Assembly (NCBI GenBank): GCA_031763025.1 | Contig: JASSKH010000002.1 | Span: forward strand, 13,261,468-13,325,467 | Source: Macrocystis pyrifera | Lineage: Eukaryota > Sar > Phaeophyceae > Laminariales > Laminariaceae | DNA length: 64,000 bases | Direction: 5' to 3' | Shown: positions 1 through 64,000 of the stretch, piece by piece | Numbering within the stretch: the stretch's first letter is position 1 | Layout: every line of letters starts with the position of its first letter | The notes under the pieces: model-generated | Seen by the model: the letters and a program-made list of their open reading frames with translations, nothing else | The model's database searches: none | What the model was told of the DNA's origin: nothing | Made by a program: the position numbers and the translations under genes

Positions 1-90
1 ATAGTAAATGGGACCAAATACTGTAAAAATAAAGGTAAATATACAGGGTTTGTGTCTACTATAAGTCCTATTTACTATGGTCCCCCGTGA
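1..90. mobile_element. MITE copy 1, left end outside the window
   Basis: The stretch ends in CCCCCGTGA followed by TA. Its body matches, in reverse orientation, the complete 105-bp element at 27,980-28,084, including the GGGACCAAAT block and an AT-rich centre. About a dozen terminal bases lie outside the window. It is a non-autonomous DNA-transposon remnant with no coding capacity. Confidence 0.7.
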
Positions 91-189
91 TAGTCTTCGA
101 TGCTCTCGCATGTCCTGGAGTATAGGAAGCATGGACTACTGTATTGCTCAAAGGAAAGCGTAGCATTCAGAAGGAAATTGACGGGATTT

Positions 190-2225
190 GTATCATCCAG
201 GTATTTATCGCCTGGGTGGAATCTGTATCATCGAAATATGTGTGATCCTTGATGATCTGAACACCTCTACCGGGTGGAGTCTGCAAGGCCTGCATGAACT
301 ACACATGTTAATCGAACATACATGTACCGTGATTAACTGATGAATAGCTTTGCGTGGGTGGGTCTGCATGATCTGAAGGATGTGTACGATCTGCAGGATT
401 TGTATAATATAGATGTATCACCCTTTTTTTGGCGATGAGATCTGCTTGGTCTTTATGATTGCACTTGCGTGCCGAGTGGAATGATCTGAAGGATCTATTA
501 TCTACACACTCCAACTAATTTGCCTGGGGAGACATGTATGTTCTGTACCATTTGCACTAGAGTGCCAGGCGGGATCTGGTTGGTCTCAATGACATGAACA
601 AGTTTAGCCTGAAGGGGATCTGTGTGGTTACAATTTTGTTAGATGTGTATCTGAGTAGAATCTGTGTGATCTGTACAATCAGTACCTTTCGACCGGGATG
701 GGATCTGTCCGATCTGCCTGATCTGTACATGTTGAGCGAGATAGGGTCTGTACGATCTGCATGATCTGCAAATGTTTATCGGTGTCAATGATCTGCAGGA
801 TCTGTATAATCTGCAGGATCCGTATGATCTACCTGAGTGGAATCTGTGTGATATGTATGATCTGTACACCGGGATAGGGTATGTACGATCTACATGATAT
901 GCCCATTTTTATCGGTGGGTCTGCATGACCCGCAGGATCTATATGATCTGCAGGATCTGTACGATCTTCGGTGTTTCTGTATGATCTGGAGGATCTGTAA
1001 AATCTATGTACTTCACACTTGTTTACAGCATGTTTAGCAGGGATGGGGTCTGTATAAGGTAGACATTTCACACGTGTGTAACTGAGAGGGATCTGTGTAT
1101 TTGTACATTTTTACCGGATGGGATGTGTATGATCTGCAGGATATGTATGATCTGCAGAATCTTTACGATCTGCAGAATCTTTATGATCTGCAGGATCTGT
1201 ATGATCTACCCGAGAATGTGTGCGATACGTATGATCTGCAGGATTTCTGTATGATCTGGAGGATCTATAAAATCTGGATACTTCACACTTGCTTTCAGCA
1301 TGTTTAGCAGGGATGGGGTCTGTATGAGGTAGATTTCACACGTGTGTACCTGACCGGGACCTTGCGGGATTTCTTTGTGATATGAAGGATCTGTAAAATC
1401 TAAATACTTCACATTTGTTTAGATCATGTTTTGCCGAGATAGGGTCTGTATGAGGTAGACATTTCACACGTTTGTACCTGAGTGGGAACTTGATCTGCGT
1501 GGTCTGTACCTATGTGTAATCTGCAGCATCTGTATCATATGTACACATGTGTGATCTGCAGGATCTGTATGATCTATATGACTAGAATCTGTGTGATCTG
1601 TATGATCTGTTCAGCTTGATCGGGATGGGGTCTGTATGATCTGCATGATCTGCACATGTTTATCGGTGGGTTTGTATGACCTGCAGGATCTGTAATATTC
1701 AGCAGGTGTGTACCTGAGGGGGATGTTGATGTGTGATCTGTACAAATTTACCAGGTGGTATCTGTATGATGAGGTAGATATTTTACATGTGAGTACCTCA
1801 GTGGGAACTTGAAGGATTTCTGCATGATCTGCAGGATTTGTAAATCTGGATACTTCATTGTTTAGATACTATTTAGCCGGGATGGGGTCCGTATGAGGTA
1901 GATATTCACACGTGCGTACCTGAGTGGGAACTTGATCTGCGTGATCGGTACATATGTGTGATCTGCAGGATCTGTATGATCCACCTGAGTGGATTATATA
2001 TGGTCTATGTGATATGTTCATCCTGACCGGGATGGGGTCTGTACGATCTGCATGATCTGCACATGTTTATCGGTGGGTTTGCATGACCTGCAGGATCTGT
2101 ATGATCTATAATCTGTAATATTTGGCAGGTGTGTACCTAAGTGGGATCTTGGTCTGTGTAATATGTACATCTTCACCGGGTGGGATCTGTATGATCTGCA
2201 CGAATTGCACATGTTTCGTCGGGAA
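190..2225. repeat. Higher-order minisatellite built on GATCTGCAGGATCTGTAT
   Basis: About 2 kb is built from degenerate 9-18-bp units such as TATGATCTGCAGGATCTG. Longer blocks recur on top of this. A GTTTATCGGTGGGT block followed by GCATGACCTGCAGG lies near 775, 905, 1,655 and 2,065. A block with GGGATGGGGTCTGTATGAGG, ACACGTGTGTACCTGAGTGG and GAACTTGATCTGCG lies near 1,310, 1,440 and 1,880. Several open frames cross it on both strands, with Tyr-Asp-Leu-Gln or Gln-Ile-type repeats, and they only mirror the repeat. No gene is supported here. Confidence 0.9.
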
Positions 2226-2379
2226 GATCAAAGAATCAATCAAAACAAATCAAGCTCGAAAATGAGTTGATGGACAACCCTATACACGCGCAGCACAAAC
2301 ATTAATAACACCCGGTAAAAAATATACTGGTACACGAAATAGCCAGGGTGTAATAAAAAACTCAGTCGCACGGATACAA

Positions 2380-2810
2380 AAAACTAAGAGTAGCAGCAAG
2401 GAAAGCAACCTGCGCCAGCAGCAACAGCAGTAGCTATACCGTGACAGTGTGCAGCAGCAGCAGCGTCATCAGCAGGAGTACCAAGATATGCCACTGTGTG
2501 ACACGGGCAAAAAAATAATGGGTAGCAGCAAGAAAAGGCGCCAGCAGCAATATTAGTACTGGCTGCTATACCGTGATTGTGCGCAGCCGTGTGTAGCAAG
2601 AGCGGCAGCAACAACAGGAGCAGCAAGATAAGCAACCGCGTGGTACGGCCCAAAATAAAATAGGGGTAGCAGAAAAAAAAGCAACCTGTGCCAACAACAG
2701 TAACAACTACACCGTGTTTGTGTGTAGCAGTAGCGGCAGCAACAACAGGAGTAGCAGAATAAATAATAAGCAAACCGTGTGGCACGGGTACATTGTACAA
2801 AGGGCAGTGA
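2380..2810. repeat. Three tandem units of about 140 bp rich in CAGCAG
   Basis: Units begin near 2,391, 2,522 and 2,665. Each holds a GGTAGCAG block, an AAGCAACC or AAAGCAACCTG block, a CTATACCGTG or CTACACCGTG block and an AACAACAGGAG block. The Ala/Cys/Tyr-rich minus-strand frames across it follow the CAG triplets and I do not read them as a gene. Confidence 0.75.
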
Positions 2811-2879
2811 ACACTCGGCTATTACACGAAACGCAATACGTGATACAAATATCCGATAAATGATTAAACGCACCGAAAT

Positions 2880-3370
2880 ACTAAAAAAAAGCTACCAGGT
2901 ACGTGGTGGAAACAGCCTTTTCTCACGTCTTGTGGCCAAGCAGTTACCAGCACACGAACACTCAGCAGCAACTCTTAGCAGCACTCGAGCAACACTCGTA
3001 CGCCTATTGCTGCTGTTTTTGTACTGCTGCGTACTGCTCGAGCAGCACTCGAGCGCACGAGCATGATGAGTAGGTTTCCGAGTGTATTGCACCGCAAAAA
3101 AGAAGACACGGGACCACGATCACTCGATGGCTCAAGCGCAACGGGCACGAAACGAACACGAGCACGACGTGGCCAAGCAGCCACGGGCTCACGCGCACTC
3201 AACAGCAGAGCAGCAGCAGCACCCAGCGACACTCGGGTAACACTCGACTCGAGCAGCACTCGTACGCCTGCTGTTGCTGTTGTTTCACTGCTGCAGCTCA
3301 GCACGAGCTCGAGCAGCACTGCTGAATGCTGTTGCAGTCGCAGCAAGAAGCGAGAAGAATTTTTTTTTTG
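2880..3370. repeat. CAGCACTCGAGC-type repeat tract
   Basis: The stretch is dominated by GAGCAGCACTCG and CTGCTG motifs. A block of about 60 bp starting CGTACGCCT at 2,998 recurs diverged at 3,262. Frames are open on both strands because of the trinucleotide structure. One exact TACCAGGTA lies at its left end near 2,897. Confidence 0.6.
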
Positions 3371-3835
3371 CAGCTACAAATACCAAGATCCGGGTAGGTT
3401 TCCACGCCCCTAGATGGCTTTTCGGAAGTGGGACCCCATCCCCTGAGTTGCTTGCTGGGTCAGGTGACTTTGACCACCTACAGCATGTGCCACGGAGCCC
3501 GGGCGGAGCCAACGCTTGCACCGTACTGTCCACGCCGCCCCCCTGCGGCCCCCCCAGCAGGGAGCACGAGAAAAGACCCGCGGCCAAACGAGAAAAGTGA
3601 ATTATTCCGGAAAAAACGGCCATTTGGTACCAAGTAATACAAGGTTCCGCTTTGGGCTATATAGGTAACGTGAAATCCGGGGGGCGTCGCAAGGCGAAAA
3701 GGGAGTCACAGTTAACACACGTATACCTCCTGTTCTTGGCGGAAACGTGATCAATGGGATAGCGTATTGCTCGAAGGAAAGAGTAATAATAGTAGTCAGC
3801 AGGAACTGAGTACTACTTCTGTGGTGAATACTACA
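3371..3835. other. Unassigned stretch with a TACAAGG motif
   Basis: It holds a GC-rich block at about 3,480-3,600 and then a TACAAGGTTCC motif near 3,641. That motif is the one found at the ends of several elements in this window. The rest has no match to other parts of the window and no convincing coding region. Confidence 0.4.
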
Positions 3836-4575
3836 CGACCACATGCACGCGGTACCATGGGTTGACTACTACACTTGTTGCTATACACCACTACCACTGC
3901 TATGCAGATGTCCAAGTAGCAGGGGCATGCATTCTACAAAATACTACCTGATACACTATACTACGACTACTAACTATACTACTCCTGAGTGCTACTGCTA
4001 GAGCATGACCAATCGCTCATACAATATAGACAACCTCATGGTGAACAGAGAGGTCAAATAACCACGTAGTACCATGGGTTGGGGCATACTGTTACACTAT
4101 ACACCACTGCCAGTAATATATGTAGATGCAGTACAGGTAGAAGCAGCATGACCAAATACTACACTACTACGTACTACGAGTACCACTACTGCTACTATAG
4201 CACCAATTTTCATACAAAGGCCACGTAGCATGGAAGCGGTACCATAGGCTGGGGGCATGACTACTGTACGGTTATTTTTAGTATACACCACTACCACTGC
4301 TACGCAGGTAGATGCACTGTAATAAAGGTAGAAGCAGCATGCACGCTACAAAATACTATACTACGACCACTAGTAATATCAAGATTTTGTAACTGTACAG
4401 GCAACGTATTATATACGGTTGAGGGCACCTACTGCTATTGGTCAGGTAGAAGCAGCATGCAGACGGAAACAACAGCAATAGCGGACACCACAACGACTAT
4501 TGCTACTTACAGTACAGGTGCTACTACTGCTATTGGACAGGCATTAATAGAAGCAGCATGCACTTGGTACTAAAA
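3836..4575. repeat. Tandem array, period about 190 bp
   Basis: Diverged units share GGTACCATGGGTTG, TATACACCACTACCACTGCT, GCAGGTAGATGCA and GGTAGAAGCAGCATGCA blocks. Copies begin near 3,850, 4,068 and 4,233, and the array decays after 4,400. No coding signal is seen. Confidence 0.7.
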
Positions 4576-4955
4576 CCTACTAAGCATTCTTGGGTTGGGC
4601 AAACTGGGCTGGTTTGGTGAAACAATGCAGCTTCTGATTTACCTGTTCATCCCAATCAGCTCCTCATGTTTGTCGATTTCAAATACTTTTGTAACCGAAC
4701 CAAATTGGATTATCGCATCCACCCTAATGACTCCAAGTTTAGTTTCGAACCTTTGTTGTATTTAGTGTTTCCCCAAATTTTTGCCTGCCCCCAGATTTGC
4801 AGGATGGGATTTGTTTGTTCTTTACTTGAAACATGCTATCGCACCATATTATACAGCACACAGCGCACCCCCACCACGACAAAACCACGCTAAAAACCCA
4901 GGCTACCAAGCACACACCATTACACCTTTCCTGCATACCTGCTCCAGCAGACGCA

Positions 4956-5060
4956 ATGGCTTCGGGAATGGCGGCGTCGGCCCCGGCCTCCTCTTTCCCG
5001 ACGCACATGATGGATGGCGACACTCCTCGAATCAATGCTCTGCTTGCTGTGTTTATATAA
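4956..5060 (+). CDS. Possible first-exon fragment, 34 codons
   Basis: An ATG in the context GACGCAATGG opens a 34-codon frame beginning MASGMAASAPASSF. A TATTATACAG box lies about 105 bp upstream near 4,850, and the leader between is pyrimidine/CA-rich as in a 5' UTR. The frame stops inside the TATATAAATA box of the OTU-bearing repeat that begins here. The second copy of that repeat (49.55 kb) lacks this leader, so the fragment probably belongs to flanking DNA and was cut short by the repeat. It resembles no family I know. It could also be a chance ORF. Confidence 0.25.
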   Translation: MASGMAASAPASSFPTHMMDGDTPRINALLAVFI

Positions 5061-5100
5061 ATACAACTATTATTACGATTTTTGGGGTCGGGTGTCACTT
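5054..5100 (+). promoter_or_regulatory. TATA-type core promoter of the OTU element, copy A
   Basis: TATATAAATA at 5,054-5,063 is followed 25-35 bp later by a GGGTCGG...GTCACTTGCTAGCTC block. The same pair recurs at 40,129, 44,301 and, diverged, 49,551. Spacing fits a TATA box and start site, with transcription probably beginning in the CACTTGC block. The promoter role is inferred. Confidence 0.5.
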
Positions 5101-5280
5101 GCTAGCTCTTGGCAAACAGACCAACTGATAGACAGCCCTTCGCAAACAGCCCTTAAGGCTTCTTCTTTGAAACAGCCGAACAGCCAAACAACCTTTACTT
5201 TCTTCTTTCTTCTTCGCAAACTGCCAACCAATAGACAGCTCTTCGCACGGCGCCTGACAGAGGCGTCTCGCCTTCGACGA

Positions 5281-5665
5281 ACGGCACAGGTGCAGCTGTC
5301 GGCGGCCAAGCTGCTGCTGTCGGTGGCGAACCTGCTGGTGCTGCAACCCCCGCCTCTCCCTTCTCCACGCCCCCTAAGCTCACCCCCCCCTCGTCGAGAG
5401 GCTCGTGGTCCTCGCCCTCTAGCGAGAGAGCGGCAACGACAAAGGCCGACCTGGTGCCGGCTGTTGTTTGCGACCGGTGCACGCACCAGCACTTACTTGG
5501 TCAAGAACTCCGCGCCTGGTGCCAAAAACGTGGCCTTCGCCACGTGCAAGGATCTCACGTGCGTTGGTGGCGGGATCATCCTGTACAGGGCAATCGAATG
5601 CGAGTTCTGTGCTCGCCGGATCAAGGAAGGGACTGCCTCGTACTCCCTCGAGACTGCTGAAGGTG
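5281..5665 (+). pseudogene. Cysteine-rich (zinc-finger-like) exon, OTU element copy A
   Basis: A Pro/Ser/Ala-rich lead (around the PASPFSTPP segment) precedes a cysteine pattern: VVCDRC, then an ATCKDLTC-type pair, then CEFCARRIKEGTASYSLE. C-x2-C plus C-x4-C plus C-x2-C spacing suggests a zinc-binding module. The exon ends at GTGAGT (5,666). In this copy the pattern is spread over more than one frame, so I call it a pseudogene. Copy B keeps the first two cysteine pairs in one frame. The two copies align along their length, which supports past coding. I do not recognise the family. Confidence 0.45.
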
Positions 5666-6018
5666 GTGAGTGTCTTAGGTCTATTGTTACATGCTGTCTG
5701 TTGCCAGTACGTTTGTTTGGGGTTTTCAATTGCCTTTTTGCATACAAACCTACCTCAAAGCGTTTATTTTTTGGACTCATCCATGCTCGTTCTTTCCCCT
5801 TCGTGCGTTGCGTCGGCTCCTCTTTTACACAGTGCACGCGAACGCGCATATGCACAACTGTTTGCGGGACGTGAACGAAGGAACGGAGGATTCAGCTGTC
5901 GCCGTCACCGCTGCACCGAACGACGTGAGTGCTGCTGCTACTGTGGTGCATTTTCGGCGCACACGATTTCTGTGTGTACATGTTTTGGTGACCCTACGTA
6001 CTCCTTTAGCTCGTTTTC

Positions 6019-6087
<69 letters not shown>

Positions 6088-6102
6088 TGCTGCTGCTGCA
6101 GC

Positions 6103-6147
<45 letters not shown>

Positions 6148-7950
6148 CAGCGCCACGCCATGGGTGCTGCTGCTGTGCACCTGCTGCTCTTGTGCACTTG
6201 CTGCTGCTGTAGTGCTGCTGCGTTTTCATACCATTGCTATGCTGCTGCTGCTGCCAACGCTGCGACGATTCGTTGCAGCTTCTGCTGCTGCTAATGCTGT
6301 AGCTGCTGCTGCTGCTAATGCTGCCGCAATATCCACTGAATGCTCGTATGTACTCGGATTACTGTTTTTGTTGGTCGTTTTTGTACCCAAATGGTTCTTT
6401 TGATACGTGTATTGTGTCGTTTTGCTCCTGCATTTTTCGTACGTACTGCTTTTTCTCGTTTTTTGGCTTGGTTCTTTTCATATCGTTGCTATGCTGCTGC
6501 TGCTGCTGTGGTGCTGCTTCGTTGTTGCCGTACATCATGCTGCACTTGTGTGAGTACATGTTTCTGTATCGTCAATGAAATTCCGTAGTTTTTGCGATTG
6601 CGGCATACCAGGGTACATAGTTTTTTTCTTACTTATTTTCATATCGTTGCTATGCTGCTGCTGCCAACGCGGATTATTGTTTTTAATGGCCGTTTTTGTA
6701 CCCAAATGGTTCTTTTGATACGTGCAAAAAATATTTTGGTCGTTTTGCTCCTGCATTTTGCGTACGTACTACTTTTTCTCGTGCTTTAGCTTGGTCCTTT
6801 TCGTATTGTTGCTGTGCTGCAGCTGCTTTGTTGCCGTACAGCATGTGGGGGTGGGTCTATAGTGAGGTACCAAAAATATTTTTCGGACGGCCTCGGGGTA
6901 CATATTTGTTTTCCTTTCTTCTTTTCATATCGTTGCTATGCTGCTGCTGCCAACACTGCGGCGATCCGTTGCTGCTGCTGCTGCTAGTGCTGCCGCAATA
7001 TTCACTGAATGTTCGTATGTACTCGGATAATAATTGTGTTTCTTGGTCGTTTTGTGGCGCTGCTGCGTTGTTGCCGTACATCATGCTGGCCATGATTTGT
7101 GTGTCTATTACACTTGTGCGTGTGTACATATTTCTGTATCGTGAATGAAATTCCGTAGGTTTTGCGATTGCGGCAGACCAGGGTACATAGTTTTTTTATT
7201 CCTTCTTTTCATATCGTTGCTATGCTGCTGCTGCTGCAGCCAACGTTGCGGCGATCCGTTGCTGCTTCTGCTGCTGCTGCTGCTGCCAATGCTGCTGCAA
7301 TGTTCACTGAATGTTCGTACGTACTCGGATCATTGTTTTTCTTGATCGTTTTAGTACCTAAATGGTTATTTTGGTACCTGGAAAAAATATTTTGGTCATT
7401 TTGCTGCTGCATTTTGCGTACGCACTGCTTTTTCTCGTTTTGGGCTTCGTTCTTTTCATATCGCTGCTATGCTGCTGCTGTGGTGCTGCTGCTGCGTTGT
7501 TGGCGTACATTATCCTGGTCATTTGTGTGTACATACTTTTGTTTCGCCAACGAAATTCCGTAGTTTTTGCGGTCGCGGCATTCCAGGGTACATACTTTTT
7601 TTCTTCTTTTTTTCATATCGTTGCTATGCTGCTACTGCTGCCAACGCTGCGGCGATCCATTGCTGCTTCTGCTGCTGCTAACGTTGCTAATGATATCTCA
7701 ACCACTGCTCGAAGCCGTTGCTGCTGCTGCTGTTACTGCTAGTGCTGCCTCAATATCCACTGATTGTTCGTATGTATTCGGATTACTGTTTTTCTTGGGT
7801 CGTTTTTGCACCCAAATGGTCGTTTTGGTACGTTTAAAAAAATATTTTGGCCGTTTTTCCAGCTGCGTTTTACGCACGTACTTGCTGCTTCTGCTGCTGC
7901 TGCTGCCGTCGTATAGTCAGCGATTACGTACTGCTGTTGTGTCGCTGTAG
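5666..7950 (+). repeat. Intron-like region: GCT triplet tract and tandem subrepeats
   Basis: It starts with GTGAGT and ends near GTCGCTGTAG. A pure GCT/CTG tract covers about 6,018-6,150. After it come diverged tandem units sharing CATATCGTTGCTATGCTGC (near 6,479, 6,640, 6,926, 7,208, 7,457 and 7,612), TTTTTGTACCCAAATGGTT and TTGCCGTACATCATGCTG. Long Ala/Leu/Ser/Cys-rich frames here only reflect the triplets. The copy in element B is shorter (about 1.65 kb) with fewer units, which shows expansion or contraction after duplication. Confidence 0.75.
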
Positions 7951-7963
7951 ATCAGTACAAAAA

Positions 7964-8562
7964 ATGAACTCTGCCCCCCCCCCCCCCCCCTCGTCTTCCC
8001 CCTCCCCCGCCATTCCCTGCACGCCACTCCCGCCCCGCGCACCCTATGTTTACTTCGACCAGGTCGGTGGCAAGCGCTACAACTGCCGCCTGACGGACTC
8101 CACCACCAAAGACGGAGACATCATCATCAAGCGCAAGAAGACTCCCTTCCATTTCGCCTGCTCCAGGGCTTCGCGGAATTCCGAAGCAGTACGCCAAGCA
8201 GATTGTCGCCATCCAGCACGAACGAAGGCAACAAATTGTTTCCCACATTTCCCAAAAAATCACGATTAATTCTTCCTACACATATCCAACGGGTTCAACA
8301 GCGAACAGATCCACATTCTGGGCCTCCCGCCTCGTTACTACAGCAGCCTGGAAGACTATTTACATATCATGTCTCATCCGAACTCCTATGCTGGCTACAT
8401 CGAAATCGTGGCCGCCCAGCAACTATATACAACATTTCCACAGCCGTTGTCGTTGCCGGCACTGCTGCTTTCCCTCCTGTCCCAAACCTTCCTTTAAACA
8501 ACAGCCTGTATGTTGTAAATCATCCACATGCCATGCACTTCTCCACGCTCTCCCCGCACTGA
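7964..8562 (+). pseudogene. OTU-like cysteine protease exon, copy A
   Basis: After a poly-C tract the exon begins MNSAPPPPPSSS and has a basic, charged segment (KDGDIIIKRKK). It then has the hallmarks of the OTU fold: a FHFAC helix, EDYLHIMSHPNSYAGYIEI at about 8,351-8,407, which matches the OTU pattern of a YL...M...Y.G.IE helix-strand unit, and HPHAMHFSTLSPH near 8,524-8,562, matching the strand with the catalytic His. OTU proteins cleave ubiquitin chains. The usual Asp-Gly-x-x-Cys nucleophile box is not evident before the FHFAC helix. The domain is not in one open frame here. Identification is by motif only. Confidence 0.5.
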
Positions 8563-8640
8563 TGAAAGATGTTATTATTACTATTAGACGAATGTCATTC
8601 TCTTGCGTCACCCGATCTTACGTTTCACATTACATTCATA

Positions 8641-8646
8641 AATAAA
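8641..8646 (+). terminator. AATAAA poly(A) signal after the OTU exon
   Basis: AATAAACGCGATTATTACAT follows the OTU stop by about 80 bp. The same AATAAATAAACGCG context follows the OTU exon of copy B at 52,585. Conservation in both copies supports a real 3' end. Confidence 0.5.
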
Positions 8647-8668
8647 CGCGATTATTACATCCTTCCCC

Positions 8669-8777
8669 GTTTCTTACAAAAATACATTTAGTTTGGCTAG
8701 CTTTGGGCTATTACCCCAATTGCACAATGGCGTCATAGCCCAAAGCCAACCAAACTGAATGTATTTGTACAAGAAAC
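8669..8777. repeat. Hairpin at the 3' end of OTU element A
   Basis: Two 43-bp arms (8,669-8,711 and 8,735-8,777) are near-perfect reverse complements around a 23-bp loop. They contain TTTGGCTAGCTTTGGGCTAT and ATAGCCCAAAGCCAACCAAA. The hairpin recurs at 35,025-35,131 (reversed), 46,848-46,977 and, with its right arm mostly missing, 52,617-52,698. It ends about 33 bp before the TACAAGG terminus. Confidence 0.8.
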
Positions 8778-8810
8778 GACGGAATACCCACTCCGAAGGA
8801 AAGCCTTGTA

Positions 8811-9290
8811 TATATATATATATATATTTTTTTTTATCATCACTTTTACTTTCCAGCCCACTCGTAGGAGGTTTTACCCTCGACGATCTTCTGGACAAAC
8901 CGTGGTCACAGGTGTCGTCCCTTCTCCCCCCCGGTACGTGCCTTTAGTTTTTATCGCGCATAGGGTTCAGCATTCCCACTGCTCGTCGATTTTCATCGAA
9001 TGTACAGCTAACTCACGCTCTCGCGCTTTCCGCTAATCAATTTTATGCAAGAAAAAGACCCTATGTGAGCATGCACTCGGTGAGACTATATGCTCATCGA
9101 CGGAGGCAGCTGCAAATTGCATTGAGTACGAGCAGTCGGGTATTATAATACTCGTAGCATATAATCTCCGCATTGTTGTTGATGATGTAATACCTGGTAC
9201 ATACAGTAGCATATCCTCAAAAAAGTCGTCTTCATTAGGATTGCAGCGTCTTAGATTCGTCTTGGCACGTCTTGGATTCGTCTACGCACG
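8811..9290. other. Unassigned spacer
   Basis: A short TA run and T tract lie at 8,810-8,836, and one exact TACCTGGTA near 9,192. I see no gene and no match to other parts of the window. Confidence 0.4.
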
Positions 9291-9294
9291 TAGA

Positions 9295-9870
9295 CCATTG
9301 GGCATACCTAGGGGACAACCGTTCTCGTCCCCCATTTCTCCGAGCTGTAGATGTCTGGAAATATTTATGATGCGGGGACGGTACGCTATCCTCCCCGGTC
9401 GGCGCTGGTTCCACGGACCTCAGCCAATCAGTGATAGGACCAGTTGCGTTGCGGTTTCCACACCGTGCGGGTCAGTGTCGACCCGGGGAGTCACCGTCTT
9501 CGTCCCCGTTCTGTCCGGATTACAGATTTTTGCAACGATTTGTGTTTCGGGGATGGGAAACTATCCTCCCGACTCGCGGCGGAACTCCACGGACCCCAGC
9601 CACTCAGTGATCCGCCAGTAGGGCTGGGGCTTACACACCATGCGGGCTGGTGCTGACCCGGGAGATTGCCGCTTTAGTCCCCGGGTTGTCGGGAATGCTG
9701 ATATATGGAGTAATTTATGATCCGGGAATGTCACCCTATCCTCCCCGGGCGCTGCTGTTTCCACAAACCCCAGCCAAAAAGCAATCAACCAGTCGGGGTG
9801 GGGTTTCCACGCCGCGCGGTCGACATTTTTTACAGGATTTTCATGGGTATTGGCGGGATGGTATCGACGG
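9295..9870. repeat. 165-bp tandem repeat, array 1
   Basis: About three and a half units. Each has CTATCCTCCCCGG, GGCGCTGGTTCCACG, CCCAGCCAATCAGTGAT, GGGGTTTCCACACCGTGCGG and TATCGACCCGGGGGG followed by a CGTCCCCG block. The same unit builds arrays at 15,340, 17,928 and 18,950. Confidence 0.85.
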
Positions 9871-9879
9871 TAACAACGG

Positions 9880-10240
9880 GACGGGACGGGACGGTAAAAC
9901 CGTTGTCAAATTGGTACCGTGGTCTTGTCTCGTCGTCATGCTACCGTAGATTCGTACCGTCCCGTCCCGCCGAGAAAACGTCTCCCGTTGTACTTTGCCG
10001 TTCTGTCTCGTCAAGAAAATGCTGGCCTTACCTTTCCGTTCGGCCGTCAAAACCTGCCCCTACCTTCCCGCCCCGCCGTCAAAACCTGCCCCTGCCGTTC
10101 CGTCCCGCCTTCACAACCTGCCCTTACCGTCTGCCCCGCCTTCACAACCTGCCCATACCGTCTGCCCCACCTTCACAACCTACCCTTACCGTCCCGTCCG
10201 TACCAATGCCGTCATTCCATGCCGTCAAGACAATGTGAGT
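9880..10240. repeat. GTCCC / CAAAACCTGCCC minisatellite
   Basis: GACGGGACGGGACGG and its complement are followed by 27-36-bp units of the form CCGTCAAAACCTGCCCCTACC and CCTTCACAACCTGCCC. A related GTCCCGTCCCGTCC tract sits beside the second 165-bp array at 15.0 kb, so the two repeats probably travel together. Confidence 0.8.
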
Positions 10241-10404
10241 GCTGCAGTAACACATCTTGTGCCAGTCAAAGGTGTAAGGAGACGGGAGTTTAGGGCTACG
10301 ACAGGCGGCGGTCTGGAAACCCTTATGTAGTTGACTAGGGAATCTGAACGAACCAAATCACAAATCATGAACACATTCAAGTTAGAAGATTGCAAATTTG
10401 ATTG

Positions 10405-11931
10405 GGAAACGGTCAAAGGGGGGTATAACCCCAGTTTTTTTGGCAAATTCGGGGGCATAGACAAACCATGCCCACTCCAGGTGCTCTCCTGTGCCCATGT
10501 CTGTCTCGAATACAATTCCGACGCGCTGGCGAGACACTCGCAATCCATGTCGAGCGCGCACACCCCACTACTTTTTTGTCACGTTTATGGGGGCAACGGG
10601 ACCCCGGCGCAGGAGGGGGCAAAAGGATCTCCCCTTTCAACTACAAGTTGGGGGGGGGGGGTACAACCCCGCAAGTCTAATAAATGTAACTACTACCCCC
10701 ACTTGATCACAATTCCCCCCCACTTGAATGAAAACACACGCTTTTTTTACCACTTCTGGCAGCCTCAAAAGTGACTAGGAGTATGCGTTTCCACGTCTCC
10801 GCCCAGAAGCCCAACTAGACCACAGGCAGAGCATCCACAAGTTGCGAGAAGTGGCATCATTGTCTCCGAATATCACGGCACTACAAAAACGAACAAATTT
10901 TCATTCATAAACGAAAATATATATACTTGCTTCTCAGAAAAATGATGGGATGATCGGAAGACAGATCATATCATAGGTCGTGCGTTGGGTGCTCGGTGCT
11001 TGGTTGATGGGTGCTTCGTTGTCGGACGGGAGGATGCCGGGTGCTCAGTGCTTGGTTGTAGGACGGCAGGAATGACTGGGACACGAGCATAAGGCACCAC
11101 ACTATTAATAGGAGGCAAACAGCACCAGTACTCGTTAACACCCGGAGAAAGTATCATACGCCGTAGCAGTCTGGTCTCGGGGATAGATAAGAGGGAACAA
11201 GGAGAAAGTCATCTCACAAGAAGACTAACGACCGTTTGTTGCGCCTTGTGCTCGTGTCACCATTCATCTTTCCCGTCCGACAACCAAGCACCGACCACCC
11301 GGCACCCTCCCGTCCGACACCCAAACACCCTAACAACCAAACACCGAGCACACATGATATGACCTTCCGATTATCCCGTCGAGTTTTTCTAACAAGGACA
11401 TGTGTAGTATGTATTCTGTCTTGCAAAAATATTTGATTTACGAATTTGTTGTGCAGTGATTTTTTCGGGGACAAATGATCATCACTACTCGCAACTTCTG
11501 GATGTTCTGCCCGTGGTCTCCTTGGGTTGTTGGGCGGAGGCGTGGATACACATACTTGTAATCGTTTTTGAGGATGTCAGAGGTGGTCAAAAAGGGGTAG
11601 CTTCTCGGTCAATTGGGGGGACATTGTGGTCAATTGGGGGTAGTAGATACATTTATTAGATTTGCGGGGTTGTAATCCCCCAACTTGTAGTCAAAAGGGG
11701 GGATCCCTTTACCTCCTTCTGCGGCGCGGTCCCGTTGGGCCCAAAAACGTGCCCGAAAAAAAAAACGAAGGGGTACGCGTGTTCGGCATGGACTGCGGAC
11801 GTCTCGCCAGCGAGTCGGAATTGCATTTGGGACAGGTTTGGGAACGTGAGAGCGCCTAGAGTGGGCGTCTTTTGCCTATACCCCTAAAATGGCCAAAGAA
11901 CCCGGGGGTGATCCCCTTTGACCATTTCCCT
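10405..11931. mobile_element. Element with long inverted arms (about 660 bp each)
   Basis: The left arm (10,405 to about 11,066) and right arm (about 11,272-11,931) are diverged reverse complements around a 200-bp centre. The ends are GGGAAACGGTCAAAGGGG and CCCCTTTGACCATTTCCC. Inner blocks include GGTGCTCGGTGCTTGG opposite CCAAGCACCGACCACC. A solitary arm lies at about 54,940-55,625. No transposase is seen, so a foldback or large MITE-like element is likely. Flanking bases show no clear target duplication. Short ORFs in the arms are conserved only as far as the DNA is. Confidence 0.65.
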
Positions 11932-12094
11932 GTTTAATACCAGGTACCATGTACCTGATGTGTATTAACAATGGAATAACAATAAAACAACAATGAAATA
12001 TAACAATATAATTAGCATTAAAAATATATGGTATTGAATCGAGATAACATAGTCAGAAATCAGAAATCATTACGCACATATAATCGGGAATTCA

Positions 12095-12240
12095 AAGCTG
12101 CACTCTGCGGGCGGCCGTACGCCGCCCGCTACGGTCGCTGGAGGGAGAACGGAAAAACGTGAAGCGGACAGAGGTCCATGATTTCGTGCGACTGGCAACT
12201 TGCAAATGACAAGAATTGCAGGGTTCAGAGGGAAACGATG
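12095..12240 (-). repeat. Isolated, diverged head of the 1.2-kb unit family
   Basis: TGCGGGCGGCCGTACGCCGC, then GAAGCGGACAGAGGTCCATG, matches the start of the tandem units at 20,858-25,249, where GCGGGCGGCCTACGCCGCCC leads to the same GCGGACAGAGGTCCATGA. Similarity fades after about 12,240. A CTCCCGGG-bearing TACAAG motif lies downstream at 12,300. Confidence 0.65.
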
Positions 12241-12886
12241 CCTGACTACTGTAATTATATGACACATGCAATATATATGCTACTGACGTACATACATATA
12301 TACAAGATTTCCCTCCCGGGTGGCACGTAACGATTCGACGAAACAACGCAATAGGAGGTGTCAAAAAGGTACTACTTCGAAGTACACCGGGTATGAAAAT
12401 ATCCAAACCTAGATGCACAGAGAAAGGTACGGTGGATTACATTTTCTTAGAGGGTGGTGCAAGAGACATGCCACAAAAATACTTGCTTATATGCTACTTC
12501 GAATTACCAGGCATATATGTGCCGGGTATACTGTACGTACATAGCGAGGAGACTGTCATACTTGCGTCTTGAAGGGGTTGAAAAATGATGCTATTCATAC
12601 TAACTAAGCAGTCCAAACTGAGACGACGAGAGATAAATAGCCCTACGACAGAGCAGTCATATAGACCCACCACCAGCAGCAGCAGAGAGGAGTACACAAT
12701 CTGCTGGTACGAGTATACTGGAGGAGTTGACATACTGTGCACCGGGGTTTTTTTCCGGCACCAAAGACAACAAACGACACTCACTTGTACTCGTGGTGAT
12801 GTTTGTGAGGGGGGCATACATATCATGGTTGTGCGGCTACGCACTTGTTTATTGCTGCAGCAGACCTGAACTACAGTACATAAAAG
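12241..12886. other. Unassigned stretch
   Basis: Holds a TACAAGATTTCCCTCCCGGG motif at 12,301 and a TACTTCGAAGTAC palindrome near 12,370. Open frames of about 90-115 codons occur on both strands, but none has a recognisable motif or coding-like composition. Confidence 0.35.
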
Positions 12887-13470
12887 TTGGTGCAGCAGTT
12901 ATTAGATACATACACAAGCAAACAGTACTTCTACGATCGTAGGAGCATTTTCTGCAAACAGAATACGCTTGAAGCTACACATGTTTGTTGTAGCAAAGAG
13001 TATGACACATTGTCCCAGTTACTCGTGCATCCAGCAGAAACAACCACCCGCTATATAACAGTAATTCGACCGTTTGAGCCAGCTTCGGCCAGCAGAGAGG
13101 GTGTGGCCGATCTGTCCCTGGCGGCTCACGACCAGACTTCAACAGCAGCAGGGGAGATATTTACGTACTGCATGAGGGCGCTGGCGAGCTACGATACTGC
13201 TCTGTGATGTGTGCGCGGTTATTGCATCATCACAATAGCTATCAGACGATATGACCTGGCTCTTGGACCGTTGGACTCATACAGCAGTGTTCACTGACAT
13301 TCCTACCTGGTACGGTAGTTAATATCGAGTCCGAATTACTTGCAGCAATTCGTGCTGCCAATACGACAAAATCAAAGATGTCCGGAGACATGTCAATCAA
13401 GGCAAAACGTGCGCTGTCAAGGGCGTGGGGCCGGTTGTTCCACATTCAAAACTAGTACTTTCGTGTATCT
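12887..13470 (+). CDS. Possible exons or gene remnant of unknown function
   Basis: Two adjacent plus-strand frames have mixed, protein-like composition without simple repeats. The first, ending at 13,207, contains SQLLVHPAETTTRYITVIRP and SLAAHDQTSTAAGEIFTYCM. The second, about 13,250-13,456, contains VNIESELLAAIRAANTTKSK and SIKAKRALSRAWGRLFHIQN. They lie in different frames about 60 bp apart, so they could be exons, a decayed gene or chance. Neither starts with a clear ATG. No family is recognised. Confidence 0.3.
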
Positions 13471-14056
13471 CAAGGTATGTCGCGGCAAAGTTGGTGTCTG
13501 TCGAGGAGCGAAAGTGCTGTCTCTTGACATCTTTGATCAAAATAACCCGCACGCGCAGCTAGCATTCCAGCTTCGAGTTTGGCCGCTCTGCATTTATACA
13601 GCAGGGCAGAAAGCTACTGCACAAAGGCCAAGGTATAAGTGTGAATGCCGGACCCTTCCCACGGGAGAGCTTTGAGCAAAGCCTACGGCCATGTAGCAGT
13701 ATCCCACAGCGAAGCGTACTGTCGTAGTTCACTCTACGCCGAACTAAAATTATTATTTTGAAAGCTCCTACTGCTGCAAGTTGCGAATATAGCACCAATA
13801 GCTTGGCAGTCCTGCCAAAGCTGCTCCCGAAAAGTAAAAGGTGAAAAGTTATCCCCACGAAGCGTCTCATCAGTGCTTATGAATCATGGTCGATGCCTAG
13901 CGAGAATCTAGCGAATGTCTACCAAAGGACCCAGCTGGCGACCGACCGCGCCAGACGAGTTCTTAGTCCTTTCTATACCATGCAAAATGGGCCGCCCGCA
14001 GAGCGCAGGTTTGTATCATCATACGCATCCACCAAACTCCTGAATGTGTACCTGGC
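13471..14056. other. Unassigned stretch
   Basis: No repeats shared with the rest of the window and no convincing gene. Frames of up to about 110 codons cross it on both strands with no motif I recognise. Confidence 0.3.
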
Positions 14057-14365
14057 CTATAGGACTGCTGCACATATGAAAACGTACATGTACCCGGTAT
14101 GATAAACACTGCGTATGTACGTACGTATGCAGACCTTTAATTGAGCTGCTGTTCTGCTGTAAGCGGGAATTCGTCTTGAAATTAGTGGAGGATCAGCCAT
14201 CTCGCTCAGTTTTGATGATATTTCGATTCTGGGTCGAGTTTTGAGCATCCTTTTTTTTGTCGGATAATTTGTCTTCTCTTGTTTATAGTATATTGAAATT
14301 AATCTGGGATCGGCTATGTCGCTCAGTTTGGACGGGATTTCGATTCTGAGTCTAGTTTTGAGCAT
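14057..14365 (-). CDS. ORF of 102 codons with an internal 41-residue repeat
   Basis: From an ATG at 14,365 the frame encodes two related segments: MLKTRLRIEIPSKLSDIADP, a Lys/Tyr-rich linker, then MLKTRPRIEISSKLSEMADP, each followed by an LIS triad. DNA blocks at about 14,170-14,250 and 14,295-14,370 repeat in step, about 123 bp apart, a multiple of three, so the frame survives. The downstream part (Tyr/Ala-rich) has no repeat. It may be a small repeat protein or a duplicated exon fragment. Function unknown. Confidence 0.3.
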   Translation of the reverse strand: MLKTRLRIEIPSKLSDIADPRLISIYYKQEKTNYPTKKRMLKTRPRIEISSKLSEMADPPLISRRIPAYSRTAAQLKVCIRTYIRSVYHTGYMYVFICAAVL

Positions 14366-14716
14366 TCACATTTCGACCTTTTTACCGGCCGTGGGTTTTT
14401 TTTTAGTCTTGAAGTTAGTGTTGTATTTTTATCTTGAAGTTAATGTGGGAAGATTTTTCTTCTACCTAGTGAGATACTAAAAACCGGCAAGAACGCAAAT
14501 AACGTAGAAGCGACAATTTGTTGTAGACTCCCTGAGAGCGTAGCGGGCCCTTGTAATCAAGTGAAAAAGCATACAAGGCAACTGTCAAGTCTACATACCT
14601 GGTGCGTAACAAATTCCGAATTATATTAAAATTTTAAAGAGCACTTTAAACTCACCACAACAACCCACCAACCGGGCATCCACCTCGTACATCTCACACA
14701 CACCCACTCACACCAA

Positions 14717-14911
14717 ATGCCAAGTACCACCAGGAAAACAACCACCACCACCGTGCTCGACACTGCCATCATAGATGCGTACCTAACGAGGGTGGTCGGC
14801 CAACCAGTCCCCACCCCCACCACCACCACCAGCACTAACCACCAACAACCACATCGACCGCAACCTCCTGCTCCACAGCACAGCAAGCAACACAACCACG
14901 AGAATGGCTAA
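14717..14911 (+). CDS. Thr/Pro/Gln-rich small ORF, 64 codons
   Basis: The ATG lies in a CCAAATGCC context about 95 bp after a TATATTAAAA box, and the leader between them is CA-rich like a 5' UTR. The product begins MPSTTRKTTTTTVLDTAIID and ends in a His/Gln/Pro-rich tail. The middle (DTAIIDAYLTRVVGQPVP) is ordinary protein-like sequence; the rest follows CCACCA triplets. It stops about 100 bp before the GTCCC minisatellite region. It could be a first exon cut off by repeats, or chance. Confidence 0.25.
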   Translation: MPSTTRKTTTTTVLDTAIIDAYLTRVVGQPVPTPTTTTSTNHQQPHRPQPPAPQHSKQHNHENG

Positions 14912-15009
14912 CGACCATACCCACAGAACAAGCAGTCAGCAGAACACCTCGAGCTGGCACGGCAACCGTTCTTGGAGCCTAGGTTGAAAGGTCTCAGAAG
15001 ACCTCGCCC

Positions 15010-15340
15010 GTTTGGTACGCGTATGTACCATTCCGTCCAGTCGAAAGACAAAAACCGTCAATATTAAAAATATATGTCCCGTCCCGTCCCGTCCTGGAAA
15101 AAATATATACCGGTCGAGTCCCATGGAGCAAAAACGTTCCGTCCCGCCATGAAAAACAAAAATCGATCTACCCTACGGTCCCGTCGCGTTGAGAATTTTC
15201 ACACCCACCGTCGCCCGTCCAGCCAACTACATGTTTCCTTATTGTACCGTCTCCTCCCGTCCCGTCTTCATTTTTTCCCCAAATATGTCAAAACAGTCCC
15301 GTGTGCCGTCCCGTCTCGAATATTACCAGCCATAGAAGTA
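15010..15340. repeat. GTCCCGTCCC minisatellite, second copy
   Basis: Contains CCCGTCCCGTCCCGTCC, AAAACGTTCCGTCCCGCC and CTCCTCCCGTCCCGTC. It lies directly before a 165-bp array, as at 9.88-10.24 kb, but on the other side of the array. Confidence 0.7.
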
Positions 15341-15888
15341 GCCTTGATTTTTTGTCCCCGGTTTGTTGGAGTTGGAAATATATCGGAATGCCTACGATGC
15401 CGGCTCAACGAACCTCATCCAATCAGTTATGGGGCCAGCGGGGTTGTGGTTTCCACACCGTGCGGGGCGGTATCGATCCGAAGGGCCGCCATTTGCGTCC
15501 CCAAGATGTCAGAGTTGCAGACAAATGGAAGGATGATTGATGCCGGGGTGGCACTCTATTCCCCGCGGGTGCTGTTGGTTCAACAAACGCCGGCCAATCA
15601 GTGATCAGCCAATGGGGTTGAGATTTCCACAACGTACGGGGAAGTATCGACCCGGGGGGTCACCATTTTCGACCCAGGTTCGTGGGAGTTGCACACGTAT
15701 GGAAGTGTTTATGATGTGGGGATGATACCCTATCGCCCCGAGGTGCGCGGTTCCTCAACGTTCCCCCAGGCATTCAGCGAATAGCCAGTGCGGTTGGGGT
15801 TTCCACACCATGTGAGGTAGTATCGACCCGAATATTCCCCGTTTTCGTCCCCGAGTTGTCGGATTTGTAAATGAATGCAATAATTGTA
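15340..15888. repeat. 165-bp tandem repeat, array 2 (left part)
   Basis: Three units with GGGTTGTGGTTTCCACACCG, GTATCGACCCGGGGGGTCAC and ATTTGTAAATG-type blocks. The array is interrupted at 15,889 by the 2-kb USP-like element and resumes at about 17,928. Confidence 0.85.
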
Positions 15889-15889
15889 G

Positions 15890-16189
15890 GGCAGGGCAGC
15901 CCTGCTGTTCCCTAGGTGTTACCATATAATAAAAGGTTGGACGGAGGTATGAAAATTCTCTCGCGACGTCGATATTTGCCACGTAGAATATTGCTTGTTT
16001 GAAGATGCTGCAGTTGCCGCTATTTCGAAGCAAAAAACCAAAACATAGCATCACAGTCGCATCGCGCAGATTGCGATGACCTCGACGTGTCGCGAACACA
16101 GCCTTACCAAATAAAACGCCGCAGTCAAGTCCAAGATGACAACAGGCATACACGTAGACTTTTCGCCAATGATCGTCACGTACATGCAC
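15890..16189 (-). CDS. Unknown ORF in USP-bearing element A, partial
   Basis: The minus-strand frame encodes HLGLDCGVLFGKAVFATRRG, then NSGNCSIFKQAIFYVANIDV. The same frame is longer and open in copy B (59,530-60,099), and the two differ by few residues. That suggests either coding or simply recent duplication. No family recognised. The plus-strand frame over the same bases is also open and similar in both copies, so strand is uncertain. Confidence 0.3.
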
Positions 16190-16649
16190 CCCGTAAACAA
16201 CACTCTGTCGACCGAACAGTTAACACAAATGTAGCTGCGCAGAACTCAAACGAAAGGCTGGACGCGCCGTGCAACATGTCTGCAAAATGCGTTCTAGCGA
16301 AAAGACGGAAACAAGAAGGCAGGCAGTCCCAATCGAGAAGAAATATCACACAAAAAATCAAAACGTTTCAACACACATGTGAAGAACACGTGAGACGCTC
16401 AAGGCGGCGGTACGTCGGAGTCGAGTCGGCAAGGCACAGCTGCGCTTCCCACGCCGTAGTGGCCAGGACTTCGGTAAGGCGGAGGCATGATGGGTCCTTG
16501 TCTAGTCACCTCGATTATCTCCGCGCATTCTTGGCTTGCGCGCTCATGGTTTGCGAGAACTACGGTATGGTGTCGTTTGTGCCTGGGCAACAGGCACGGT
16601 CATAGACTTTCGAAGGTAGACACACATATGCTGGAAACTATGATACCCG

Positions 16650-17054
16650 TCATAGTCGAAATCGTCGCAAGAGGTACTCCCCCCCGATGATGCAATCGAA
16701 GTTCAACCACCGCCCTCTCGAACGCAACTGGGTCACGAAATGGTTCGGAATGGAGCAGATGACAGCTACGAGGTAGTGCTCAACGCCTATCATGGAAATG
16801 GGTGACGGTGCTGGCGGCTCTCCGCCGTCCTCGTAGATGTCTACACGTGCAGACGCGAAGAAAACGCGATCTGGGGCGTTGTCCGCACACCAAGGAAGAA
16901 TCGACCATACGGATGTGCTGATGTGCCGGGCGCAGTTCTCGTCGCAGGGGGGGCACGGAGCAGGTCCAGGAAATGAGAAGTCCGAGGCGGCCCCGGTCAG
17001 GAACAAGGCATTGACTGCATCCTGGAGTGACGGGGGCGGTCCGTGCGGAATCAA
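16650..17054 (-). CDS. USP (peptidase C19)-like C-terminal segment, copy A
   Basis: A 134-codon open frame has the layout of the second half of a ubiquitin-specific protease. SLQDAVNALF (residues 9-18) resembles the helix before the zinc-binding insert. CPPC (34-37) resembles the CxxC pair. ISTSVWSILPW (45-55) is followed by a hydrophobic/basic strand. NHFVTQLRSRGRWLNFD (104-120) matches the H[FY]...R...W..[YF]D box that holds the catalytic His. USPs remove ubiquitin. The N-terminal Cys box is not seen, and there is no ATG at the start, so this is a remnant or one exon. By-eye assignment only. Confidence 0.4.
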   Translation of the reverse strand: MIPHGPPPSLQDAVNALFLTGAASDFSFPGPAPCPPCDENCARHISTSVWSILPWCADNAPDRVFFASARVDIYEDGGEPPAPSPISMIGVEHYLVAVICSIPNHFVTQLRSRGRWLNFDCIIGGEYLLRRFRL

Positions 17055-17927
17055 GACTGGTGCGGGATCTCGCCATCATGCATATTTGGATGCAGTTATC
17101 TCGATATGGCCATGCTCCTCGACACGGCAATCGGTAGTGTAGTTGCGAGTTGAATCCGAGAGCCGTCCGAGTGTACATGATACGAGCATGCCGTTCCACG
17201 ACGTCACCTGGCCATCCGCTGTTGGCGTGGAGTTGATCATCAGGTCGAAGGGTGATATGGAGAGGTCCGATCGAGACCCCGGCTGCTAAGCGGCAGCACC
17301 GTTGTTGACGTGGTAAATGTAAGTATCAAGAAAAGTACGTAGGAAGCACTTATTCGTACCATAGAATTTCCGCTTTTTCCTGTTTTGGTACTATAAAAAT
17401 TTGGGTTTGCCACTATAAGAAGTGGGTACCATAGGTTGCAGGTATCAAGAAGTCAGTATCACTGCAGTCTTGTTTCGATCAGCTGTGTAGGGTGTTAGAA
17501 GGGTAGGTTGTCTGTCGTCCAACGATTTTGAGGCGTTTCAGTCGATTCTCGTCCGCCTCAATGCCGGTCGAGCAACGTTTGCACAGCAAGATATAGGCGG
17601 TGTTTATGGTGTGGAGGGAAAGGACGACCGCAGGAACTATACTGCTACTACTACTGCTGTGCTCTCAAGTGGTTGCAGGGGACACCCTGCTACTACTGTG
17701 ACGCAGCTTTTAGGTCCACTATATACTTCAATGAAATTATGACGAGCTTGCCGATCCAAAATACCAACCGCGCAGCTCGAACAGCAGAGACGGCGGTGCG
17801 TGGTGGTGGTGCAGGCAAACGGTGGCGACAGCACGCACATGCGTACTGCTGTCCTCTCGATCGGCTGTGAGAATTGCACTGCCGCTCAGAACAGCAAAGG
17901 CGTACAGCAGTTTTTTTTTTCTGGTGG

Positions 17928-18261
17928 GGCGACGTCGACTCGGAGTAACTCGACTTTCATCACCGGGTTGTTAAAATTGTAGATGTATGGAGTAAATTCT
18001 GATCCGGGGATGGGACCCAATCGTCCCCGGGAGGCGCTGGCTTTGTTTACAAGCCCCGGCCAAGCAGGGATCGGCCCGTGGGGCTGGGGTTTCCCCACAG
18101 ATAGGGGCGGTTTCGACCCGGGTTTTTTTCTTTTGTCTCCGGGTCTTTGGAACCGTAGAGATACAGAGTAATTCCGACCTGGGGATCGGGCCCTATCATG
18201 TCCGGGTGTGGCGGGACCGCAGGGTTCTCTCGAGGGCGAACTCCCGCCGGGGCCGCGGCCC
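17928..18261. repeat. 165-bp tandem repeat, array 2 (right part)
   Basis: Resumes after the element with TTGTAGATGTATGGAGTAA, GATCCGGGGATGGGACCC and GGGGTTTCCCCACAG blocks. Two units, the second running into the 480-bp family copy. Confidence 0.75.
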
Positions 18262-18700
18262 CTCAATGGCCAACAGACCAGGGAGACATTGCTTGCACCA
18301 AGCGCGAAGCACCGTTAGGTGTTCGGCGAGCCGCATGCAGCGTGAGCTGCATCCTACCGAGAACCGCTTGTGAGGCGGACTTGAATATGGATGACAGCTT
18401 CAATGAGCGAATTTAATTTCCGATGAGGCCACTTCCAGAGACAGCAATGGGCTTACTATGTAACTGTCTCTCGGGCGCCTTATCATACACACTACGTGAT
18501 ACGATTATTCCTTGTGCGGAGTGAAGGTTTTCCACCCCACCCAAATGATCTCACTCCACCACCAGCTGTTACGAACCGCCAAACAAAAAAAGGCGGTACC
18601 CTGGCTGTCTAGATCAGGCAGTGTGCGGCATGTTTTACAGTGTCGGTTGGCAACGACACCAACCCAATCCAAAATATAGGGGGAGAGAGGCTCAGTCAAT
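18262..18700. repeat. 480-bp repeat family, copy 1
   Basis: Shares GACATTGCTTGCACCAAGCG, GTGTTCGGCGAG, CCACTTCCAGAGACAGCAAT, CACACTACGTGATACGA and a terminal CCAACCCAAT block with copies at 34,120, 34,635 and 57,670. It lacks the CATGCATGGCCG head of the others. No coding signal. Confidence 0.8.
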
Positions 18701-18763
18701 GGAATTAAGGCATGCAAACGCTCGGATTAATGCCATCGGGTAATACAAATACAAGCGCAAAAA

Positions 18764-18910
18764 ATGGCGAGATTCGCGTGCCATTCTTTTTCTTATTGGG
18801 CTGCGAAGACTGTAGATGGCGATCCATGTGCAATGTACTACCCTTCATACCAAAAAGCAAAACTGTTGGAACAGCTTTATAAAAAGCAGAAGCTTCTTAC
18901 CCATTGGTGA
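18764..18910 (+). CDS. Small ORF of 48 codons between repeats
   Basis: An ATG with A at -3 (AAAAAATGG) opens 48 codons, starting MARFACHSFSYWAAKTVDGD and ending YQKAKLLEQLYKKQKLLTHW. Composition is balanced and the C-terminal half forms a basic amphipathic helix. It lies in about 200 bp of unique sequence between the 480-bp repeat and the next 165-bp array. TTGGTGAGG at the stop could be a splice donor, making this a first exon. No family recognised. Confidence 0.3.
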   Translation: MARFACHSFSYWAAKTVDGDPCAMYYPSYQKAKLLEQLYKKQKLLTHW

Positions 18911-18949
18911 GGAACGTCGGCTTCACGAACTTCAGTCCACCAATGGCGT

Positions 18950-19900
18950 ACCCGGATATGGGGTTTCCACGCCGTAATGGGCGATACCGGCCGGGGGGAC
19001 ACTGTTTTCGTCCCCGGTTCATTGGAGTTGTGGATGTGGAACCTGGGTACGGGACCATATGTATCCTCCCAGCATGGCGCTGGCTCCACGAACCCCAGCC
19101 AATCAGCGATCAGTCGGTAAGTTGGGGTTTCCACACTGCGCGGGGAGATATGACTCGGGGGGTCGACATTTTCGTCGCTGGTTTGTTCCAGTTGTAAATA
19201 TAAGGAAGTGTTGGTGTTGCGAGGATGGTAACCTATCCTCCCCGGGTGCCGCTAGCTCAAATAGTGATATACCAGGTATCCAGTATGGTTGAGATTTACA
19301 CACCGTGCTGTGCAGTATCGACCTGGGGGTTCACCATTTTCGTCGCCGGTTTGTTGGAATTGTAACTATGCCCAAGTGTTCTTGATGCGGGGACGACAAT
19401 TTACCCTCCCTGGATGGTGCTGGCTTCGCGAATCTCACCCAATCAGTGATAGGGCCAGTGGGATTGAGGTTTCAACACCGTTCGGGGCGGTATCGACTCG
19501 GGGGGTTGCCATTTTCATCGCTGATTAGTCAGAGTTGTAAATGTATAGAAAGATTCAAGATCCGGAGATGGATTCTTATACTCCCCGCGTGTGGCGGAAT
19601 CTCTAAGCAATCATAACTAATCAGCTATGACCCAGCGGGGTTCGGGCTTTCACATTTTGCAAGACGGTATCCACTTGAGCAATCAACGCGCTCGTCCCCG
19701 TGTTGTCGCAGTTGTAGCTGTGTGGAAGGATTCATGATTTTGATATCGACCTTTGTCTTCCTCGGCTGGCGCTGGCTCCACGAACATCAGGCATTCCGTG
19801 ATAGCGTCAGTGGGGTTAGAGTTTCCACACCGTGCGGGGCGGTATTGACCCACGGATCACCTACAGTCACACCGTGGCACTGGGCCAAGGGATGGGTACC
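18950..19900. repeat. 165-bp tandem repeat, array 3
   Basis: About five and a half units with GGGTTTCCACACCG, GGGGCGGTATCGAC and CTCCACGAACCCCAGCC blocks. Unit length is 160-180 bp. One unit carries an exact TACCAGGTA at about 19,269 where the others have a shorter sequence. Confidence 0.85.
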
Positions 19901-19919
19901 AAGTTATGAGACATACAAG

Positions 19920-20870
19920 CAACAAACAACGTAAAAACTGACTAGACGTTTCGAGCTTGCACCAATCAAACGAGAGCTATGACTTACCGTATGACTTACA
20001 AAACGGCCGTGATTGGCCAACAGTGCCGTTACAACTGCTGCTGAGCACAAATATCGTATTGAGCGTGCTACGAGTACAACAACCAGGCTATTCCACATCG
20101 CTGCGGCCATGCCGCCCGGCAGCAGCAGCAGCAGGCAAAACCATGCGCGTGAGGTGGAACATCCGCAGCATACTCTATGGCTTGTTGCATGTACCGGAGC
20201 CTGCGGTGCATCACGGAGGATGGATAGACAGAGCTTGGGGTGCGGGCGCACGTATGTATCCCGACTCCCGACTACACCCACGACGACGACCAACAATAAC
20301 CGCCACCTGCTGTTGCCCAGCAGCAGTAACAGGCCCAACCAGCGCGTGAGGTGGCACATCCGCGGTGTACTCTTGGCTATTGTGCCAGTAGTTGCAAGTG
20401 TCGGAGCCTACGACCCGTCATAGAGAATAGATAGGCAGAGCTTGGTGTGCGGGGGCATGTATGTTTGTATCTCGACTCCCGAACACGCCAAACGATCAAC
20501 AACCAACTGCCACTCCTAATAGGCAAAACTGCGTGAGATGACACATCCGGGGTGTACTCTTGGCTACTTACTGCATACTGTACTTACTTGTAGTTGATGT
20601 GTCGGAGCCTACGATGCGTCATCGGGGATAGATAGGCAGAGCTTGGGGTGCGAGCGCATGTACGTATGTAGTGTATGTATCCCTACTCCCGACTACGCCC
20701 ACCACAACGATTAATAACCAACTGCTACCACACATATCTGCAAGAGGTGGGTGTGCTCTTGGCTACTGTACCTGTAGTTCCAAGTGCAGGAGTCTACGAT
20801 GCATCATCGAGGATAAATAGGCAGAGCTTGGGATGCGGGCGCACGTATGTATGTATGTACAAGGTTCGCT
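19920..20870 (-). repeat. 190-bp repeat array (four units), reverse orientation
   Basis: Units share GCGTGAGGTGGCACATCCGC, GGTGTACTCTTGGCTA, TGTCGGAGCCTACGA, AGATAGGCAGAGCTTGGGGT and a TATGTATCCCGACTCCCGA block. The first unit adds a 200-bp leader beginning near AACAACGTAAAAACTGAC. Forward copies lie at 25,250-25,680 and 61,680-62,735. An open frame of about 90-130 codons is kept in the leader of all three copies. Confidence 0.8.
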
Positions 20871-22010
20871 CTGCGGGCGGCCTACGCCGCCCGCTACGCT
20901 CGCTCAGGAAGGAAAAGCACATCAAATTATGCTAAGCGGACACAGGTCTATGATTGAATATAGTTTTCTCATGCTTGATCGTAGTTGCAAACTGGCTAGG
21001 TGATAATGCCAAGAGTCCCGCCCGCCATGCTTCAGGAGAAAAAAGCTCGGACGCCACATACGCTTCTCGTCACGGGCGGTTTTCCGCTACGCTCGCTCAC
21101 ATGTCGTACGTACGTACATACCCCAGTTAGGGTACTTATTTTCCCCTTTCGATATATATTATGCTCGATGTCTGTACTCGCATGTACGAAAGATGAAGCA
21201 CACAGCAAGCCACAGCAGCACCCCAAAAACAATGAAAATGAAACCGAAAATTTCGGAAAGAAAAAAATCCCCGTCCCCTCTCGTGCAATAATTTCCTGCC
21301 TGATTGGAACACCTTACACCGGTCAAAAAGAAAAAAAAGAAAAAATCCGACAGGAGAGCTTCTCTCTCAGCCTCGTACGCCGCCTGCCCCTCTCGCGACC
21401 ATCTCGCCACCGATTCAGTTCGCGTAAAGCTTTCTTCCCTCTCTTCCACAGTGAGCCCCGTCGCCCGCTTCGCGCAAAGCCCGGTGCTCACCGTGGACCT
21501 CGTTCGCCAGCTCGCAATGTTGGTGCCCTGACTGCCCCACTCTCACTCTTATTTTGAGTTTCGTCGCAAAAATAAGCACCACTTGAATTGTATTTTACTC
21601 ATCAAAACGATCCTTATATACTCGAACACAGAATAACCGGAACCACACCAGGAGGCGGGACAGAGCCCATTCATGCTTCCCTCGTGTCTCGAGGCACACA
21701 CGACGCCTAGGCACGAAAACTGCGACCGCGCTCCTTGCAACCCCCCCCTCTACCCGCCAGCACCCGCAGATACCCGCGACGGTGCCCCGCTCGCCAACGG
21801 AACCGTGCTCAGAGTACACACACGCATACGAAACGAAAGAAAATAAAAGGAAAGAAGGACTGAAACTGCAAAGAGAAATGGAGAAAACAAAGACCCGCTG
21901 GAAAGGTCGGGCAAGTAATAAAAGGAGGCGATTCCCAAGTGGGAGCTCTGAGAGGCCAGGGATGTACCAACCGAGCACGCTCCGAGATCGAGTTCTATGT
22001 ATGTATGTAG
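20858..22010. repeat. 1.2-kb tandem unit 1
   Basis: Begins TACAAGGTTCGCTCTGCGGG, then the GGCGGCCTACGCCGCC hairpin and CGCTACGCTCGCTCAGGAAGG. It has a CTACGCTCGCTCACATG second block, an A-rich segment, a GC-rich segment with the conserved minus-strand ORF, and ends in a short TATG run (21,996-22,007). This unit is the most diverged of the four. Confidence 0.85.
21350..21491 (-). CDS. Conserved minus-strand ORF, unit 1 copy (no ATG)
   Basis: The frame carries TGLTVEEREESFTRTESVAR and WSREGQAAYEAEREALL, as in the other tandem units. It lacks the MSTN start seen in units 2-4. A TATATAAGGATCG box lies upstream on the minus strand near 21,615. Function unknown. Confidence 0.3.
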
Positions 22011-22502
22011 AAGGCACTTCGCTCCGCGGGCGGCCTACGCCGCCCGCTACGCTCGCTCAGGAAGGAAACATCAAATAATGCGAAGCGGACAGAGGTCCAT
22101 GATTGAATATTGTTTTTTTTATGGGCCCTGTAGTTAGCTGCAAACTGGCGACTTGATAATGCCAAGAATCTTGCCGCCATGCTCCAGGAGAAAACAGCTC
22201 GGACGCCACATATGCTTCGCGTCGCGGGCGGTTTTCCGCTACGCTCGCTCGCACGTCGTACATACGTACATACCCCAGGTAGGGTACTTATTTTCTTCTT
22301 TCGATATGCTCTGTGTCTGTGTACTCGTATGTACGAAAGATAAAACACAGAACGGCACAGCAACACAGCAAAAACAACGAAAATGAAACCGAAAATTTCC
22401 AAAAGAAAAAAATCCCCGTCCCCTTTCGTGTAATAATTTACTACCTGAGTGGAACACCTTACACCAGTCGAAAAAAAAAAAAAATTGAAAAAAAAAAAAA
22501 TC

Positions 22503-22685
22503 TTACAGCAGAGCTTCTCTCTCAGCCTCGTACGCCGCCCGGCCCTCCCGCGACCATCTCGCCACCGATTCAGTCCGGGTAAAGCTTCCCTCCCTCTCTT
22601 CCACAGTGAGCCCCTTCGCCCGCCTCGCGTGAAGCCCGGTGCTCACCGTGGACCTCGACGCAAGCTCGACAATGTTGGTGCTCAT
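22503..22685 (-). CDS. Conserved 60-codon ORF, unit 2
   Basis: ATG to stop: MSTNIVELASRSTVSTGLHA, then RRAKGLTVEEREGSFTRTES and VARWSREGRAAYEAEREALL. It is basic/acidic and mostly helical by eye. A TATTTAAGGGTCG box lies about 100 bp upstream of the ATG on the same strand (22,775 region). After the stop (or a GTAAGA donor overlapping it) comes a long T-rich tract on the same strand. Differences among copies are largely conservative, which hints at coding, but the plus strand is also open. Function unknown. Confidence 0.4.
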   Translation of the reverse strand: MSTNIVELASRSTVSTGLHARRAKGLTVEEREGSFTRTESVARWSREGRAAYEAEREALL

Positions 22686-23156
22686 TCGGGGTACCTCCCT
22701 CTTGTGACTCTCAGCCCGGTCGAGAAAATAGGAACCGCTTGAATATTATCTTACAATCCCGAACGACCCTTAAATATTCGCACGTACTCTATCCAAAATC
22801 ATAAATGGAGGCCAGACAGAGCCTGTTGATGCATCCCTCGTGTCTCGAGGCACACGCGACGCCTAGGCACCAAAGCGGCGACCGCGCTCCTTGCAACTCC
22901 CCCTCTACTCGCCAGCATCCGCTGACACCCGCGACAGTGCCGGGTTCGCCGGCGCAACCGTGCTCGGAGTACACGCACACACACGAAACGAAAGAAGAAA
23001 AAAGGAAAGAAGGACTGAAAGTACGACGAGAAATGGAGAAAACAAAGACTCGCTGGAACGGTCCGGCAAGTAATAAACGGAGGCGATTCCCAAGTGGGAG
23101 CTCTGAGAGGCCAGGGATGTACCAACCGAGAACGCTCAGAGATCGAGATCTAACTA

Positions 23157-23268
23157 AGTATGTATGTATGTATGTATGTATGTATGTATGTATGTATGTA
23201 TGTATGTATGTATGTATGTATGTATGTATGTATGTATGTATGTATGTATGTATGTATGTATGTATGTA
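23157..23268 (+). repeat. TATG microsatellite, 28 units
   Basis: Uninterrupted TATG repeat at the junction of tandem units 2 and 3. The Met-Tyr-Val-Cys frames read through it are artefacts of the repeat. Confidence 0.98.
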
Positions 23269-23275
23269 CCTACAA

Positions 23276-24457
23276 GGCGCTTCGCTCCGCGGGCGGCCTA
23301 CGCCGCCCGCTACGCTCGCTCAGGAAGGAAACATCAAATTATGCGAAGCGGACAGAGGTCCATAATTGAAAATAATTGCTTTTTTTTATGGCCCCTGTAG
23401 TTAGCTGCAAACTGGCGACTTGATAATGCCAAGAGTCTTGCCGCCATGCTTCAGGAGAAAACAGCTCGGACGCCACATATGCTTCGCGTCGCGGGCGGTT
23501 TTCCGCTACGCTCGCTCACACGTCGTACATACGTACATACCCCAGGTAGGGTACTTATTTTCTTCTTTCGATATGCTCTGTGTCCGTGTGCTGGTATATA
23601 CGAAAGATAAGCACAGAACGGCACAGCAACACAGCAAAAACAACGAAAATGAAACCGAAAAATTCTAAAAGAAAAAAATCCCCGACCCCTTTCGTGTAAT
23701 AATTTACTGCCTGAATGGAACACCTTACACCAGTCAAAAAAAGAAAAAAATGAAAAAAATGAAAAAAGAAAAAATCTTACAGCAGAGCTTCTCTCTCAGC
23801 CTCGTACGCCGCCCGGCCCGCTCGCGACCATCTCGCCACCGATTCAGTCCGGGTAAAGCTTCCCTCCCTCTCTTCCACAGTGAGCCCCGTCGCCCGCCTC
23901 GCGTGAAGCCCGGTGCTCGCCGTGGACCTCGACGCAAGCTCGACAATGTTGGTGCTCATTCGGGGTACCTCCCTCTTGTGACTCTCAGCTCGGTCGCAAA
24001 AATAAGCACCGCTTGAATATTATCTTACAATCCCGAACGACCCTTAAATACTCGCACGTACTCTATCCAAAATCATAAATGGAGGCCAGACAGAGCCTAT
24101 TGATGCATCCCTCGTGTCTCGAGGCACACGCGACGCCTAGGCACCAAAGCGGCGACCGCGCTCCTTGCAACTCCCCCTCTACCCGCCAGCATCCGCTGAC
24201 ACCCGCGCCGGTGCCGGGTTCGCCAGCGCAACCGTGCTCGGAGTACACGCACGAACACGAAACGAAAGAAGAAAAAAGGAAAGAAGGACTGAAAGTACGA
24301 CGAGAAATGGAGAAAACAAAGACGCGCTGGAACGGTCCGGCAAGTAATAAACGGAGGCGATTCCCAAGTGGGAGCTCTGGGAGGCCAGGGATGCACCAAC
24401 CGAGCACGCTCAGAGATCGAGATCTAACTAAGTATGTATGTATGTATGTATGTAGAA
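23276..24457. repeat. 1.2-kb tandem unit 3
   Basis: Nearly identical to unit 2 apart from the TATG tract (five copies here, 24,433-24,453) and small indels in the A-rich middle. It holds the conserved minus ORF at 23,777-23,959. Confidence 0.9.
23777..23959 (-). CDS. Conserved 60-codon ORF, unit 3
   Basis: MSTNIVELASRSTASTGLHA, then RRATGLTVEEREGSFTRTES and VARWSRAGRAAYEAEREALL. Same upstream TATTTAAGG box and downstream T tract as unit 2. It differs from units 2 and 4 at a few residues. Function unknown. Confidence 0.4.
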   Translation of the reverse strand: MSTNIVELASRSTASTGLHARRATGLTVEEREGSFTRTESVARWSRAGRAAYEAEREALL

Positions 24458-25249
24458 GGCACTTCGCTCCGCGGGCGGCCTACGCCGCCCGCTACGCTCG
24501 CTCAGGAAGGAAACATCAAATTATGCGAAGAGGACAGAGGTCCATGATTGAATATTGTTTTTTTATGGCCCCTGTAGTCAGCTGCAAACTGGCGACTTGA
24601 TAATGCCAAGAGACCCGCCGCCATGCTGCAGGAGAAAACAGCTCGGACGCCACTTATGCTTCGCGTCGCGGGCGGTTTTCCGCTACGCTCGCTCACACGT
24701 CGTACATACGTACATACCCCAGGTAAGGTACTTATTTTCTTCTTTCGATATGCTCTGTGTCTGTGTACTCGTCGTATGTACGAAAGATTAAGTTAAAGCA
24801 CAGAACGGCACAGCAACACAGCAAAAGCAACGAAAATGAAACCGAAAATTTCTATACCCGTCCCCTTTCGTGTAATAATTTACTACCTGAGTGGAACACC
24901 TTACACCAGTCTATAAAAGAAAAAATGAAAAAAAGAAAAAATCTTACAGCAGAGCTTCTTTCTCAGCCTCGTACGCCGCCCGCCCCTCTCGCGACCATCT
25001 CGCCACCGATTCAGTCCGGGCAAAGCTTCCCTCCCTCTCTTCCACAGTGAGCCCCGTCGCCCGCCTCGCGTGGAGCCCGGTGCTCAAGGTGGACCTCGAC
25101 GCAAGCTCGACAATGTTGGTGCTCATTCGGGGTACCTCCCTCTTGTGACTCTCAGCCCGGTCGCGAAAATAAGCACCGCTTGAATATTATCTTGCAATCC
25201 CGAACGACCCTTAAATACTCGTACGTACTCTATCCAAAATCATAAATGG
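24458..25249. repeat. 1.2-kb tandem unit 4, cut short by the 190-bp repeat
   Basis: Matches units 2 and 3 up to ATCATAAATGGAG, where they continue GCCAGACAGAGCC. Here the sequence switches at about 25,250 to the 190-bp family. It includes the conserved minus ORF at 24,944-25,126. Confidence 0.9.
24944..25126 (-). CDS. Conserved 60-codon ORF, unit 4
   Basis: MSTNIVELASRSTLSTGLHA, then RRATGLTVEEREGSFARTES and VARWSREGRAAYEAEKEALL. The stop codon overlaps CTGTAAGATTTTTTC, and a TTTTATAGACTG lies about 40 bp on, so a very short T-rich intron is possible in this copy. Other copies lack the AG, so this is weak. Function unknown. Confidence 0.4.
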   Translation of the reverse strand: MSTNIVELASRSTLSTGLHARRATGLTVEEREGSFARTESVARWSREGRAAYEAEKEALL

Positions 25250-25690
25250 AGGGCGTTGTTGGTCGTCGTCGTCGTGGGCGTGGTCGGGAGTCGGGATACA
25301 TACATACATGCGCCCGCACCCCAAACTCTACCTATCCATGCTCCGTGATGCATATCGCAGGCCCCGATACAAGCCATCCATAGAGTATACTGCGGATGTG
25401 CCACCTCACGCGCATGGTTTTGCCTGCTGCTGGTGCTGCTGGGCGGCATGGCCGCAGCGATGTACAACAGCCTGCTTGTTGCACTCGTAGCACGCTCAAT
25501 ACGATATCTGTGCTCAGCAGCAGCAGCTGTAACGACACTGTTGGCCAATCACGGCCATTTTGGCAGTCATACGGTAAGTCATAGCTCTGTTTGGATTGGT
25601 GCAAGCTCGAAAAGTCTAGTGTGTTTTTACGTTGTTTTTTGCTTGTAATAATAAGTCATAACTTTGTACCTGTCCCTTGGCCCAGTGCCT
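25250..25690 (+). repeat. 190-bp family, forward copy with leader
   Basis: Matches 62,310-62,735 almost throughout: GGTCGTCGTCGTCGTGGGCG, CACCTCACGCGCATGGTTTT and ATCACGGCCATTTTG. It contains one unit plus the leader. It is the reverse complement of 19,920-20,330. Confidence 0.85.
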
Positions 25691-26330
25691 GTCTCCACTC
25701 ATGTAATAATTTTCTGCCTGATTGGAACACGTCCCCACCGGTCAAAAAGAAAAAAAAACGAACAGCAGAGTTTTCCTCTTAGCCTTGTACGCCGCCCGCC
25801 CGTCTCGCGACCACCTCACCACCGGTTGGGTCCGGATAAAGTTTTCCTCCCTCTCGTGAGCGTCGTCGCCCGCCTCGCGTGAAGCACGGTGCTCACCGTG
25901 GCCCTTCTTCGCCACTTCGACAAAGTTGGTGCTCAAACTGCACTGAAGTCTCTTTGAACTAGAGTTTGGTCGCAAAAATAAGAACCGCTTAAATATTATT
26001 TCGCATATCAAAACGACCCTTATGTCTCGTATATGGTGCAAGCGGAGCCTCACAAGGAGGCCAGACAGAGCCAATTCGTGCTTCCTGCGTGTCTCGAGGC
26101 ACACCCGACGCCTAGCCATGCAAACGGCGACGGCGCTCCTTGCAACACCCCCTCTACCTGCTAGCACCCGCTGACACCCGCGGCGGCGCCGGGCTCGCCC
26201 GTGGTACCGTGTTCTGACTACACGCACGCGCACGAAACGAAATAAAATGGCTTCAGATTATATATAAGGAACGCTTGACTCGTACCTGGTACGTTCGTTT
26301 GAACACGAGTACACAGCAGTACAAGAAGGC
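25690..26330 (-). repeat. Diverged partial 1.2-kb unit (no hairpin head)
   Basis: Carries the CTGATTGGAACAC, CGTACGCCGCCCGC and GTCTCGAGGCACAC blocks of units 1-4 and a diverged minus ORF (FIRTQPVVRWSRDGRAAYKA). Its close twin is at 62,740-63,340. Together with the 190-bp copy before it and the tandem block after it, it forms a 1.45-kb composite present twice. Confidence 0.8.
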
Positions 26331-26735
26331 GCTTTCTATTGACGAACGTAGTGTTTGTTCGAAAATATAAGCTGTACCGGGACATTTTTTGCCAGAAAAC
26401 GGTATACCTTGACAGAAAATGCCATATGACTTGGGTTTGGTGTGCCCTGATCACCTCGTTTTACTATTTGTACCGTAAACTGGCAAAAATAATATGGTGT
26501 ACCGTTTTTTGGTACTTTTGCAAGTGAGACGGACGGACATGAATGTTTCGCCGAAAAAAAACGGTATACCTTGACCTCAAATGTCATCTAACTTGGGTTT
26601 GGTGTGCCCTGATGGCCTGGTTTGAGTTTTTCGTACCGTAAAATGGCATGAAAGCGCTGGTGTACCGTTTTTTTTTTTGTCATTTTGTCCGTTAGGACAG
26701 CAAATAAATTTTGCTTCAACATTACCCTAGGGTAA
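26330..26735. repeat. Two tandem 165-bp units with CGGTATACCTTGAC
   Basis: Both units have GAAAACGGTATACCTTGACA or similar, TTGGGTTTGGTGTGCCCTGA, a TCGTTTT or GTTTTTCG block and TACCGTAAA.TGGCA. The array ends in an ATTACCCTAGGGTAAACC block followed by TAGGGAA. The twin is at 63,390-63,700. Confidence 0.8.
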
Positions 26736-27019
26736 ACCTAGGGAACACGTCCCCCTCAACAAGACGACTACGAGCGTCTTTGTTGTTTTATGGTTCTGAC
26801 AAAATTACCAGGTTCACTGGGTTTTACGTTAGTCGACTCGTTCAGTATAGACTCTAATATACCAGGTATAGTATATCCTTCTGCTGCTATTCCTTCTGCT
26901 GTTCTGTATTGCTGCTCTCCTACTACTACTGAGGTACTGAGTACGGCGGGCGCACACCCTTATAGCCCGTGCGTCGCCTTCATTTGGAATTCAAGACGTA
27001 AAAAATGCAGCCGGTAGTA

Positions 27020-27240
27020 CATGCACCCATGGTGCGTGTATGCAAATACGTACGTAACTGCCCGGTAGTTACGTATATGCATACACGCAACATGGATGCG
27101 TAGTTACGTATATGCATACCCGAACCATCTATGCGTATACTACCGGGTCTATTTTTGACTGATTAGGTAATATACTACCGGCTGTATTTTCGGTTGCTTG
27201 GGTAGCTACGTATATGTACACAAGCACCATGGATGCGCAT
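27020..27240. repeat. Overlapping inverted repeats around ACGTATATGCATAC
   Basis: TGCGTGTATGCAAATACGTA near 27,031 pairs with TACGTATATGCATACACGCA near 27,071. ACCATGGATGCG and GGTAGTTACGTATATG blocks recur further on. The stretch can form hairpins; no coding signal. Confidence 0.6.
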
Positions 27241-27590
27241 TTTTTACTGCTTGCATTACACCTCCGAAGGGAAAACTTGTATCAATATATTTATATGTGT
27301 AAAAAATATTGCTGGGCGGGTGGGTGTAAGGAGTATAGAAGAAGTAAAAACGTGATTCAGCAAACCAGCGTTCTTAACGATTTTTCAACGGTGTTGTTTC
27401 ATCGATTTAGGGAGAGGGTGCAGGTGTGGAAGGGAGGGTGTACTTATGCCATGCATGGCCGTAGTCGTAAAGGAGTGGACGGGGGGCGAGGCGTAGCAGG
27501 AGGGAAAGGTAGAAAGAAGGTCAGGGGATGCGAAAGAAGGGCGCAAGAGGGGGAGGAACAAAGAGAATGGGAAAAGAAAGGTGGGGAAGG
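27241..27590. other. Unassigned stretch with family fragments
   Basis: A CCGAAGGGAAAACTTGTATC terminus-like motif lies at 27,265-27,285 and a CATGCATGGCCGTAGTCGTA fragment of the 480-bp family near 27,450. The rest is G/A-rich (GGGGGCGAGG, GAAAGAAGG) and open on both strands without a recognisable protein. Confidence 0.4.
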
Positions 27591-28760
27591 CAGTTGAACG
27601 CTCAAAGTTCCCCAGCAACTTCAATGATTTTTGCGATCTCTCCACCGTCTCTTTTTTTCCCTTCGACACCGACAACGTCACTTCAGCGGTATTACTGGTT
27701 GCACCTCAACGTAATGCATGCTGTCTTCGTCCCCGCCGGACGTCACCGAAGCAAGGTCACGAGGCAGTTGTACGCTGTGTCCAGTCAAACATACGAAATA
27801 TCACATAACTCACTTGTTTTTAGTACCCTCTCAAACGACGTAAAAATGTCGCCTTCGCCCATGTAGTGCTGCAGTTCCGTTTTGGGGACAAACCACTCAA
27901 ATTACAAGTAGGTTGTCCCCAAAAGAGAACTGCAGTCCTAAATCCTTCCAACTGCACCCACAGCATTGGGGAGATACTATTACGGGGGTACATAGTTAAT
28001 AGGACCTATGGTATTCATTAAAACCTATATATTTACCTATTTTTACTAACAAAATTTGGTCCCGTTAACTATGGACCCCCGTAATACTAGGAATCAGTGT
28101 TCTACTATTTTTGCAGTACTGAAGTTATAAGAGCACTCTCAAAGACCTTCGTTCACCATGCCCACGCCCTTTCAACGACACTAAACATTCCTAAACAATT
28201 GCCTATATTTCCTTCGGACGATCTCATTGAGGTCACTTAAACGTCTCTCATATCGTCCTCACCCTTGTAAAAAACCGCAGAAGAGGGGGCAGGAGGCAAC
28301 AGAAAGCCCTCAACGTAACTGTTTCGGCCCAACGCATACATTTCCAATGGTTTATGTTGTTCAACGGCTCTACTGCCGTCACCCAAACGTTTTTCATGCT
28401 GTCCCTGTCACTGTAGGACATCGCGGCAGCAAAAGGCAGATGTACGCCCATAACGTCACATCAACGTCAGAGTTTGCAATTTCAACGGCCTACACATTTT
28501 AATGGTCACATCAATGTCACTTCAACGTTGTTAATTATCGTCCTTGCATGACGGGGGCAGGAGGCGCTTGTAAGTATAAAATTTCGTATTAACAGTCCTA
28601 CTTGCAATTTCAACAGCATCCGTAGCTTTGGCTGCAATGGTCGAATACATCGTTGTCACGCTGTCCTTGATATTGTAGGATATCATGGCAGCCGGGGACA
28701 GGAGGCAGTTGAACACCCGCAATGTCGCCGTAACGGTCGTATGTTTCGTTTTCAACGGTT
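27590..28760 (-). repeat. Tandem array, period about 145 bp, array 1
   Basis: Units share TCAACGGT, TTTTCATGCTGTCC or GTCACGCTGTCC, TTGTAGGATATCATGGCAGC and GGGGACAGGAGGCAGTTGAA. On the minus strand many units read VFNCLLSPAA followed by SYNIKDS or SYSDRDS. The period is not a steady multiple of three, so coding is doubtful. A MITE is inserted at 27,980. The second array is at 56,230-57,590. Confidence 0.7.
27980..28084. mobile_element. Complete 105-bp MITE (TA target, Tc1/mariner-like)
   Basis: The ends are TTACGGGGGTACATAGTTAA and its near-complement TTAACTATGGACCCCCGTAA. TA flanks both sides (27,978-27,979 and 28,085-28,086). The TA duplication, short terminal repeats and AT-rich core are typical of mariner-type miniature elements. 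Other copies lie at 1-90 and about 55,702-55,804. Confidence 0.8.
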
Positions 28761-29160
28761 ACGTTTCGCCTGGTGTAGGCTGACTTATAGATGTGTTCTG
28801 GCCGGCCTGTTCGGCCTGGGAACGGAGGTCAGTACATGCCAAGAACGCTTCCAATCGATGCGAAGAATATATCTTGACAAAAAATACATATACACAGAAC
28901 GGGGTGTCTGCGCAAACTGAAAGTATTACGAAATGAGCCTATCTCATCGCCCACTGCCGACGACTAATCACAAACCCTAGTCTAATTGGCACAAACATGA
29001 CGAACACACGCATATTTGGATACCATACTATAGTAGAGCCATGAATGGGTGGTATGAGATCCGACCCCTGCATTCTGTTCGCGGAATACTCTCCGCATGT
29101 TTTAGATTGGTCAAGTTTGCCCTGAGAGTGGTGCCGGGCTATGTCTGCTACCGGCGACGT
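28761..29160. other. Unassigned stretch
   Basis: I see no repeat shared with the rest of the window and no convincing gene. Confidence 0.3.
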
Positions 29161-29600
29161 TTTGCGAGAATTATTGCGACCGCTGCTGCTGCATGGCTCT
29201 GCTAGCTGCTGCAGCAGACAGGTGCTGCTGCTGCACGTCACGTGTTACTGCTACTGCAAGTGTGCTGCTACTATAAGTTAAGTGTGCTGCTGCAAGCGCT
29301 GCGGCAAGCAACCGGTGCTGCACTGACAGCAACCGCTGCTGGAAGAAAGCGCTGCTACAAACACTGATGCAAGCGCTGCCGCTGCTTGCGACGGCTAACA
29401 GCAGCCTGCTCTGATGTTGCAACGGGAGCCACGGGCCAACTTGACACACGACACGAAATTGGAGCGTGGACGTGTGATGAGCTTAAGCTATATTTTTACC
29501 AATCCGCCGGAGGATTTAAAAAAAAAACTGTTGTTGTACTTGCAGCAACCAGCAGCAGCATGCAGCAGCAAGCTGCAAAAGCAGTAACCAGTACCAGGCC
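29160..29600. repeat. CTG/CAG-rich tract
   Basis: Interrupted GCTGCTGC and CAGCAGC runs with diverged units around GCAAGCGCTGC. Open frames here follow the triplets. Confidence 0.6.
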
Positions 29601-30190
29601 GGAGTGCGATCTATCTTGCGCTCCTCGAAACTCGATGTGCATTCCACGCCCCCACAACGAGAAGATCGCACTCTGTCTTCGTTGTTCGCGTCGTCCGACC
29701 GCGTCGTCCGACAACGGGTCGTAGCGGCAAACATCAGGAGCATGGCGGCAAGGGTGCACGCGCCCGCAGCGCATCGACCTGGTTGAAAAGTTGGAATTGC
29801 GACCGCCATGATTGTTTTTGAGGCACCACCGTCGGGGCACGCTGTGCTATGGTCTGTAGGCATGGGCGCGGCTGTTGTCCGTGTGGCCTCGCGTTGTGGT
29901 TCACGTGCTATCGCCTCGGTCGTGGTCATCGATGCGATCAAGAAAAGCGCCGAAACGCCCCGGGGGTGTTGACCCACCGCTGACCTGCCGGTCCAAGTCG
30001 GGTCAACTCCCAAATTAGAATTTGATTGACAGCAAATCCCAGGACTCTTTTTTGTTTTCCGTCCAAATCAGATTTGATACAACCCAAATTTAAATATTTG
30101 GTGATGGTGCGTGTTTAGACCAATCGAAAGCACCTTACTAAATATATTACTTGTTTCCATGTTGGATTTCATATTTCACCGTTGAAGCGG
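29601..30190. other. Low-repeat stretch with a 165-codon minus ORF of doubtful value
   Basis: A minus-strand frame (29,516-30,013) includes MTTTEAIAREPQREATRTTA and SSRCGGVECTSSFEERKIDR, then runs into the CAG tract. The plus strand is also open for 60 codons. No domain is recognised and I do not call a gene. Confidence 0.25.
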
Positions 30191-30194
30191 GTTC

Positions 30195-30365
30195 TAAATG
30201 AATGCATTGATGAATGGATGGATGGGTGGATGGATGGATGAATGCCTGGATAGATGGATGTGATGGATGGATGGATGGATGCAAGGATGCATGACTGCAC
30301 GGATGGATGGATGCCTGCCATGAATTAAATAGTTAATGCATGCATGAATGAATGAATGAATGAAC
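30195..30365. repeat. GGATGGAT minisatellite
   Basis: GATGGATGGATG and GAATGAATGAATG units, partly interrupted. The His/Pro/Ser-rich minus frame across it is an artefact. Confidence 0.9.
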
Positions 30366-30462
30366 AACGGAATATCTGCCGCCACCCTATTTGCTTGGTT
30401 GTAGATAGCATTCAAGGTTGCAATAAAAAACAGAATACTTGACACACGACACGAGTTCGGTG

Positions 30463-30822
30463 ATGGCATTTGACAAACGCATGTACCTGGTAGTCGGTAC
30501 AGAGGGAAGGGCACATTATAGATTTTTCATACGTTTACGTCAAACCGGCTGCAAGTATGCGGGGAACGTTATATTTTCTATTGGTATACAAGGTTCCCTT
30601 CGGGTTGTTAACTTGAAATCACTTGGGTGTCGCGAGTTGAACGAGGTGCACAGAGCAAAGGAGGTTCCTCCTGCGCATATAAGTCCATGCGAAGTTCACT
30701 CTAGCTATACCGCTGCTGCTGTTAAACTGTATTCTTGGCGGGATATTCTGAAATCCAAAGGGAGCGTTCGGGGGATAACCTGTTGTTGCCTGGGTCAGCT
30801 GCTGCTGCTGCCGCTCTTGTGA
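30463..30822 (+). CDS. Unassigned ORF, 119 codons
   Basis: From ATG the frame starts MAFDKRMYLVVGTEGRAHYR and contains FIRLRQTGCKYAGNVIFSIG. Composition is protein-like until the final Leu-rich stretch, which follows CTGCTG triplets. It runs through a TACCTGGTA (about 30,484) and a TACAAGGTTCCCTTCGGG motif (about 30,587) that are repeated elsewhere outside genes, which argues against a conserved gene. No family recognised. Confidence 0.2.
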   Translation: MAFDKRMYLVVGTEGRAHYRFFIRLRQTGCKYAGNVIFSIGIQGSLRVVNLKSLGCRELNEVHRAKEVPPAHISPCEVHSSYTAAAVKLYSWRDILKSKGSVRGITCCCLGQLLLLPLL

Positions 30823-31292
30823 TGCCGGAATTGTATGGGATGTAGTTTGAGGTCGTTTATAGGTCGCAGTTAAAGCGAACATGAAAGTTCAAGTTCCCAG
30901 ATCAACAGATGAACTGTCAACAAATGCATGCACAGTAGTGTTCCCGAAGCGAAACCAATTGCCCCACTGCTGTATGCGAGATTTTCTCATTTGCCATCCT
31001 CGAAATGAATGCATACTCGTCCACACAAGAAAGCACCGTGGCACAAAGAAACGAGCTTGACGCGTGACTGCCGTTGCACGCAAGGAGGGGCGAGGTGCGA
31101 AGTGACCAGGTGGTCGGGCGACCACACTCGAGGTGCAAGATAGCCAGGCGATCAGGCGAGGTGGGAGCTGTTATACAGCAGCAGAGAACATGCGAAGATA
31201 ATATGTTCATTTCTTTCGTGTGTGAGATTCCAACATCCTGCTCGGCTCTAGCTCGGCGGAACTCCTACCCGAGATTTACTTGCCATATTTCG

Positions 31293-31820
31293 TCATTTTG
31301 AACGTCCAGACCATGCGTCACCGAGCTCGGCCAGGGCCCAAAACTTGAGTCGTGTGAGTGTACGGCCCGCCTGCGTGCCCCGCGGCCGAGCGAACGAGGA
31401 AAGAACCCCGGTCGGAAGAGACCAAAATGCCGATGTGCAAACAGTGTTCATTTCACACATACACATATTTCTCTGAGAAAAAAAAAAACTATTTTGACAC
31501 GACAAGAGACTCAAAGCGCTTCTTCCCCTCGGCCAGGAGTTTACGAATACGGCTAAGCAGCCTGGGGTTAAATCCACCCCGTAGTTGACCAGAAGGATCA
31601 TACCAAATTTAGTCCTCTTGGATTCAATTCTTCGTGGGAAACTCAAAAGCAACCAAATAGATACCCGAAGGAAAGAAAAATACAACGAAAGGCCGTCGCA
31701 GTCAATAAAAACAACTGCCTTCTTCGTATCGGGCAAACGGTGGCAGACACGGGTGTGGCCGCACGCCGAGCGATTGCTATCACACCTGGTGCCATCGCGG
31801 CGGTGAAGCGCTTCTGCCAT
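31293..31820 (-). CDS. Unassigned ORF, 175 codons
   Basis: An ATG-started frame in low-repeat DNA: MAEALHRRDGTRCDSNRSAC, a hydrophobic stretch LSLYFSFLRVSIWLLLSF and FGMILLVNYGVDLTPGCLAV. No internal repeat and no match elsewhere in the window. One candidate membrane segment lies at about residues 44-62. No motif that I recognise. The long ORF in unique sequence makes it one of the better host-gene candidates, but chance is possible. Confidence 0.25.
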   Translation of the reverse strand: MAEALHRRDGTRCDSNRSACGHTRVCHRLPDTKKAVVFIDCDGLSLYFSFLRVSIWLLLSFPRRIESKRTKFGMILLVNYGVDLTPGCLAVFVNSWPRGRSALSLLSCQNSFFFSQRNMCMCEMNTVCTSAFWSLPTGVLSSFARPRGTQAGRTLTRLKFWALAELGDAWSGRSK

Positions 31821-33457
31821 CGAGCTTTGATGAAGCGGGAAGCGAGTCGCGCCTAGATTTCAAATGCAAAGGCATCTCTCTTGTTTCATGGAGTAAAATT
31901 GTTGGAGTAAACGAAGTCTACGATTCCAGTCTGTCTTGAAATATAACCTGTCCGGAAACCAGGACGGTTCAAGTATCAACAAGTGATACAACGGTCCCTA
32001 CATTTCCGGACAGAGTGGTAGGACCGAGCGCGAGTACAGCACGCTGTACAAGCTTGGAGCTGAACGTCAGAAGCGTGGTGAATAAATACAGATTTGGCCC
32101 ATCTGCGCACAACAACTAGAACGTGAGCTAGAGGAGGGGCGCGCTGCACTCGCGGCGCAGACAGCACCGTCGACCTCGTAGTCTTTGTGAGCTGCATAGG
32201 AGCTACGCACAGACGATAATGATGGCTGTGGGTATATTGTTGTTGACACTTGTTGTCCAGCAGCGGCACCTCATGGCGAGAGCCGGCGGCTTGGTCCCCA
32301 CGTATAGCACACAGGGAGGGGCGCATTGTCGTGCCGCCAGCTGCCGATCCCATAGCGCCACCAGGAACGTGTGGTTCGCTTACGCTCGTGCGTCCGTGTC
32401 TACGCTGCTGCCTTTCGCTCTGAGCCTCGTGCTGCGCAGCAGCACGTTTCTTATGTACGAGAGGCACAGGGGGCAGCTTGCTTCTGTCCGTACTCGACTT
32501 CATGTGAGTTTTCTGTCACCAATGTGAGTGACGTGGCCTTTTCTCTCCATCGCAGATTGGTTCATTTACCGAAGAGTGTTTCCCGAGCTATCGACCATGC
32601 GACTTTCCTTTGGCCTTCTTGTCTGCAACAGAATCATTCCCAGCCCTAAGTGTCGCTACTCTTCGCAAGAGTTTCACTAGCTCTTCGCTAGGCACTAAAC
32701 TCTTCGTTAAATACTCGCTGCCTTTAAGCAGGCAAAAATCCCAACCTTCGTTCGCTAGCTCTTCGCCAGTAACACGTGAAACATACGCACAACTAGCCCG
32801 CGTTTAAGGTAAGTGAGGGACAGAAAAGAGCACTCCTTTCGGCAGTTTTAGTTCGCGAGTCCTCAACATAAATACAAAAGGAACACGAGTCGACGCGCAC
32901 CAGAGTTTTACTGCCGTACGTGCGGCGCCAAGCGCTGACGGCCGCCTATTCTCTGAGCTGGCTTCTACACTCGCTTCTACGGGACTTGGTCGGGATTACT
33001 CGGGTCACCTCGTTTTTCATGCGAGCAATCCCCCCCCAAAACAAATGTACGTAATTTATTCTATCGTCCATGGACTTGCAGTTAAACATGTGCTCACTTA
33101 GCATACACTGTCCCGTGATTACACATTTCGTAAGTACAAGTATGGTAGGAACGTATCTCAGGTACTGCACTGCGAGTGCATCATGATCTTCATAAGAGCT
33201 GGTTCAGGGATTCCGCCAGAAACGTTTTTGACATCAGGAAATCACGCCGTATTTTTAATAAGACCCTGGAATTTCGCACACACCTGCCGTGCCCGTATGC
33301 CAAGAGGTGTATAGACAGCGTGCAATTTTTTTTTGTTTCGGCCAGCTTTCCGGGGTGTTGGGGTTTTTCAGCATATTGGGCTTTCTGGGACCCCAGGTAT
33401 TAAGCGAACAAAAAAATAATAATAAAAAAGCACCCCGTTGATACACTCCTCGCGACA
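31821..33457. other. Low-repeat stretch
   Basis: Opposing frames at 31,976-32,503 (minus) and 32,219-32,527 (plus, starting MMAVGILLLTLVV like a signal peptide) are open without known motifs. CTAGCTCTTCG blocks at 32,675-32,770 recall the leader of the promoter family at 5,090 and 40,170. A possible 3' splice site, CTCCATCGCAG, lies at 32,554. No confident gene. Confidence 0.3.
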
Positions 33458-33709
33458 ATGGGTTTGTGCGAAGTTTCAGGGTCATTCTCGAACAAACCGC
33501 GTGAACTTGAGCTTTCGTGCGAAAAGACGTGTCAGGTAGATTTTACCATTCTTCTGAAACTTGGTGTTAGTAACGAAGGGACTTTTAGCGGTAATGTTTT
33601 GCTTAGTATTGATCCTACGCAGTCAGTTAGAATATTCGCGCAAACCCATTTTACGGATACGCCTTGGAGTCTCTACAACCGTTTCGTTCAGAAAAAAAAC
33701 GAAAAATGA
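33458..33709 (+). CDS. Unassigned ORF, 83 codons
   Basis: ATG in ACAATGGG context. The product begins MGLCEVSGSFSNKPRELELS and includes DFTILLKLGVSNEGTFSGNV and LSIDPTQSVRIFAQTHF, an alternating hydrophobic pattern suggestive of beta strands. Composition is balanced, there is no internal repeat, and the DNA is unique in the window. Function unknown. Confidence 0.35.
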   Translation: MGLCEVSGSFSNKPRELELSCEKTCQVDFTILLKLGVSNEGTFSGNVLLSIDPTQSVRIFAQTHFTDTPWSLYNRFVQKKNEK

Positions 33710-33959
33710 ATGATTTCCCCCTACGGAAACGCCTGACTATTGTTGACACTTTTTTTAAGGCGTGTGGTTGGTCGGGACACAATTTCGCCGCTAGCGCCAG
33801 CCCTAGGCCCCCAACAGGACAAAATTGGCTACGCCATCTGCTTTCGCTATTTAGTACGGTCAGCGTGATTTCAAACATGTGACTTTCGAGCAACGATTGC
33901 ATGCACCATTCAGCGGTTGACGCAATTTGTGACATTTTGCTTGAACTAGCCTGTACCTA

Positions 33960-34085
33960 CCTGTCATTGCAACTGCTTGTGCTGCTACTACTGCTCCATG
34001 CTGCTGCTACTCTTTAGCTGCTGCTATAAATGCATTGCTGCTGTGCCTTTCTTTGATGCTACTAAAGCTGCTGCTGTTGTTGTTG
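33960..34085. repeat. CTGCTACT triplet tract
   Basis: Interrupted CTGCTGCTA and TGCTGCTGTTG runs immediately before copy 2 of the 480-bp family. Confidence 0.7.
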
Positions 34086-34119
34086 CGGTACTTCCGAAAA
34101 AAATAAGACTACACACCTT

Positions 34120-34615
34120 GGGGGTGTGTGTGTGCTCATTATCATGCATGGCCGCAGTCGTATGACCATAACCCTCGGATCCTTGCAATGCCGAAAACGG
34201 AACACGTCGGGTTTTTACCGACCAGGCAGACATTGCTTGCTCCAAGCGCAAAGCGAGTGGGCGAGTCGCACAAAGCGTGAGCTACTCTTAATAATAACCG
34301 CTGCTGGGGTGGAGTTTCTTGCATAGTAATGACAGCGTCAATGGATTGATTTATCTTCTGGTGCGACCACTTCCAGAGACAGCAATTGAGTTTACAATGT
34401 AAGTGCATCGTGGGTGCATTACCATATACACACTACGTGATATGACCATCCCCCTTGTGTGGACTCAAACAATTTCCCCGCACAAAAATGATTCAAGTCG
34501 GCGGCCAGCCGTGGTGACCGCCAGGAAAAAAAAAAAAAACGGTCGCCCTGGTTGTCTGGCTCACGCAATGAGAGGCGTGCTCTGCAGCGTCGTCGCCAAC
34601 TGACGCCAACCCAAT
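34120..34615. repeat. 480-bp repeat family, copy 2
   Basis: Starts with TCATTATCATGCATGGCCG and ends CTGACGCCAACCCAATG. Contains CAGACATTGCTTGCTCCAAG and CCACTTCCAGAGACAGCAAT. A second, shorter copy follows after 20 bp. Confidence 0.85.
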
Positions 34616-34634
34616 GTATCTATATACCAGCATA

Positions 34635-34930
34635 GAAGGGGGCGTGTACTTATGTCATGCATAACCGTAGTCGTATGCCCAAAGACCCTCGCATCTGTAC
34701 AATGCAGGGACGGAGCACATCGGGTTATTGCCGACCAGACGGGCATTGGTTGCACAAAGAACGAAAAGCCGTGATGCGTTCCGCGAGTCGCATGAAGCGT
34801 AAGCGGCATCCTACTGAGAATCGTTTGTGAGGCGGCCTTTTTTGCATAGGGTGACAGGGTCGAATGAAAATATTTATTTCCTGGTGTGGCCACTTCTAGA
34901 GACAGCAAACGCGCATACTACGTAACTGCC
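34635..34930. repeat. 480-bp repeat family, copy 3 (head part)
   Basis: GGGCGTGTACTTATGTCATG, then CACATCGGGTTATTGCCGAC, then ACTTCTAGAGACAGCAAACG. It is a direct repeat of the first part of copy 2 and stops just before the reversed hairpin terminus. Confidence 0.85.
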
Positions 34931-34980
34931 TCGTGGTCGTGAGTGCCTAGAGTGGGGAGGGTCCAACCGATATATATGTG

Positions 34981-35160
34981 TACAAGGCACTCTTTTTCCA
35001 TCGGAGTGGGGGTAAGATGGAGTCGTTTCTTGCACCAATACGACTACGTTTGGTTGGCTTTGGGCCATTCCGCCAATTATTGTGGAATAGCCCTAAGAAA
35101 AACCAACCAAAGATGTTTTTGTGTAACAAACAAAAATATTATATTGGCTGCTATAAAGTG
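34981..35160 (-). mobile_element. Solo 3' end (hairpin plus TACAAGG) of the OTU family, reversed
   Basis: TACAAGGCACTC is followed by ATCGGAGTGGGGGTAAGATG, GTCGTTTCTTG and two hairpin arms with TTTGGTTGGCTTTGGG and complement (about 35,025-35,131). It matches the 3' ends at 8,810, 47,015 and 52,727 in reverse. No OTU exon is attached. Confidence 0.7.
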
Positions 35161-35467
35161 ATCGATGAGCGGGTGATGTAAGAGTAAGGTTTAAACGCGG
35201 CTAACAACAACAGGATAACCAGGGTAATATTTAGTCCGGGGCAAGGGTTCAGTGATGCATGGCATGGGGATGACATATTATGTATAGGCTCTACACTACC
35301 AGGTATTGATTAGAGGAGGGTTCTGTACGGGGGGGAAAGACAGTAGTGCCCGCAACAACTGCGGTTCGGGTATGGAAATAAATGTCGCATACAGTTGTTG
35401 CGCGGCCGCGATTTCGATAGCAGAGTTAATTCGGAGTTGTCGTGTCACAGCAATAACGACGGTGACG

Positions 35468-36450
35468 CAAAAAAGCCCAAATCAATACGACCGAATACTT
35501 GTGAACCTATGTATATATATATTTGTACATTGTTCGTCTCAACACACGGTTTACATTATAATTATTACTATGAACAGGAGTACCACAGCACGTACCCACA
35601 TGCACCAAGAAAACATTCACCCTCGTACGAACCGACCGACTTACTTAACCACGAATCATGGACAAACCCACGAACCAACCCACCCACCCACAACGCTATG
35701 CCCAAGCACTGCTTTACGATGAAATACGTAATACTCAAACCCATCAAATTGTTGTACGTGACCACAAAACGAAAAAATAAAAGTGCAACCCAATCAAAAT
35801 GACCGAATACGTATGTATATATACATAATTGTACATTGTTCGTCTGAAGACACGGTTTATATTATAATTATTACTACTGTATGATCAGGGTACTGCCTAC
35901 CCACATGCACGAAGAAAGCATTCACCCACGTACGAACCGACCGACTTACTCACCCACCTACACACCCACCCACGAATCATCGACGAACCCACTAACAGAC
36001 CCACCCACCCACGCCGCTCTGCCCAAGCACTGCTGTACGATGAAATCCGTAATACTCAAACTCATAAAATTGCTGTACGTGATCACAAAACGAAAAAAAA
36101 TTAGAACCCAAATCAATATCACGGAATACTTGCGTATCTATCTATCTACTATTAATAGTATACCTGGTAGATTTGTACACTGTTCGTCTAAGGACACGGT
36201 TTACATTACAATTATTACTGTGAACAGGGGTACCACGTACCCATATGCACGAAAAATCATCCACCCACATGCGAACCGACCGACCTGTCCACCCACCTAC
36301 ACACCTACCCACGAATCATCGCAAACTCACCAACAGACCCACCCACCTACCCACAACGCTCTGCCCAAGTACTGCTGTACGATGAAATACGTAATACTCA
36401 AACCCATACAAATCTGTATGCGACCACAAAACGAAAAAATAAAACTGTTG
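35468..36450 (+). repeat. Three tandem units of about 330 bp
   Basis: Each unit has CGAATACTTG or similar, TTGTACATTGTTCGTCT, GGTTTACATTATAATTATTA, ACCCACATGCACGAAGAAAG, CGTACGAACCGACCGACTTA and CACAAAACGAAAAAA. The third unit carries an insertion with TATACCTGGTA near 36,167. The Thr/His/Pro-rich frame over the array reflects ACCCACCC runs. An inverted single copy lies at 46,083-46,345. Confidence 0.85.
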
Positions 36451-36544
36451 TAGAACACATACGTATACCAAATACCAAGCGTAATAACAGTAAAAGAGTA
36501 AAAATAATATTATTCTGGCGACTCTCGCACGGCCAGACACCAGC

Positions 36545-37620
36545 GACAAATATGTGTACGTATTTTGTCAACTTTTCGTACTTTTGTCAACTTTTCTCTT
36601 CGAACAAGCACGTTTCGGCAAAACAGCAACTCCTCGGACATGGGAACCCCGGTCAGACACATTGGTCGAGGTCTCGGCGCGATCCGTGCACTCTGGAGCG
36701 CGTGGCGGGCGCTCAAAGTTTTTTTTCTCCGGCGGGAGTGGATAAGACGATTTCCCTGGCTTCAGTACGAGAGGCCTTACTTTGTACGTAAGCACCGGTA
36801 CAATCTTGTTGTCTGTTTTCTTCCCTAGGCTCTCATGAGCTGTGAGAGCACACAGTCCGGACACATACCAGGCACACAACAAACATGCACAGCTCCCATC
36901 GTTACAACGCTGCCGCCCACACGCCGTGCGTGTGCGACACACCCATATGCGCAGTATTGCTGTGGCTGGTTGTGTTCATCCGAGCCTGCCGTCCGTATTC
37001 CACCGTCTGCCTTACCAGGTGCCAGAATGTTTTTCATACGTACGTACATACTCGTACCTAGGCGTACCTGTATCATCATCTCCTCCTGCTGCTTCTTCTG
37101 CGTATTGCTGTGTGTGATCCACCATTGCCACTGCTCCAGCTGTGCTCAACACAGTGCGCCAACAGTAGCAGCAGGCAGCGTACCATGCGCGTGTGGCAGA
37201 TCCGCGCTGTACTCTCAGCATTCAGTAGTGTCTGTTGTTGTCGTCGCGGCATTGGCCTATGCACGTACCTGCTGCAGTGTGTGGCCAGCATTTTTCGCGC
37301 CGTGCCGATCACCCCCGCATCGCGTACATTCTTTAAGTCCAGTTCAGCAAATCGCTCGTACGCAAGCATCGTGTAAAAAATATACTTACAGTTACTACGG
37401 ACTGTTGTGTTTCGTCCACTGCTGGCTGACAGATCCTATAGAGCCGGCTGAAAGGGCGGCAATACACCTTCATCTGTCGCAGCACGCGTATCTTCTGCTG
37501 TCGTACCATATCACATGGCATTTTACAGCAGAAATGCTATACATGCAGTTGTACCTGTACAAGCTACTCTACACGTTACTTTGTCGCAGTACGCGTATCT
37601 TCTAATGTCGTATCTTGGTA
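36545..37620 (+). repeat. 1-kb repeat with TTTTGTCAACTTTTCTCTTC head, copy 1
   Basis: Head TTCGTACTTTTGTCAACTTT, then CTCGGCGCGATCCGTGCACT, CCGGCGGGAGTGGATAAGAC, GGCTCTCATGAGCTGTGAGA and CCGCCCACACGCCGTGCGTG. The direct copy is at 47,045-47,975. A 256-codon Cys/Ser/His-rich frame in this copy (36,835-37,605) is not kept in the other, so I do not call it. Confidence 0.85.
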
Positions 37621-37639
37621 TGGTTTATCGAGCAAACTC

Positions 37640-37890
37640 ACATGGTTCTTTTCAAAACTCGACATTGGGATAACGCAAGACAGAGCGTCACAGGAGCGGG
37701 ACAGGCCCTGCTCTTCTGTGTGTGGTGCTACTGCTGCTGCTACTGTTGGGGGTGCTAACTATGCTAGGGGCTTTCCTGCGACGCCCAGACGACCTCCTTA
37801 GAAGCCTCTGCTCTGCAGACTGTGTGTTAATCAGTGTTCTATATTAGCTTCTGATCTACCTGGTACCTGTTACGATATAATCTCACGGTA
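37640..37890 (+). repeat. Tail fragment of the 0.9-kb family seen at 44.3 kb
   Basis: TTCTTTTCAAAACTCGACAT, GGCCCTGCTC, GACTGTGTGTTAATCAGTGT and GATATAATCTCACG match 44,925-45,180 diverged. It ends next to TACCTGGTACCTG and TACAAGGTTCCCCTCCGGGA. Confidence 0.65.
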
Positions 37891-38229
37891 TTACAAGGTT
37901 CCCCTCCGGGAGGTGCCTAGGGAAGTGACGCAACGAAATAGTACTCGTATGAAATACCAGCACACAAAACTATTTATGTTATTGATTGCATCTACCCATC
38001 ATTGATGTTAAGAACACTAGCACGTATTTTTGAAGACATACTCTATACTGCTGTTTGTGCAAAAAGTGTGGGATTAATTGAAATATAAACGAGGGTATAC
38101 CGGTACGTGGATATTGATCCTGAACAGATGTCTCGCGGAGATCATTTCAATGCTTGCGGAGTAAACGTAAGTACGAACAGTACCAGGTCGGGGTTGCTAT
38201 CAAATAATTTTGTAACCGGCTGAGTAAAT
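37891..38229. other. Unassigned stretch after a TACAAGG motif
   Basis: Begins TACAAGGTTCCCCTCCGGGA. AT-rich, with one TACCAGGTC near-match at 38,183. No gene seen. Confidence 0.35.
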
Positions 38230-39115
38230 CCAGCACATACAAGGTATATTCCCGCAAAATAAATGTTTCTTGGCGCTAAAGGTAAAATAATGGTCTCACA
38301 GATACAGCAGTAGATGCTCGAGAACAATTCGTAGTCCGAGTGCTGAGAGTATTCGAGTACTGGCGGCCAAAATATTCCGAGTACCGAGAAGAACCACATA
38401 ATGCGAGTTCTGAGAAGGCCAAGCTACTGAGAGTACTGAGAGGATGAGCAGTACGGAACCTCGATAGCACAGGCAAATATGTACCCGCAGTACATAACCT
38501 TGAGATACTGAGAGTACTCGCAGTATATACACCTCGCAGTGCATGTTCTCGACATAATGCCAGTGCTCCAAGTGCTCGAGTTGTCCCCAGCGAAAGTATT
38601 TTGCTCAAATTTCCACTCGTGGGATCATCCGTGAGTGTTTAGTGCCAAACAATGGGCCTGAGAAATGTCGACACGGTGCGCAGACTGTCGAAGTATACGT
38701 CATGCTCCAAGTATACTGGGCGTATTGAGAGTATTTCGGTACTGCGAGTGAACACTACCAACGGACGAAATACTGATGTACTTGCAGTACCCGCAGTACA
38801 GAATCCCGAGATGCTTGAAGCACAACAGGGAGTGTATCCACAGCAGCAGCAGTAGCGAATCCCGAATTAGTGCGAGCCCGAAAGTATGCGCAGAGTAGTA
38901 TCCGCAGTAGTACAGAACCTCGAAAGACTGCGAGTACTCGCAGTATCTGCTGCAACATCCCGAAATACTACGAGATTTTCTCGAAGGTAGTTTGCTCTAC
39001 CCCCAAGTATTGGGAGCAACTGTGAAAGGTGAAGGTATGAACGCACGCCACACGTAAGCGCGCCCGAACTCCGTGACCCTGCGTAAAAACACACAACTTG
39101 TGTCTGCTGCAACAA
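38230..39115 (-). repeat. 0.9-kb inverted pair, left copy (GAGTACTCGCAGTA repeats)
   Basis: Dense in GAGTACT, TACTGCGAGTA and ACTCGCAGTATCT motifs between longer blocks such as CAGTGCTCCAAGTGCTCG and GCACGCCACACG. The whole reads as the reverse complement of 48,205-49,120. A shorter direct repeat of its right end lies at 39,150-39,290. Confidence 0.85.
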
Positions 39116-39149
39116 ACTCGAAATACTGCGAGTGCACGAAGTACCTACA

Positions 39150-39290
39150 GTCCTTTATTGAACATAGTTTGCTTTAGTACCAAGTATTGGGAGCAACTGT
39201 GAAAGGTTGAGGTATGAACGCACGCCACACGCAAGCGGGCCCAAACTCCATGGCCTTTCGTAAAAATACGCAACTTGTGCTGTATCATAC
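39150..39290 (-). repeat. Extra copy of the right end of the inverted-pair family
   Basis: ATAGTTTGCTTTAGTACCAA, GGGAGCAACTGTGAAAGG and GAACGCACGCCACACGCAAG repeat 38,980-39,085. Confidence 0.85.
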
Positions 39291-39535
39291 GCACAAATAG
39301 TAGGTCAGAAAAGGAAGGTGGATGTACTGGTACAAAATAAGTCAAATGTTGTAAATGAAAATAACGAGGATCGTGCGAGTCACAACTGGGCAACGAAAAT
39401 ACTATCAACCGCAGTTTGTCATCTACGCTACAGAAGTACTCATACAACTGGCGCGCTGTATTTTTTACGCATTTTAAGACGACGTTGCAGGATCTCTTTA
39501 GAGTAGCTTGTACAGGTACAACTGCAGGTACAGCA

Positions 39536-39829
39536 TTACTGCTGTAAAATGCCATATGATATGAGCGTGTTGACAATTTGCGACGAGAGAAAACAAATCA
39601 CGCCGCCTGCAGCCGTTAGAAAAAAAAAAGAAGAAAAGATAAAAACACTTTTTTCCTTTTTTCCCACAGCGGCGGTACGAGGATATTTTCGGCTGTTTTT
39701 TTCAAGCAAATTTTTTTGAAGAAAACTTTTGGACTTCGCGTTTCCGTCGGCATAGGTCTTGTATGTGGTCTTTTGAGCATCAGTCGGTTCCGGGGTTACG
39801 TACGTTTTCGCTTTTGTAGTGGTCTTCAT
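39536..39829 (-). CDS. Lys/Thr-rich ORF with a C-terminal membrane segment, 97 codons
   Basis: From ATG: MKTTTKAKTYVTPEPTDAQK, then TTYKTYADGNAKSKSFLQKN and a basic stretch to about residue 62. After that comes a hydrophobic run (VFIFSSFFFLTAAGGVICFL) that could anchor it in a membrane tail-first. The frame is also open upstream of the ATG for about 20 codons. The sequence is not repeated in the window. On the opposite strand TTTCCTTTTTTCCCACAG (about 39,653-39,670) is a good splice acceptor, so the gene could instead be on the plus strand. Confidence 0.3.
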   Translation of the reverse strand: MKTTTKAKTYVTPEPTDAQKTTYKTYADGNAKSKSFLQKNLLEKNSRKYPRTAAVGKKEKSVFIFSSFFFLTAAGGVICFLSSQIVNTLISYGILQQ

Positions 39830-40128
39830 TTTTTTTTCTTTGATTTTTTTTTCGGTTGTCGCACGCTGCAGTGTCAGATGGCAAACGTATCAAACAATAT
39901 TATACTCGTCGTGTACCTGATTCTTGTAAAGGGCTCAAAATGCACACTATTACTGTAAGGTTCACTTGTTCTTGGCATTGGCCCTTTTTACTTCATGTTA
40001 TGCATGAACCACCACCCGGGGTGCACGAAAATGACACCACATTCGTGTCAAATGATCAGAATGAACGAACCACAAGTCACAACAGTGGGTGGATTTCTGC
40101 ACGAGGTTCAAGAAATTCAATCAAAAAC

Positions 40129-40190
40129 ATATAAATATAACTAATTTTTCAGGAGTCGGGGTCGGCGTCACTTGCTAGCTCTTCGGCTCT
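40129..40190 (+). promoter_or_regulatory. TATA plus GTCACTTGCTAGCTC promoter, second family
   Basis: ATATAAATA at 40,129-40,137, then GTCGGCGTCACTTGCTAGCT about 25 bp on. Same pair as at 5,054, although the DNA downstream is unrelated. Confidence 0.5.
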
Positions 40191-40800
40191 TACCACAAGC
40201 GGTCGGTACGACAAGCTCAAGGAGGCTGGTTTTAGCGTCAGCAGTTGACAGCAAGCGACGATGCACAGCACGACTAGCCTGCAGCAGGCTGGCCTTTGGC
40301 GTCAGAACCTGAGGTGACGTACGCACGGCATAAATATAGCCCGGATGTACGTCGTCACCAATGTCAAGGTTTACCCGCATTCCGTCGCCACGGACAGCTG
40401 TCTCTTGACAGTTGTGGCAGCAAACAAACGTACGTACAAAGTACACAAATGTAGGTGCTATCATAGGTACCTGGTATATATCTGCTCTAACTATATAGGA
40501 ACGCACAGGTTCTTTTCGAAACACGACATGCGGACAGAGCAAAACACCGCTGTATGTATCAGAAAAGCAAGAGTACGGTAGAAAGGAGAACAAAAAGTTG
40601 AAGGTCCTGCTCTGCTTTGCCTGCGAGTGCTGCTGCTTTGCTGCTGCTGTACTGGTGTGTCTGTAACTCTGCTTGCTGCCTCCCGTTTTTTTGTGTTCGG
40701 TGTTTTCGCCCGCGTTCCGTCGCCACTGAAACTGGTGACTTGACAGCTATGACAACAAACGTACCATGCATCTTGGTATGGTTTATCGAGCAAACTCACA
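40129..40800 (+). repeat. 0.7-kb repeat with TATA promoter, copy 1
   Basis: ATATAAATATAAC, then GGGGTCGGCGTCACTTGCTA, GCACGACTAGCCTGCAGCAG, GGTGACGTACGCAC, CGTCACCAATGTCA and AAGGTCCTGCTCTGC. The second copy is at 44,300-45,180. ORFs differ between copies, so it may be a non-coding transcript or a decayed gene. Confidence 0.75.
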
Positions 40801-41665
40801 TGGTTCTAATCAGCTCTTGCGACGATAGACTCTCGATCTCGATATATACTCAGCCCACGGCCAACCCGCTTGGTGTCGGGCAAGGACAACGAGTACAGAT
40901 GACGGCATCGAAGATCGAAAGTGAACACATGCTCTAGGGGGCGAGAGCTTGCCGGCGGCGTCCTGCGGTATCCTCCCAAAACTGAAAAAAAAGCCTGTTT
41001 TTTGCCATTCGAGACGGGTCGAGAATTTTTGTCTTCTGTTTTGTACACACCAGCGGCTAATTGTTTTGTTATCGTACGCCTGGCCAGCGCCCGCCACACG
41101 TCGCTGGCCATTGTGTGAAGCCGGTGACCCAAGGGTGGGTCGGAGCCCTTAACGAGCGCACTCCATTCAGAATTTATGACGCAGTCCTTGGTTTTGTCGA
41201 TCGATGTCTGTCGAGGATTCGCAATCTCGTCGCTTCGAACCAAAGATCGGCCTGAGTTTTTCTCAAGCCGATCTTGGCCCAACATCGGCCCCAGATTTGC
41301 TTTTTTTCGGGCTTTTCCAAAAGTTGGGAACTTCTTTTTTCTAAACGTGCCCATAGGAAGCGTGCTCTAAAAACATTTGGCCGGTATCTTTGGAGTTCAA
41401 ACTTTTTATTGATACTTCGCTTTCCCATTGGCATAGGTTTAACTAGTGATAGTTAATTTTGTTGTTTGTACCCGTTGTTTCCTACCCAAAGAAATCATTG
41501 CAACCAGTGTCCGTCGTCCGTCCTGACTATTCATGATTGAAAGAGTGAGACATGTGAATCCAAGGAGAAAAAATCAGCGTATGCAAATAAGGTGCCAACG
41601 CGCCGGTACGCAACATAACAAAACAAACCAAATAAGAAACTAAAAACATAAAAACAAACACAAAC

Positions 41666-41852
41666 AAAAGGGCATTCGCCAAAATAGGCATATCTAGGCT
41701 ATTTGGGCCATTAATAGGTACACTGCGCAGTATACCCCGGAAAAAGCTTCCTGGCGCCGCCTGATATTTGGCCTGCGCTCCATCGTACCTACGAATGGCT
41801 CGAAAGGCCAAGGCACACCCATTACCAGCTATTCAACTTCTGTGTCACCTAC
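41666..41852 (+). repeat. Extra direct copy of the outer end of the 2.15-kb element
   Basis: AAAAGGGCATTCGCCAAAAT to CTTCTGTGTCACCTAC is repeated almost base for base at 41,853-42,040, directly adjacent. Confidence 0.9.
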
Positions 41853-44005
41853 AAAAGGGCATTCGCCAAAATAGGCATATATAGGCCATTTGGGCCATTA
41901 ATAGGTACACTGCGCAGTATACCCCGGAAAAAGCTTCCTGGCGCCGACTGATATTTGGCCTGCGCTCCATCGAACCTACGAATGGCTCGAAAGGCCAAGG
42001 TACACCTATTACCAGCTATTCAACTTCTGTGTCACCTACTTTTTGGCTTCAATTGTACCTACAAATGGCTCCCATGAATCATTATTTCGCTACTGAAATA
42101 TAGACAGTCGGCCACACCAGATGCCGGGACTGTCAACCAACTGATCGTGCCTGTCAACAGAAACGCCCGAAAAGACTGCGGAAACAGCACGAACGCAGGT
42201 GATGCCGGGGACAAAACAGGTCCCCCATTCTTCTGGACTTCATACCAATACACGCATCCGAATTTCCTATATTTATCCGAGAAGCTCAGCTTGTCTCGTG
42301 TTCTTATGGTGCCCTAGTTCTTAACAAAGCTAGTGGCGGCACACTTGTGTGGTAAAATACTAGAAGAGTGTAGTTACTGTGTGAATTGCCCTGTTATCGA
42401 TTGACGCCTTTTACTTTCGCCGCCACACCTCATCATGCAGCAGCTCACGCCCACCCTACGCATCGTCGTTATTGCTTGTGTTTCTCAGCACCGCGATCAT
42501 GTCGTTAAACGATAAATATACAGTCATTAAACGCATGTGGCCCAAACGAAAAATATCAGAAGTGTGACCGCGGGCCTCCATCGGTAGGCTGTGTGCTCTG
42601 AATACACTCGCGTCCTACCGGCAATGGGACAGCACGCCACGCCGAGCGTACCTTGTGAACTCGCGCGAGACACAGGCCGAAACAACTAGAACTAAAACAC
42701 ATGAAAAACCCAAGTGCCATTGAGCCGAGAAGAAGAGAGGAAACATTTATGGCTGCCAATAGTTGGCACGAGTCGAAAGTCACCGCCTAAACACGATCGC
42801 GGTGCTGAGAAACACAGGCAGTAACGACGAAGAGTATACAAGGATGCTGTACTGAAAAAATACAATACGCATAGTGCAGTATATGCATGCATGAATACGT
42901 CCGTGAAGAGTAGGAGAATTTTTTGTGCATACGTGTCCAGAGTATTAGCATACGGTTAAGGGGGTCTGACTTACACAACCGTTGGCGCGGTCCGGGCCAA
43001 CGTTCCATAGCAAACATGGGTAAGTGAATACGCGATGACGATTGCGGGCTAGATCGGGGCCGGGCAAATTGCGGTTGGCCGCCTCTCTGTATCGGCAAGA
43101 AGAGTGGCTTCGTGGTGGTGGTGTTAGCTAGCTGGCTCGGCGCGGGCGACAGCGAGCAGTCAAACCATAGGGAGGGCCGGGCGTTGCAAGGCTTCGGAGC
43201 TTTCTCATGGTGAGACTGTTCGCATTGTGTTTATACGGCAGTTTTGGCAGGGCGTAGTAGCCCTAACCACTATTAATAGTAACAAGACAGCATACCACCA
43301 GTCGAGCATGATAACGTTAACGGGCATCATCTGTAATGAGCACGTCTAGCGTGGCGGCGGTGCCGACAACACCACTGCACCAGACATGATGTTAATGGTA
43401 AACGATGAGTGCACGTAGTGATGGGTCAGGCTTGGCGTGAGATGCTGCATGATGAGGCGTGGCGGCGAAAGTAAAAGGCGTCAAATCAATAACAGGGCAA
43501 TTCACACACTAACTACACTCTTCTAGTATCATACCACACAAGCGTGCCGCCACCAGCGCCGTTAAGAACTAGGGCACCATAAGAACACGGGACAAGCTGA
43601 GCTTCTCGGATAAATATAGGAAGTTCGGGTACGTGGATTGGTATGAAGTCCAGAAGAATGGGGGACCTGTTTTGTCCCCGGCATCACCTGCGTTCGTGCT
43701 GTTTCCGCAGTCTTTTCGGGCTTCCTGTTGACAGGCACGGTCAGCTGGTTGACAGTTCCGGCATCTGGTGTGGCCGACTGTCTATATTTCAGTAGCGAAA
43801 AAGTGATCGTTGGAGCCATTTGTAGGTACAGTTGAAGTCGAATAGCTGGTAATAGGTGTACCTTGGCCTTTTGAGCCATTCGTAGGTACGATGGATCGCA
43901 GGCCAAATATCAGGCGACACCAGGAAGCTTTTCCGAGGTATAATGCGCAGTGTACCTATTAGTGGCCCAAATGGCGTAGGTATACCTATTTTTGGCTAAT
44001 GCCCC
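41853..44005. mobile_element. DNA element with 600-bp terminal inverted repeats
   Basis: Left arm 41,853 to about 42,455; right arm about 43,420-44,005, reverse complement. Paired blocks include AAAAGGGCATTCGCCAAAAT with ATTTTTGGCTAATGCCCC, CAGTCGGCCACACCAGATGC with its complement, and CTTTTACTTTCGCCGCCACA with its complement. A further nested pair (42,462-42,501 with 42,793-42,833) lies in the 0.95-kb centre. No transposase is visible. The Pro/Thr-rich minus ORF in the right arm is not matched in the left. Non-autonomous foldback-like element likely. Confidence 0.75.
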
Positions 44006-44299
44006 AAAAAAGGATCCCGATAAGAGACACCATACGAAAGACGCATGAAGATCAACAGAATACTCGTGAAAAGGCTTCCTGCCACCCCCCTCTGCCTGTG
44101 GCTGAATAAAACATACCAGTACGTACACATATGTATGTACGAATACTCTAAGCAACTATTTATCAGTATGTACTTACTTTTAGACTACACCACGCCTGTC
44201 TAAAGCCAACAAACTAAGTTGGAAAAGAAATACCTCTGCTGAGTATTGCAGGTGTTGATTTTCGGCTATACGTAGCGCAGTCCTTGCTCTGGGTGAGCG

Positions 44300-45180
44300 T
44301 ATATAAATATAATTAATTTTCAGGATCCAGGGTCGGTGTTACTTGTTAGCACGACAAGCCCAAGCAGGCTGGTTTTCAGAGTCAGCAGCTGACCGCACAT
44401 GCGACGATGCAAAGCACGACTAGCCTGCAGCTCGCGGGCTTTTAGCGTCAGCACCTCGGGTGACGTACGCACGACGCGAGTAGACCGTACCACGAAGATA
44501 CGTATAATTCGTCACCAATGTCACGATTTGCCCTCATTCCGTCACCACCGATAGCTGCTGTGTCTTGACGGCTGTGACAACAAAAACACGTACGTATTAC
44601 TATTACTACTACAGTACTTCTGCTGCAGGTATCTTCTCTAATAAATAAAGCAAACTCGGGTTATTTTTTAAACGGCATGCGGACAGAGCAAAACATCATA
44701 ATACTGCTGTATGTTTCAGGAAAGCGAGCTTTGAGTGCGGGAGAAAGGGGAATCAATAGTAAAGGTCCTGCTCTGCTCGGCTGTTGTGCTGCTGCTCTGC
44801 TGCTGCTGCCGTACGGGTAGTGTGTTTGTAACTCTGCTGCCATGCTTTCCAGTTTTTTTTTTTTTCTGTTTTTTTGTGTGTTCGGTGTTTTGGCCCGCAT
44901 TCCAAGCAAACAAACCTACATCGTTCTTTTCGAAACTCGACATTGGGACAACGTGTAACAGAGCATCATAGGAAGGAGACAGGTCTTGCTCACAGGAAGG
45001 GTGAGGTCCTGCTCTGCTCTGTGTGGTGGTGGTGCTGCTAAGAGCTGTTGCTGATGGCTTCGCTGCGAGCGCCCAATCATTACTCTTCAGAGCCTCGGCC
45101 GACTCGGATCTGTAGATAGATTGTGTGTTAGTTTGTGTTCTATTTTTATGATGTATCTGGTACGATAAAATATCACGTTT
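44300..45180 (+). repeat. 0.9-kb repeat with TATA promoter, copy 2
   Basis: ATATAAATATAATTAATTTT, CCAGGGTCGGTGTTACTTG, GACTAGCCTGCAG, GGTGACGTACGCAC and a TTCGAAACTCGACATTGGGA tail. It is longer than copy 1 because it keeps the tail, also seen at 37,640. Confidence 0.75.
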
Positions 45181-45189
45181 GCTTGCGTA

Positions 45190-45777
45190 TTATTTGTCAC
45201 TAATGTTTGGCCGTGCGAGAGTCGCCCGAATATTGTTTTTACTCAGTTCGTTTTGGCTCTCATCATCATGCACTGATTGCTGTAACTGTTTTAGCTCTCC
45301 GCCAAGTCTCTGCAGCGAAGATATCAGGAGAAGCACTTGCACCCGTTGACAGACAGCAAATTTCTCTTGCCATGCTTTGACTGACTGTGACTCGGAAGTA
45401 TCACAGGTTCTAGTGTGGAACCCTTGGGGCTTTGACAGGGCGCGTTTGTCTTGCTTGACATGTCTCCTGATATATTTGCTTCTGTATGATATACGTACAC
45501 GTTCCGGCTCCAATTTCGCTAATACGTTTTGAATGTTTCTCGCGTAGTTTACTATTTTTTCGATACTGCTGTTTGGCGGTTGTTGCCGTGTGCTCTGCCT
45601 GTAAAAACGCCCTCGGTGACCCCGACGAAAGAACGGTCGCCGATGACGACTTCGGCGAGCGGGGGGCGCGGAGAGGCGTTGTCCCGGGCACGGCTCGCCC
45701 TCTCCCCGGGAGCGGGGAGGGATATCCTCGACACTGGATAGTGATAAACCAATCCACACTACTTCGGAGATAATAAT
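45190..45777 (-). CDS. Unassigned open frame, about 195 codons, no ATG
   Basis: The frame follows a TTCGATTTTAG that could be a splice acceptor (about 45,815) and reads into IEKIVNYARNIQNVLAKLEP, RSKYIRRHVKQDKRALSKPQ and LQRLGGELKQLQQSVHDDES. Charged, amphipathic helices dominate from the middle on; the first 60 residues are Arg/Pro-rich and less convincing. No repeat in the window matches it. A coiled-coil-type protein or exon of unknown function is possible. Confidence 0.3.
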   Translation of the reverse strand: MIISEVVWIGLSLSSVEDIPPRSRGEGEPCPGQRLSAPPARRSRHRRPFFRRGHRGRFYRQSTRQQPPNSSIEKIVNYARNIQNVLAKLEPERVRISYRSKYIRRHVKQDKRALSKPQGFHTRTCDTSESQSVKAWQEKFAVCQRVQVLLLISSLQRLGGELKQLQQSVHDDESQNELSKNNIRATLARPNISDK

Positions 45778-45997
45778 TTCCACACTAATTCCAAGACAAC
45801 GTTTTCCACACTAAAATCGAAATACATTTTTTCAAAAAGTCGAACGAAAGTAAAAAAAGAGTCCCCGAATTTCGAGACAGATTCGAAAAACATCCAAACT
45901 GAGCGAGATAGCCGCTCATGCTCTACACCCAAGATAAAAAGTTCCAAAAAATCAAAATCTCAAAAAAATAAAACCTAAAATATACAAAGGAGTGTTG

Positions 45998-46075
45998 TCG
46001 TGTACGAGGTACTAGTTCCGCGGGAGGGCGCTCGACAGACAAGCGCAGACACGTGAGTTCGAATCCCACTTGAAT
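45998..46075 (+). tRNA. Degenerate tRNA-like sequence
   Basis: GAGTTCGAATCCCAC at about 46,055-46,069 is a good B box/T-loop. CTAGTTCCGCGGGAGGGCGC upstream resembles a D-arm. GCGCT and AGCGC could pair around a nine-base loop, but a normal anticodon stem and an acceptor stem do not form. It is a pseudo-tRNA or the head of a tRNA-derived SINE, not a working tRNA. Confidence 0.3.
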
Positions 46076-46082
46076 TATAATT

Positions 46083-46345
46083 GCAATTTTTTGGGGCGGT
46101 GGGTAATTATTGTTTTGGTACATGCGTATTTTAGTGCATTTTTTTTTTTTCGTTTGGTTGGTACAGCAATTGTATGGCTTTGGGTATTACATATTTCATC
46201 GTACAGAAGTACTTGGGCAGAACATTGCGGGTTGGTGGGTCTGTTGGTGGATTTGTCGATGGTTCGTGGGCGGGTGTGTAGGTGGGTCGGTCGGTTCGTA
46301 CGTGAATTAATGCTTTCTTCGTGCATGTGGGTAGTGACCCTGTGA
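46083..46345 (-). repeat. Inverted single copy of the 330-bp family
   Basis: GGGTATTACATATTTCATCG, GGTGGGTCGGTCGGTTCGTA and GCTTTCTTCGTGCATGTGGG are the reverse complement of blocks in 35,468-36,450. Confidence 0.85.
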
Positions 46346-46574
46346 TTTTTTTATAATTAAATGTTTGTCCGCTACTATACCGGCCCGTTTTGGCATACTT
46401 CAGAATATCACTGCGGTTTACAGAAACATTTCATAATGCAAGCCGTGTCTTTACACGAACCAAGTACAAACATAGGAAAACAGTAGATAGATACACCAAG
46501 TATTCAGTCATGTCAATCTGGGCCGTTATTTCATGCGTCACCGTCGTTATAGTTGTAACACGACGACTACGACG

Positions 46575-47015
46575 GGAACTCAACTACTGCTGCTATCGAA
46601 ATCGCGGCCGCCCAACAACTATACGACATTTATTTCCATAACCGTTGTTGCTGGCACTGCTGCCTTCCCCCTCGTACCGAACCCTCCTCCAGTCAAAATC
46701 ACCCCCATGCCACTACTCAACCTTGGCCCCGTACTGCTGTAAATAGTGCCTGGAATTACCCTGTTTTGTTGTTCGCGGCGTTTAAACCTCATTCTTGCGT
46801 CATCCGCTCATCGGTCACATTGTTAACGCTGCCAAGATAGTATTTCCGTTTCTTACACAAATACAACTTCGTTTGGTTGGCTGTCTATAGGCTATTGCCC
46901 CAAGTGCAGCATATGACTGCAATAATTGGCGGATTAGCCCAAAGACAACCAATCGAAGTCGTATTGGTACAAGAAACGACTCCATCTTACTACTACTCCG
47001 AAGGAGAGCTTTGTA
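46575..47015 (+). mobile_element. 3' fragment of the OTU element, copy C
   Basis: Carries CATCGAAATCACGGCC-like sequence (here TATCGAAATCGCGGCC), the CATAACCGTTGTTGCTGGCA segment, the hairpin (46,848-46,977) and a CTCCGAAGGAGAGCTTTGTA end. Only the last part of the OTU exon is present. It has diverged more from A and B than they have from each other. Confidence 0.7.
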
Positions 47016-47044
47016 TTCTATATAGCTGCGGCTGTATTTGTCGT

Positions 47045-47975
47045 TGGAAATATGTATACGTATATTTGTCAAATTTTCGTACTTTTGCCAACTTTTCTCT
47101 TCGCACGAGCACTTTTAGGCAACACAGTAAGTACACGGACACGGGAAGCCCTGCCGGACACATTGGTCTAGGTCTCGGCGCGATCCGTGCACTCTGAAGC
47201 GCGTGGCAGGCGCTTAATTTTTTTTTTCCGGCGGGAGTGGATAAGACGATTTCCCTGGTTTCGGTAAAGAGGCCTTATTTTGTACGCACGTATATCGGTA
47301 CATTGTCATGCTCTCTGTTCTCTCCCCCCGGCTCTCATGAGAGCTGTGAGCACACAGCTCAGGCATATATCAGGAACACAACAGACAACATGCACAGATC
47401 CCATCGTTCTAACGCTGCCGCCCACACGCCGTGCGTGTTCGACACGCCCATATGCGCGTGTTGCTGTGGTTGGCTGTGTCTGTCAGAGCCTGTCGTCCGC
47501 ATTCCATCGTCTGCCATATATTTTTTTATCCGTATGTACCCAGGATGACGTACAAAAATATCCCATACATACATTTTTTTTGGGTTGTTGCACGGAGCAC
47601 GGACCACCGCCTAGAGAACAATACCCACAGCAGTGCCCAGAGCGTGCTCACCTCCAGCTTCCTACAGCACCACAACCAACCCTGCTGCCCAGCAGCAGCA
47701 GTGAGCACACCTTGCGCGTATGGATGATCGTACTGCGGCTCATTCGTACAGCAGCGTTCGTAATATACTTACAGCAGTACATACAGTAGTTCTGATTGCA
47801 GTGTGTCCTACATTGCTGATCGATAGATCCTAGAGCCAGCTGAAAGGGGATCAGTACACGTACGTTCCTCGCGTTGCATTTTACAGCAGTACTGCTGAAT
47901 ATGCAGTCGTACCTGTACAAGCTACTCTACTGCTGTCGGATATCGTGCAAAGTGTTTTAGATTGCGTAAAAAACA
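47045..47975 (+). repeat. 1-kb repeat with TTTTGTCAACTTTTCTCTTC head, copy 2
   Basis: Direct, diverged copy of 36,545-37,620 with TTTTGCCAACTTTTCTCTTC, CTCGGCGCGATCCGTGCACT and GCCGCCCACACGCCGTGCGT. Confidence 0.85.
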
Positions 47976-48204
47976 CGACATGCCAGTTGTACGAGCGCTG
48001 TTCTAGCGTATAGGTTTAAACTGCACTTGCTGGATAACATTTTCGTTTCCGAGGTTCGCCTCGCACCATCCTTTTGACTATTTTTGTGCCAGAACTACAA
48101 CAGAGTACTACAGTAATAATAATACATTCGTCCACTCCTTGCTTTTCTGAACGTATAATATGATAGAGTACATGTTACTTGTGTGTTTTAGTCCAAATTA
48201 AAGA

Positions 48205-49130
48205 GTTTGGGCGGCGCGCTTGCGTGTGGCGTGCGTTCATACCTCAACATTTCACAGCTACTCCGAATACTTGGGAGTAAAGCAAAGTATGTTCGAGAAA
48301 ATGCTGCTGCTATTACCGTAGGTACTTCGTACACTCGCAGTATTTCGGGGTTTTTGTACTCGAGATACTGCGAGTACTCGCAGTATTTTGAGGTTCTGTA
48401 GATACTATTGCGTATACTTTCTTCGGGCTCGCACTAATGCGGGGTTCGCTACTGCTGCTGGCATGGATACCGCCTGTTGTGCTTCAACTATCTCGGGGTT
48501 CTGTACCGCGGGTACTACCAGTATACCAGTAAGTACTAGTCTATAGCAGTATTTCGTCCATTGGTAGTGTTCGTACTGCTGCTTCTTCTGCGAGACTCAG
48601 TACTCGCAGTAATGAAATACCCTCAATATATGCCCAGTATACTTCGAGTATGAATTATACTTCAACCGTTTGTGCGCCGTGTCGACAAGTCTCAGGCCCA
48701 GCGTTCGGCACAAAACACACCCAGATAGTCCCACACGAGTGGGAGTTGGAGCAAACTACTTTCGCTGGAGACAACTTGAGCACTCAAAGCAGTCTGCCAG
48801 TATTTCGGTATAATATTATGCATGACTGCGAATGCTCTCAGTATCTCGAGGTTATGTACTGTGCGCATATATTGCCTTTACCCCAAGTATTTATGTCGTG
48901 TTTCGATACTACTGCGGGTACATACTTCAAGCAACCTGTATTCTCGGGGTTCGGTACTGCTCACACTCTCATTACTCTCAGTATTTGGGCCTTCTCAGTA
49001 CTCGCAGTATAGTTTTGCCGCCTGTATTCCAATACTCTCAGTACTCGGACTACGATTTGTTCTCGAGCATTTACCTGTGAAACCTTGATATTATACCCTG
49101 AGCACCAAGAAACATTTATTTTGGGGGAAC
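48205..49130 (+). repeat. 0.9-kb inverted pair, right copy
   Basis: Reverse complement of 38,230-39,115: GCGTGTGGCGTGCGTTCATA, GAGATACTGCGAGTACTCGC, CGTGTCGACAAGTCTCAGGC and GAGCATTTACCTGTGA. It ends against the long TATG tract. Confidence 0.85.
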
Positions 49131-49148
49131 ATATATATTGTAGTACCA

Positions 49149-49426
49149 GTATGTATGTATGTATGTATGTATGTATGTATGTATGTATGTATGTATGTAT
49201 GTATGTATGTATGTATGTATGTATGTATGTATGTATGTATGTATGTATGTATGTATGTATGTATGTATGTATGTATGTATGTATGTATGTATGTATGTAT
49301 GTATGTATGTATGTATGTATGTATGTATGTATGTATGTATGTATGTATGTATGTATGTATGTATGTATGTATGTATGTATGTATGTATGTATGTATGTAT
49401 GTATGTATGTATGTATGTATGTATGT
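49149..49426 (+). repeat. TATG microsatellite, about 69 units
   Basis: Perfect TATG repeat. Plus-strand Met-Tyr-Val-Cys and minus-strand His-Thr-Tyr-Ile frames are artefacts, including the long minus frame at 49,116-50,159. Confidence 0.99.
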
Positions 49427-49852
49427 GCTGCACCTTATTACTCAGCCGGTCACAAAGTATTATGGCGCAACCTCGACCTCGCGCAACTTTTATGTACTTA
49501 CGAATTAATCGCCGCGAGTCAGCTGGATCAATATATCTCAACTTACCGATATAGATACAACTATAATTACGATTTTTGAGGTCGTTGTCACTTGCTGGCT
49601 CTTGGCAGACAGACCGACTGATAGACAGCTCTTCGCAAACAGCCCTTCTTCTTTGAAACAGCCGAACAGCCAAACAACCTTTCTTCCTTCTTTGAAACAG
49701 CCGAACAGCCAAACAACCTTTCTTCTTTCTTCTTCGCCAAACAGCCAAACAACCTTTTCTTCTTTCTTCTTCCGCAAACTGCCAACCAATAGACAGCTCT
49801 TCGCACGGCGCCCAAAAGAGGCGTCTCGCCTTCGACGAACGGCATAGATAGG

Positions 49853-50231
49853 TGCAGCTGTCGGCGGCCAAGCTGCAGCAGTCTGCTGCTGTCGGTGGCG
49901 AACCTGCTGGTGCTGCAACCCCCGCCTCTCCCTTCTCCACGCCCCCTAAGCTCACCTCCCTCTCGTCGAGAGGCGCGTGGTCCTCGCCCTCTGGCAAGAG
50001 AGCGGCAACGACAACGACCGACCTGGTGCCGGCTGTTGTTTGCGACCAGTGCACGGACCAGCACTTGGTCAAGAACTCCGCGCCTGGTGGCAAAAACGTG
50101 GCCTTCGCCACCTGCAAGGATCCCACGTGCGTGGTGGCGGGATCATCCTGACAGGGCAACCGACTGCGAGTTCTGTGCTCGCCCGATCAAGGAAGGGACT
50201 GTCTCGTACTCCCTCGAGACTGCTGACAGTG
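49853..50231 (+). pseudogene. Cysteine-rich (zinc-finger-like) exon, copy B
   Basis: The open frame contains PAGAATPASPFSTPP, VPAVVCDQCTDQHLVKNSAP and FATCKDPTCVV in one frame; CEFCARPIKEGTVSYSLE follows in another. The C-x2-C, C-x4-C and C-x2-C pattern agrees with copy A. GTGAGT follows directly. Unknown family; zinc binding is inferred from cysteine spacing. Confidence 0.45.
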
Positions 50232-50785
50232 GTGAGTGTCTTACGTCTATTGTGCATGCTGTATGTTGCCACGTCTTTTAAGGGTTTTCAATTGCCTTTT
50301 TGCATACAAACCTACGTCAAAGCGTTTTTTTTTTTTTACTCATCCATGCTCGTTCTTTCCCCATCGTGCGTTGGGTCGGCTCCTCTTACACACAGTGCAC
50401 GCGAACGCGCACATGCACAACTGTTTGCGGGACGTGAAGCACACGATTTCTGTGTGTACATGTTTTGGTGACCCCACGTACTCATTTTGCTCGTTTTCGG
50501 CTGCCGCTGCTGCTGCTGCTGCTGTCAGCGCCACGCCATGAGTGCTGCTGCTGCTGTGCACCTGCTTATCCGGTGCACTCGCTGCTGTCGTAGTGCTGGT
50601 GCGTTGTTGCCGTGCTGTGCACCTGCTGCTCCTGTGCACTTGCTGCTGCCGTATGTAGTGCTGCTGCTTTGTTGCCGTGCATCATGCTGGAAGCGTACAT
50701 ATTTTCGGATCGTCAATTCCGTAGGATTTGCGATGGCGGCATACCAGGGTACATACTTTTTTTCTTCCTTATTTTCACATCGTTG

Positions 50786-50842
<57 letters not shown>

Positions 50843-51890
50843 CAACGCTGTGGCGATTCGTTGCAGCTTCTGCTGCTGCTAATGCTGTAGCTGCTTCTGC
50901 TGCTGCTGCTGCAAATGCTGCCGCAATATCCACTGAATGTTCGTATGTACTCGGATTACTGTTTTTCTTGGTCGTTTTTGTACCCAAATGGTTCCTTTTG
51001 ATACGTGAAAAAATATTTTTTGTCGTTTTGCTCCTGCATTTTGCGTACGTACTGCAATTTCTCGTTTTTGGCTTGGTTATTTTCATCTATATCGTTGCTA
51101 TGCTGCTGCTGTGGTGCTGCTGCGTTGTTGCCGTACATCATGCTGCACTTGTGTGTGTACATATTTCGGTATCGTCAATGAAATTCCGTAGGTTTTGCGA
51201 TTGCGGCATACCAGGGTACATACTTTTTTTCCTCCTTATTTTCATATCGTTGCTATGCTGCTGCTGCCAACGCGGATTATAGTTTTTATTGGCCATTTTT
51301 GTACCCAAATGGCTTTTTTGATACTTACGTTTTCTCGTAATTCGTATTGTTGCTATGCTGCTGCGTTGTTGCCGTACAGCATGCGGAGGTGGGTCTATAG
51401 TGAGGTACGAAAAATACTTTTCGAACGGCCTCGGGGTACATACTTTTTTTCTCCCTTCTTTTCATATCGTTGCTACGCTGCTGCTGCCAACGCTGTGGCG
51501 ATCCGTTGCTGCTTCTGCTGCTGCTGTTGCTCTGCTTTTAGTGCTGCCGCAATATTCACTGAATGTTTGTATGTACTCGGATAATTGTGTTTCCTGGTCG
51601 TTTTGTGGCGCTGCTGTGTTGTTGCCGTACATCATGCTGGACATGATTTGTGTGTCTATTACACTTAAACTTGTGCGTGTGTACATATTTCTGTATCGTC
51701 AATGATTGTTTTTGTGGTGCTGCTGCGTTGTTGCCGTACATCATGCTGGACGTGATTTGTGTGTGTACTGTACTACACTTGTGCGTCTACATATTTCTGT
51801 ATCGTCAATGAAATTACGTACTTGCTGCTTCTGCTGCTGCTGCTGCCGTCGTATAGCAAGCGATTACGTACTGCTGTTGTGCCGCTGTAA
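50232..51890 (+). repeat. Intron-like region of copy B
   Basis: GCT tracts at about 50,500-50,530 and 50,788-50,845, then tandem units with CATATCGTTGCTATGCTGC, GTACATCATGCTGCACTTGT and GTACCCAAATGGTTCC as in copy A. Ends near GTGCCGCTGTAAG. Confidence 0.75.
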
Positions 51891-51903
51891 GAGTAGTACA
51901 AAT

Positions 51904-52506
51904 AATGAACTCTGCCCCCGCCCCCCCCCCCCCCCCCTCCCCCGCCATTCCCTGCACGCCACTCCCGCCCCGCGCACCCTATATGTTTACTTCGACCAGG
52001 TCCGTGGCAAGTGCTACAACTGCCGCCTAACGGACTCCACCATCAAAGACGGAGACATCATCATCAACCGCAAAAAGACTCTCTTCCATTTCGCCTGCTC
52101 CAGGGCTTCGCGGAATTCCGAAGCAGTACGCCAAGCAGACTGTCGCCATCCAGGACGAACGAAAGGAAACAAATTGTTTCCCACATTTCCCAAAATCACG
52201 ATTATTTCTTCCTACACATATCCAACGGGTTCAACAGCGAACAGATCCACATTATGGGCCTCCCGCCTCGTTACTACAGCATCCTGGAAGACTATTTACA
52301 TATCATGTCTCATCCAAACTCCTATGCTGGTTACATCGAAATCACGGCCGCCCAGCAACTATACCAGGTACAACATTTCCATAACCGTTGTCGTTGCCGG
52401 CACTGCTGCTTTCTCTCCTGTCCCAAACCTTCCTTTAAACAACAGCCTGTATGTTGTATATCATCCACATGCCAAGCACTACTACTCCACTCTCTCCCCA
52501 CACTGA
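51904..52506 (+). pseudogene. OTU-like cysteine protease exon, copy B
   Basis: Starts MNSAP after a C-rich tract. Carries TLFHFACSRAS, SNGFNSEQIHIMGLPPRYYS, EDYLHIMSHPNSYAGYIEI and, in another frame, SLYVVYHPHAKHYYSTLSPH. HYYSTL fits the OTU catalytic His strand better than copy A does. A TATACCAGGTACA at about 52,362 replaces TATATACA of copy A. The domain is spread over frames, so this copy looks inactive. Confidence 0.5.
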
Positions 52507-52727
52507 TGAAATATGTTATTCTTATTATTAGACGAATGTCATTCTTACTCTTGCGTCACCCGATCTTACGTTTCACATTACATTAATAAATAAACGCGAT
52601 TATTACATCCTTCACCGTTTCTTACACAAATACATTTAGTTTGGTTGGCTTTGGGCTATGTCGCCAATTAATTGCAGATTTATGTACACGAAACGACGGA
52701 ATACCCACTCCGAAGGAAAGCCTTGTA

Positions 52728-53990
52728 CCCTATTATATATTATTATTGTAGTAATTAATGATCCCACACTAATTCCGCGAACAGCAGTATAATATAGTCT
52801 GTCCTCAAAATATGCTGTGTGTGTTCTTCACGTTAAAATGATGGGTGGGTGCAGGTGCTACTTCTAAAAAAGTGTGCAAGGTTTCATACGAGTATTATTA
52901 TTTCGCTCTTGCGCCACTCCCCTATTAATACGGCACCTCCCGGAGGGGAGCCTAGTAAGTGTTATTGTTGCTGCTGTTGCAGCTGCCGCTCTGTACCTGG
53001 CACTTTGTTGCTGCACTGCTGCTGCTAAGGGATATTGGGTGCGGGGGTGCATACCTTTATTCCTTGCGTCACCCCCACTTGGCTGCTTGCTGTGGGCTAT
53101 GAAAATTCCTGTATCATGACATCAGTATCGATTACGCACGTATTTGCTATATACCTGGTATATCATAGTTTGTCGCATAGCAGTAATGAGTATGTGTCAG
53201 TGTGGACGCAACAAAACCGTGGAGCCACTCCGGAGGCAAAACTTGTACTTCGAAGTATACCTGGTACATACACGTAAATAAACAAGGTTAGGGTTCTCCG
53301 GACGCGGGGTGACGCATGGCTAATGAAATTCAACTATTATTTGTTCAGTGGGAGGAGCGTTAAACAGTGCATGAGATTTTGGGTTGATAGTTAAGAAGTA
53401 TACGTAGTAAAGCTGTCGCTAGTACGATGACACGGCATTGCATCGTCTACTCTGCCTGTTGCGTCGCCGGAGATTTCTGTCGCGTTGGTGTGTGTTGATG
53501 AAAAACGAACTCGCGTACAAAGACAGAAATTCTTCCATCGAACTTGACAAAGGCCAGATAATGTTCAGCATCGACCGACAAAGAATCGCCCAAATCCCAT
53601 CGTCATGAAAAAAAAAGGGCGGACCACTCCGTACCTAAATATAAATACCGTTTGTACATAAATACTGAATCCAAATGGTCGATGTATCTTGAGACAGATT
53701 GGCTCGTATAAAAAATGAATACTCGTACCAGGTACGAGTAGCGCTGCTGCTGATGTTGGATATCGTATTGAAAGTCTCGGTACTTTCGTTCGACAACGAT
53801 ACGATAATATCGTAACGAAACTAATTCGGTAATTCGATAACGACACACGACAATTCAAAAACAATACGACCAAACAATAAAAAGCGAAACGCTCGCCAAG
53901 GGGCCAGGGGACACAGCGCCAAACAGGAGACAACACGCTGCTATAGTATCATGGTATACCAGGTACTACATACGTATACATATATGTAGG
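52728..53990. other. Unassigned stretch rich in TACCWGGTA
   Basis: Five exact TACCWGGTA sites (near 53,151, 53,261, 53,728 and 53,956, plus 52,365 just before). CACCTCCCGGAGGGGAGCC at 52,926-52,945 and CTCCGGAGGCAAAACTTGTA at 53,229-53,250 resemble reversed TACAAGG termini. No gene is supported. Confidence 0.45.
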
Positions 53991-54339
53991 ATGATGTAAG
54001 AGGTCGGCTCTAAGCAGTTTTGAAGCCGGTTTCGTGCTAGGTTTCAAACTGGAACCGAGCTAGCTTGAGATGAGGTCGGCCTCTCTGCGCGCTGCTTCCT
54101 TTTCGGGGGTCACCCTGCTCGTCCCTCCAGACCCTGCCGGGGTCGGCCTCGGCCGTGCTCCCATCGCGTCCCGGGGGAGAGTGCGATGCCAAGCGTCTAC
54201 TCGTACATATAAAGTAGAAATGCATCAGTCTGAGGCGCACTACAGTATATATTATGTCGGTTGATTCAACGCACAGCATTTTTACCTCAAGATGAACAGT
54301 CCCAGCTTCAAATACACGAGAAATCGTATTTTAGTATTT

Positions 54340-54545
54340 TGGGTGTTGCGTGTTTTTTTTTTTTTTTTTTTTGTTCGTCACCATGCGCTTGCTATGCTGG
54401 TATTTGTTGCTGACTGCTACGTACCAGGTACGTATTTGTTTTCATTTTTTTCGTTCGTCACCATGTGTTTGCTATGCTGATGCTTGTTGTTGACTGCTAC
54501 GTACCAGCCACGTATTTGTTTTCCCATATTTGTTTGTCGACATGT
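54340..54545. repeat. Two tandem 80-bp units
   Basis: TTCGTCACCATGCGCTTGCT and TTCGTCACCATGTGTTTGCT each lead to TGACTGCTACGTACCAG and CACGTATTTGTTTTC. A T tract at 54,352-54,371 precedes the first. Confidence 0.75.
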
Positions 54546-54851
54546 ATTTGTTGTGCTGTTGGCTGTTGACAACACCCTTGTTTGATCACATTGTATCGTA
54601 TCGTATCCTACAATCAGATATGCTGCAGGTATACGAACGTACAAGTTCTTCTATTTGCAGTAGTGTCGTTGCTGCTGTTGTACAAACAAGTAGGCAACAA
54701 CGGCACCTTGAGATAGGCCCAAGAGGGGAGACGTAGAAAATAATAGGATGAGCGCGACACTTGATGGTAATATTCAAACCGTTTGAGTCAACTTTTTGCG
54801 TATTTCGTGGCCAACTCTGTGTTATTACATTTTTTTATTTGATTTAAACCT

Positions 54852-54867
54852 GGTGCCAATTGGCACC
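54852..54867. other. Perfect 16-bp palindrome GGTGCCAATTGGCACC
   Basis: Exact dyad in otherwise unassigned AT-rich DNA. It could bind a dimeric protein or be chance. Confidence 0.5.
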
Positions 54868-54939
54868 AAGTGTGCCGGATGGCAACATTTGCTTGTTGCT
54901 GGTTCATTGAGTGTTTACGTTCTCTTCACTCAAACATGG

Positions 54940-55625
54940 GGAGGAATTGATTCACCTGACACATCGGCCAACACCGCTGGGTGTCTGCGCTGTGCACTGG
55001 ATGTTAGCCGGCTGGTGTGTTTGTGTTCTTGACCACCCAGCAAACAAGCACCCAGCACCTCGCAACTTATGTATATCTTCTGATTATCTCATCGCCATGT
55101 TTTGTGAGAAGCAAATACACATTTATTTCCTCTTCGAAAAATATTTGACATGCACGTGTGCCCGAAGAGACAAACGATTGCGGCTACTCGCAACTTCTGG
55201 ATGTTCCACACAAGGTCTATTTGGGCTGTTGCGCGGTGACGTGGCGACGCACATACTTGAGGTCGCCTTTGAGGCCGTCAGCAGTGGTCAAAAAGGGGTA
55301 AACTTTCGGTCAAGTGCGGGGAAATGGAGGTCAACTGGAGGTAGTAGGTACATTCAAGATTTGCCGGGCCATACCCCCCAACTTGCAGTCCAAAGAGGGG
55401 ACTATTGTGCCCATTCCTGCGCCGCGGTCCTGGTGCGCCCAAGAACGTGTCCGAAAAAAAAGAAGGGACAAGGGTGCTCGGCAATGGCTGCGGGCGTCTT
55501 GTCAGCGCGTCGGAATTGCATTTGAGACAGGTTGGGGCACGTGGGAGCGCCAGCCGTGGGCGTGTTTTGCCTATATACTCCCAAATGGCCAAAAACCAGG
55601 GCATGTAACTCCTTTGGACTATTTT
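54940..55625. repeat. Solo arm of the 10.4-kb inverted-arm element
   Basis: CTACTCGCAACTTCTGGATG, AGTGGTCAAAAAGGGGTA, TCGGAATTGCATTTGAGACA and GGGCGTGTTTTGCCTATA match 11,490-11,900 in the same orientation. The opposite arm is absent. Confidence 0.8.
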
Positions 55626-55701
55626 CCAAAATAATAAACCTGAGGTATGCCCCGTCAATCTTACAGAACTTGAAGCTGGTGACGTTTGTTGCAGCTGAAA
55701 A

Positions 55702-55804
55702 AACGAGAGGCCCAGACCATAGTATCCTATGGTACACACAAAAACCTACATATGTCCCTTTTTTACTAACAATATTTGGTCTTATATATTATGGTCCCCC
55801 GTAA
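55702..55804. mobile_element. MITE copy 3
   Basis: The right end GGTCCCCCGTAA plus TA is intact. The left end is degraded (CCAGACCATAGTATCCTATG). The core AAAACCTACATATGTCCC and ACTAACAATATTTGGTC match the 27,980 copy. Confidence 0.7.
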
Positions 55805-56230
55805 TAGTAATCAATCGGCAGTGAACTACTGATTGACCCGGTCAACACATACGCCATGTTATCGTACGGAAACCCACCAAACACGTTTACGGGGGAAAGA
55901 GGATACAAAAGATAGGAGAAGGATAGACACCCCTCTGCTGTTGGGCCTTTTGACGTGTTCCTTCCTGCCGCCTTTTTTGTGTAAACTCTCTTTCCGAGCG
56001 TCCCTTCGTTTTCGGGGATTATTTTTCGCTTCATTTTTGTCTTTAGTCTGTGCCTTCCTGTTGTGTTTGTTTGTGAGAGCCTACTACCCCGTGCCCCAAG
56101 GGTAGGAGCAATGGAATAACTTGAAACAATTATCAGGTAAATAGCATTAGTCAGAGTGTTTTATTAACGTACCTAACCAATACCATGAAGATCGTCTCAT
56201 CATCGCCACATGTTGCATGCATTTTTCTCA
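55805..56230. other. Unassigned stretch
   Basis: Frames of 81-90 codons are open on both strands (plus 55,833-56,105; minus to 56,034). The plus product ends in a Phe/Leu/Cys-rich membrane-like run. No known motif and no repeat match. Confidence 0.3.
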
Positions 56231-57590
56231 ATTTGTTTCTTGATTTTTTCCGTGTTGATGACCGCAACCACCGCCGATAATGCAGTTTTGAGCCCCGATC
56301 GAATGGGCAAAGAAGCCAAAACACGATTTTGTTATGGAACCGGCAGCGCCTCCAGTGGGGTCATATTGCAGCCATACCAACGTTCTTTGCAACGTTCGGT
56401 CTTTGAACAATATATTGAAAACCGAGGGCAGGAGACAGTTGACCGACCAAAATGAAACTTTAGCGCTCCGATGTTGTATTTTCAATGATCCGTTTATTTA
56501 CACCATAAAATGCTGTCATCTTACGTCGTTCTGCATGATATGTTCAACCTCGTACGAAGTACGACAACACAGCAACCTGGGACAGGAGGCATCCGAACAA
56601 TAATGCCACCACATCCGTCCTCTTTTACGTTTACTATGCCGACTGAGGAACCATGTTACACCAGGTATATCTCAACGGCCGTACTGGTGTCACCTCACGA
56701 TCTTCATGCCATCCTTAACCTCGTAGGTCGAGCGGGAAATAGGACACAGTTGAACATTTTTTATTATGCCTGAACGGTCCTAATTTCCCTGTCACTGCTG
56801 TATTTCAAGGGTTCGCCCAACGGGCAGATTGCTGTCACTTCAACGATGTTCATGGTGGCCTTATCCTAGTAGGACATACGGCAATCGGGGACAGGAGGCA
56901 GCTAAACACACTCAATGCCACTCAAGCGGTCCATGTTACGTTTTCAACGTGACTATTGCAGTGATCACAATGATGTCGTCTCAAAGTTCTTCCTGCTATC
57001 CTTAACCTTGTAGTGTGTCACCGAGCGGGAGAGAGCCCAGTGCAACGTTCCTTATGAGAACTGAACGGTGTCAATTTTGGTTCAGACGGGTCTAGATATC
57101 TCAGCCGTTTTCTCAACGAGCATATTATTCTCAACTAAACGGTTTTGATGATGGCATTGCCCTTATAGAACATCATTCCAGCAGTGTACACCAGGCAGTT
57201 GAACGCCAAAAATGCCACTTCGGTCTTATTTTGCGATTTCAACCGTCTGTTTTCAACGGTCGCAATAATTTCGTCTCGACGCTCTGTAAGCTATCCTTGG
57301 CTGAGTAGGACGTTGCCGGCCGAAAGAGAAAACGTAACTGAAACTATAGCACTGCACGCACTTTGTTACGGACAACTACTATTCATAGTACTTGATATTA
57401 GAGATGGGACACTTTTTGCAGTAGCAACATGTCAAAGTTCGTATGTCTCGTTCCAAACGGTATCATCGCTCTTACGGTATACTTGTTTCAACGGTCTTAA
57501 GCTCGTCACCTCAATGTTCTTCATGCTGTCCTTGTCTTTGTAGGACATCACCGCAGCCGGGGACAGAAGGCAGTTGAAGGTATCCTGGTC
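56230..57590 (-). repeat. Tandem array, period about 145 bp, array 2
   Basis: About eight units with CTTCATGCTGTCCTTGTC, GTAGGACATCACCGCAGCC, GGGACAGGAGGCAGCTAAAC and TTCAACGGTC. Unit spacing varies from 140 to 154 bp, with one gap of 235 bp. Minus-strand reading gives VNCLLPSVFN-like segments. Same family as 27,590-28,760. Confidence 0.7.
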
Positions 57591-57669
57591 GTGGGGAAAC
57601 AGCGGACAAAGCTGCAGCGGTGGCGTGGGGGGAAGGGGACGGAAGGGGGACTATGTAAAATAGTATTGT

Positions 57670-58160
57670 GTAATCGTCATGCATGGTCGGCCGTAGTAGC
57701 ATGACCATAGACCCTTGCATCCCTACAGTGCCGGAACGGGGAACGTCGGGTTTCCCCCGACCAGTCAGACATTGCTTGCACCGAGCGTAAACTGCCGTAT
57801 GGTGTTCGGCGAGTCGCATAAAGGGTGAAAACCATCCAACTAAGGACAGCGTGTGGGGCGGACTTCTTTGAGTATGGATGACTACGTCGAATCAACTGAC
57901 TCGTTTCCTGGTGTAGCCAATTCCACAGACAGCGATGGGTATATCATATAACTGCCTCGTGGGTTCGGTACCACATACGCACTGCGTGATACGACCATCC
58001 CCCTCGTGCAGAGTTAAGGTTATCCACCCCGTACAAATTATCAAACTCGATCGCCAGCTATGGTGACCGCCAAACAAAAAAAAGGTACTCTCGTTGTCTA
58101 GCTCACGCCGTGATTGGCGTGTTCTACACCGTGGTTGCCAACCGACGCCAACCAATTAAT
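57670..58160. repeat. 480-bp repeat family, copy 4
   Basis: CGTCATGCATGGTCGGCCGT, CAGACATTGCTTGCACCGAG, GTGTTCGGCGAGTCGCATAA, ATTCCACAGACAGCGATGGG and CGACGCCAACC, in the same order as copies 1-3. Confidence 0.85.
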
Positions 58161-58192
58161 ACAATTACGAGCGGGCATGACTTTTTTTTTCA

Positions 58193-58430
58193 GTTGGACG
58201 GCGCTTTTCTTGGGGACCCCCTTCGAAATCGCCGTCAGGTGGTGCGTATGATCGCGATGATCTCCAAAAAGCCCACGACGAAATCACTTCACACATCAGC
58301 CACCAATATATTTATATATTCACAGGAGCAGTTAGTCGCTACAGCATTAGCGCAGACAGAAAACACAGTGTGTCTCACACACGCAGCACCAAGCGGCGAG
58401 ACGAACCCCGCCAAGGCTGTGCGCACCTAG
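58193..58430 (+). CDS. Possible exon preceded by a strong splice acceptor
   Basis: GACTTTTTTTTTCAG is a textbook polypyrimidine-AG site. The frame after it reads LDGAFLGDPLRNRRQVVRMI, AMISKKPTTKSLHTSATNIF and on to a stop at 58,430, with balanced, basic composition. It directly abuts the 480-bp repeat, so an upstream exon, if any, lies before 57.67 kb. No family recognised. Confidence 0.3.
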
Positions 58431-59110
58431 TGTCTCGGATGGGAACGGCTCGCTGAGCTATACCTGCTGTGTTCTGCCGGTCTTTCGTGGGTTCGCTGTT
58501 GTGCGATGCCTTCTACATAAACTCATACCTCCGAACAATCTTCACACTTGGTTAGGTACACAAGACGTCCTACTGCTGTACAAGTACTCCTACAGCATAG
58601 GAGTGCTTTCTTGGGTGTTGCGGGCCGAGGACGGTAGAGCTGTGCGCCGGAAAGCAGGATGGCTAGGAGTGACCGCTCACCGACTGGCGGGGTGGCGAGT
58701 AGTCAACGGTTGCCAGTGGAGTGAAGTGCGATCGGCGTGCGAGTACTCGTATACGTAGTTGCTGCAAGTCCTGCTTTTCGTACGTATCCACGTGTGTTAC
58801 AACAAATATTTGCTGCATCTATTTTTCGTTTTCATCAACACCCAACACACACAAAGCTGGGATAACCCCAGCCACGATCTAAATAACTCCTCCTTCTTTT
58901 CCCCGGGCAGTGGCGGGAGCCGGGCAGCGGCAGAAGCCGTGCTGGTGCTGTGTTCTGGTCTCGGGTGGTCGATATATGGCGAACTCTCATCAATAGAAAA
59001 CAGTACCACTTCTTACTGGTGTTTCTTCTTCATACACTCGAGCCTGCTCTTAAACCGCCACGACTGCGCTGCTTGTCCAAATCACACGTACTAAAGCAGC
59101 AAGCAGTACT
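58431..59110. other. Unassigned stretch
   Basis: Open frames of 70-111 codons on both strands without known motifs. No repeat match in the window. Confidence 0.3.
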
Positions 59111-59335
59111 TCGTACAAGTACGAGTCCTCAGGGTACCAGAAGCTGGAATGACTGAGTCCTCGCGGGTCCCCAGGGTACAAAGAGCTGTACTGACTGAGT
59201 ACGTGGGAGTCACAAGAGGACCTCAGGCGTACCAGAAGCTGAAATGACTGAGTCCTCGCGAGTTCCCAGGGTACAAGGAACAGGAACGAAAAATACTCGC
59301 GAGTCCTCAGGGTACATGGGGGTGAAATGACTGGG
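59110..59335. repeat. Minisatellite with GAGTCCTCAGGGTACCAGAA units
   Basis: Five diverged units of about 45-55 bp: CGAGTCCTCAGGGTACCAG, AAGCTGGAATGACTGAGTCC and CTCGCGAGTTCCCAGGGTAC. Confidence 0.85.
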
Positions 59336-59529
59336 TGTAGGTACGCGCTGCATACGACAACAGTAGCACACCACAGTAGCATCATAGCCAGTACAGACAG
59401 CAACAGTCGAGGTAGCAAGAGGCTTGGTGATTCTCGAAGATTGGTCAGCTTTTTTGTGGTGTTGTGAGCAGAAGTATGGTGTAAGTCACCCGTGTTACCG
59501 TGCCCACCTGTATAAAACATTATCAAATC

Positions 59530-60099
59530 TCACGATAAACGAAAAACTGGAACCACCTCTACCCCCCCTTTTTTATTGTAGGACATAAGAAGTAGGGCAG
59601 GGCAAGGGTTGCCCTGCTGTTCCCTAGGTGTTACCATATAATAAAAGGTTGGACGGAGGTATGAAAATTCTCTCGCGACGTCGATATTTGCCACGTAGAA
59701 TATTACTTGTTTGAAGATGCTGCAGTTGCCGCTATTTCGAAGCAAAAAATCAAAACATAACATCACAGTCGCATCGCGCAGATCGCAATGACCTCGACGT
59801 GTCGCGAACACAGCCTTACCAAATAAAACGCCGCAGTGAAGTCCAAGATGACGAAAGGCATACAAGTAGACTTTTCGCCGATGATCGTTACGTACATGCA
59901 CCCCGTAAACAACACTTTGTCGACCGAACAGATAATATAAATGTAGCTGCGCAGAACTCAAACGAAAGCCTGGACGCGCCGTGCAACATTTCTGCAAAAT
60001 GCGTTCTAGCAAAAAGACGGAAACAAGAAGGCAGGCAGTCCGAATCGAAGCAATATCACACAAAAAATCAAAACGTTTCAACACACATGTGAAGAACAC
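59530..60099 (-). CDS. Unknown ORF in USP-bearing element B, about 189 codons
   Basis: The minus frame includes TACLLVSVFLLERILQKCCT, HLGLHCGVLFGKAVFATRRG, NSGNCSIFKQVIFYVANIDV and EFSYLRPTFYYMVTPREQQG. The part shared with copy A differs at few residues. Hydrophobic and Cys-containing; no family recognised. The opposite strand is open too in both copies (SRTQPYQIKRRSEVQDD), so strand choice is unsure. Confidence 0.3.
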   Translation of the reverse strand: MFFTCVLKRFDFLCDIASIRTACLLVSVFLLERILQKCCTARPGFRLSSAQLHLYYLFGRQSVVYGVHVRNDHRRKVYLYAFRHLGLHCGVLFGKAVFATRRGHCDLRDATVMLCFDFLLRNSGNCSIFKQVIFYVANIDVAREFSYLRPTFYYMVTPREQQGNPCPALLLMSYNKKGGVEVVPVFRLS

Positions 60100-60108
60100 G
60101 TGAGACGC

Positions 60109-60654
60109 TCAAGGCGGCGGTAAGTCGGAGCCGAGTCGGCAAGGCACAGCTGCGCTCTCCACGTCATAGTGGCCAGGACTTCGGTACGGCGGAGGCATGA
60201 TGGGTCCTTGTCTAGTCGCCTCGATTATCTCCGCGCGTTCTTGGCTTGCGCGCTCATGGTAGCTAGAAGCACGGTATGGTGTCGTTTGTGCGTGGGAAAC
60301 AGGCAAGGTCATAGGCTTTCGAAGGTAGACATACATATTATGCTGGAAACCATGATACCAATCATAGTCGAAATCGTCGCAAGACGTGATACTCCCCCCG
60401 AGTATACAATCGTACTTCAACCACCGCCCTCTCGAACGCAACTGGGTCACGAAATGGTTCGGAATGGAGCAGATGACAGCTACGAGGCAGTACCCAACGC
60501 CTATCATCAAAATGGGTGACGGTGCTGGCGGCTCTCCGGCGTCCTCGTAGATGTCTACACGTGCAGACGCGAAGAAAACGCGATCTGGGGCGTTGTCCGC
60601 ACCAAGGAAGAATCGACCATATGGATACGCTGACGTGCCGGGCGCAGCTCTCAT
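60109..60654 (-). CDS. USP-like C-terminal segment, copy B
   Basis: A frame of 181 codons containing VGYCLVAVICSIPNHFVTQL, RSRGRWLKYD and, later, FQHNMYVYLRKP. This matches the USP His box H-F-x5-R...W..YD and the closing AY-L-YxR strand. The tail after it (EIIEATRQGPIMPPPYRSPG) is Pro-rich and outside the fold. Copy A has the same His box in its single 134-codon frame, which supports the assignment. Confidence 0.4.
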   Translation of the reverse strand: MRAAPGTSAYPYGRFFLGADNAPDRVFFASARVDIYEDAGEPPAPSPILMIGVGYCLVAVICSIPNHFVTQLRSRGRWLKYDCILGGSITSCDDFDYDWYHGFQHNMYVYLRKPMTLPVSHAQTTPYRASSYHERASQERAEIIEATRQGPIMPPPYRSPGHYDVESAAVPCRLGSDLPPP

Positions 60655-60991
60655 CGCAGGGGGGGCACGGAGCAGGTCCAGGAAATGAGAAGTCGGAGGC
60701 GGCCCCGGTCAGGAACAAGGCATTGACTGCATCCTGGAGTGACTGGGGTGGTCCGTGCGGAATCAAGACTGGTGCGGGATCTCGCCATCGTGCACATTGG
60801 GATGCGGTTATCTCGAAAAGGCCATGGTCCGCGACATGGCAATCGGTAGTGTAGTGCCAGTTGAATCCGAGAGCCGTCCGAGTGTACATGATACAAGCAT
60901 GCCGTTCCACGACGTCACCTGGCCATCCGCTGTTGGGGTGGAGTTGATCATCAGGTCGAAGGGTGATGCAGAGAGGTCCGATCGAGACCAT
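60362..60991 (-). CDS. USP (peptidase C19)-like segment, copy B
   Basis: From an ATG at 60,991 the frame starts MVSIGPLCITLRPDDQLHPN and continues through HGLFEITAS, SLQDAVNALFLTGAASDFSF and APCPPCDESCARHVSVSIWS. This is the order expected in a USP fold: finger-like region, sL..a...f helix, CxxC, then SIWSILP strand. It includes about 100 residues upstream of what copy A shows in frame. The C-terminal His box lies in another frame here (next entry). The catalytic Cys box is not seen. Probably inactive. Confidence 0.4.
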   Translation of the reverse strand: MVSIGPLCITLRPDDQLHPNSGWPGDVVERHACIMYTRTALGFNWHYTTDCHVADHGLFEITASQCARWRDPAPVLIPHGPPQSLQDAVNALFLTGAASDFSFPGPAPCPPCDESCARHVSVSIWSILPWCGQRPRSRFLRVCTCRHLRGRRRAASTVTHFDDRRWVLPRSCHLLHSEPFRDPVAFERAVVEVRLYTRGEYHVLRRFRL

Positions 60992-61679
60992 GGCCGCTAA
61001 GCGGCAGCACCGTTGTTGACGTGGGTCGTTATCGTTCAAATAATGTAAGTATCAAGAAAAGTACGTAGGAAGCACGTATTCGTATCATAGAATTTCCGCC
61101 TATTCTTGTGGTTTTGGTACTATAAAATTCGGTTTGGGCACTATAAGAAGTGGGTACCGTAGGTTGCAGGCATCGAGAAGTCAGTATCACTGCAGTCTTG
61201 TTTCGACCAGCTGTGTAGGGTGTTAGAAGGGCAGGTTGTCTGTCGTCCAACGATTTTGAGGCGTTTCAGTCGATTTTCGTCCGCCTCAATGCCGGTCGAG
61301 TAACGTTTGCACAGCAAGATATAGGCGGTGTGTATGGTGTGGAGGCAAAGGACGACCGCAGGAACTATACTGCTACTACTACTGCTGTGCTCTCAAGTGG
61401 TTGCAGGGGACACCCTGCTACTACTGTGACGCAGCTTTTGGGTCCACTATATACGTCAATGAAAATAATGACGAGCTTGTCAATCGAAAACACCAACCGC
61501 GCAGCTCGAACAACAACAGAGACGGCGGTGCGTGGTGGTGGTGCAGGCAAACGGTGGCGACAGCAGGCACATGCGTACTGCTGTCCTCTCGATTGGCTGT
61601 GAGAATTGCACTGCTGCGCAGAACAACAGCAGAGGAGTACAGCAGTTTTTTTTTCTGGTGGCGGTTGTTGATCGTTGTG

Positions 61680-62735
61680 ATTGGTGTGGTTTGGAGTCGG
61701 GATGTCATTCATTCTGTACATGCGCCCGCGCCCCCAGCTCTGCCTACTATCCGTCCCCGGTGCTGCATCGTAGGCTCCCGATACATGCAGCTAGCCATAA
61801 AGTACACCCCGGATGTGCAACCGTACGCGTGTGATTTTGCCTGCTGCTGGTGCGCTGCTGGGCGCATGCTGCTGCTGGAGGATGAGGCAGTTGGTCGTTG
61901 ATCGTTGTGGTGGGCGCGGTCGGGAGTCAGGATACATGCATGGGTACATAGATACATACATACGCCCGCACCCCAAGCCCTTCCTATTTATCCTCGATGA
62001 TGCATCCTAGGCTCCGACACTTGCAACTACTACAGGTACAGTAGCCAAGAGTACACCCTGGATGTGTCACCTCACGCCGTTTTGCCTGGTGGCAGTTAGT
62101 TGGTTGTTGATCGGTGGGCGTGTTCGGGAGTCGGGTTACACACATGCGCCCGCACACCAACCTCTGCCTATCTATTCTCGATGACGCGTCGTAGGCTCCA
62201 ACACTTGCAACTACAGGTACAGTAGCCAAGAATACACTGCGGGTGTGCACCTCACGCGCTGGTTTGGACTGTTACAATGCTGCTGGGCAACAGCAGGTGG
62301 CGGTTGTTGTTGGTCGTCGTCGTCGTGGGCGTGGTCGGGAGTCGGGATACATACATACATGCGCCCGCACCCCAAACTCTACCTATCCATGCTCCATGAT
62401 GCATATTGCAGGCCCCGATACAAGCCATCCATAGAGTATACTGCGGATGTGCCACCTCACGCGCATGGTTTTGCCTGCTGCTGGTGCTGCTGGGCGGCAT
62501 GGCCGCAGCGATGTACAACAGCCTGCTTGTTGTACTCGTAGCACGCTCAATACGATATATGTGCTCAGCAGCAGCAGTTGTAACGGCACTGTTGGCCAAT
62601 CACGGCCAATTTGCAAGTCATACGGTAAGTCATAGTTCTGCTCTGATTGGTGCAAGCTCGAAAAGTCTGGTCTGTTTTTACGTTGTTTTTTGCTTGTAAT
62701 AATAAGTCATAATCTTGTACCTATCCCTTGGCCCA
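61680..62735 (+). repeat. 190-bp repeat array, forward orientation, four units plus leader
   Basis: Units begin near 61,670, 61,890, 62,100 and 62,310 with GGTTGTTGATCGTTGTG, GTCGGGAGTCGGGATACATA, GCCCGCACCCCAAGC and CCTCACGCG blocks. It is the mirror image of 19,920-20,870. The first unit abuts the end of USP-bearing copy B. Confidence 0.85.
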
Positions 62736-62739
62736 ATGC

Positions 62740-63340
62740 CTGTCTCCGCTCATGTAATAATTTTCTGCCTGATTGGAACACATTCCACCGGTCAAAAAGA
62801 AAAAAAAAAACGAACAGCAGAGCTTCCCTCTTAGCCTTGTACGCCGCCCGCTCGTCTCGCGACCACCTCACCACCGGTTGGGTCCGGATAAAGTTTTCCT
62901 CCCTCTCTGCCACAATGAGCGTCGTCGCCCGCCTCGCGTCAAGCCCGATGCTCAGCGTGGCCCTTCTTCGCCACTTCGACAAAGTTGGTGCTCAAACTGC
63001 ACTGAAGTCTCTTTGAACTAGAGTTTGGTCGCAAAAATAAGAACCGCTTAAATATTAAAACGACCCTTATATCTCGTATATGGTGCAAGCGGAGCCTCAC
63101 AAGGAGGCCAGACAGAGCCCATTCGTGCTTCCTGCGTGTCTCGAGACACACGCGACGCCTAGCCATGCAAACGGCGACGGCGCTCCTTGCAACACCCCCT
63201 CTACCTGCTAGCACCCGCTGACACCCGCGGCGGCGCCGGGCTCGCCCGCGGTACCGTGTTCTGACTACACGCGCGCGCACGAAACGAAATAAAGTGGCTT
63301 CAGATTTTATAAGCAACGCTTGTGGTACGTTCGTTTGAAC
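62740..63340 (-). repeat. Diverged partial 1.2-kb unit, second copy
   Basis: Twin of 25,690-26,330. Carries the minus ORF with GLDARRATTLIVAEREENFI and RTQPVVRWSRDERAAYKAKR, and an ACGAGATATAAGGGTCG TATA-like box upstream on the minus strand near 63,070. Confidence 0.8.
62820..62982 (-). CDS. Conserved minus-strand ORF, diverged copy
   Basis: The same reading pattern as in units 2-4: LDARRATTLIVAEREENFIR, then TQPVVRWSRDERAAYKAKRE and ALL. Differences from the tandem copies are often conservative (E to N, S to Q or P, E to K). It has no clear ATG at the matching place, although an upstream CAT-bearing region is close. Function unknown. Confidence 0.3.
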
Positions 63341-63389
63341 ACGAGTACACAGCAGTACAAGAAGGCGCTTTCTATTGACGAACGTGGCG

Positions 63390-63700
63390 TTTGTCGGAAA
63401 AGTACCCTGATCACCTCGTTTTACTATTTGTACCGTAAACTGGCAAAAATAAGACGCTGTCCCGTTTTTTGGCATTTTTGCAAGTGAGACGGACGGACAT
63501 GAATATTTCGCCAAACAACGGTATACCTTGACAGAAAATTCCATCAAACATGGGTTTGGTGTACCCTGGTGGCCTGGTTGGGGTTTTTCGTACCGTAAAC
63601 TGCCAAAAAAAGTGCTGGTGTACCGTTTTTCTGTCATTTTGTCCGATAGGACAGGAAACTAATTTTACTTCTAGATTACCCTAGGTAAACCTAGGGAATT
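63390..63700. repeat. Tandem 165-bp units with CGGTATACCTTGAC, second copy
   Basis: AACGGTATACCTTGACAGAA, GGTTTGGTGTACCCTG and TTACCCTAGGTAAACCTAGG. Twin of 26,330-26,735 and the end of the 1.45-kb duplication. Confidence 0.8.
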
Positions 63701-64000
63701 TCGTAATTCTGCTCCAGCTTCGAAATTTCACAGATTTGTAGTGTGGCAAGGCAATTATGGGTTTCTTGGTGCACTCCCGTGAGTGTCACGGAGCGATAGC
63801 TGTTTCCGTGCCCCCCTTCGAGGCTGACCTCGTCGCTCAAGTTTAAAAATGTGGTTCCAGGCGCATAAGACTGCTTTTTCTTGTACTGTAATCATGTTTT
63901 TTTTCTGCTGGAGAACGAGAAGAGAGGGGTACATCACAACATGCTGTACACTAATCGGCTCGCGGGCTCTCGCTTGCGCCGGTAGAAATACGCCAGAGTA
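63700..64000. other. Unassigned window end with a 59-codon minus ORF
   Basis: From an ATG at 63,934 the minus frame begins MYPSLLVLQQKKNMITVQEK and ends Arg-rich. Its composition is protein-like but it is too short to judge. Confidence 0.25.

Follow-up and report, generated by a model that had tools for sequence, protein, structure and literature searches.

The window analysed here, a stretch of 64,000 nucleotides of the kelp Macrocystis pyrifera (contig JASSKH010000002.1, positions 13,261,468 to 13,325,467 of the forward strand), contains two long copies of a repeat, A and B, which are very probably internally deleted, non-autonomous Helitrons, i.e., rolling-circle transposons (Table 1). Sequence comparisons suggest that these and other short copies most likely owe their movement to full-length relatives, in which the transposase bears an OTU protease domain. 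An earlier sequence-only reading of the window had described a mobile, non-autonomous family with fixed ends and OTU-derived sequence behind a cysteine-rich exon, and this description holds. The two long copies are present, with refined borders, and the 3' boundary given for the first of them (TTGTA, position 8810) was correct, as were the positions of the OTU-like motifs and of the AATAAA signal. Helitrons had also been named as a possible home, and the full-length relatives indeed carry Rep and a PIF1 helicase.

Table 1. Positions in the window of copies A and B, of their parts, and of related sequences.
Feature	Position	Strand	Remarks
Target dinucleotide TA	5058..5059	+	Immediately 5' of copy A
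Copy A, non-autonomous Helitron	5060..8810	+	Starts AATACAACTAT, ends CCTTGTA; edges sharp across loci; termini counted genome-wide
Accessory-gene exon 1 remnant, copy A	5263..5665	+	Cysteine-rich, CxxC pairs, GT donor at end; borders inferred by eye
Accessory-gene exon 2, copy A	5833..5924	+	AG/GT bounded; inferred by eye
CTG-rich repeat stretch, copy A	5925..7950	+	Intron by inference
Accessory-gene last exon, copy A (KRYNC...FHFAC)	7951..8224	+	Truncated by deletion; 7955-8224 matches L052 578-837
Deletion junction, copy A	8224..8225	+	About 5.1 kb of parent gone: L052 838-5966, covering Rep, helicase, and the OTU N part
OTU C-terminal remnant, copy A	8225..8562	+	Matches L052 5967 to gene end; catalytic Asp/Cys part gone
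AATAAA, copy A	8641..8646	+	
Large imperfect inverted repeat	8668..8778	+	Near 3' end of copy A; missing from some copies
3' terminus, copy A	8791..8810	+	CTCCGAAGGAAAGCCTTGTA; short stem; 1,247 exact genome copies
Unoccupied copy of the repeat hit by the full-length element on C192	27978..28089	+	92% over 112 bp, join gapless
Element D, another divergent relative of C	34981..35581	-	5' border approximate
Element C, divergent relative	45492..47015	+	OTU-tail sequence, related 3' terminus, shared upstream repeat
Copy B, second non-autonomous Helitron	49554..52727	+	Same deletion lineage as A; without right arm of large hairpin
Deletion junction, copy B	52161..52163	+	Same junction as copy A

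Copies A and B are 84.6% identical in their 5' part and 89.0% in their 3' part. In copy A, the reading frame of the first accessory-gene exon is damaged, and the CTG-rich stretch is shorter than in the full-length parent. A deletion of approximately 5.1 kb, with breakpoints within a few bases, is common to all 28 short copies with a tail that we examined (29 rows). These are the copies with a tail match longer than 400 bp; L019, L021, L022, L029, and L033 are without that stretch, and the short-copy counts leave out the C-type pieces of the window, L013, and L014. The deletion takes out Rep, the helicase, and the Asp/Cys region of OTU. By its alignment to the parent, the OTU stretch in the window is the tail of a RepHel-OTU gene, fused by the deletion to the last exon of the accessory gene. 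The exon is OTU-derived, as had been proposed, and the full-length parent matches PF02338 at 36.5 bits (cut-off 23.3), but the OTU frames of copies A and B have no Pfam match to this family, an outcome that the sequence-only reading had itself listed as a refutation, and the sequence is not a working exon. It is best described as a presumably dead remnant. It could nevertheless be imagined that the fused exon yields a functional protein, e.g., one that represses the full-length element or serves as its decoy: both OTU motifs lie in a single frame in eight of 29 rows, and seven of the 28 copies have no frame-breaking indel in the OTU tail. We regard this as very unlikely, given that the other 21 copies do present such indels, compared to one of the ten full-length loci for the OTU part, that changes are spread over codon positions without bias (87/97/86), and that the catalytic Asp/Cys part is deleted. 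Among full-length loci, codon-position bias is weak, with counts of 42/48/59 across the helicase-OTU part (p 0.22) and 13/5/22 for OTU itself (p 0.004); since six of the ten loci are nearly identical, constraint is only thinly supported by these counts.

The full-length relatives were found at ten genome loci, all with the order Rep, OTU, family 3' end. This 3' end sits behind OTU at ten of the 16 OTU places, and at each of these ten loci Rep is placed about 3.4-3.5 kb upstream of OTU; Rep and OTU are in a single open frame at only three of them. Full-length copies agree with the short copies at both termini and carry the cysteine-rich accessory gene followed by the RepHel-OTU gene. One such copy (L052) is 11,655 bp long, and its 1,623-aa frame contains Rep, PIF1 helicase, and OTU domains, all with Pfam matches above cut-off (Helitron_like_N, 5e-38; PIF1, 2e-57; OTU, 8e-9). 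No endonuclease family is present among the 13 Pfam families listed at E <=1 for this frame. The RepHel protein presents the motifs HAH (483), YLYKYCFK (634), GSGKT (1005), and GDGAC (1489), and its top PDB match is Helraiser (1.3e-172). The parental OTU has both the catalytic GDGAC and the C-terminal HYS and is similar in sequence to OTUD1 and OTUD5; its structure model, of low confidence (pLDDT 60.6), retrieved OTU folds at ranks 1-32 with TM values of 0.29-0.39, only one of them with E <0.001. The last 2.1 kb at the 3' end are 99.9-100% identical across six full-length loci, which suggests recent movement. The genome also contains another, diverged family (L047) with an OTU about 3.5 kb behind Rep, this OTU being 47% identical; if the elements form a separate branch (see below), L047 would suggest a lineage rather than a one-off event. 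No relatives of RepHel were found in a scan of viral contigs. A search of the assembly for the lineage marker rbcL came back empty.

The accessory gene matched no Pfam family above cut-off, nor any PDB entry at a significant level. DUF2685 (0.0014, 19.2 bits) fell under its cut-off of 25, Zn_ribbon_Top1 (9.9) was noise, and the AlphaFold model of the last exon was unusable (pLDDT 46.8). The CxxC...HxxC spacing of the protein presumably resembles that of PARP-type fingers, for which the profiles give no support; with its two finger-like motifs, the protein may be a putative binder of nicked DNA. The lack of a profile match above cut-off for this gene, together with the unusual ends and the TA target, is what might be expected of a distinct and undescribed class of transposon. 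We consider such a class extremely unlikely, because the Rep and helicase of the partners are ordinary Helitron domains by both profiles and similarity to Helraiser. The sequence-only reading had suggested an undescribed class lacking a replication enzyme, and this suggestion falls with the same-end full-length relatives that encode Rep, PIF1 helicase, and OTU elsewhere in the genome.

The window also contains more distant relatives of these Helitrons. The piece at 46.58-47.02 kb had been taken for a fragment of the same family but belongs to a divergent relative, element C, whose 3' end it forms and which is 71% identical to copy A over the last 180 columns, 79% over 97 columns of the OTU tail, and 68.6% identical to a full-length copy across 458 columns. 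The similarity of element C to L013 extends upstream at least as far as position 45492, and near 46480 element C constitutes the paralogous empty site for an A-type insertion in L013.

The ends of the family, RATACAAC...CCTTGTA, are sharply defined, with insertion beside TA. Similarity breaks off at two common points, beyond which the flanks differ, and in the copies that we lined up it ends at the 3' terminus originally described. The TATATAA shared by the copies had been read as a promoter; the preceding TATATA is host target, with the 5' boundary at 5060, and the supposed promoter is therefore partly insertion site. Exact searches of the genome recovered the 3' terminus 1,247 times and the 5' terminus pattern 1,092 times, including full-length copies and any other derivatives, against zero for the reversed controls, which excludes chance as the source of this repeat family. 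A TA adjoins 28 of the 29 5'-end rows and 23 of the 24 3'-end rows, tabulated only when the match came within eight bases of the query end. Among the matches listed, paralogous empty sites, one of which lies in the window, show no gap at the join and a single TA, with the target unchanged apart from this dinucleotide. Because the element itself ends in TA, insertion without any target duplication would look the same as insertion with a 2-bp duplication of TA. These sharp edges, the more than 1,000 copies of each terminus, and the gapless empty sites among the matches listed make it most improbable that a host OTU gene was spread via segmental duplication, the alternative offered originally, which we reject for the family as a whole. 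L010, L011, and L012 do have flanks in common, which suggests that some copies spread by duplication or sit inside another repeat, and the broken OTU frames could likewise be found in gene duplicates.

Comparing the first 80 with the last 220 bases of copy A, we found no exact inverted pairing of at least 8 bp (the longest was 7 bp). The terminal 30 bp form a stem of 3-4 pairs only, and the 5' end of copy A folds weakly, as calculated without a shuffle baseline. The large 3' hairpin that had been reported as shared is present in most 3'-end rows, but by eye and folding energy its right arm is gone in ten of 41 rows, including copy B (the 41 rows comprise two unrelated window sites and one place entered twice). 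Exact head-to-tail junctions were detected 117 times genome-wide (control, 0), and ten of the 11 neighbor pairs within 5 kb were on the same strand among the first 100 3' ends listed. These junctions are only suggestive of transposition by strand displacement or a circle. A DNA transposon of the cut-and-paste type (Tc1/mariner-like), duplicating a TA target and having decayed inverted repeats, would account for the TA found on both sides of nearly all rows and for the single TA at the listed empty sites, but is just as improbable as a duplicated host gene, since in copy A neither end is an inverted copy of the other, RepHel is encoded by partners that share these ends, and exact head-to-tail junctions are common.

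For the Helitron that we favor, we propose that the RepHel of a full-length copy would nick the 5' end and peel off one strand until halted at the conserved 3' terminus CTCCGAAGGAAAGCCTTGTA, and that the copy would be pasted beside a TA. Occasional rows of two units could result from read-through, from transfer of a circle, or from renewed insertion at the terminal TA. In the full-length protein, the OTU domain, a predicted deubiquitinase, probably strips ubiquitin from the transposase or from a host factor.

With near-identical full-length copies, a single founder deletion, empty sites, more than 100 exact head-to-tail junctions, and each terminus present over 1,000 times, this is a well-defined brown-algal Helitron system. 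The kelp family offers material for testing how Helitrons terminate replication and make tandem copies, and for studying the recurrence of deubiquitinase domains beside RepHel. It also calls for caution in annotation: what kelp gene models show as OTU exons may be the remains of transposons.

OTU-bearing Helitrons and Helitrons with non-canonical ends are already known. What is unusual for a Helitron is the set of RATACAAC...CCTTGTA ends, TA target, C-terminal OTU without an endonuclease, accessory gene, and head-to-tail junctions. It is possible, though doubtful, that the family forms a separate rolling-circle branch, characterized by a TA target, no TC/CTRR, no obvious asymmetric inverted repeats, a RepHel-OTU without an endonuclease, an accessory protein with finger-like motifs, and frequent head-to-tail arrays produced straight from rolling-circle replication. 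Canonical Helitron1 elements have 5'-TC and CTRR-3' ends and insert between A and T. The kelp family resembles Helitron1 and Helraiser, its top PDB match, in its RepHel with HUH, two tyrosines, and PIF1 helicase, and resembles Helitron1 in its targets unchanged beyond the dinucleotide and its non-autonomous deletion derivatives. It differs in lacking 5'-TC and CTRR-3', in its TA target, in the C-terminal OTU on RepHel, and in the cysteine-rich accessory gene.

In the available portions of their descriptions, Helitron2 and FoHeli have non-canonical ends with asymmetric terminal inverted repeats, and FoHeli forms tandem copies and joined-end products (PMC3627910, PMC5148889). The kelp family shares the non-canonical ends and tandem copies with them; asymmetric inverted repeats are reported for theirs (8-15 bp plus a 5' hairpin in Helitron2), whereas copy A, the only copy compared and by exact pairing, has none of at least 8 bp. 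Helentrons, in the relevant part of their description, have an OTU accompanying RepHel, a C-terminal AP-type endonuclease, TT insertion, and non-autonomous partners with the ends of full-length copies (PMC4067079). The association of OTU with RepHel and the ends common to non-autonomous and full-length copies are shared with the kelp family as far as that part goes; the latter differs in its TA target, in that no endonuclease family was found in its 1,623-aa frame, and in that OTU itself is C-terminal. Phytophthora infestans is, like kelp, a stramenopile. The section on its Proto-Helentron describes a RepHel of 1,783 aa without endonuclease or introns, 5'TT/CTAG-3' ends, insertion at A/T, and an accessory gene with a SET domain, and does not mention an OTU fused to RepHel (PMC4067079). 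Compared by this description, the ends, target, and accessory gene are unlike those of the kelp family, but the kelp RepHel is of similar length and also has neither endonuclease nor introns.

The two long copies in the window, A and B, could be aligned over their 5' and 3' parts and share both termini, which agrees with the sequence-only reading of them as one repeat family. The genome (537,376,219 bases, 223 contigs) yielded 115 matching pieces in a search that scored 28 of its 1,675 first-look candidates, and 27 loci were compared together with the window. Edges were aligned only where the match lay within 8 bases of the query end, which gave 29 rows for the 5' side and 24 for the 3' side. 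The element started with RATACAACTAT or a near variant, preceded by TA, in 28 of 29 rows, the exception (L029) being ambiguous and inside an AAT repeat. Its last two bases were TA in all but one of the 24 rows of the 3' side, the exception (L013) terminating in CA. Flanks were unlike between loci, save for L010-L012, which have common flanks, and several insertions in copies of one short repeat. The 20-bp 3' terminus had 1,247 matches genome-wide and the 5' terminus pattern 1,092 (0 for both reversed controls), counts that take in full-length copies and other derivatives. The proposed genome-wide check returned high copy number and, in the copies lined up, sharp edges.

The PF02338 profile identified 16 OTU places in the genome, and the 3' end of copy A (87-89% identity) was found directly behind the OTU in 10 of them (L036-L045). 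With PF14214, 63 Rep places were identified among 74 candidates, one lying about 3.4-3.5 kb upstream in each of these 10 loci. Rep and OTU share one open frame in three of the 10 (C192:7093821, 1,623 aa; C209:1840734, 1,646 aa; C200:20354305, 1,439 aa); the frame is interrupted between them in the remaining seven. The C192 copy is complete, and the two ends of the C209 copy (L056 and L039, the ends alone being obtained) lie about 12.4 kb apart. The 1,623-aa frame contains Helitron_like_N, PIF1, Pif1_2B and OTU domains, carries the motifs HAH, YLYKYCFK, GSGKT and GDGAC, and matched Helraiser at 1.3e-172; no endonuclease was detected in it among 13 families listed, at E up to 1. The replication or transposition enzyme that the sequence-only reading did not see in the window is thus found elsewhere in the genome, in relatives with the same 3' end. 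The 2.1-kb 3' regions of six full-length loci are 99.9-100% identical, and the other four are 95-99% identical to those six and among themselves, which makes recent activity likely. A second, diverged family in the same genome (L047) has an OTU about 3.5 kb behind Rep, with 47% identity to the OTU of the first.

Every one of the 28 short copies that were examined, in 29 rows because L034 appears twice, has the same deletion break to within a few bases, which is most simply explained by one founder deletion. This deletion took out Rep, the helicase and the OTU portion holding the catalytic Asp and Cys. Differences in the OTU remnant are even across codon positions (87/97/86), and internal frame-breaking indels were found in 21 of 28 short copies versus 1 of 10 full-length loci (OTU part). 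Neither A nor B matched the OTU profile proposed as a check when their OTU frames were searched with it. L034 also presents an internal duplication within its OTU tail. The cysteine-rich exon is part of a separate upstream gene interrupted by a long CTG-rich stretch (predicted exon borders), whose product had no profile match above cut-off.

Features of the element family and other repeats of the window
Feature	Position	Remarks
Copy A	window 5060-8810	short copy
Copy A, 5' of break	copy A 2902-3171 (window 7955-8224)	corresponds to L052 578-837
Copy A, 3' end	copy A 3172-3757	corresponds to L052 5967-6564
Copy B	window 49554-52727	short copy
Complete C192 copy	L055 210 to L052 6564	11,655 bp
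L034 duplication	L052 5973-6061	matched twice
Second family (L047)	G000:C127:3027785	Rep at C127:3024296
Empty counterpart of L013 insertion	window around 46480	
Short repeat, inverted ends (TATTACGGGGG...CCCCCGTAATA)	window 27978-28089; 55727-55811	first copy unoccupied
3'-terminus-like sites	window 27259-27281; 53225-53247; minus strand 12301-12323	4-6 mismatches/23; upstream unrelated
Large tandem repeats	window 20845-25252	units ~1.15-1.25 kb, 80-95% alike
2-kb repeat, two copies	window 15886-17927; 59592-61661	92% identical
Long GTAT tetranucleotide array	window ~49148-49426	~130 bp upstream of copy B
Shorter GTAT array	window 23155-23268	

The element inserts at TA, and its empty sites look otherwise unaltered. 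When its two flanks are joined, the C192 copy's insertion site matches an unoccupied short repeat of the window (92%, 112 bp, no gap); among the matches listed, further copies of the repeat in L028 and L017 align without gap, and those in L025 and L016 have gaps away from the join. Because the element is preceded by TA and itself ends in TA, no duplication and a 2-bp duplication are indistinguishable. The TA-rich centre of this short repeat is a landing site in L009, L017, L019, L052 and L056, and L015 lies inside another short repeat of similar build. The 3'-terminus-like sites of the window could belong to other Helitron families as their ends, or could be chance matches.

The exact head-to-tail junction GCCTTGTA/RATACAACTAT occurs 117 times (control 0). 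In the loci compared, direct joins were seen in L009, L026, L031, L032 (one base altered), L039 and L045, and the L020 junction has four additional bases. The first 100 3' ends listed include 11 pairs of neighbours no more than 5 kb apart, and in 10 of these both ends have the same orientation. These joins are compatible with rolling-circle replication or with re-insertion at the terminal TA; two of the 10 full-length loci (L039 and L045) run directly into the 5' end of another copy of short-type layout, and such joins of unlike copies favour re-insertion for some. The claim of a shared hairpin and terminus held for the terminus, whose 20 bp are near-constant. The hairpin is not universal: the large inverted repeat, roughly 32 bp short of the 3' terminus, lacks its right arm in 10 of 41 rows examined (two of the 41 being unrelated window sites and one place entered twice), tandem-pair members included, so that the large hairpin is unlikely to be required for spread. 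Judging from sequence, the RepHel-OTU partner would mobilise the short copies in trans, its OTU acting as a putative deubiquitinase; most tentatively of the three, the accessory protein may bind the nick.

Helitrons have been counted in Ectocarpus (PMC12477816) and are mentioned for giant kelp in a passage of PMC8958530; the word is absent from the main text of the giant-kelp reference paper (PMC10498591). In a search confined to literature listings and selected passages, mainly of open papers, neither these ends nor a RepHel-OTU fusion lacking an endonuclease were found described. Asymmetric inverted repeats are given as the defining trait of Helitron2 (PMC3627910). OTU domains adjoin RepHel in Helentrons (PMC4067079, PMC9741609), as in the kelp partner protein, and the activity of transposon OTUs has not been assayed according to the passage concerned of PMC9741609. 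FoHeli elements, for which joined-end products are also described, resemble the kelp family in their non-canonical ends and tandem copies (PMC5148889).
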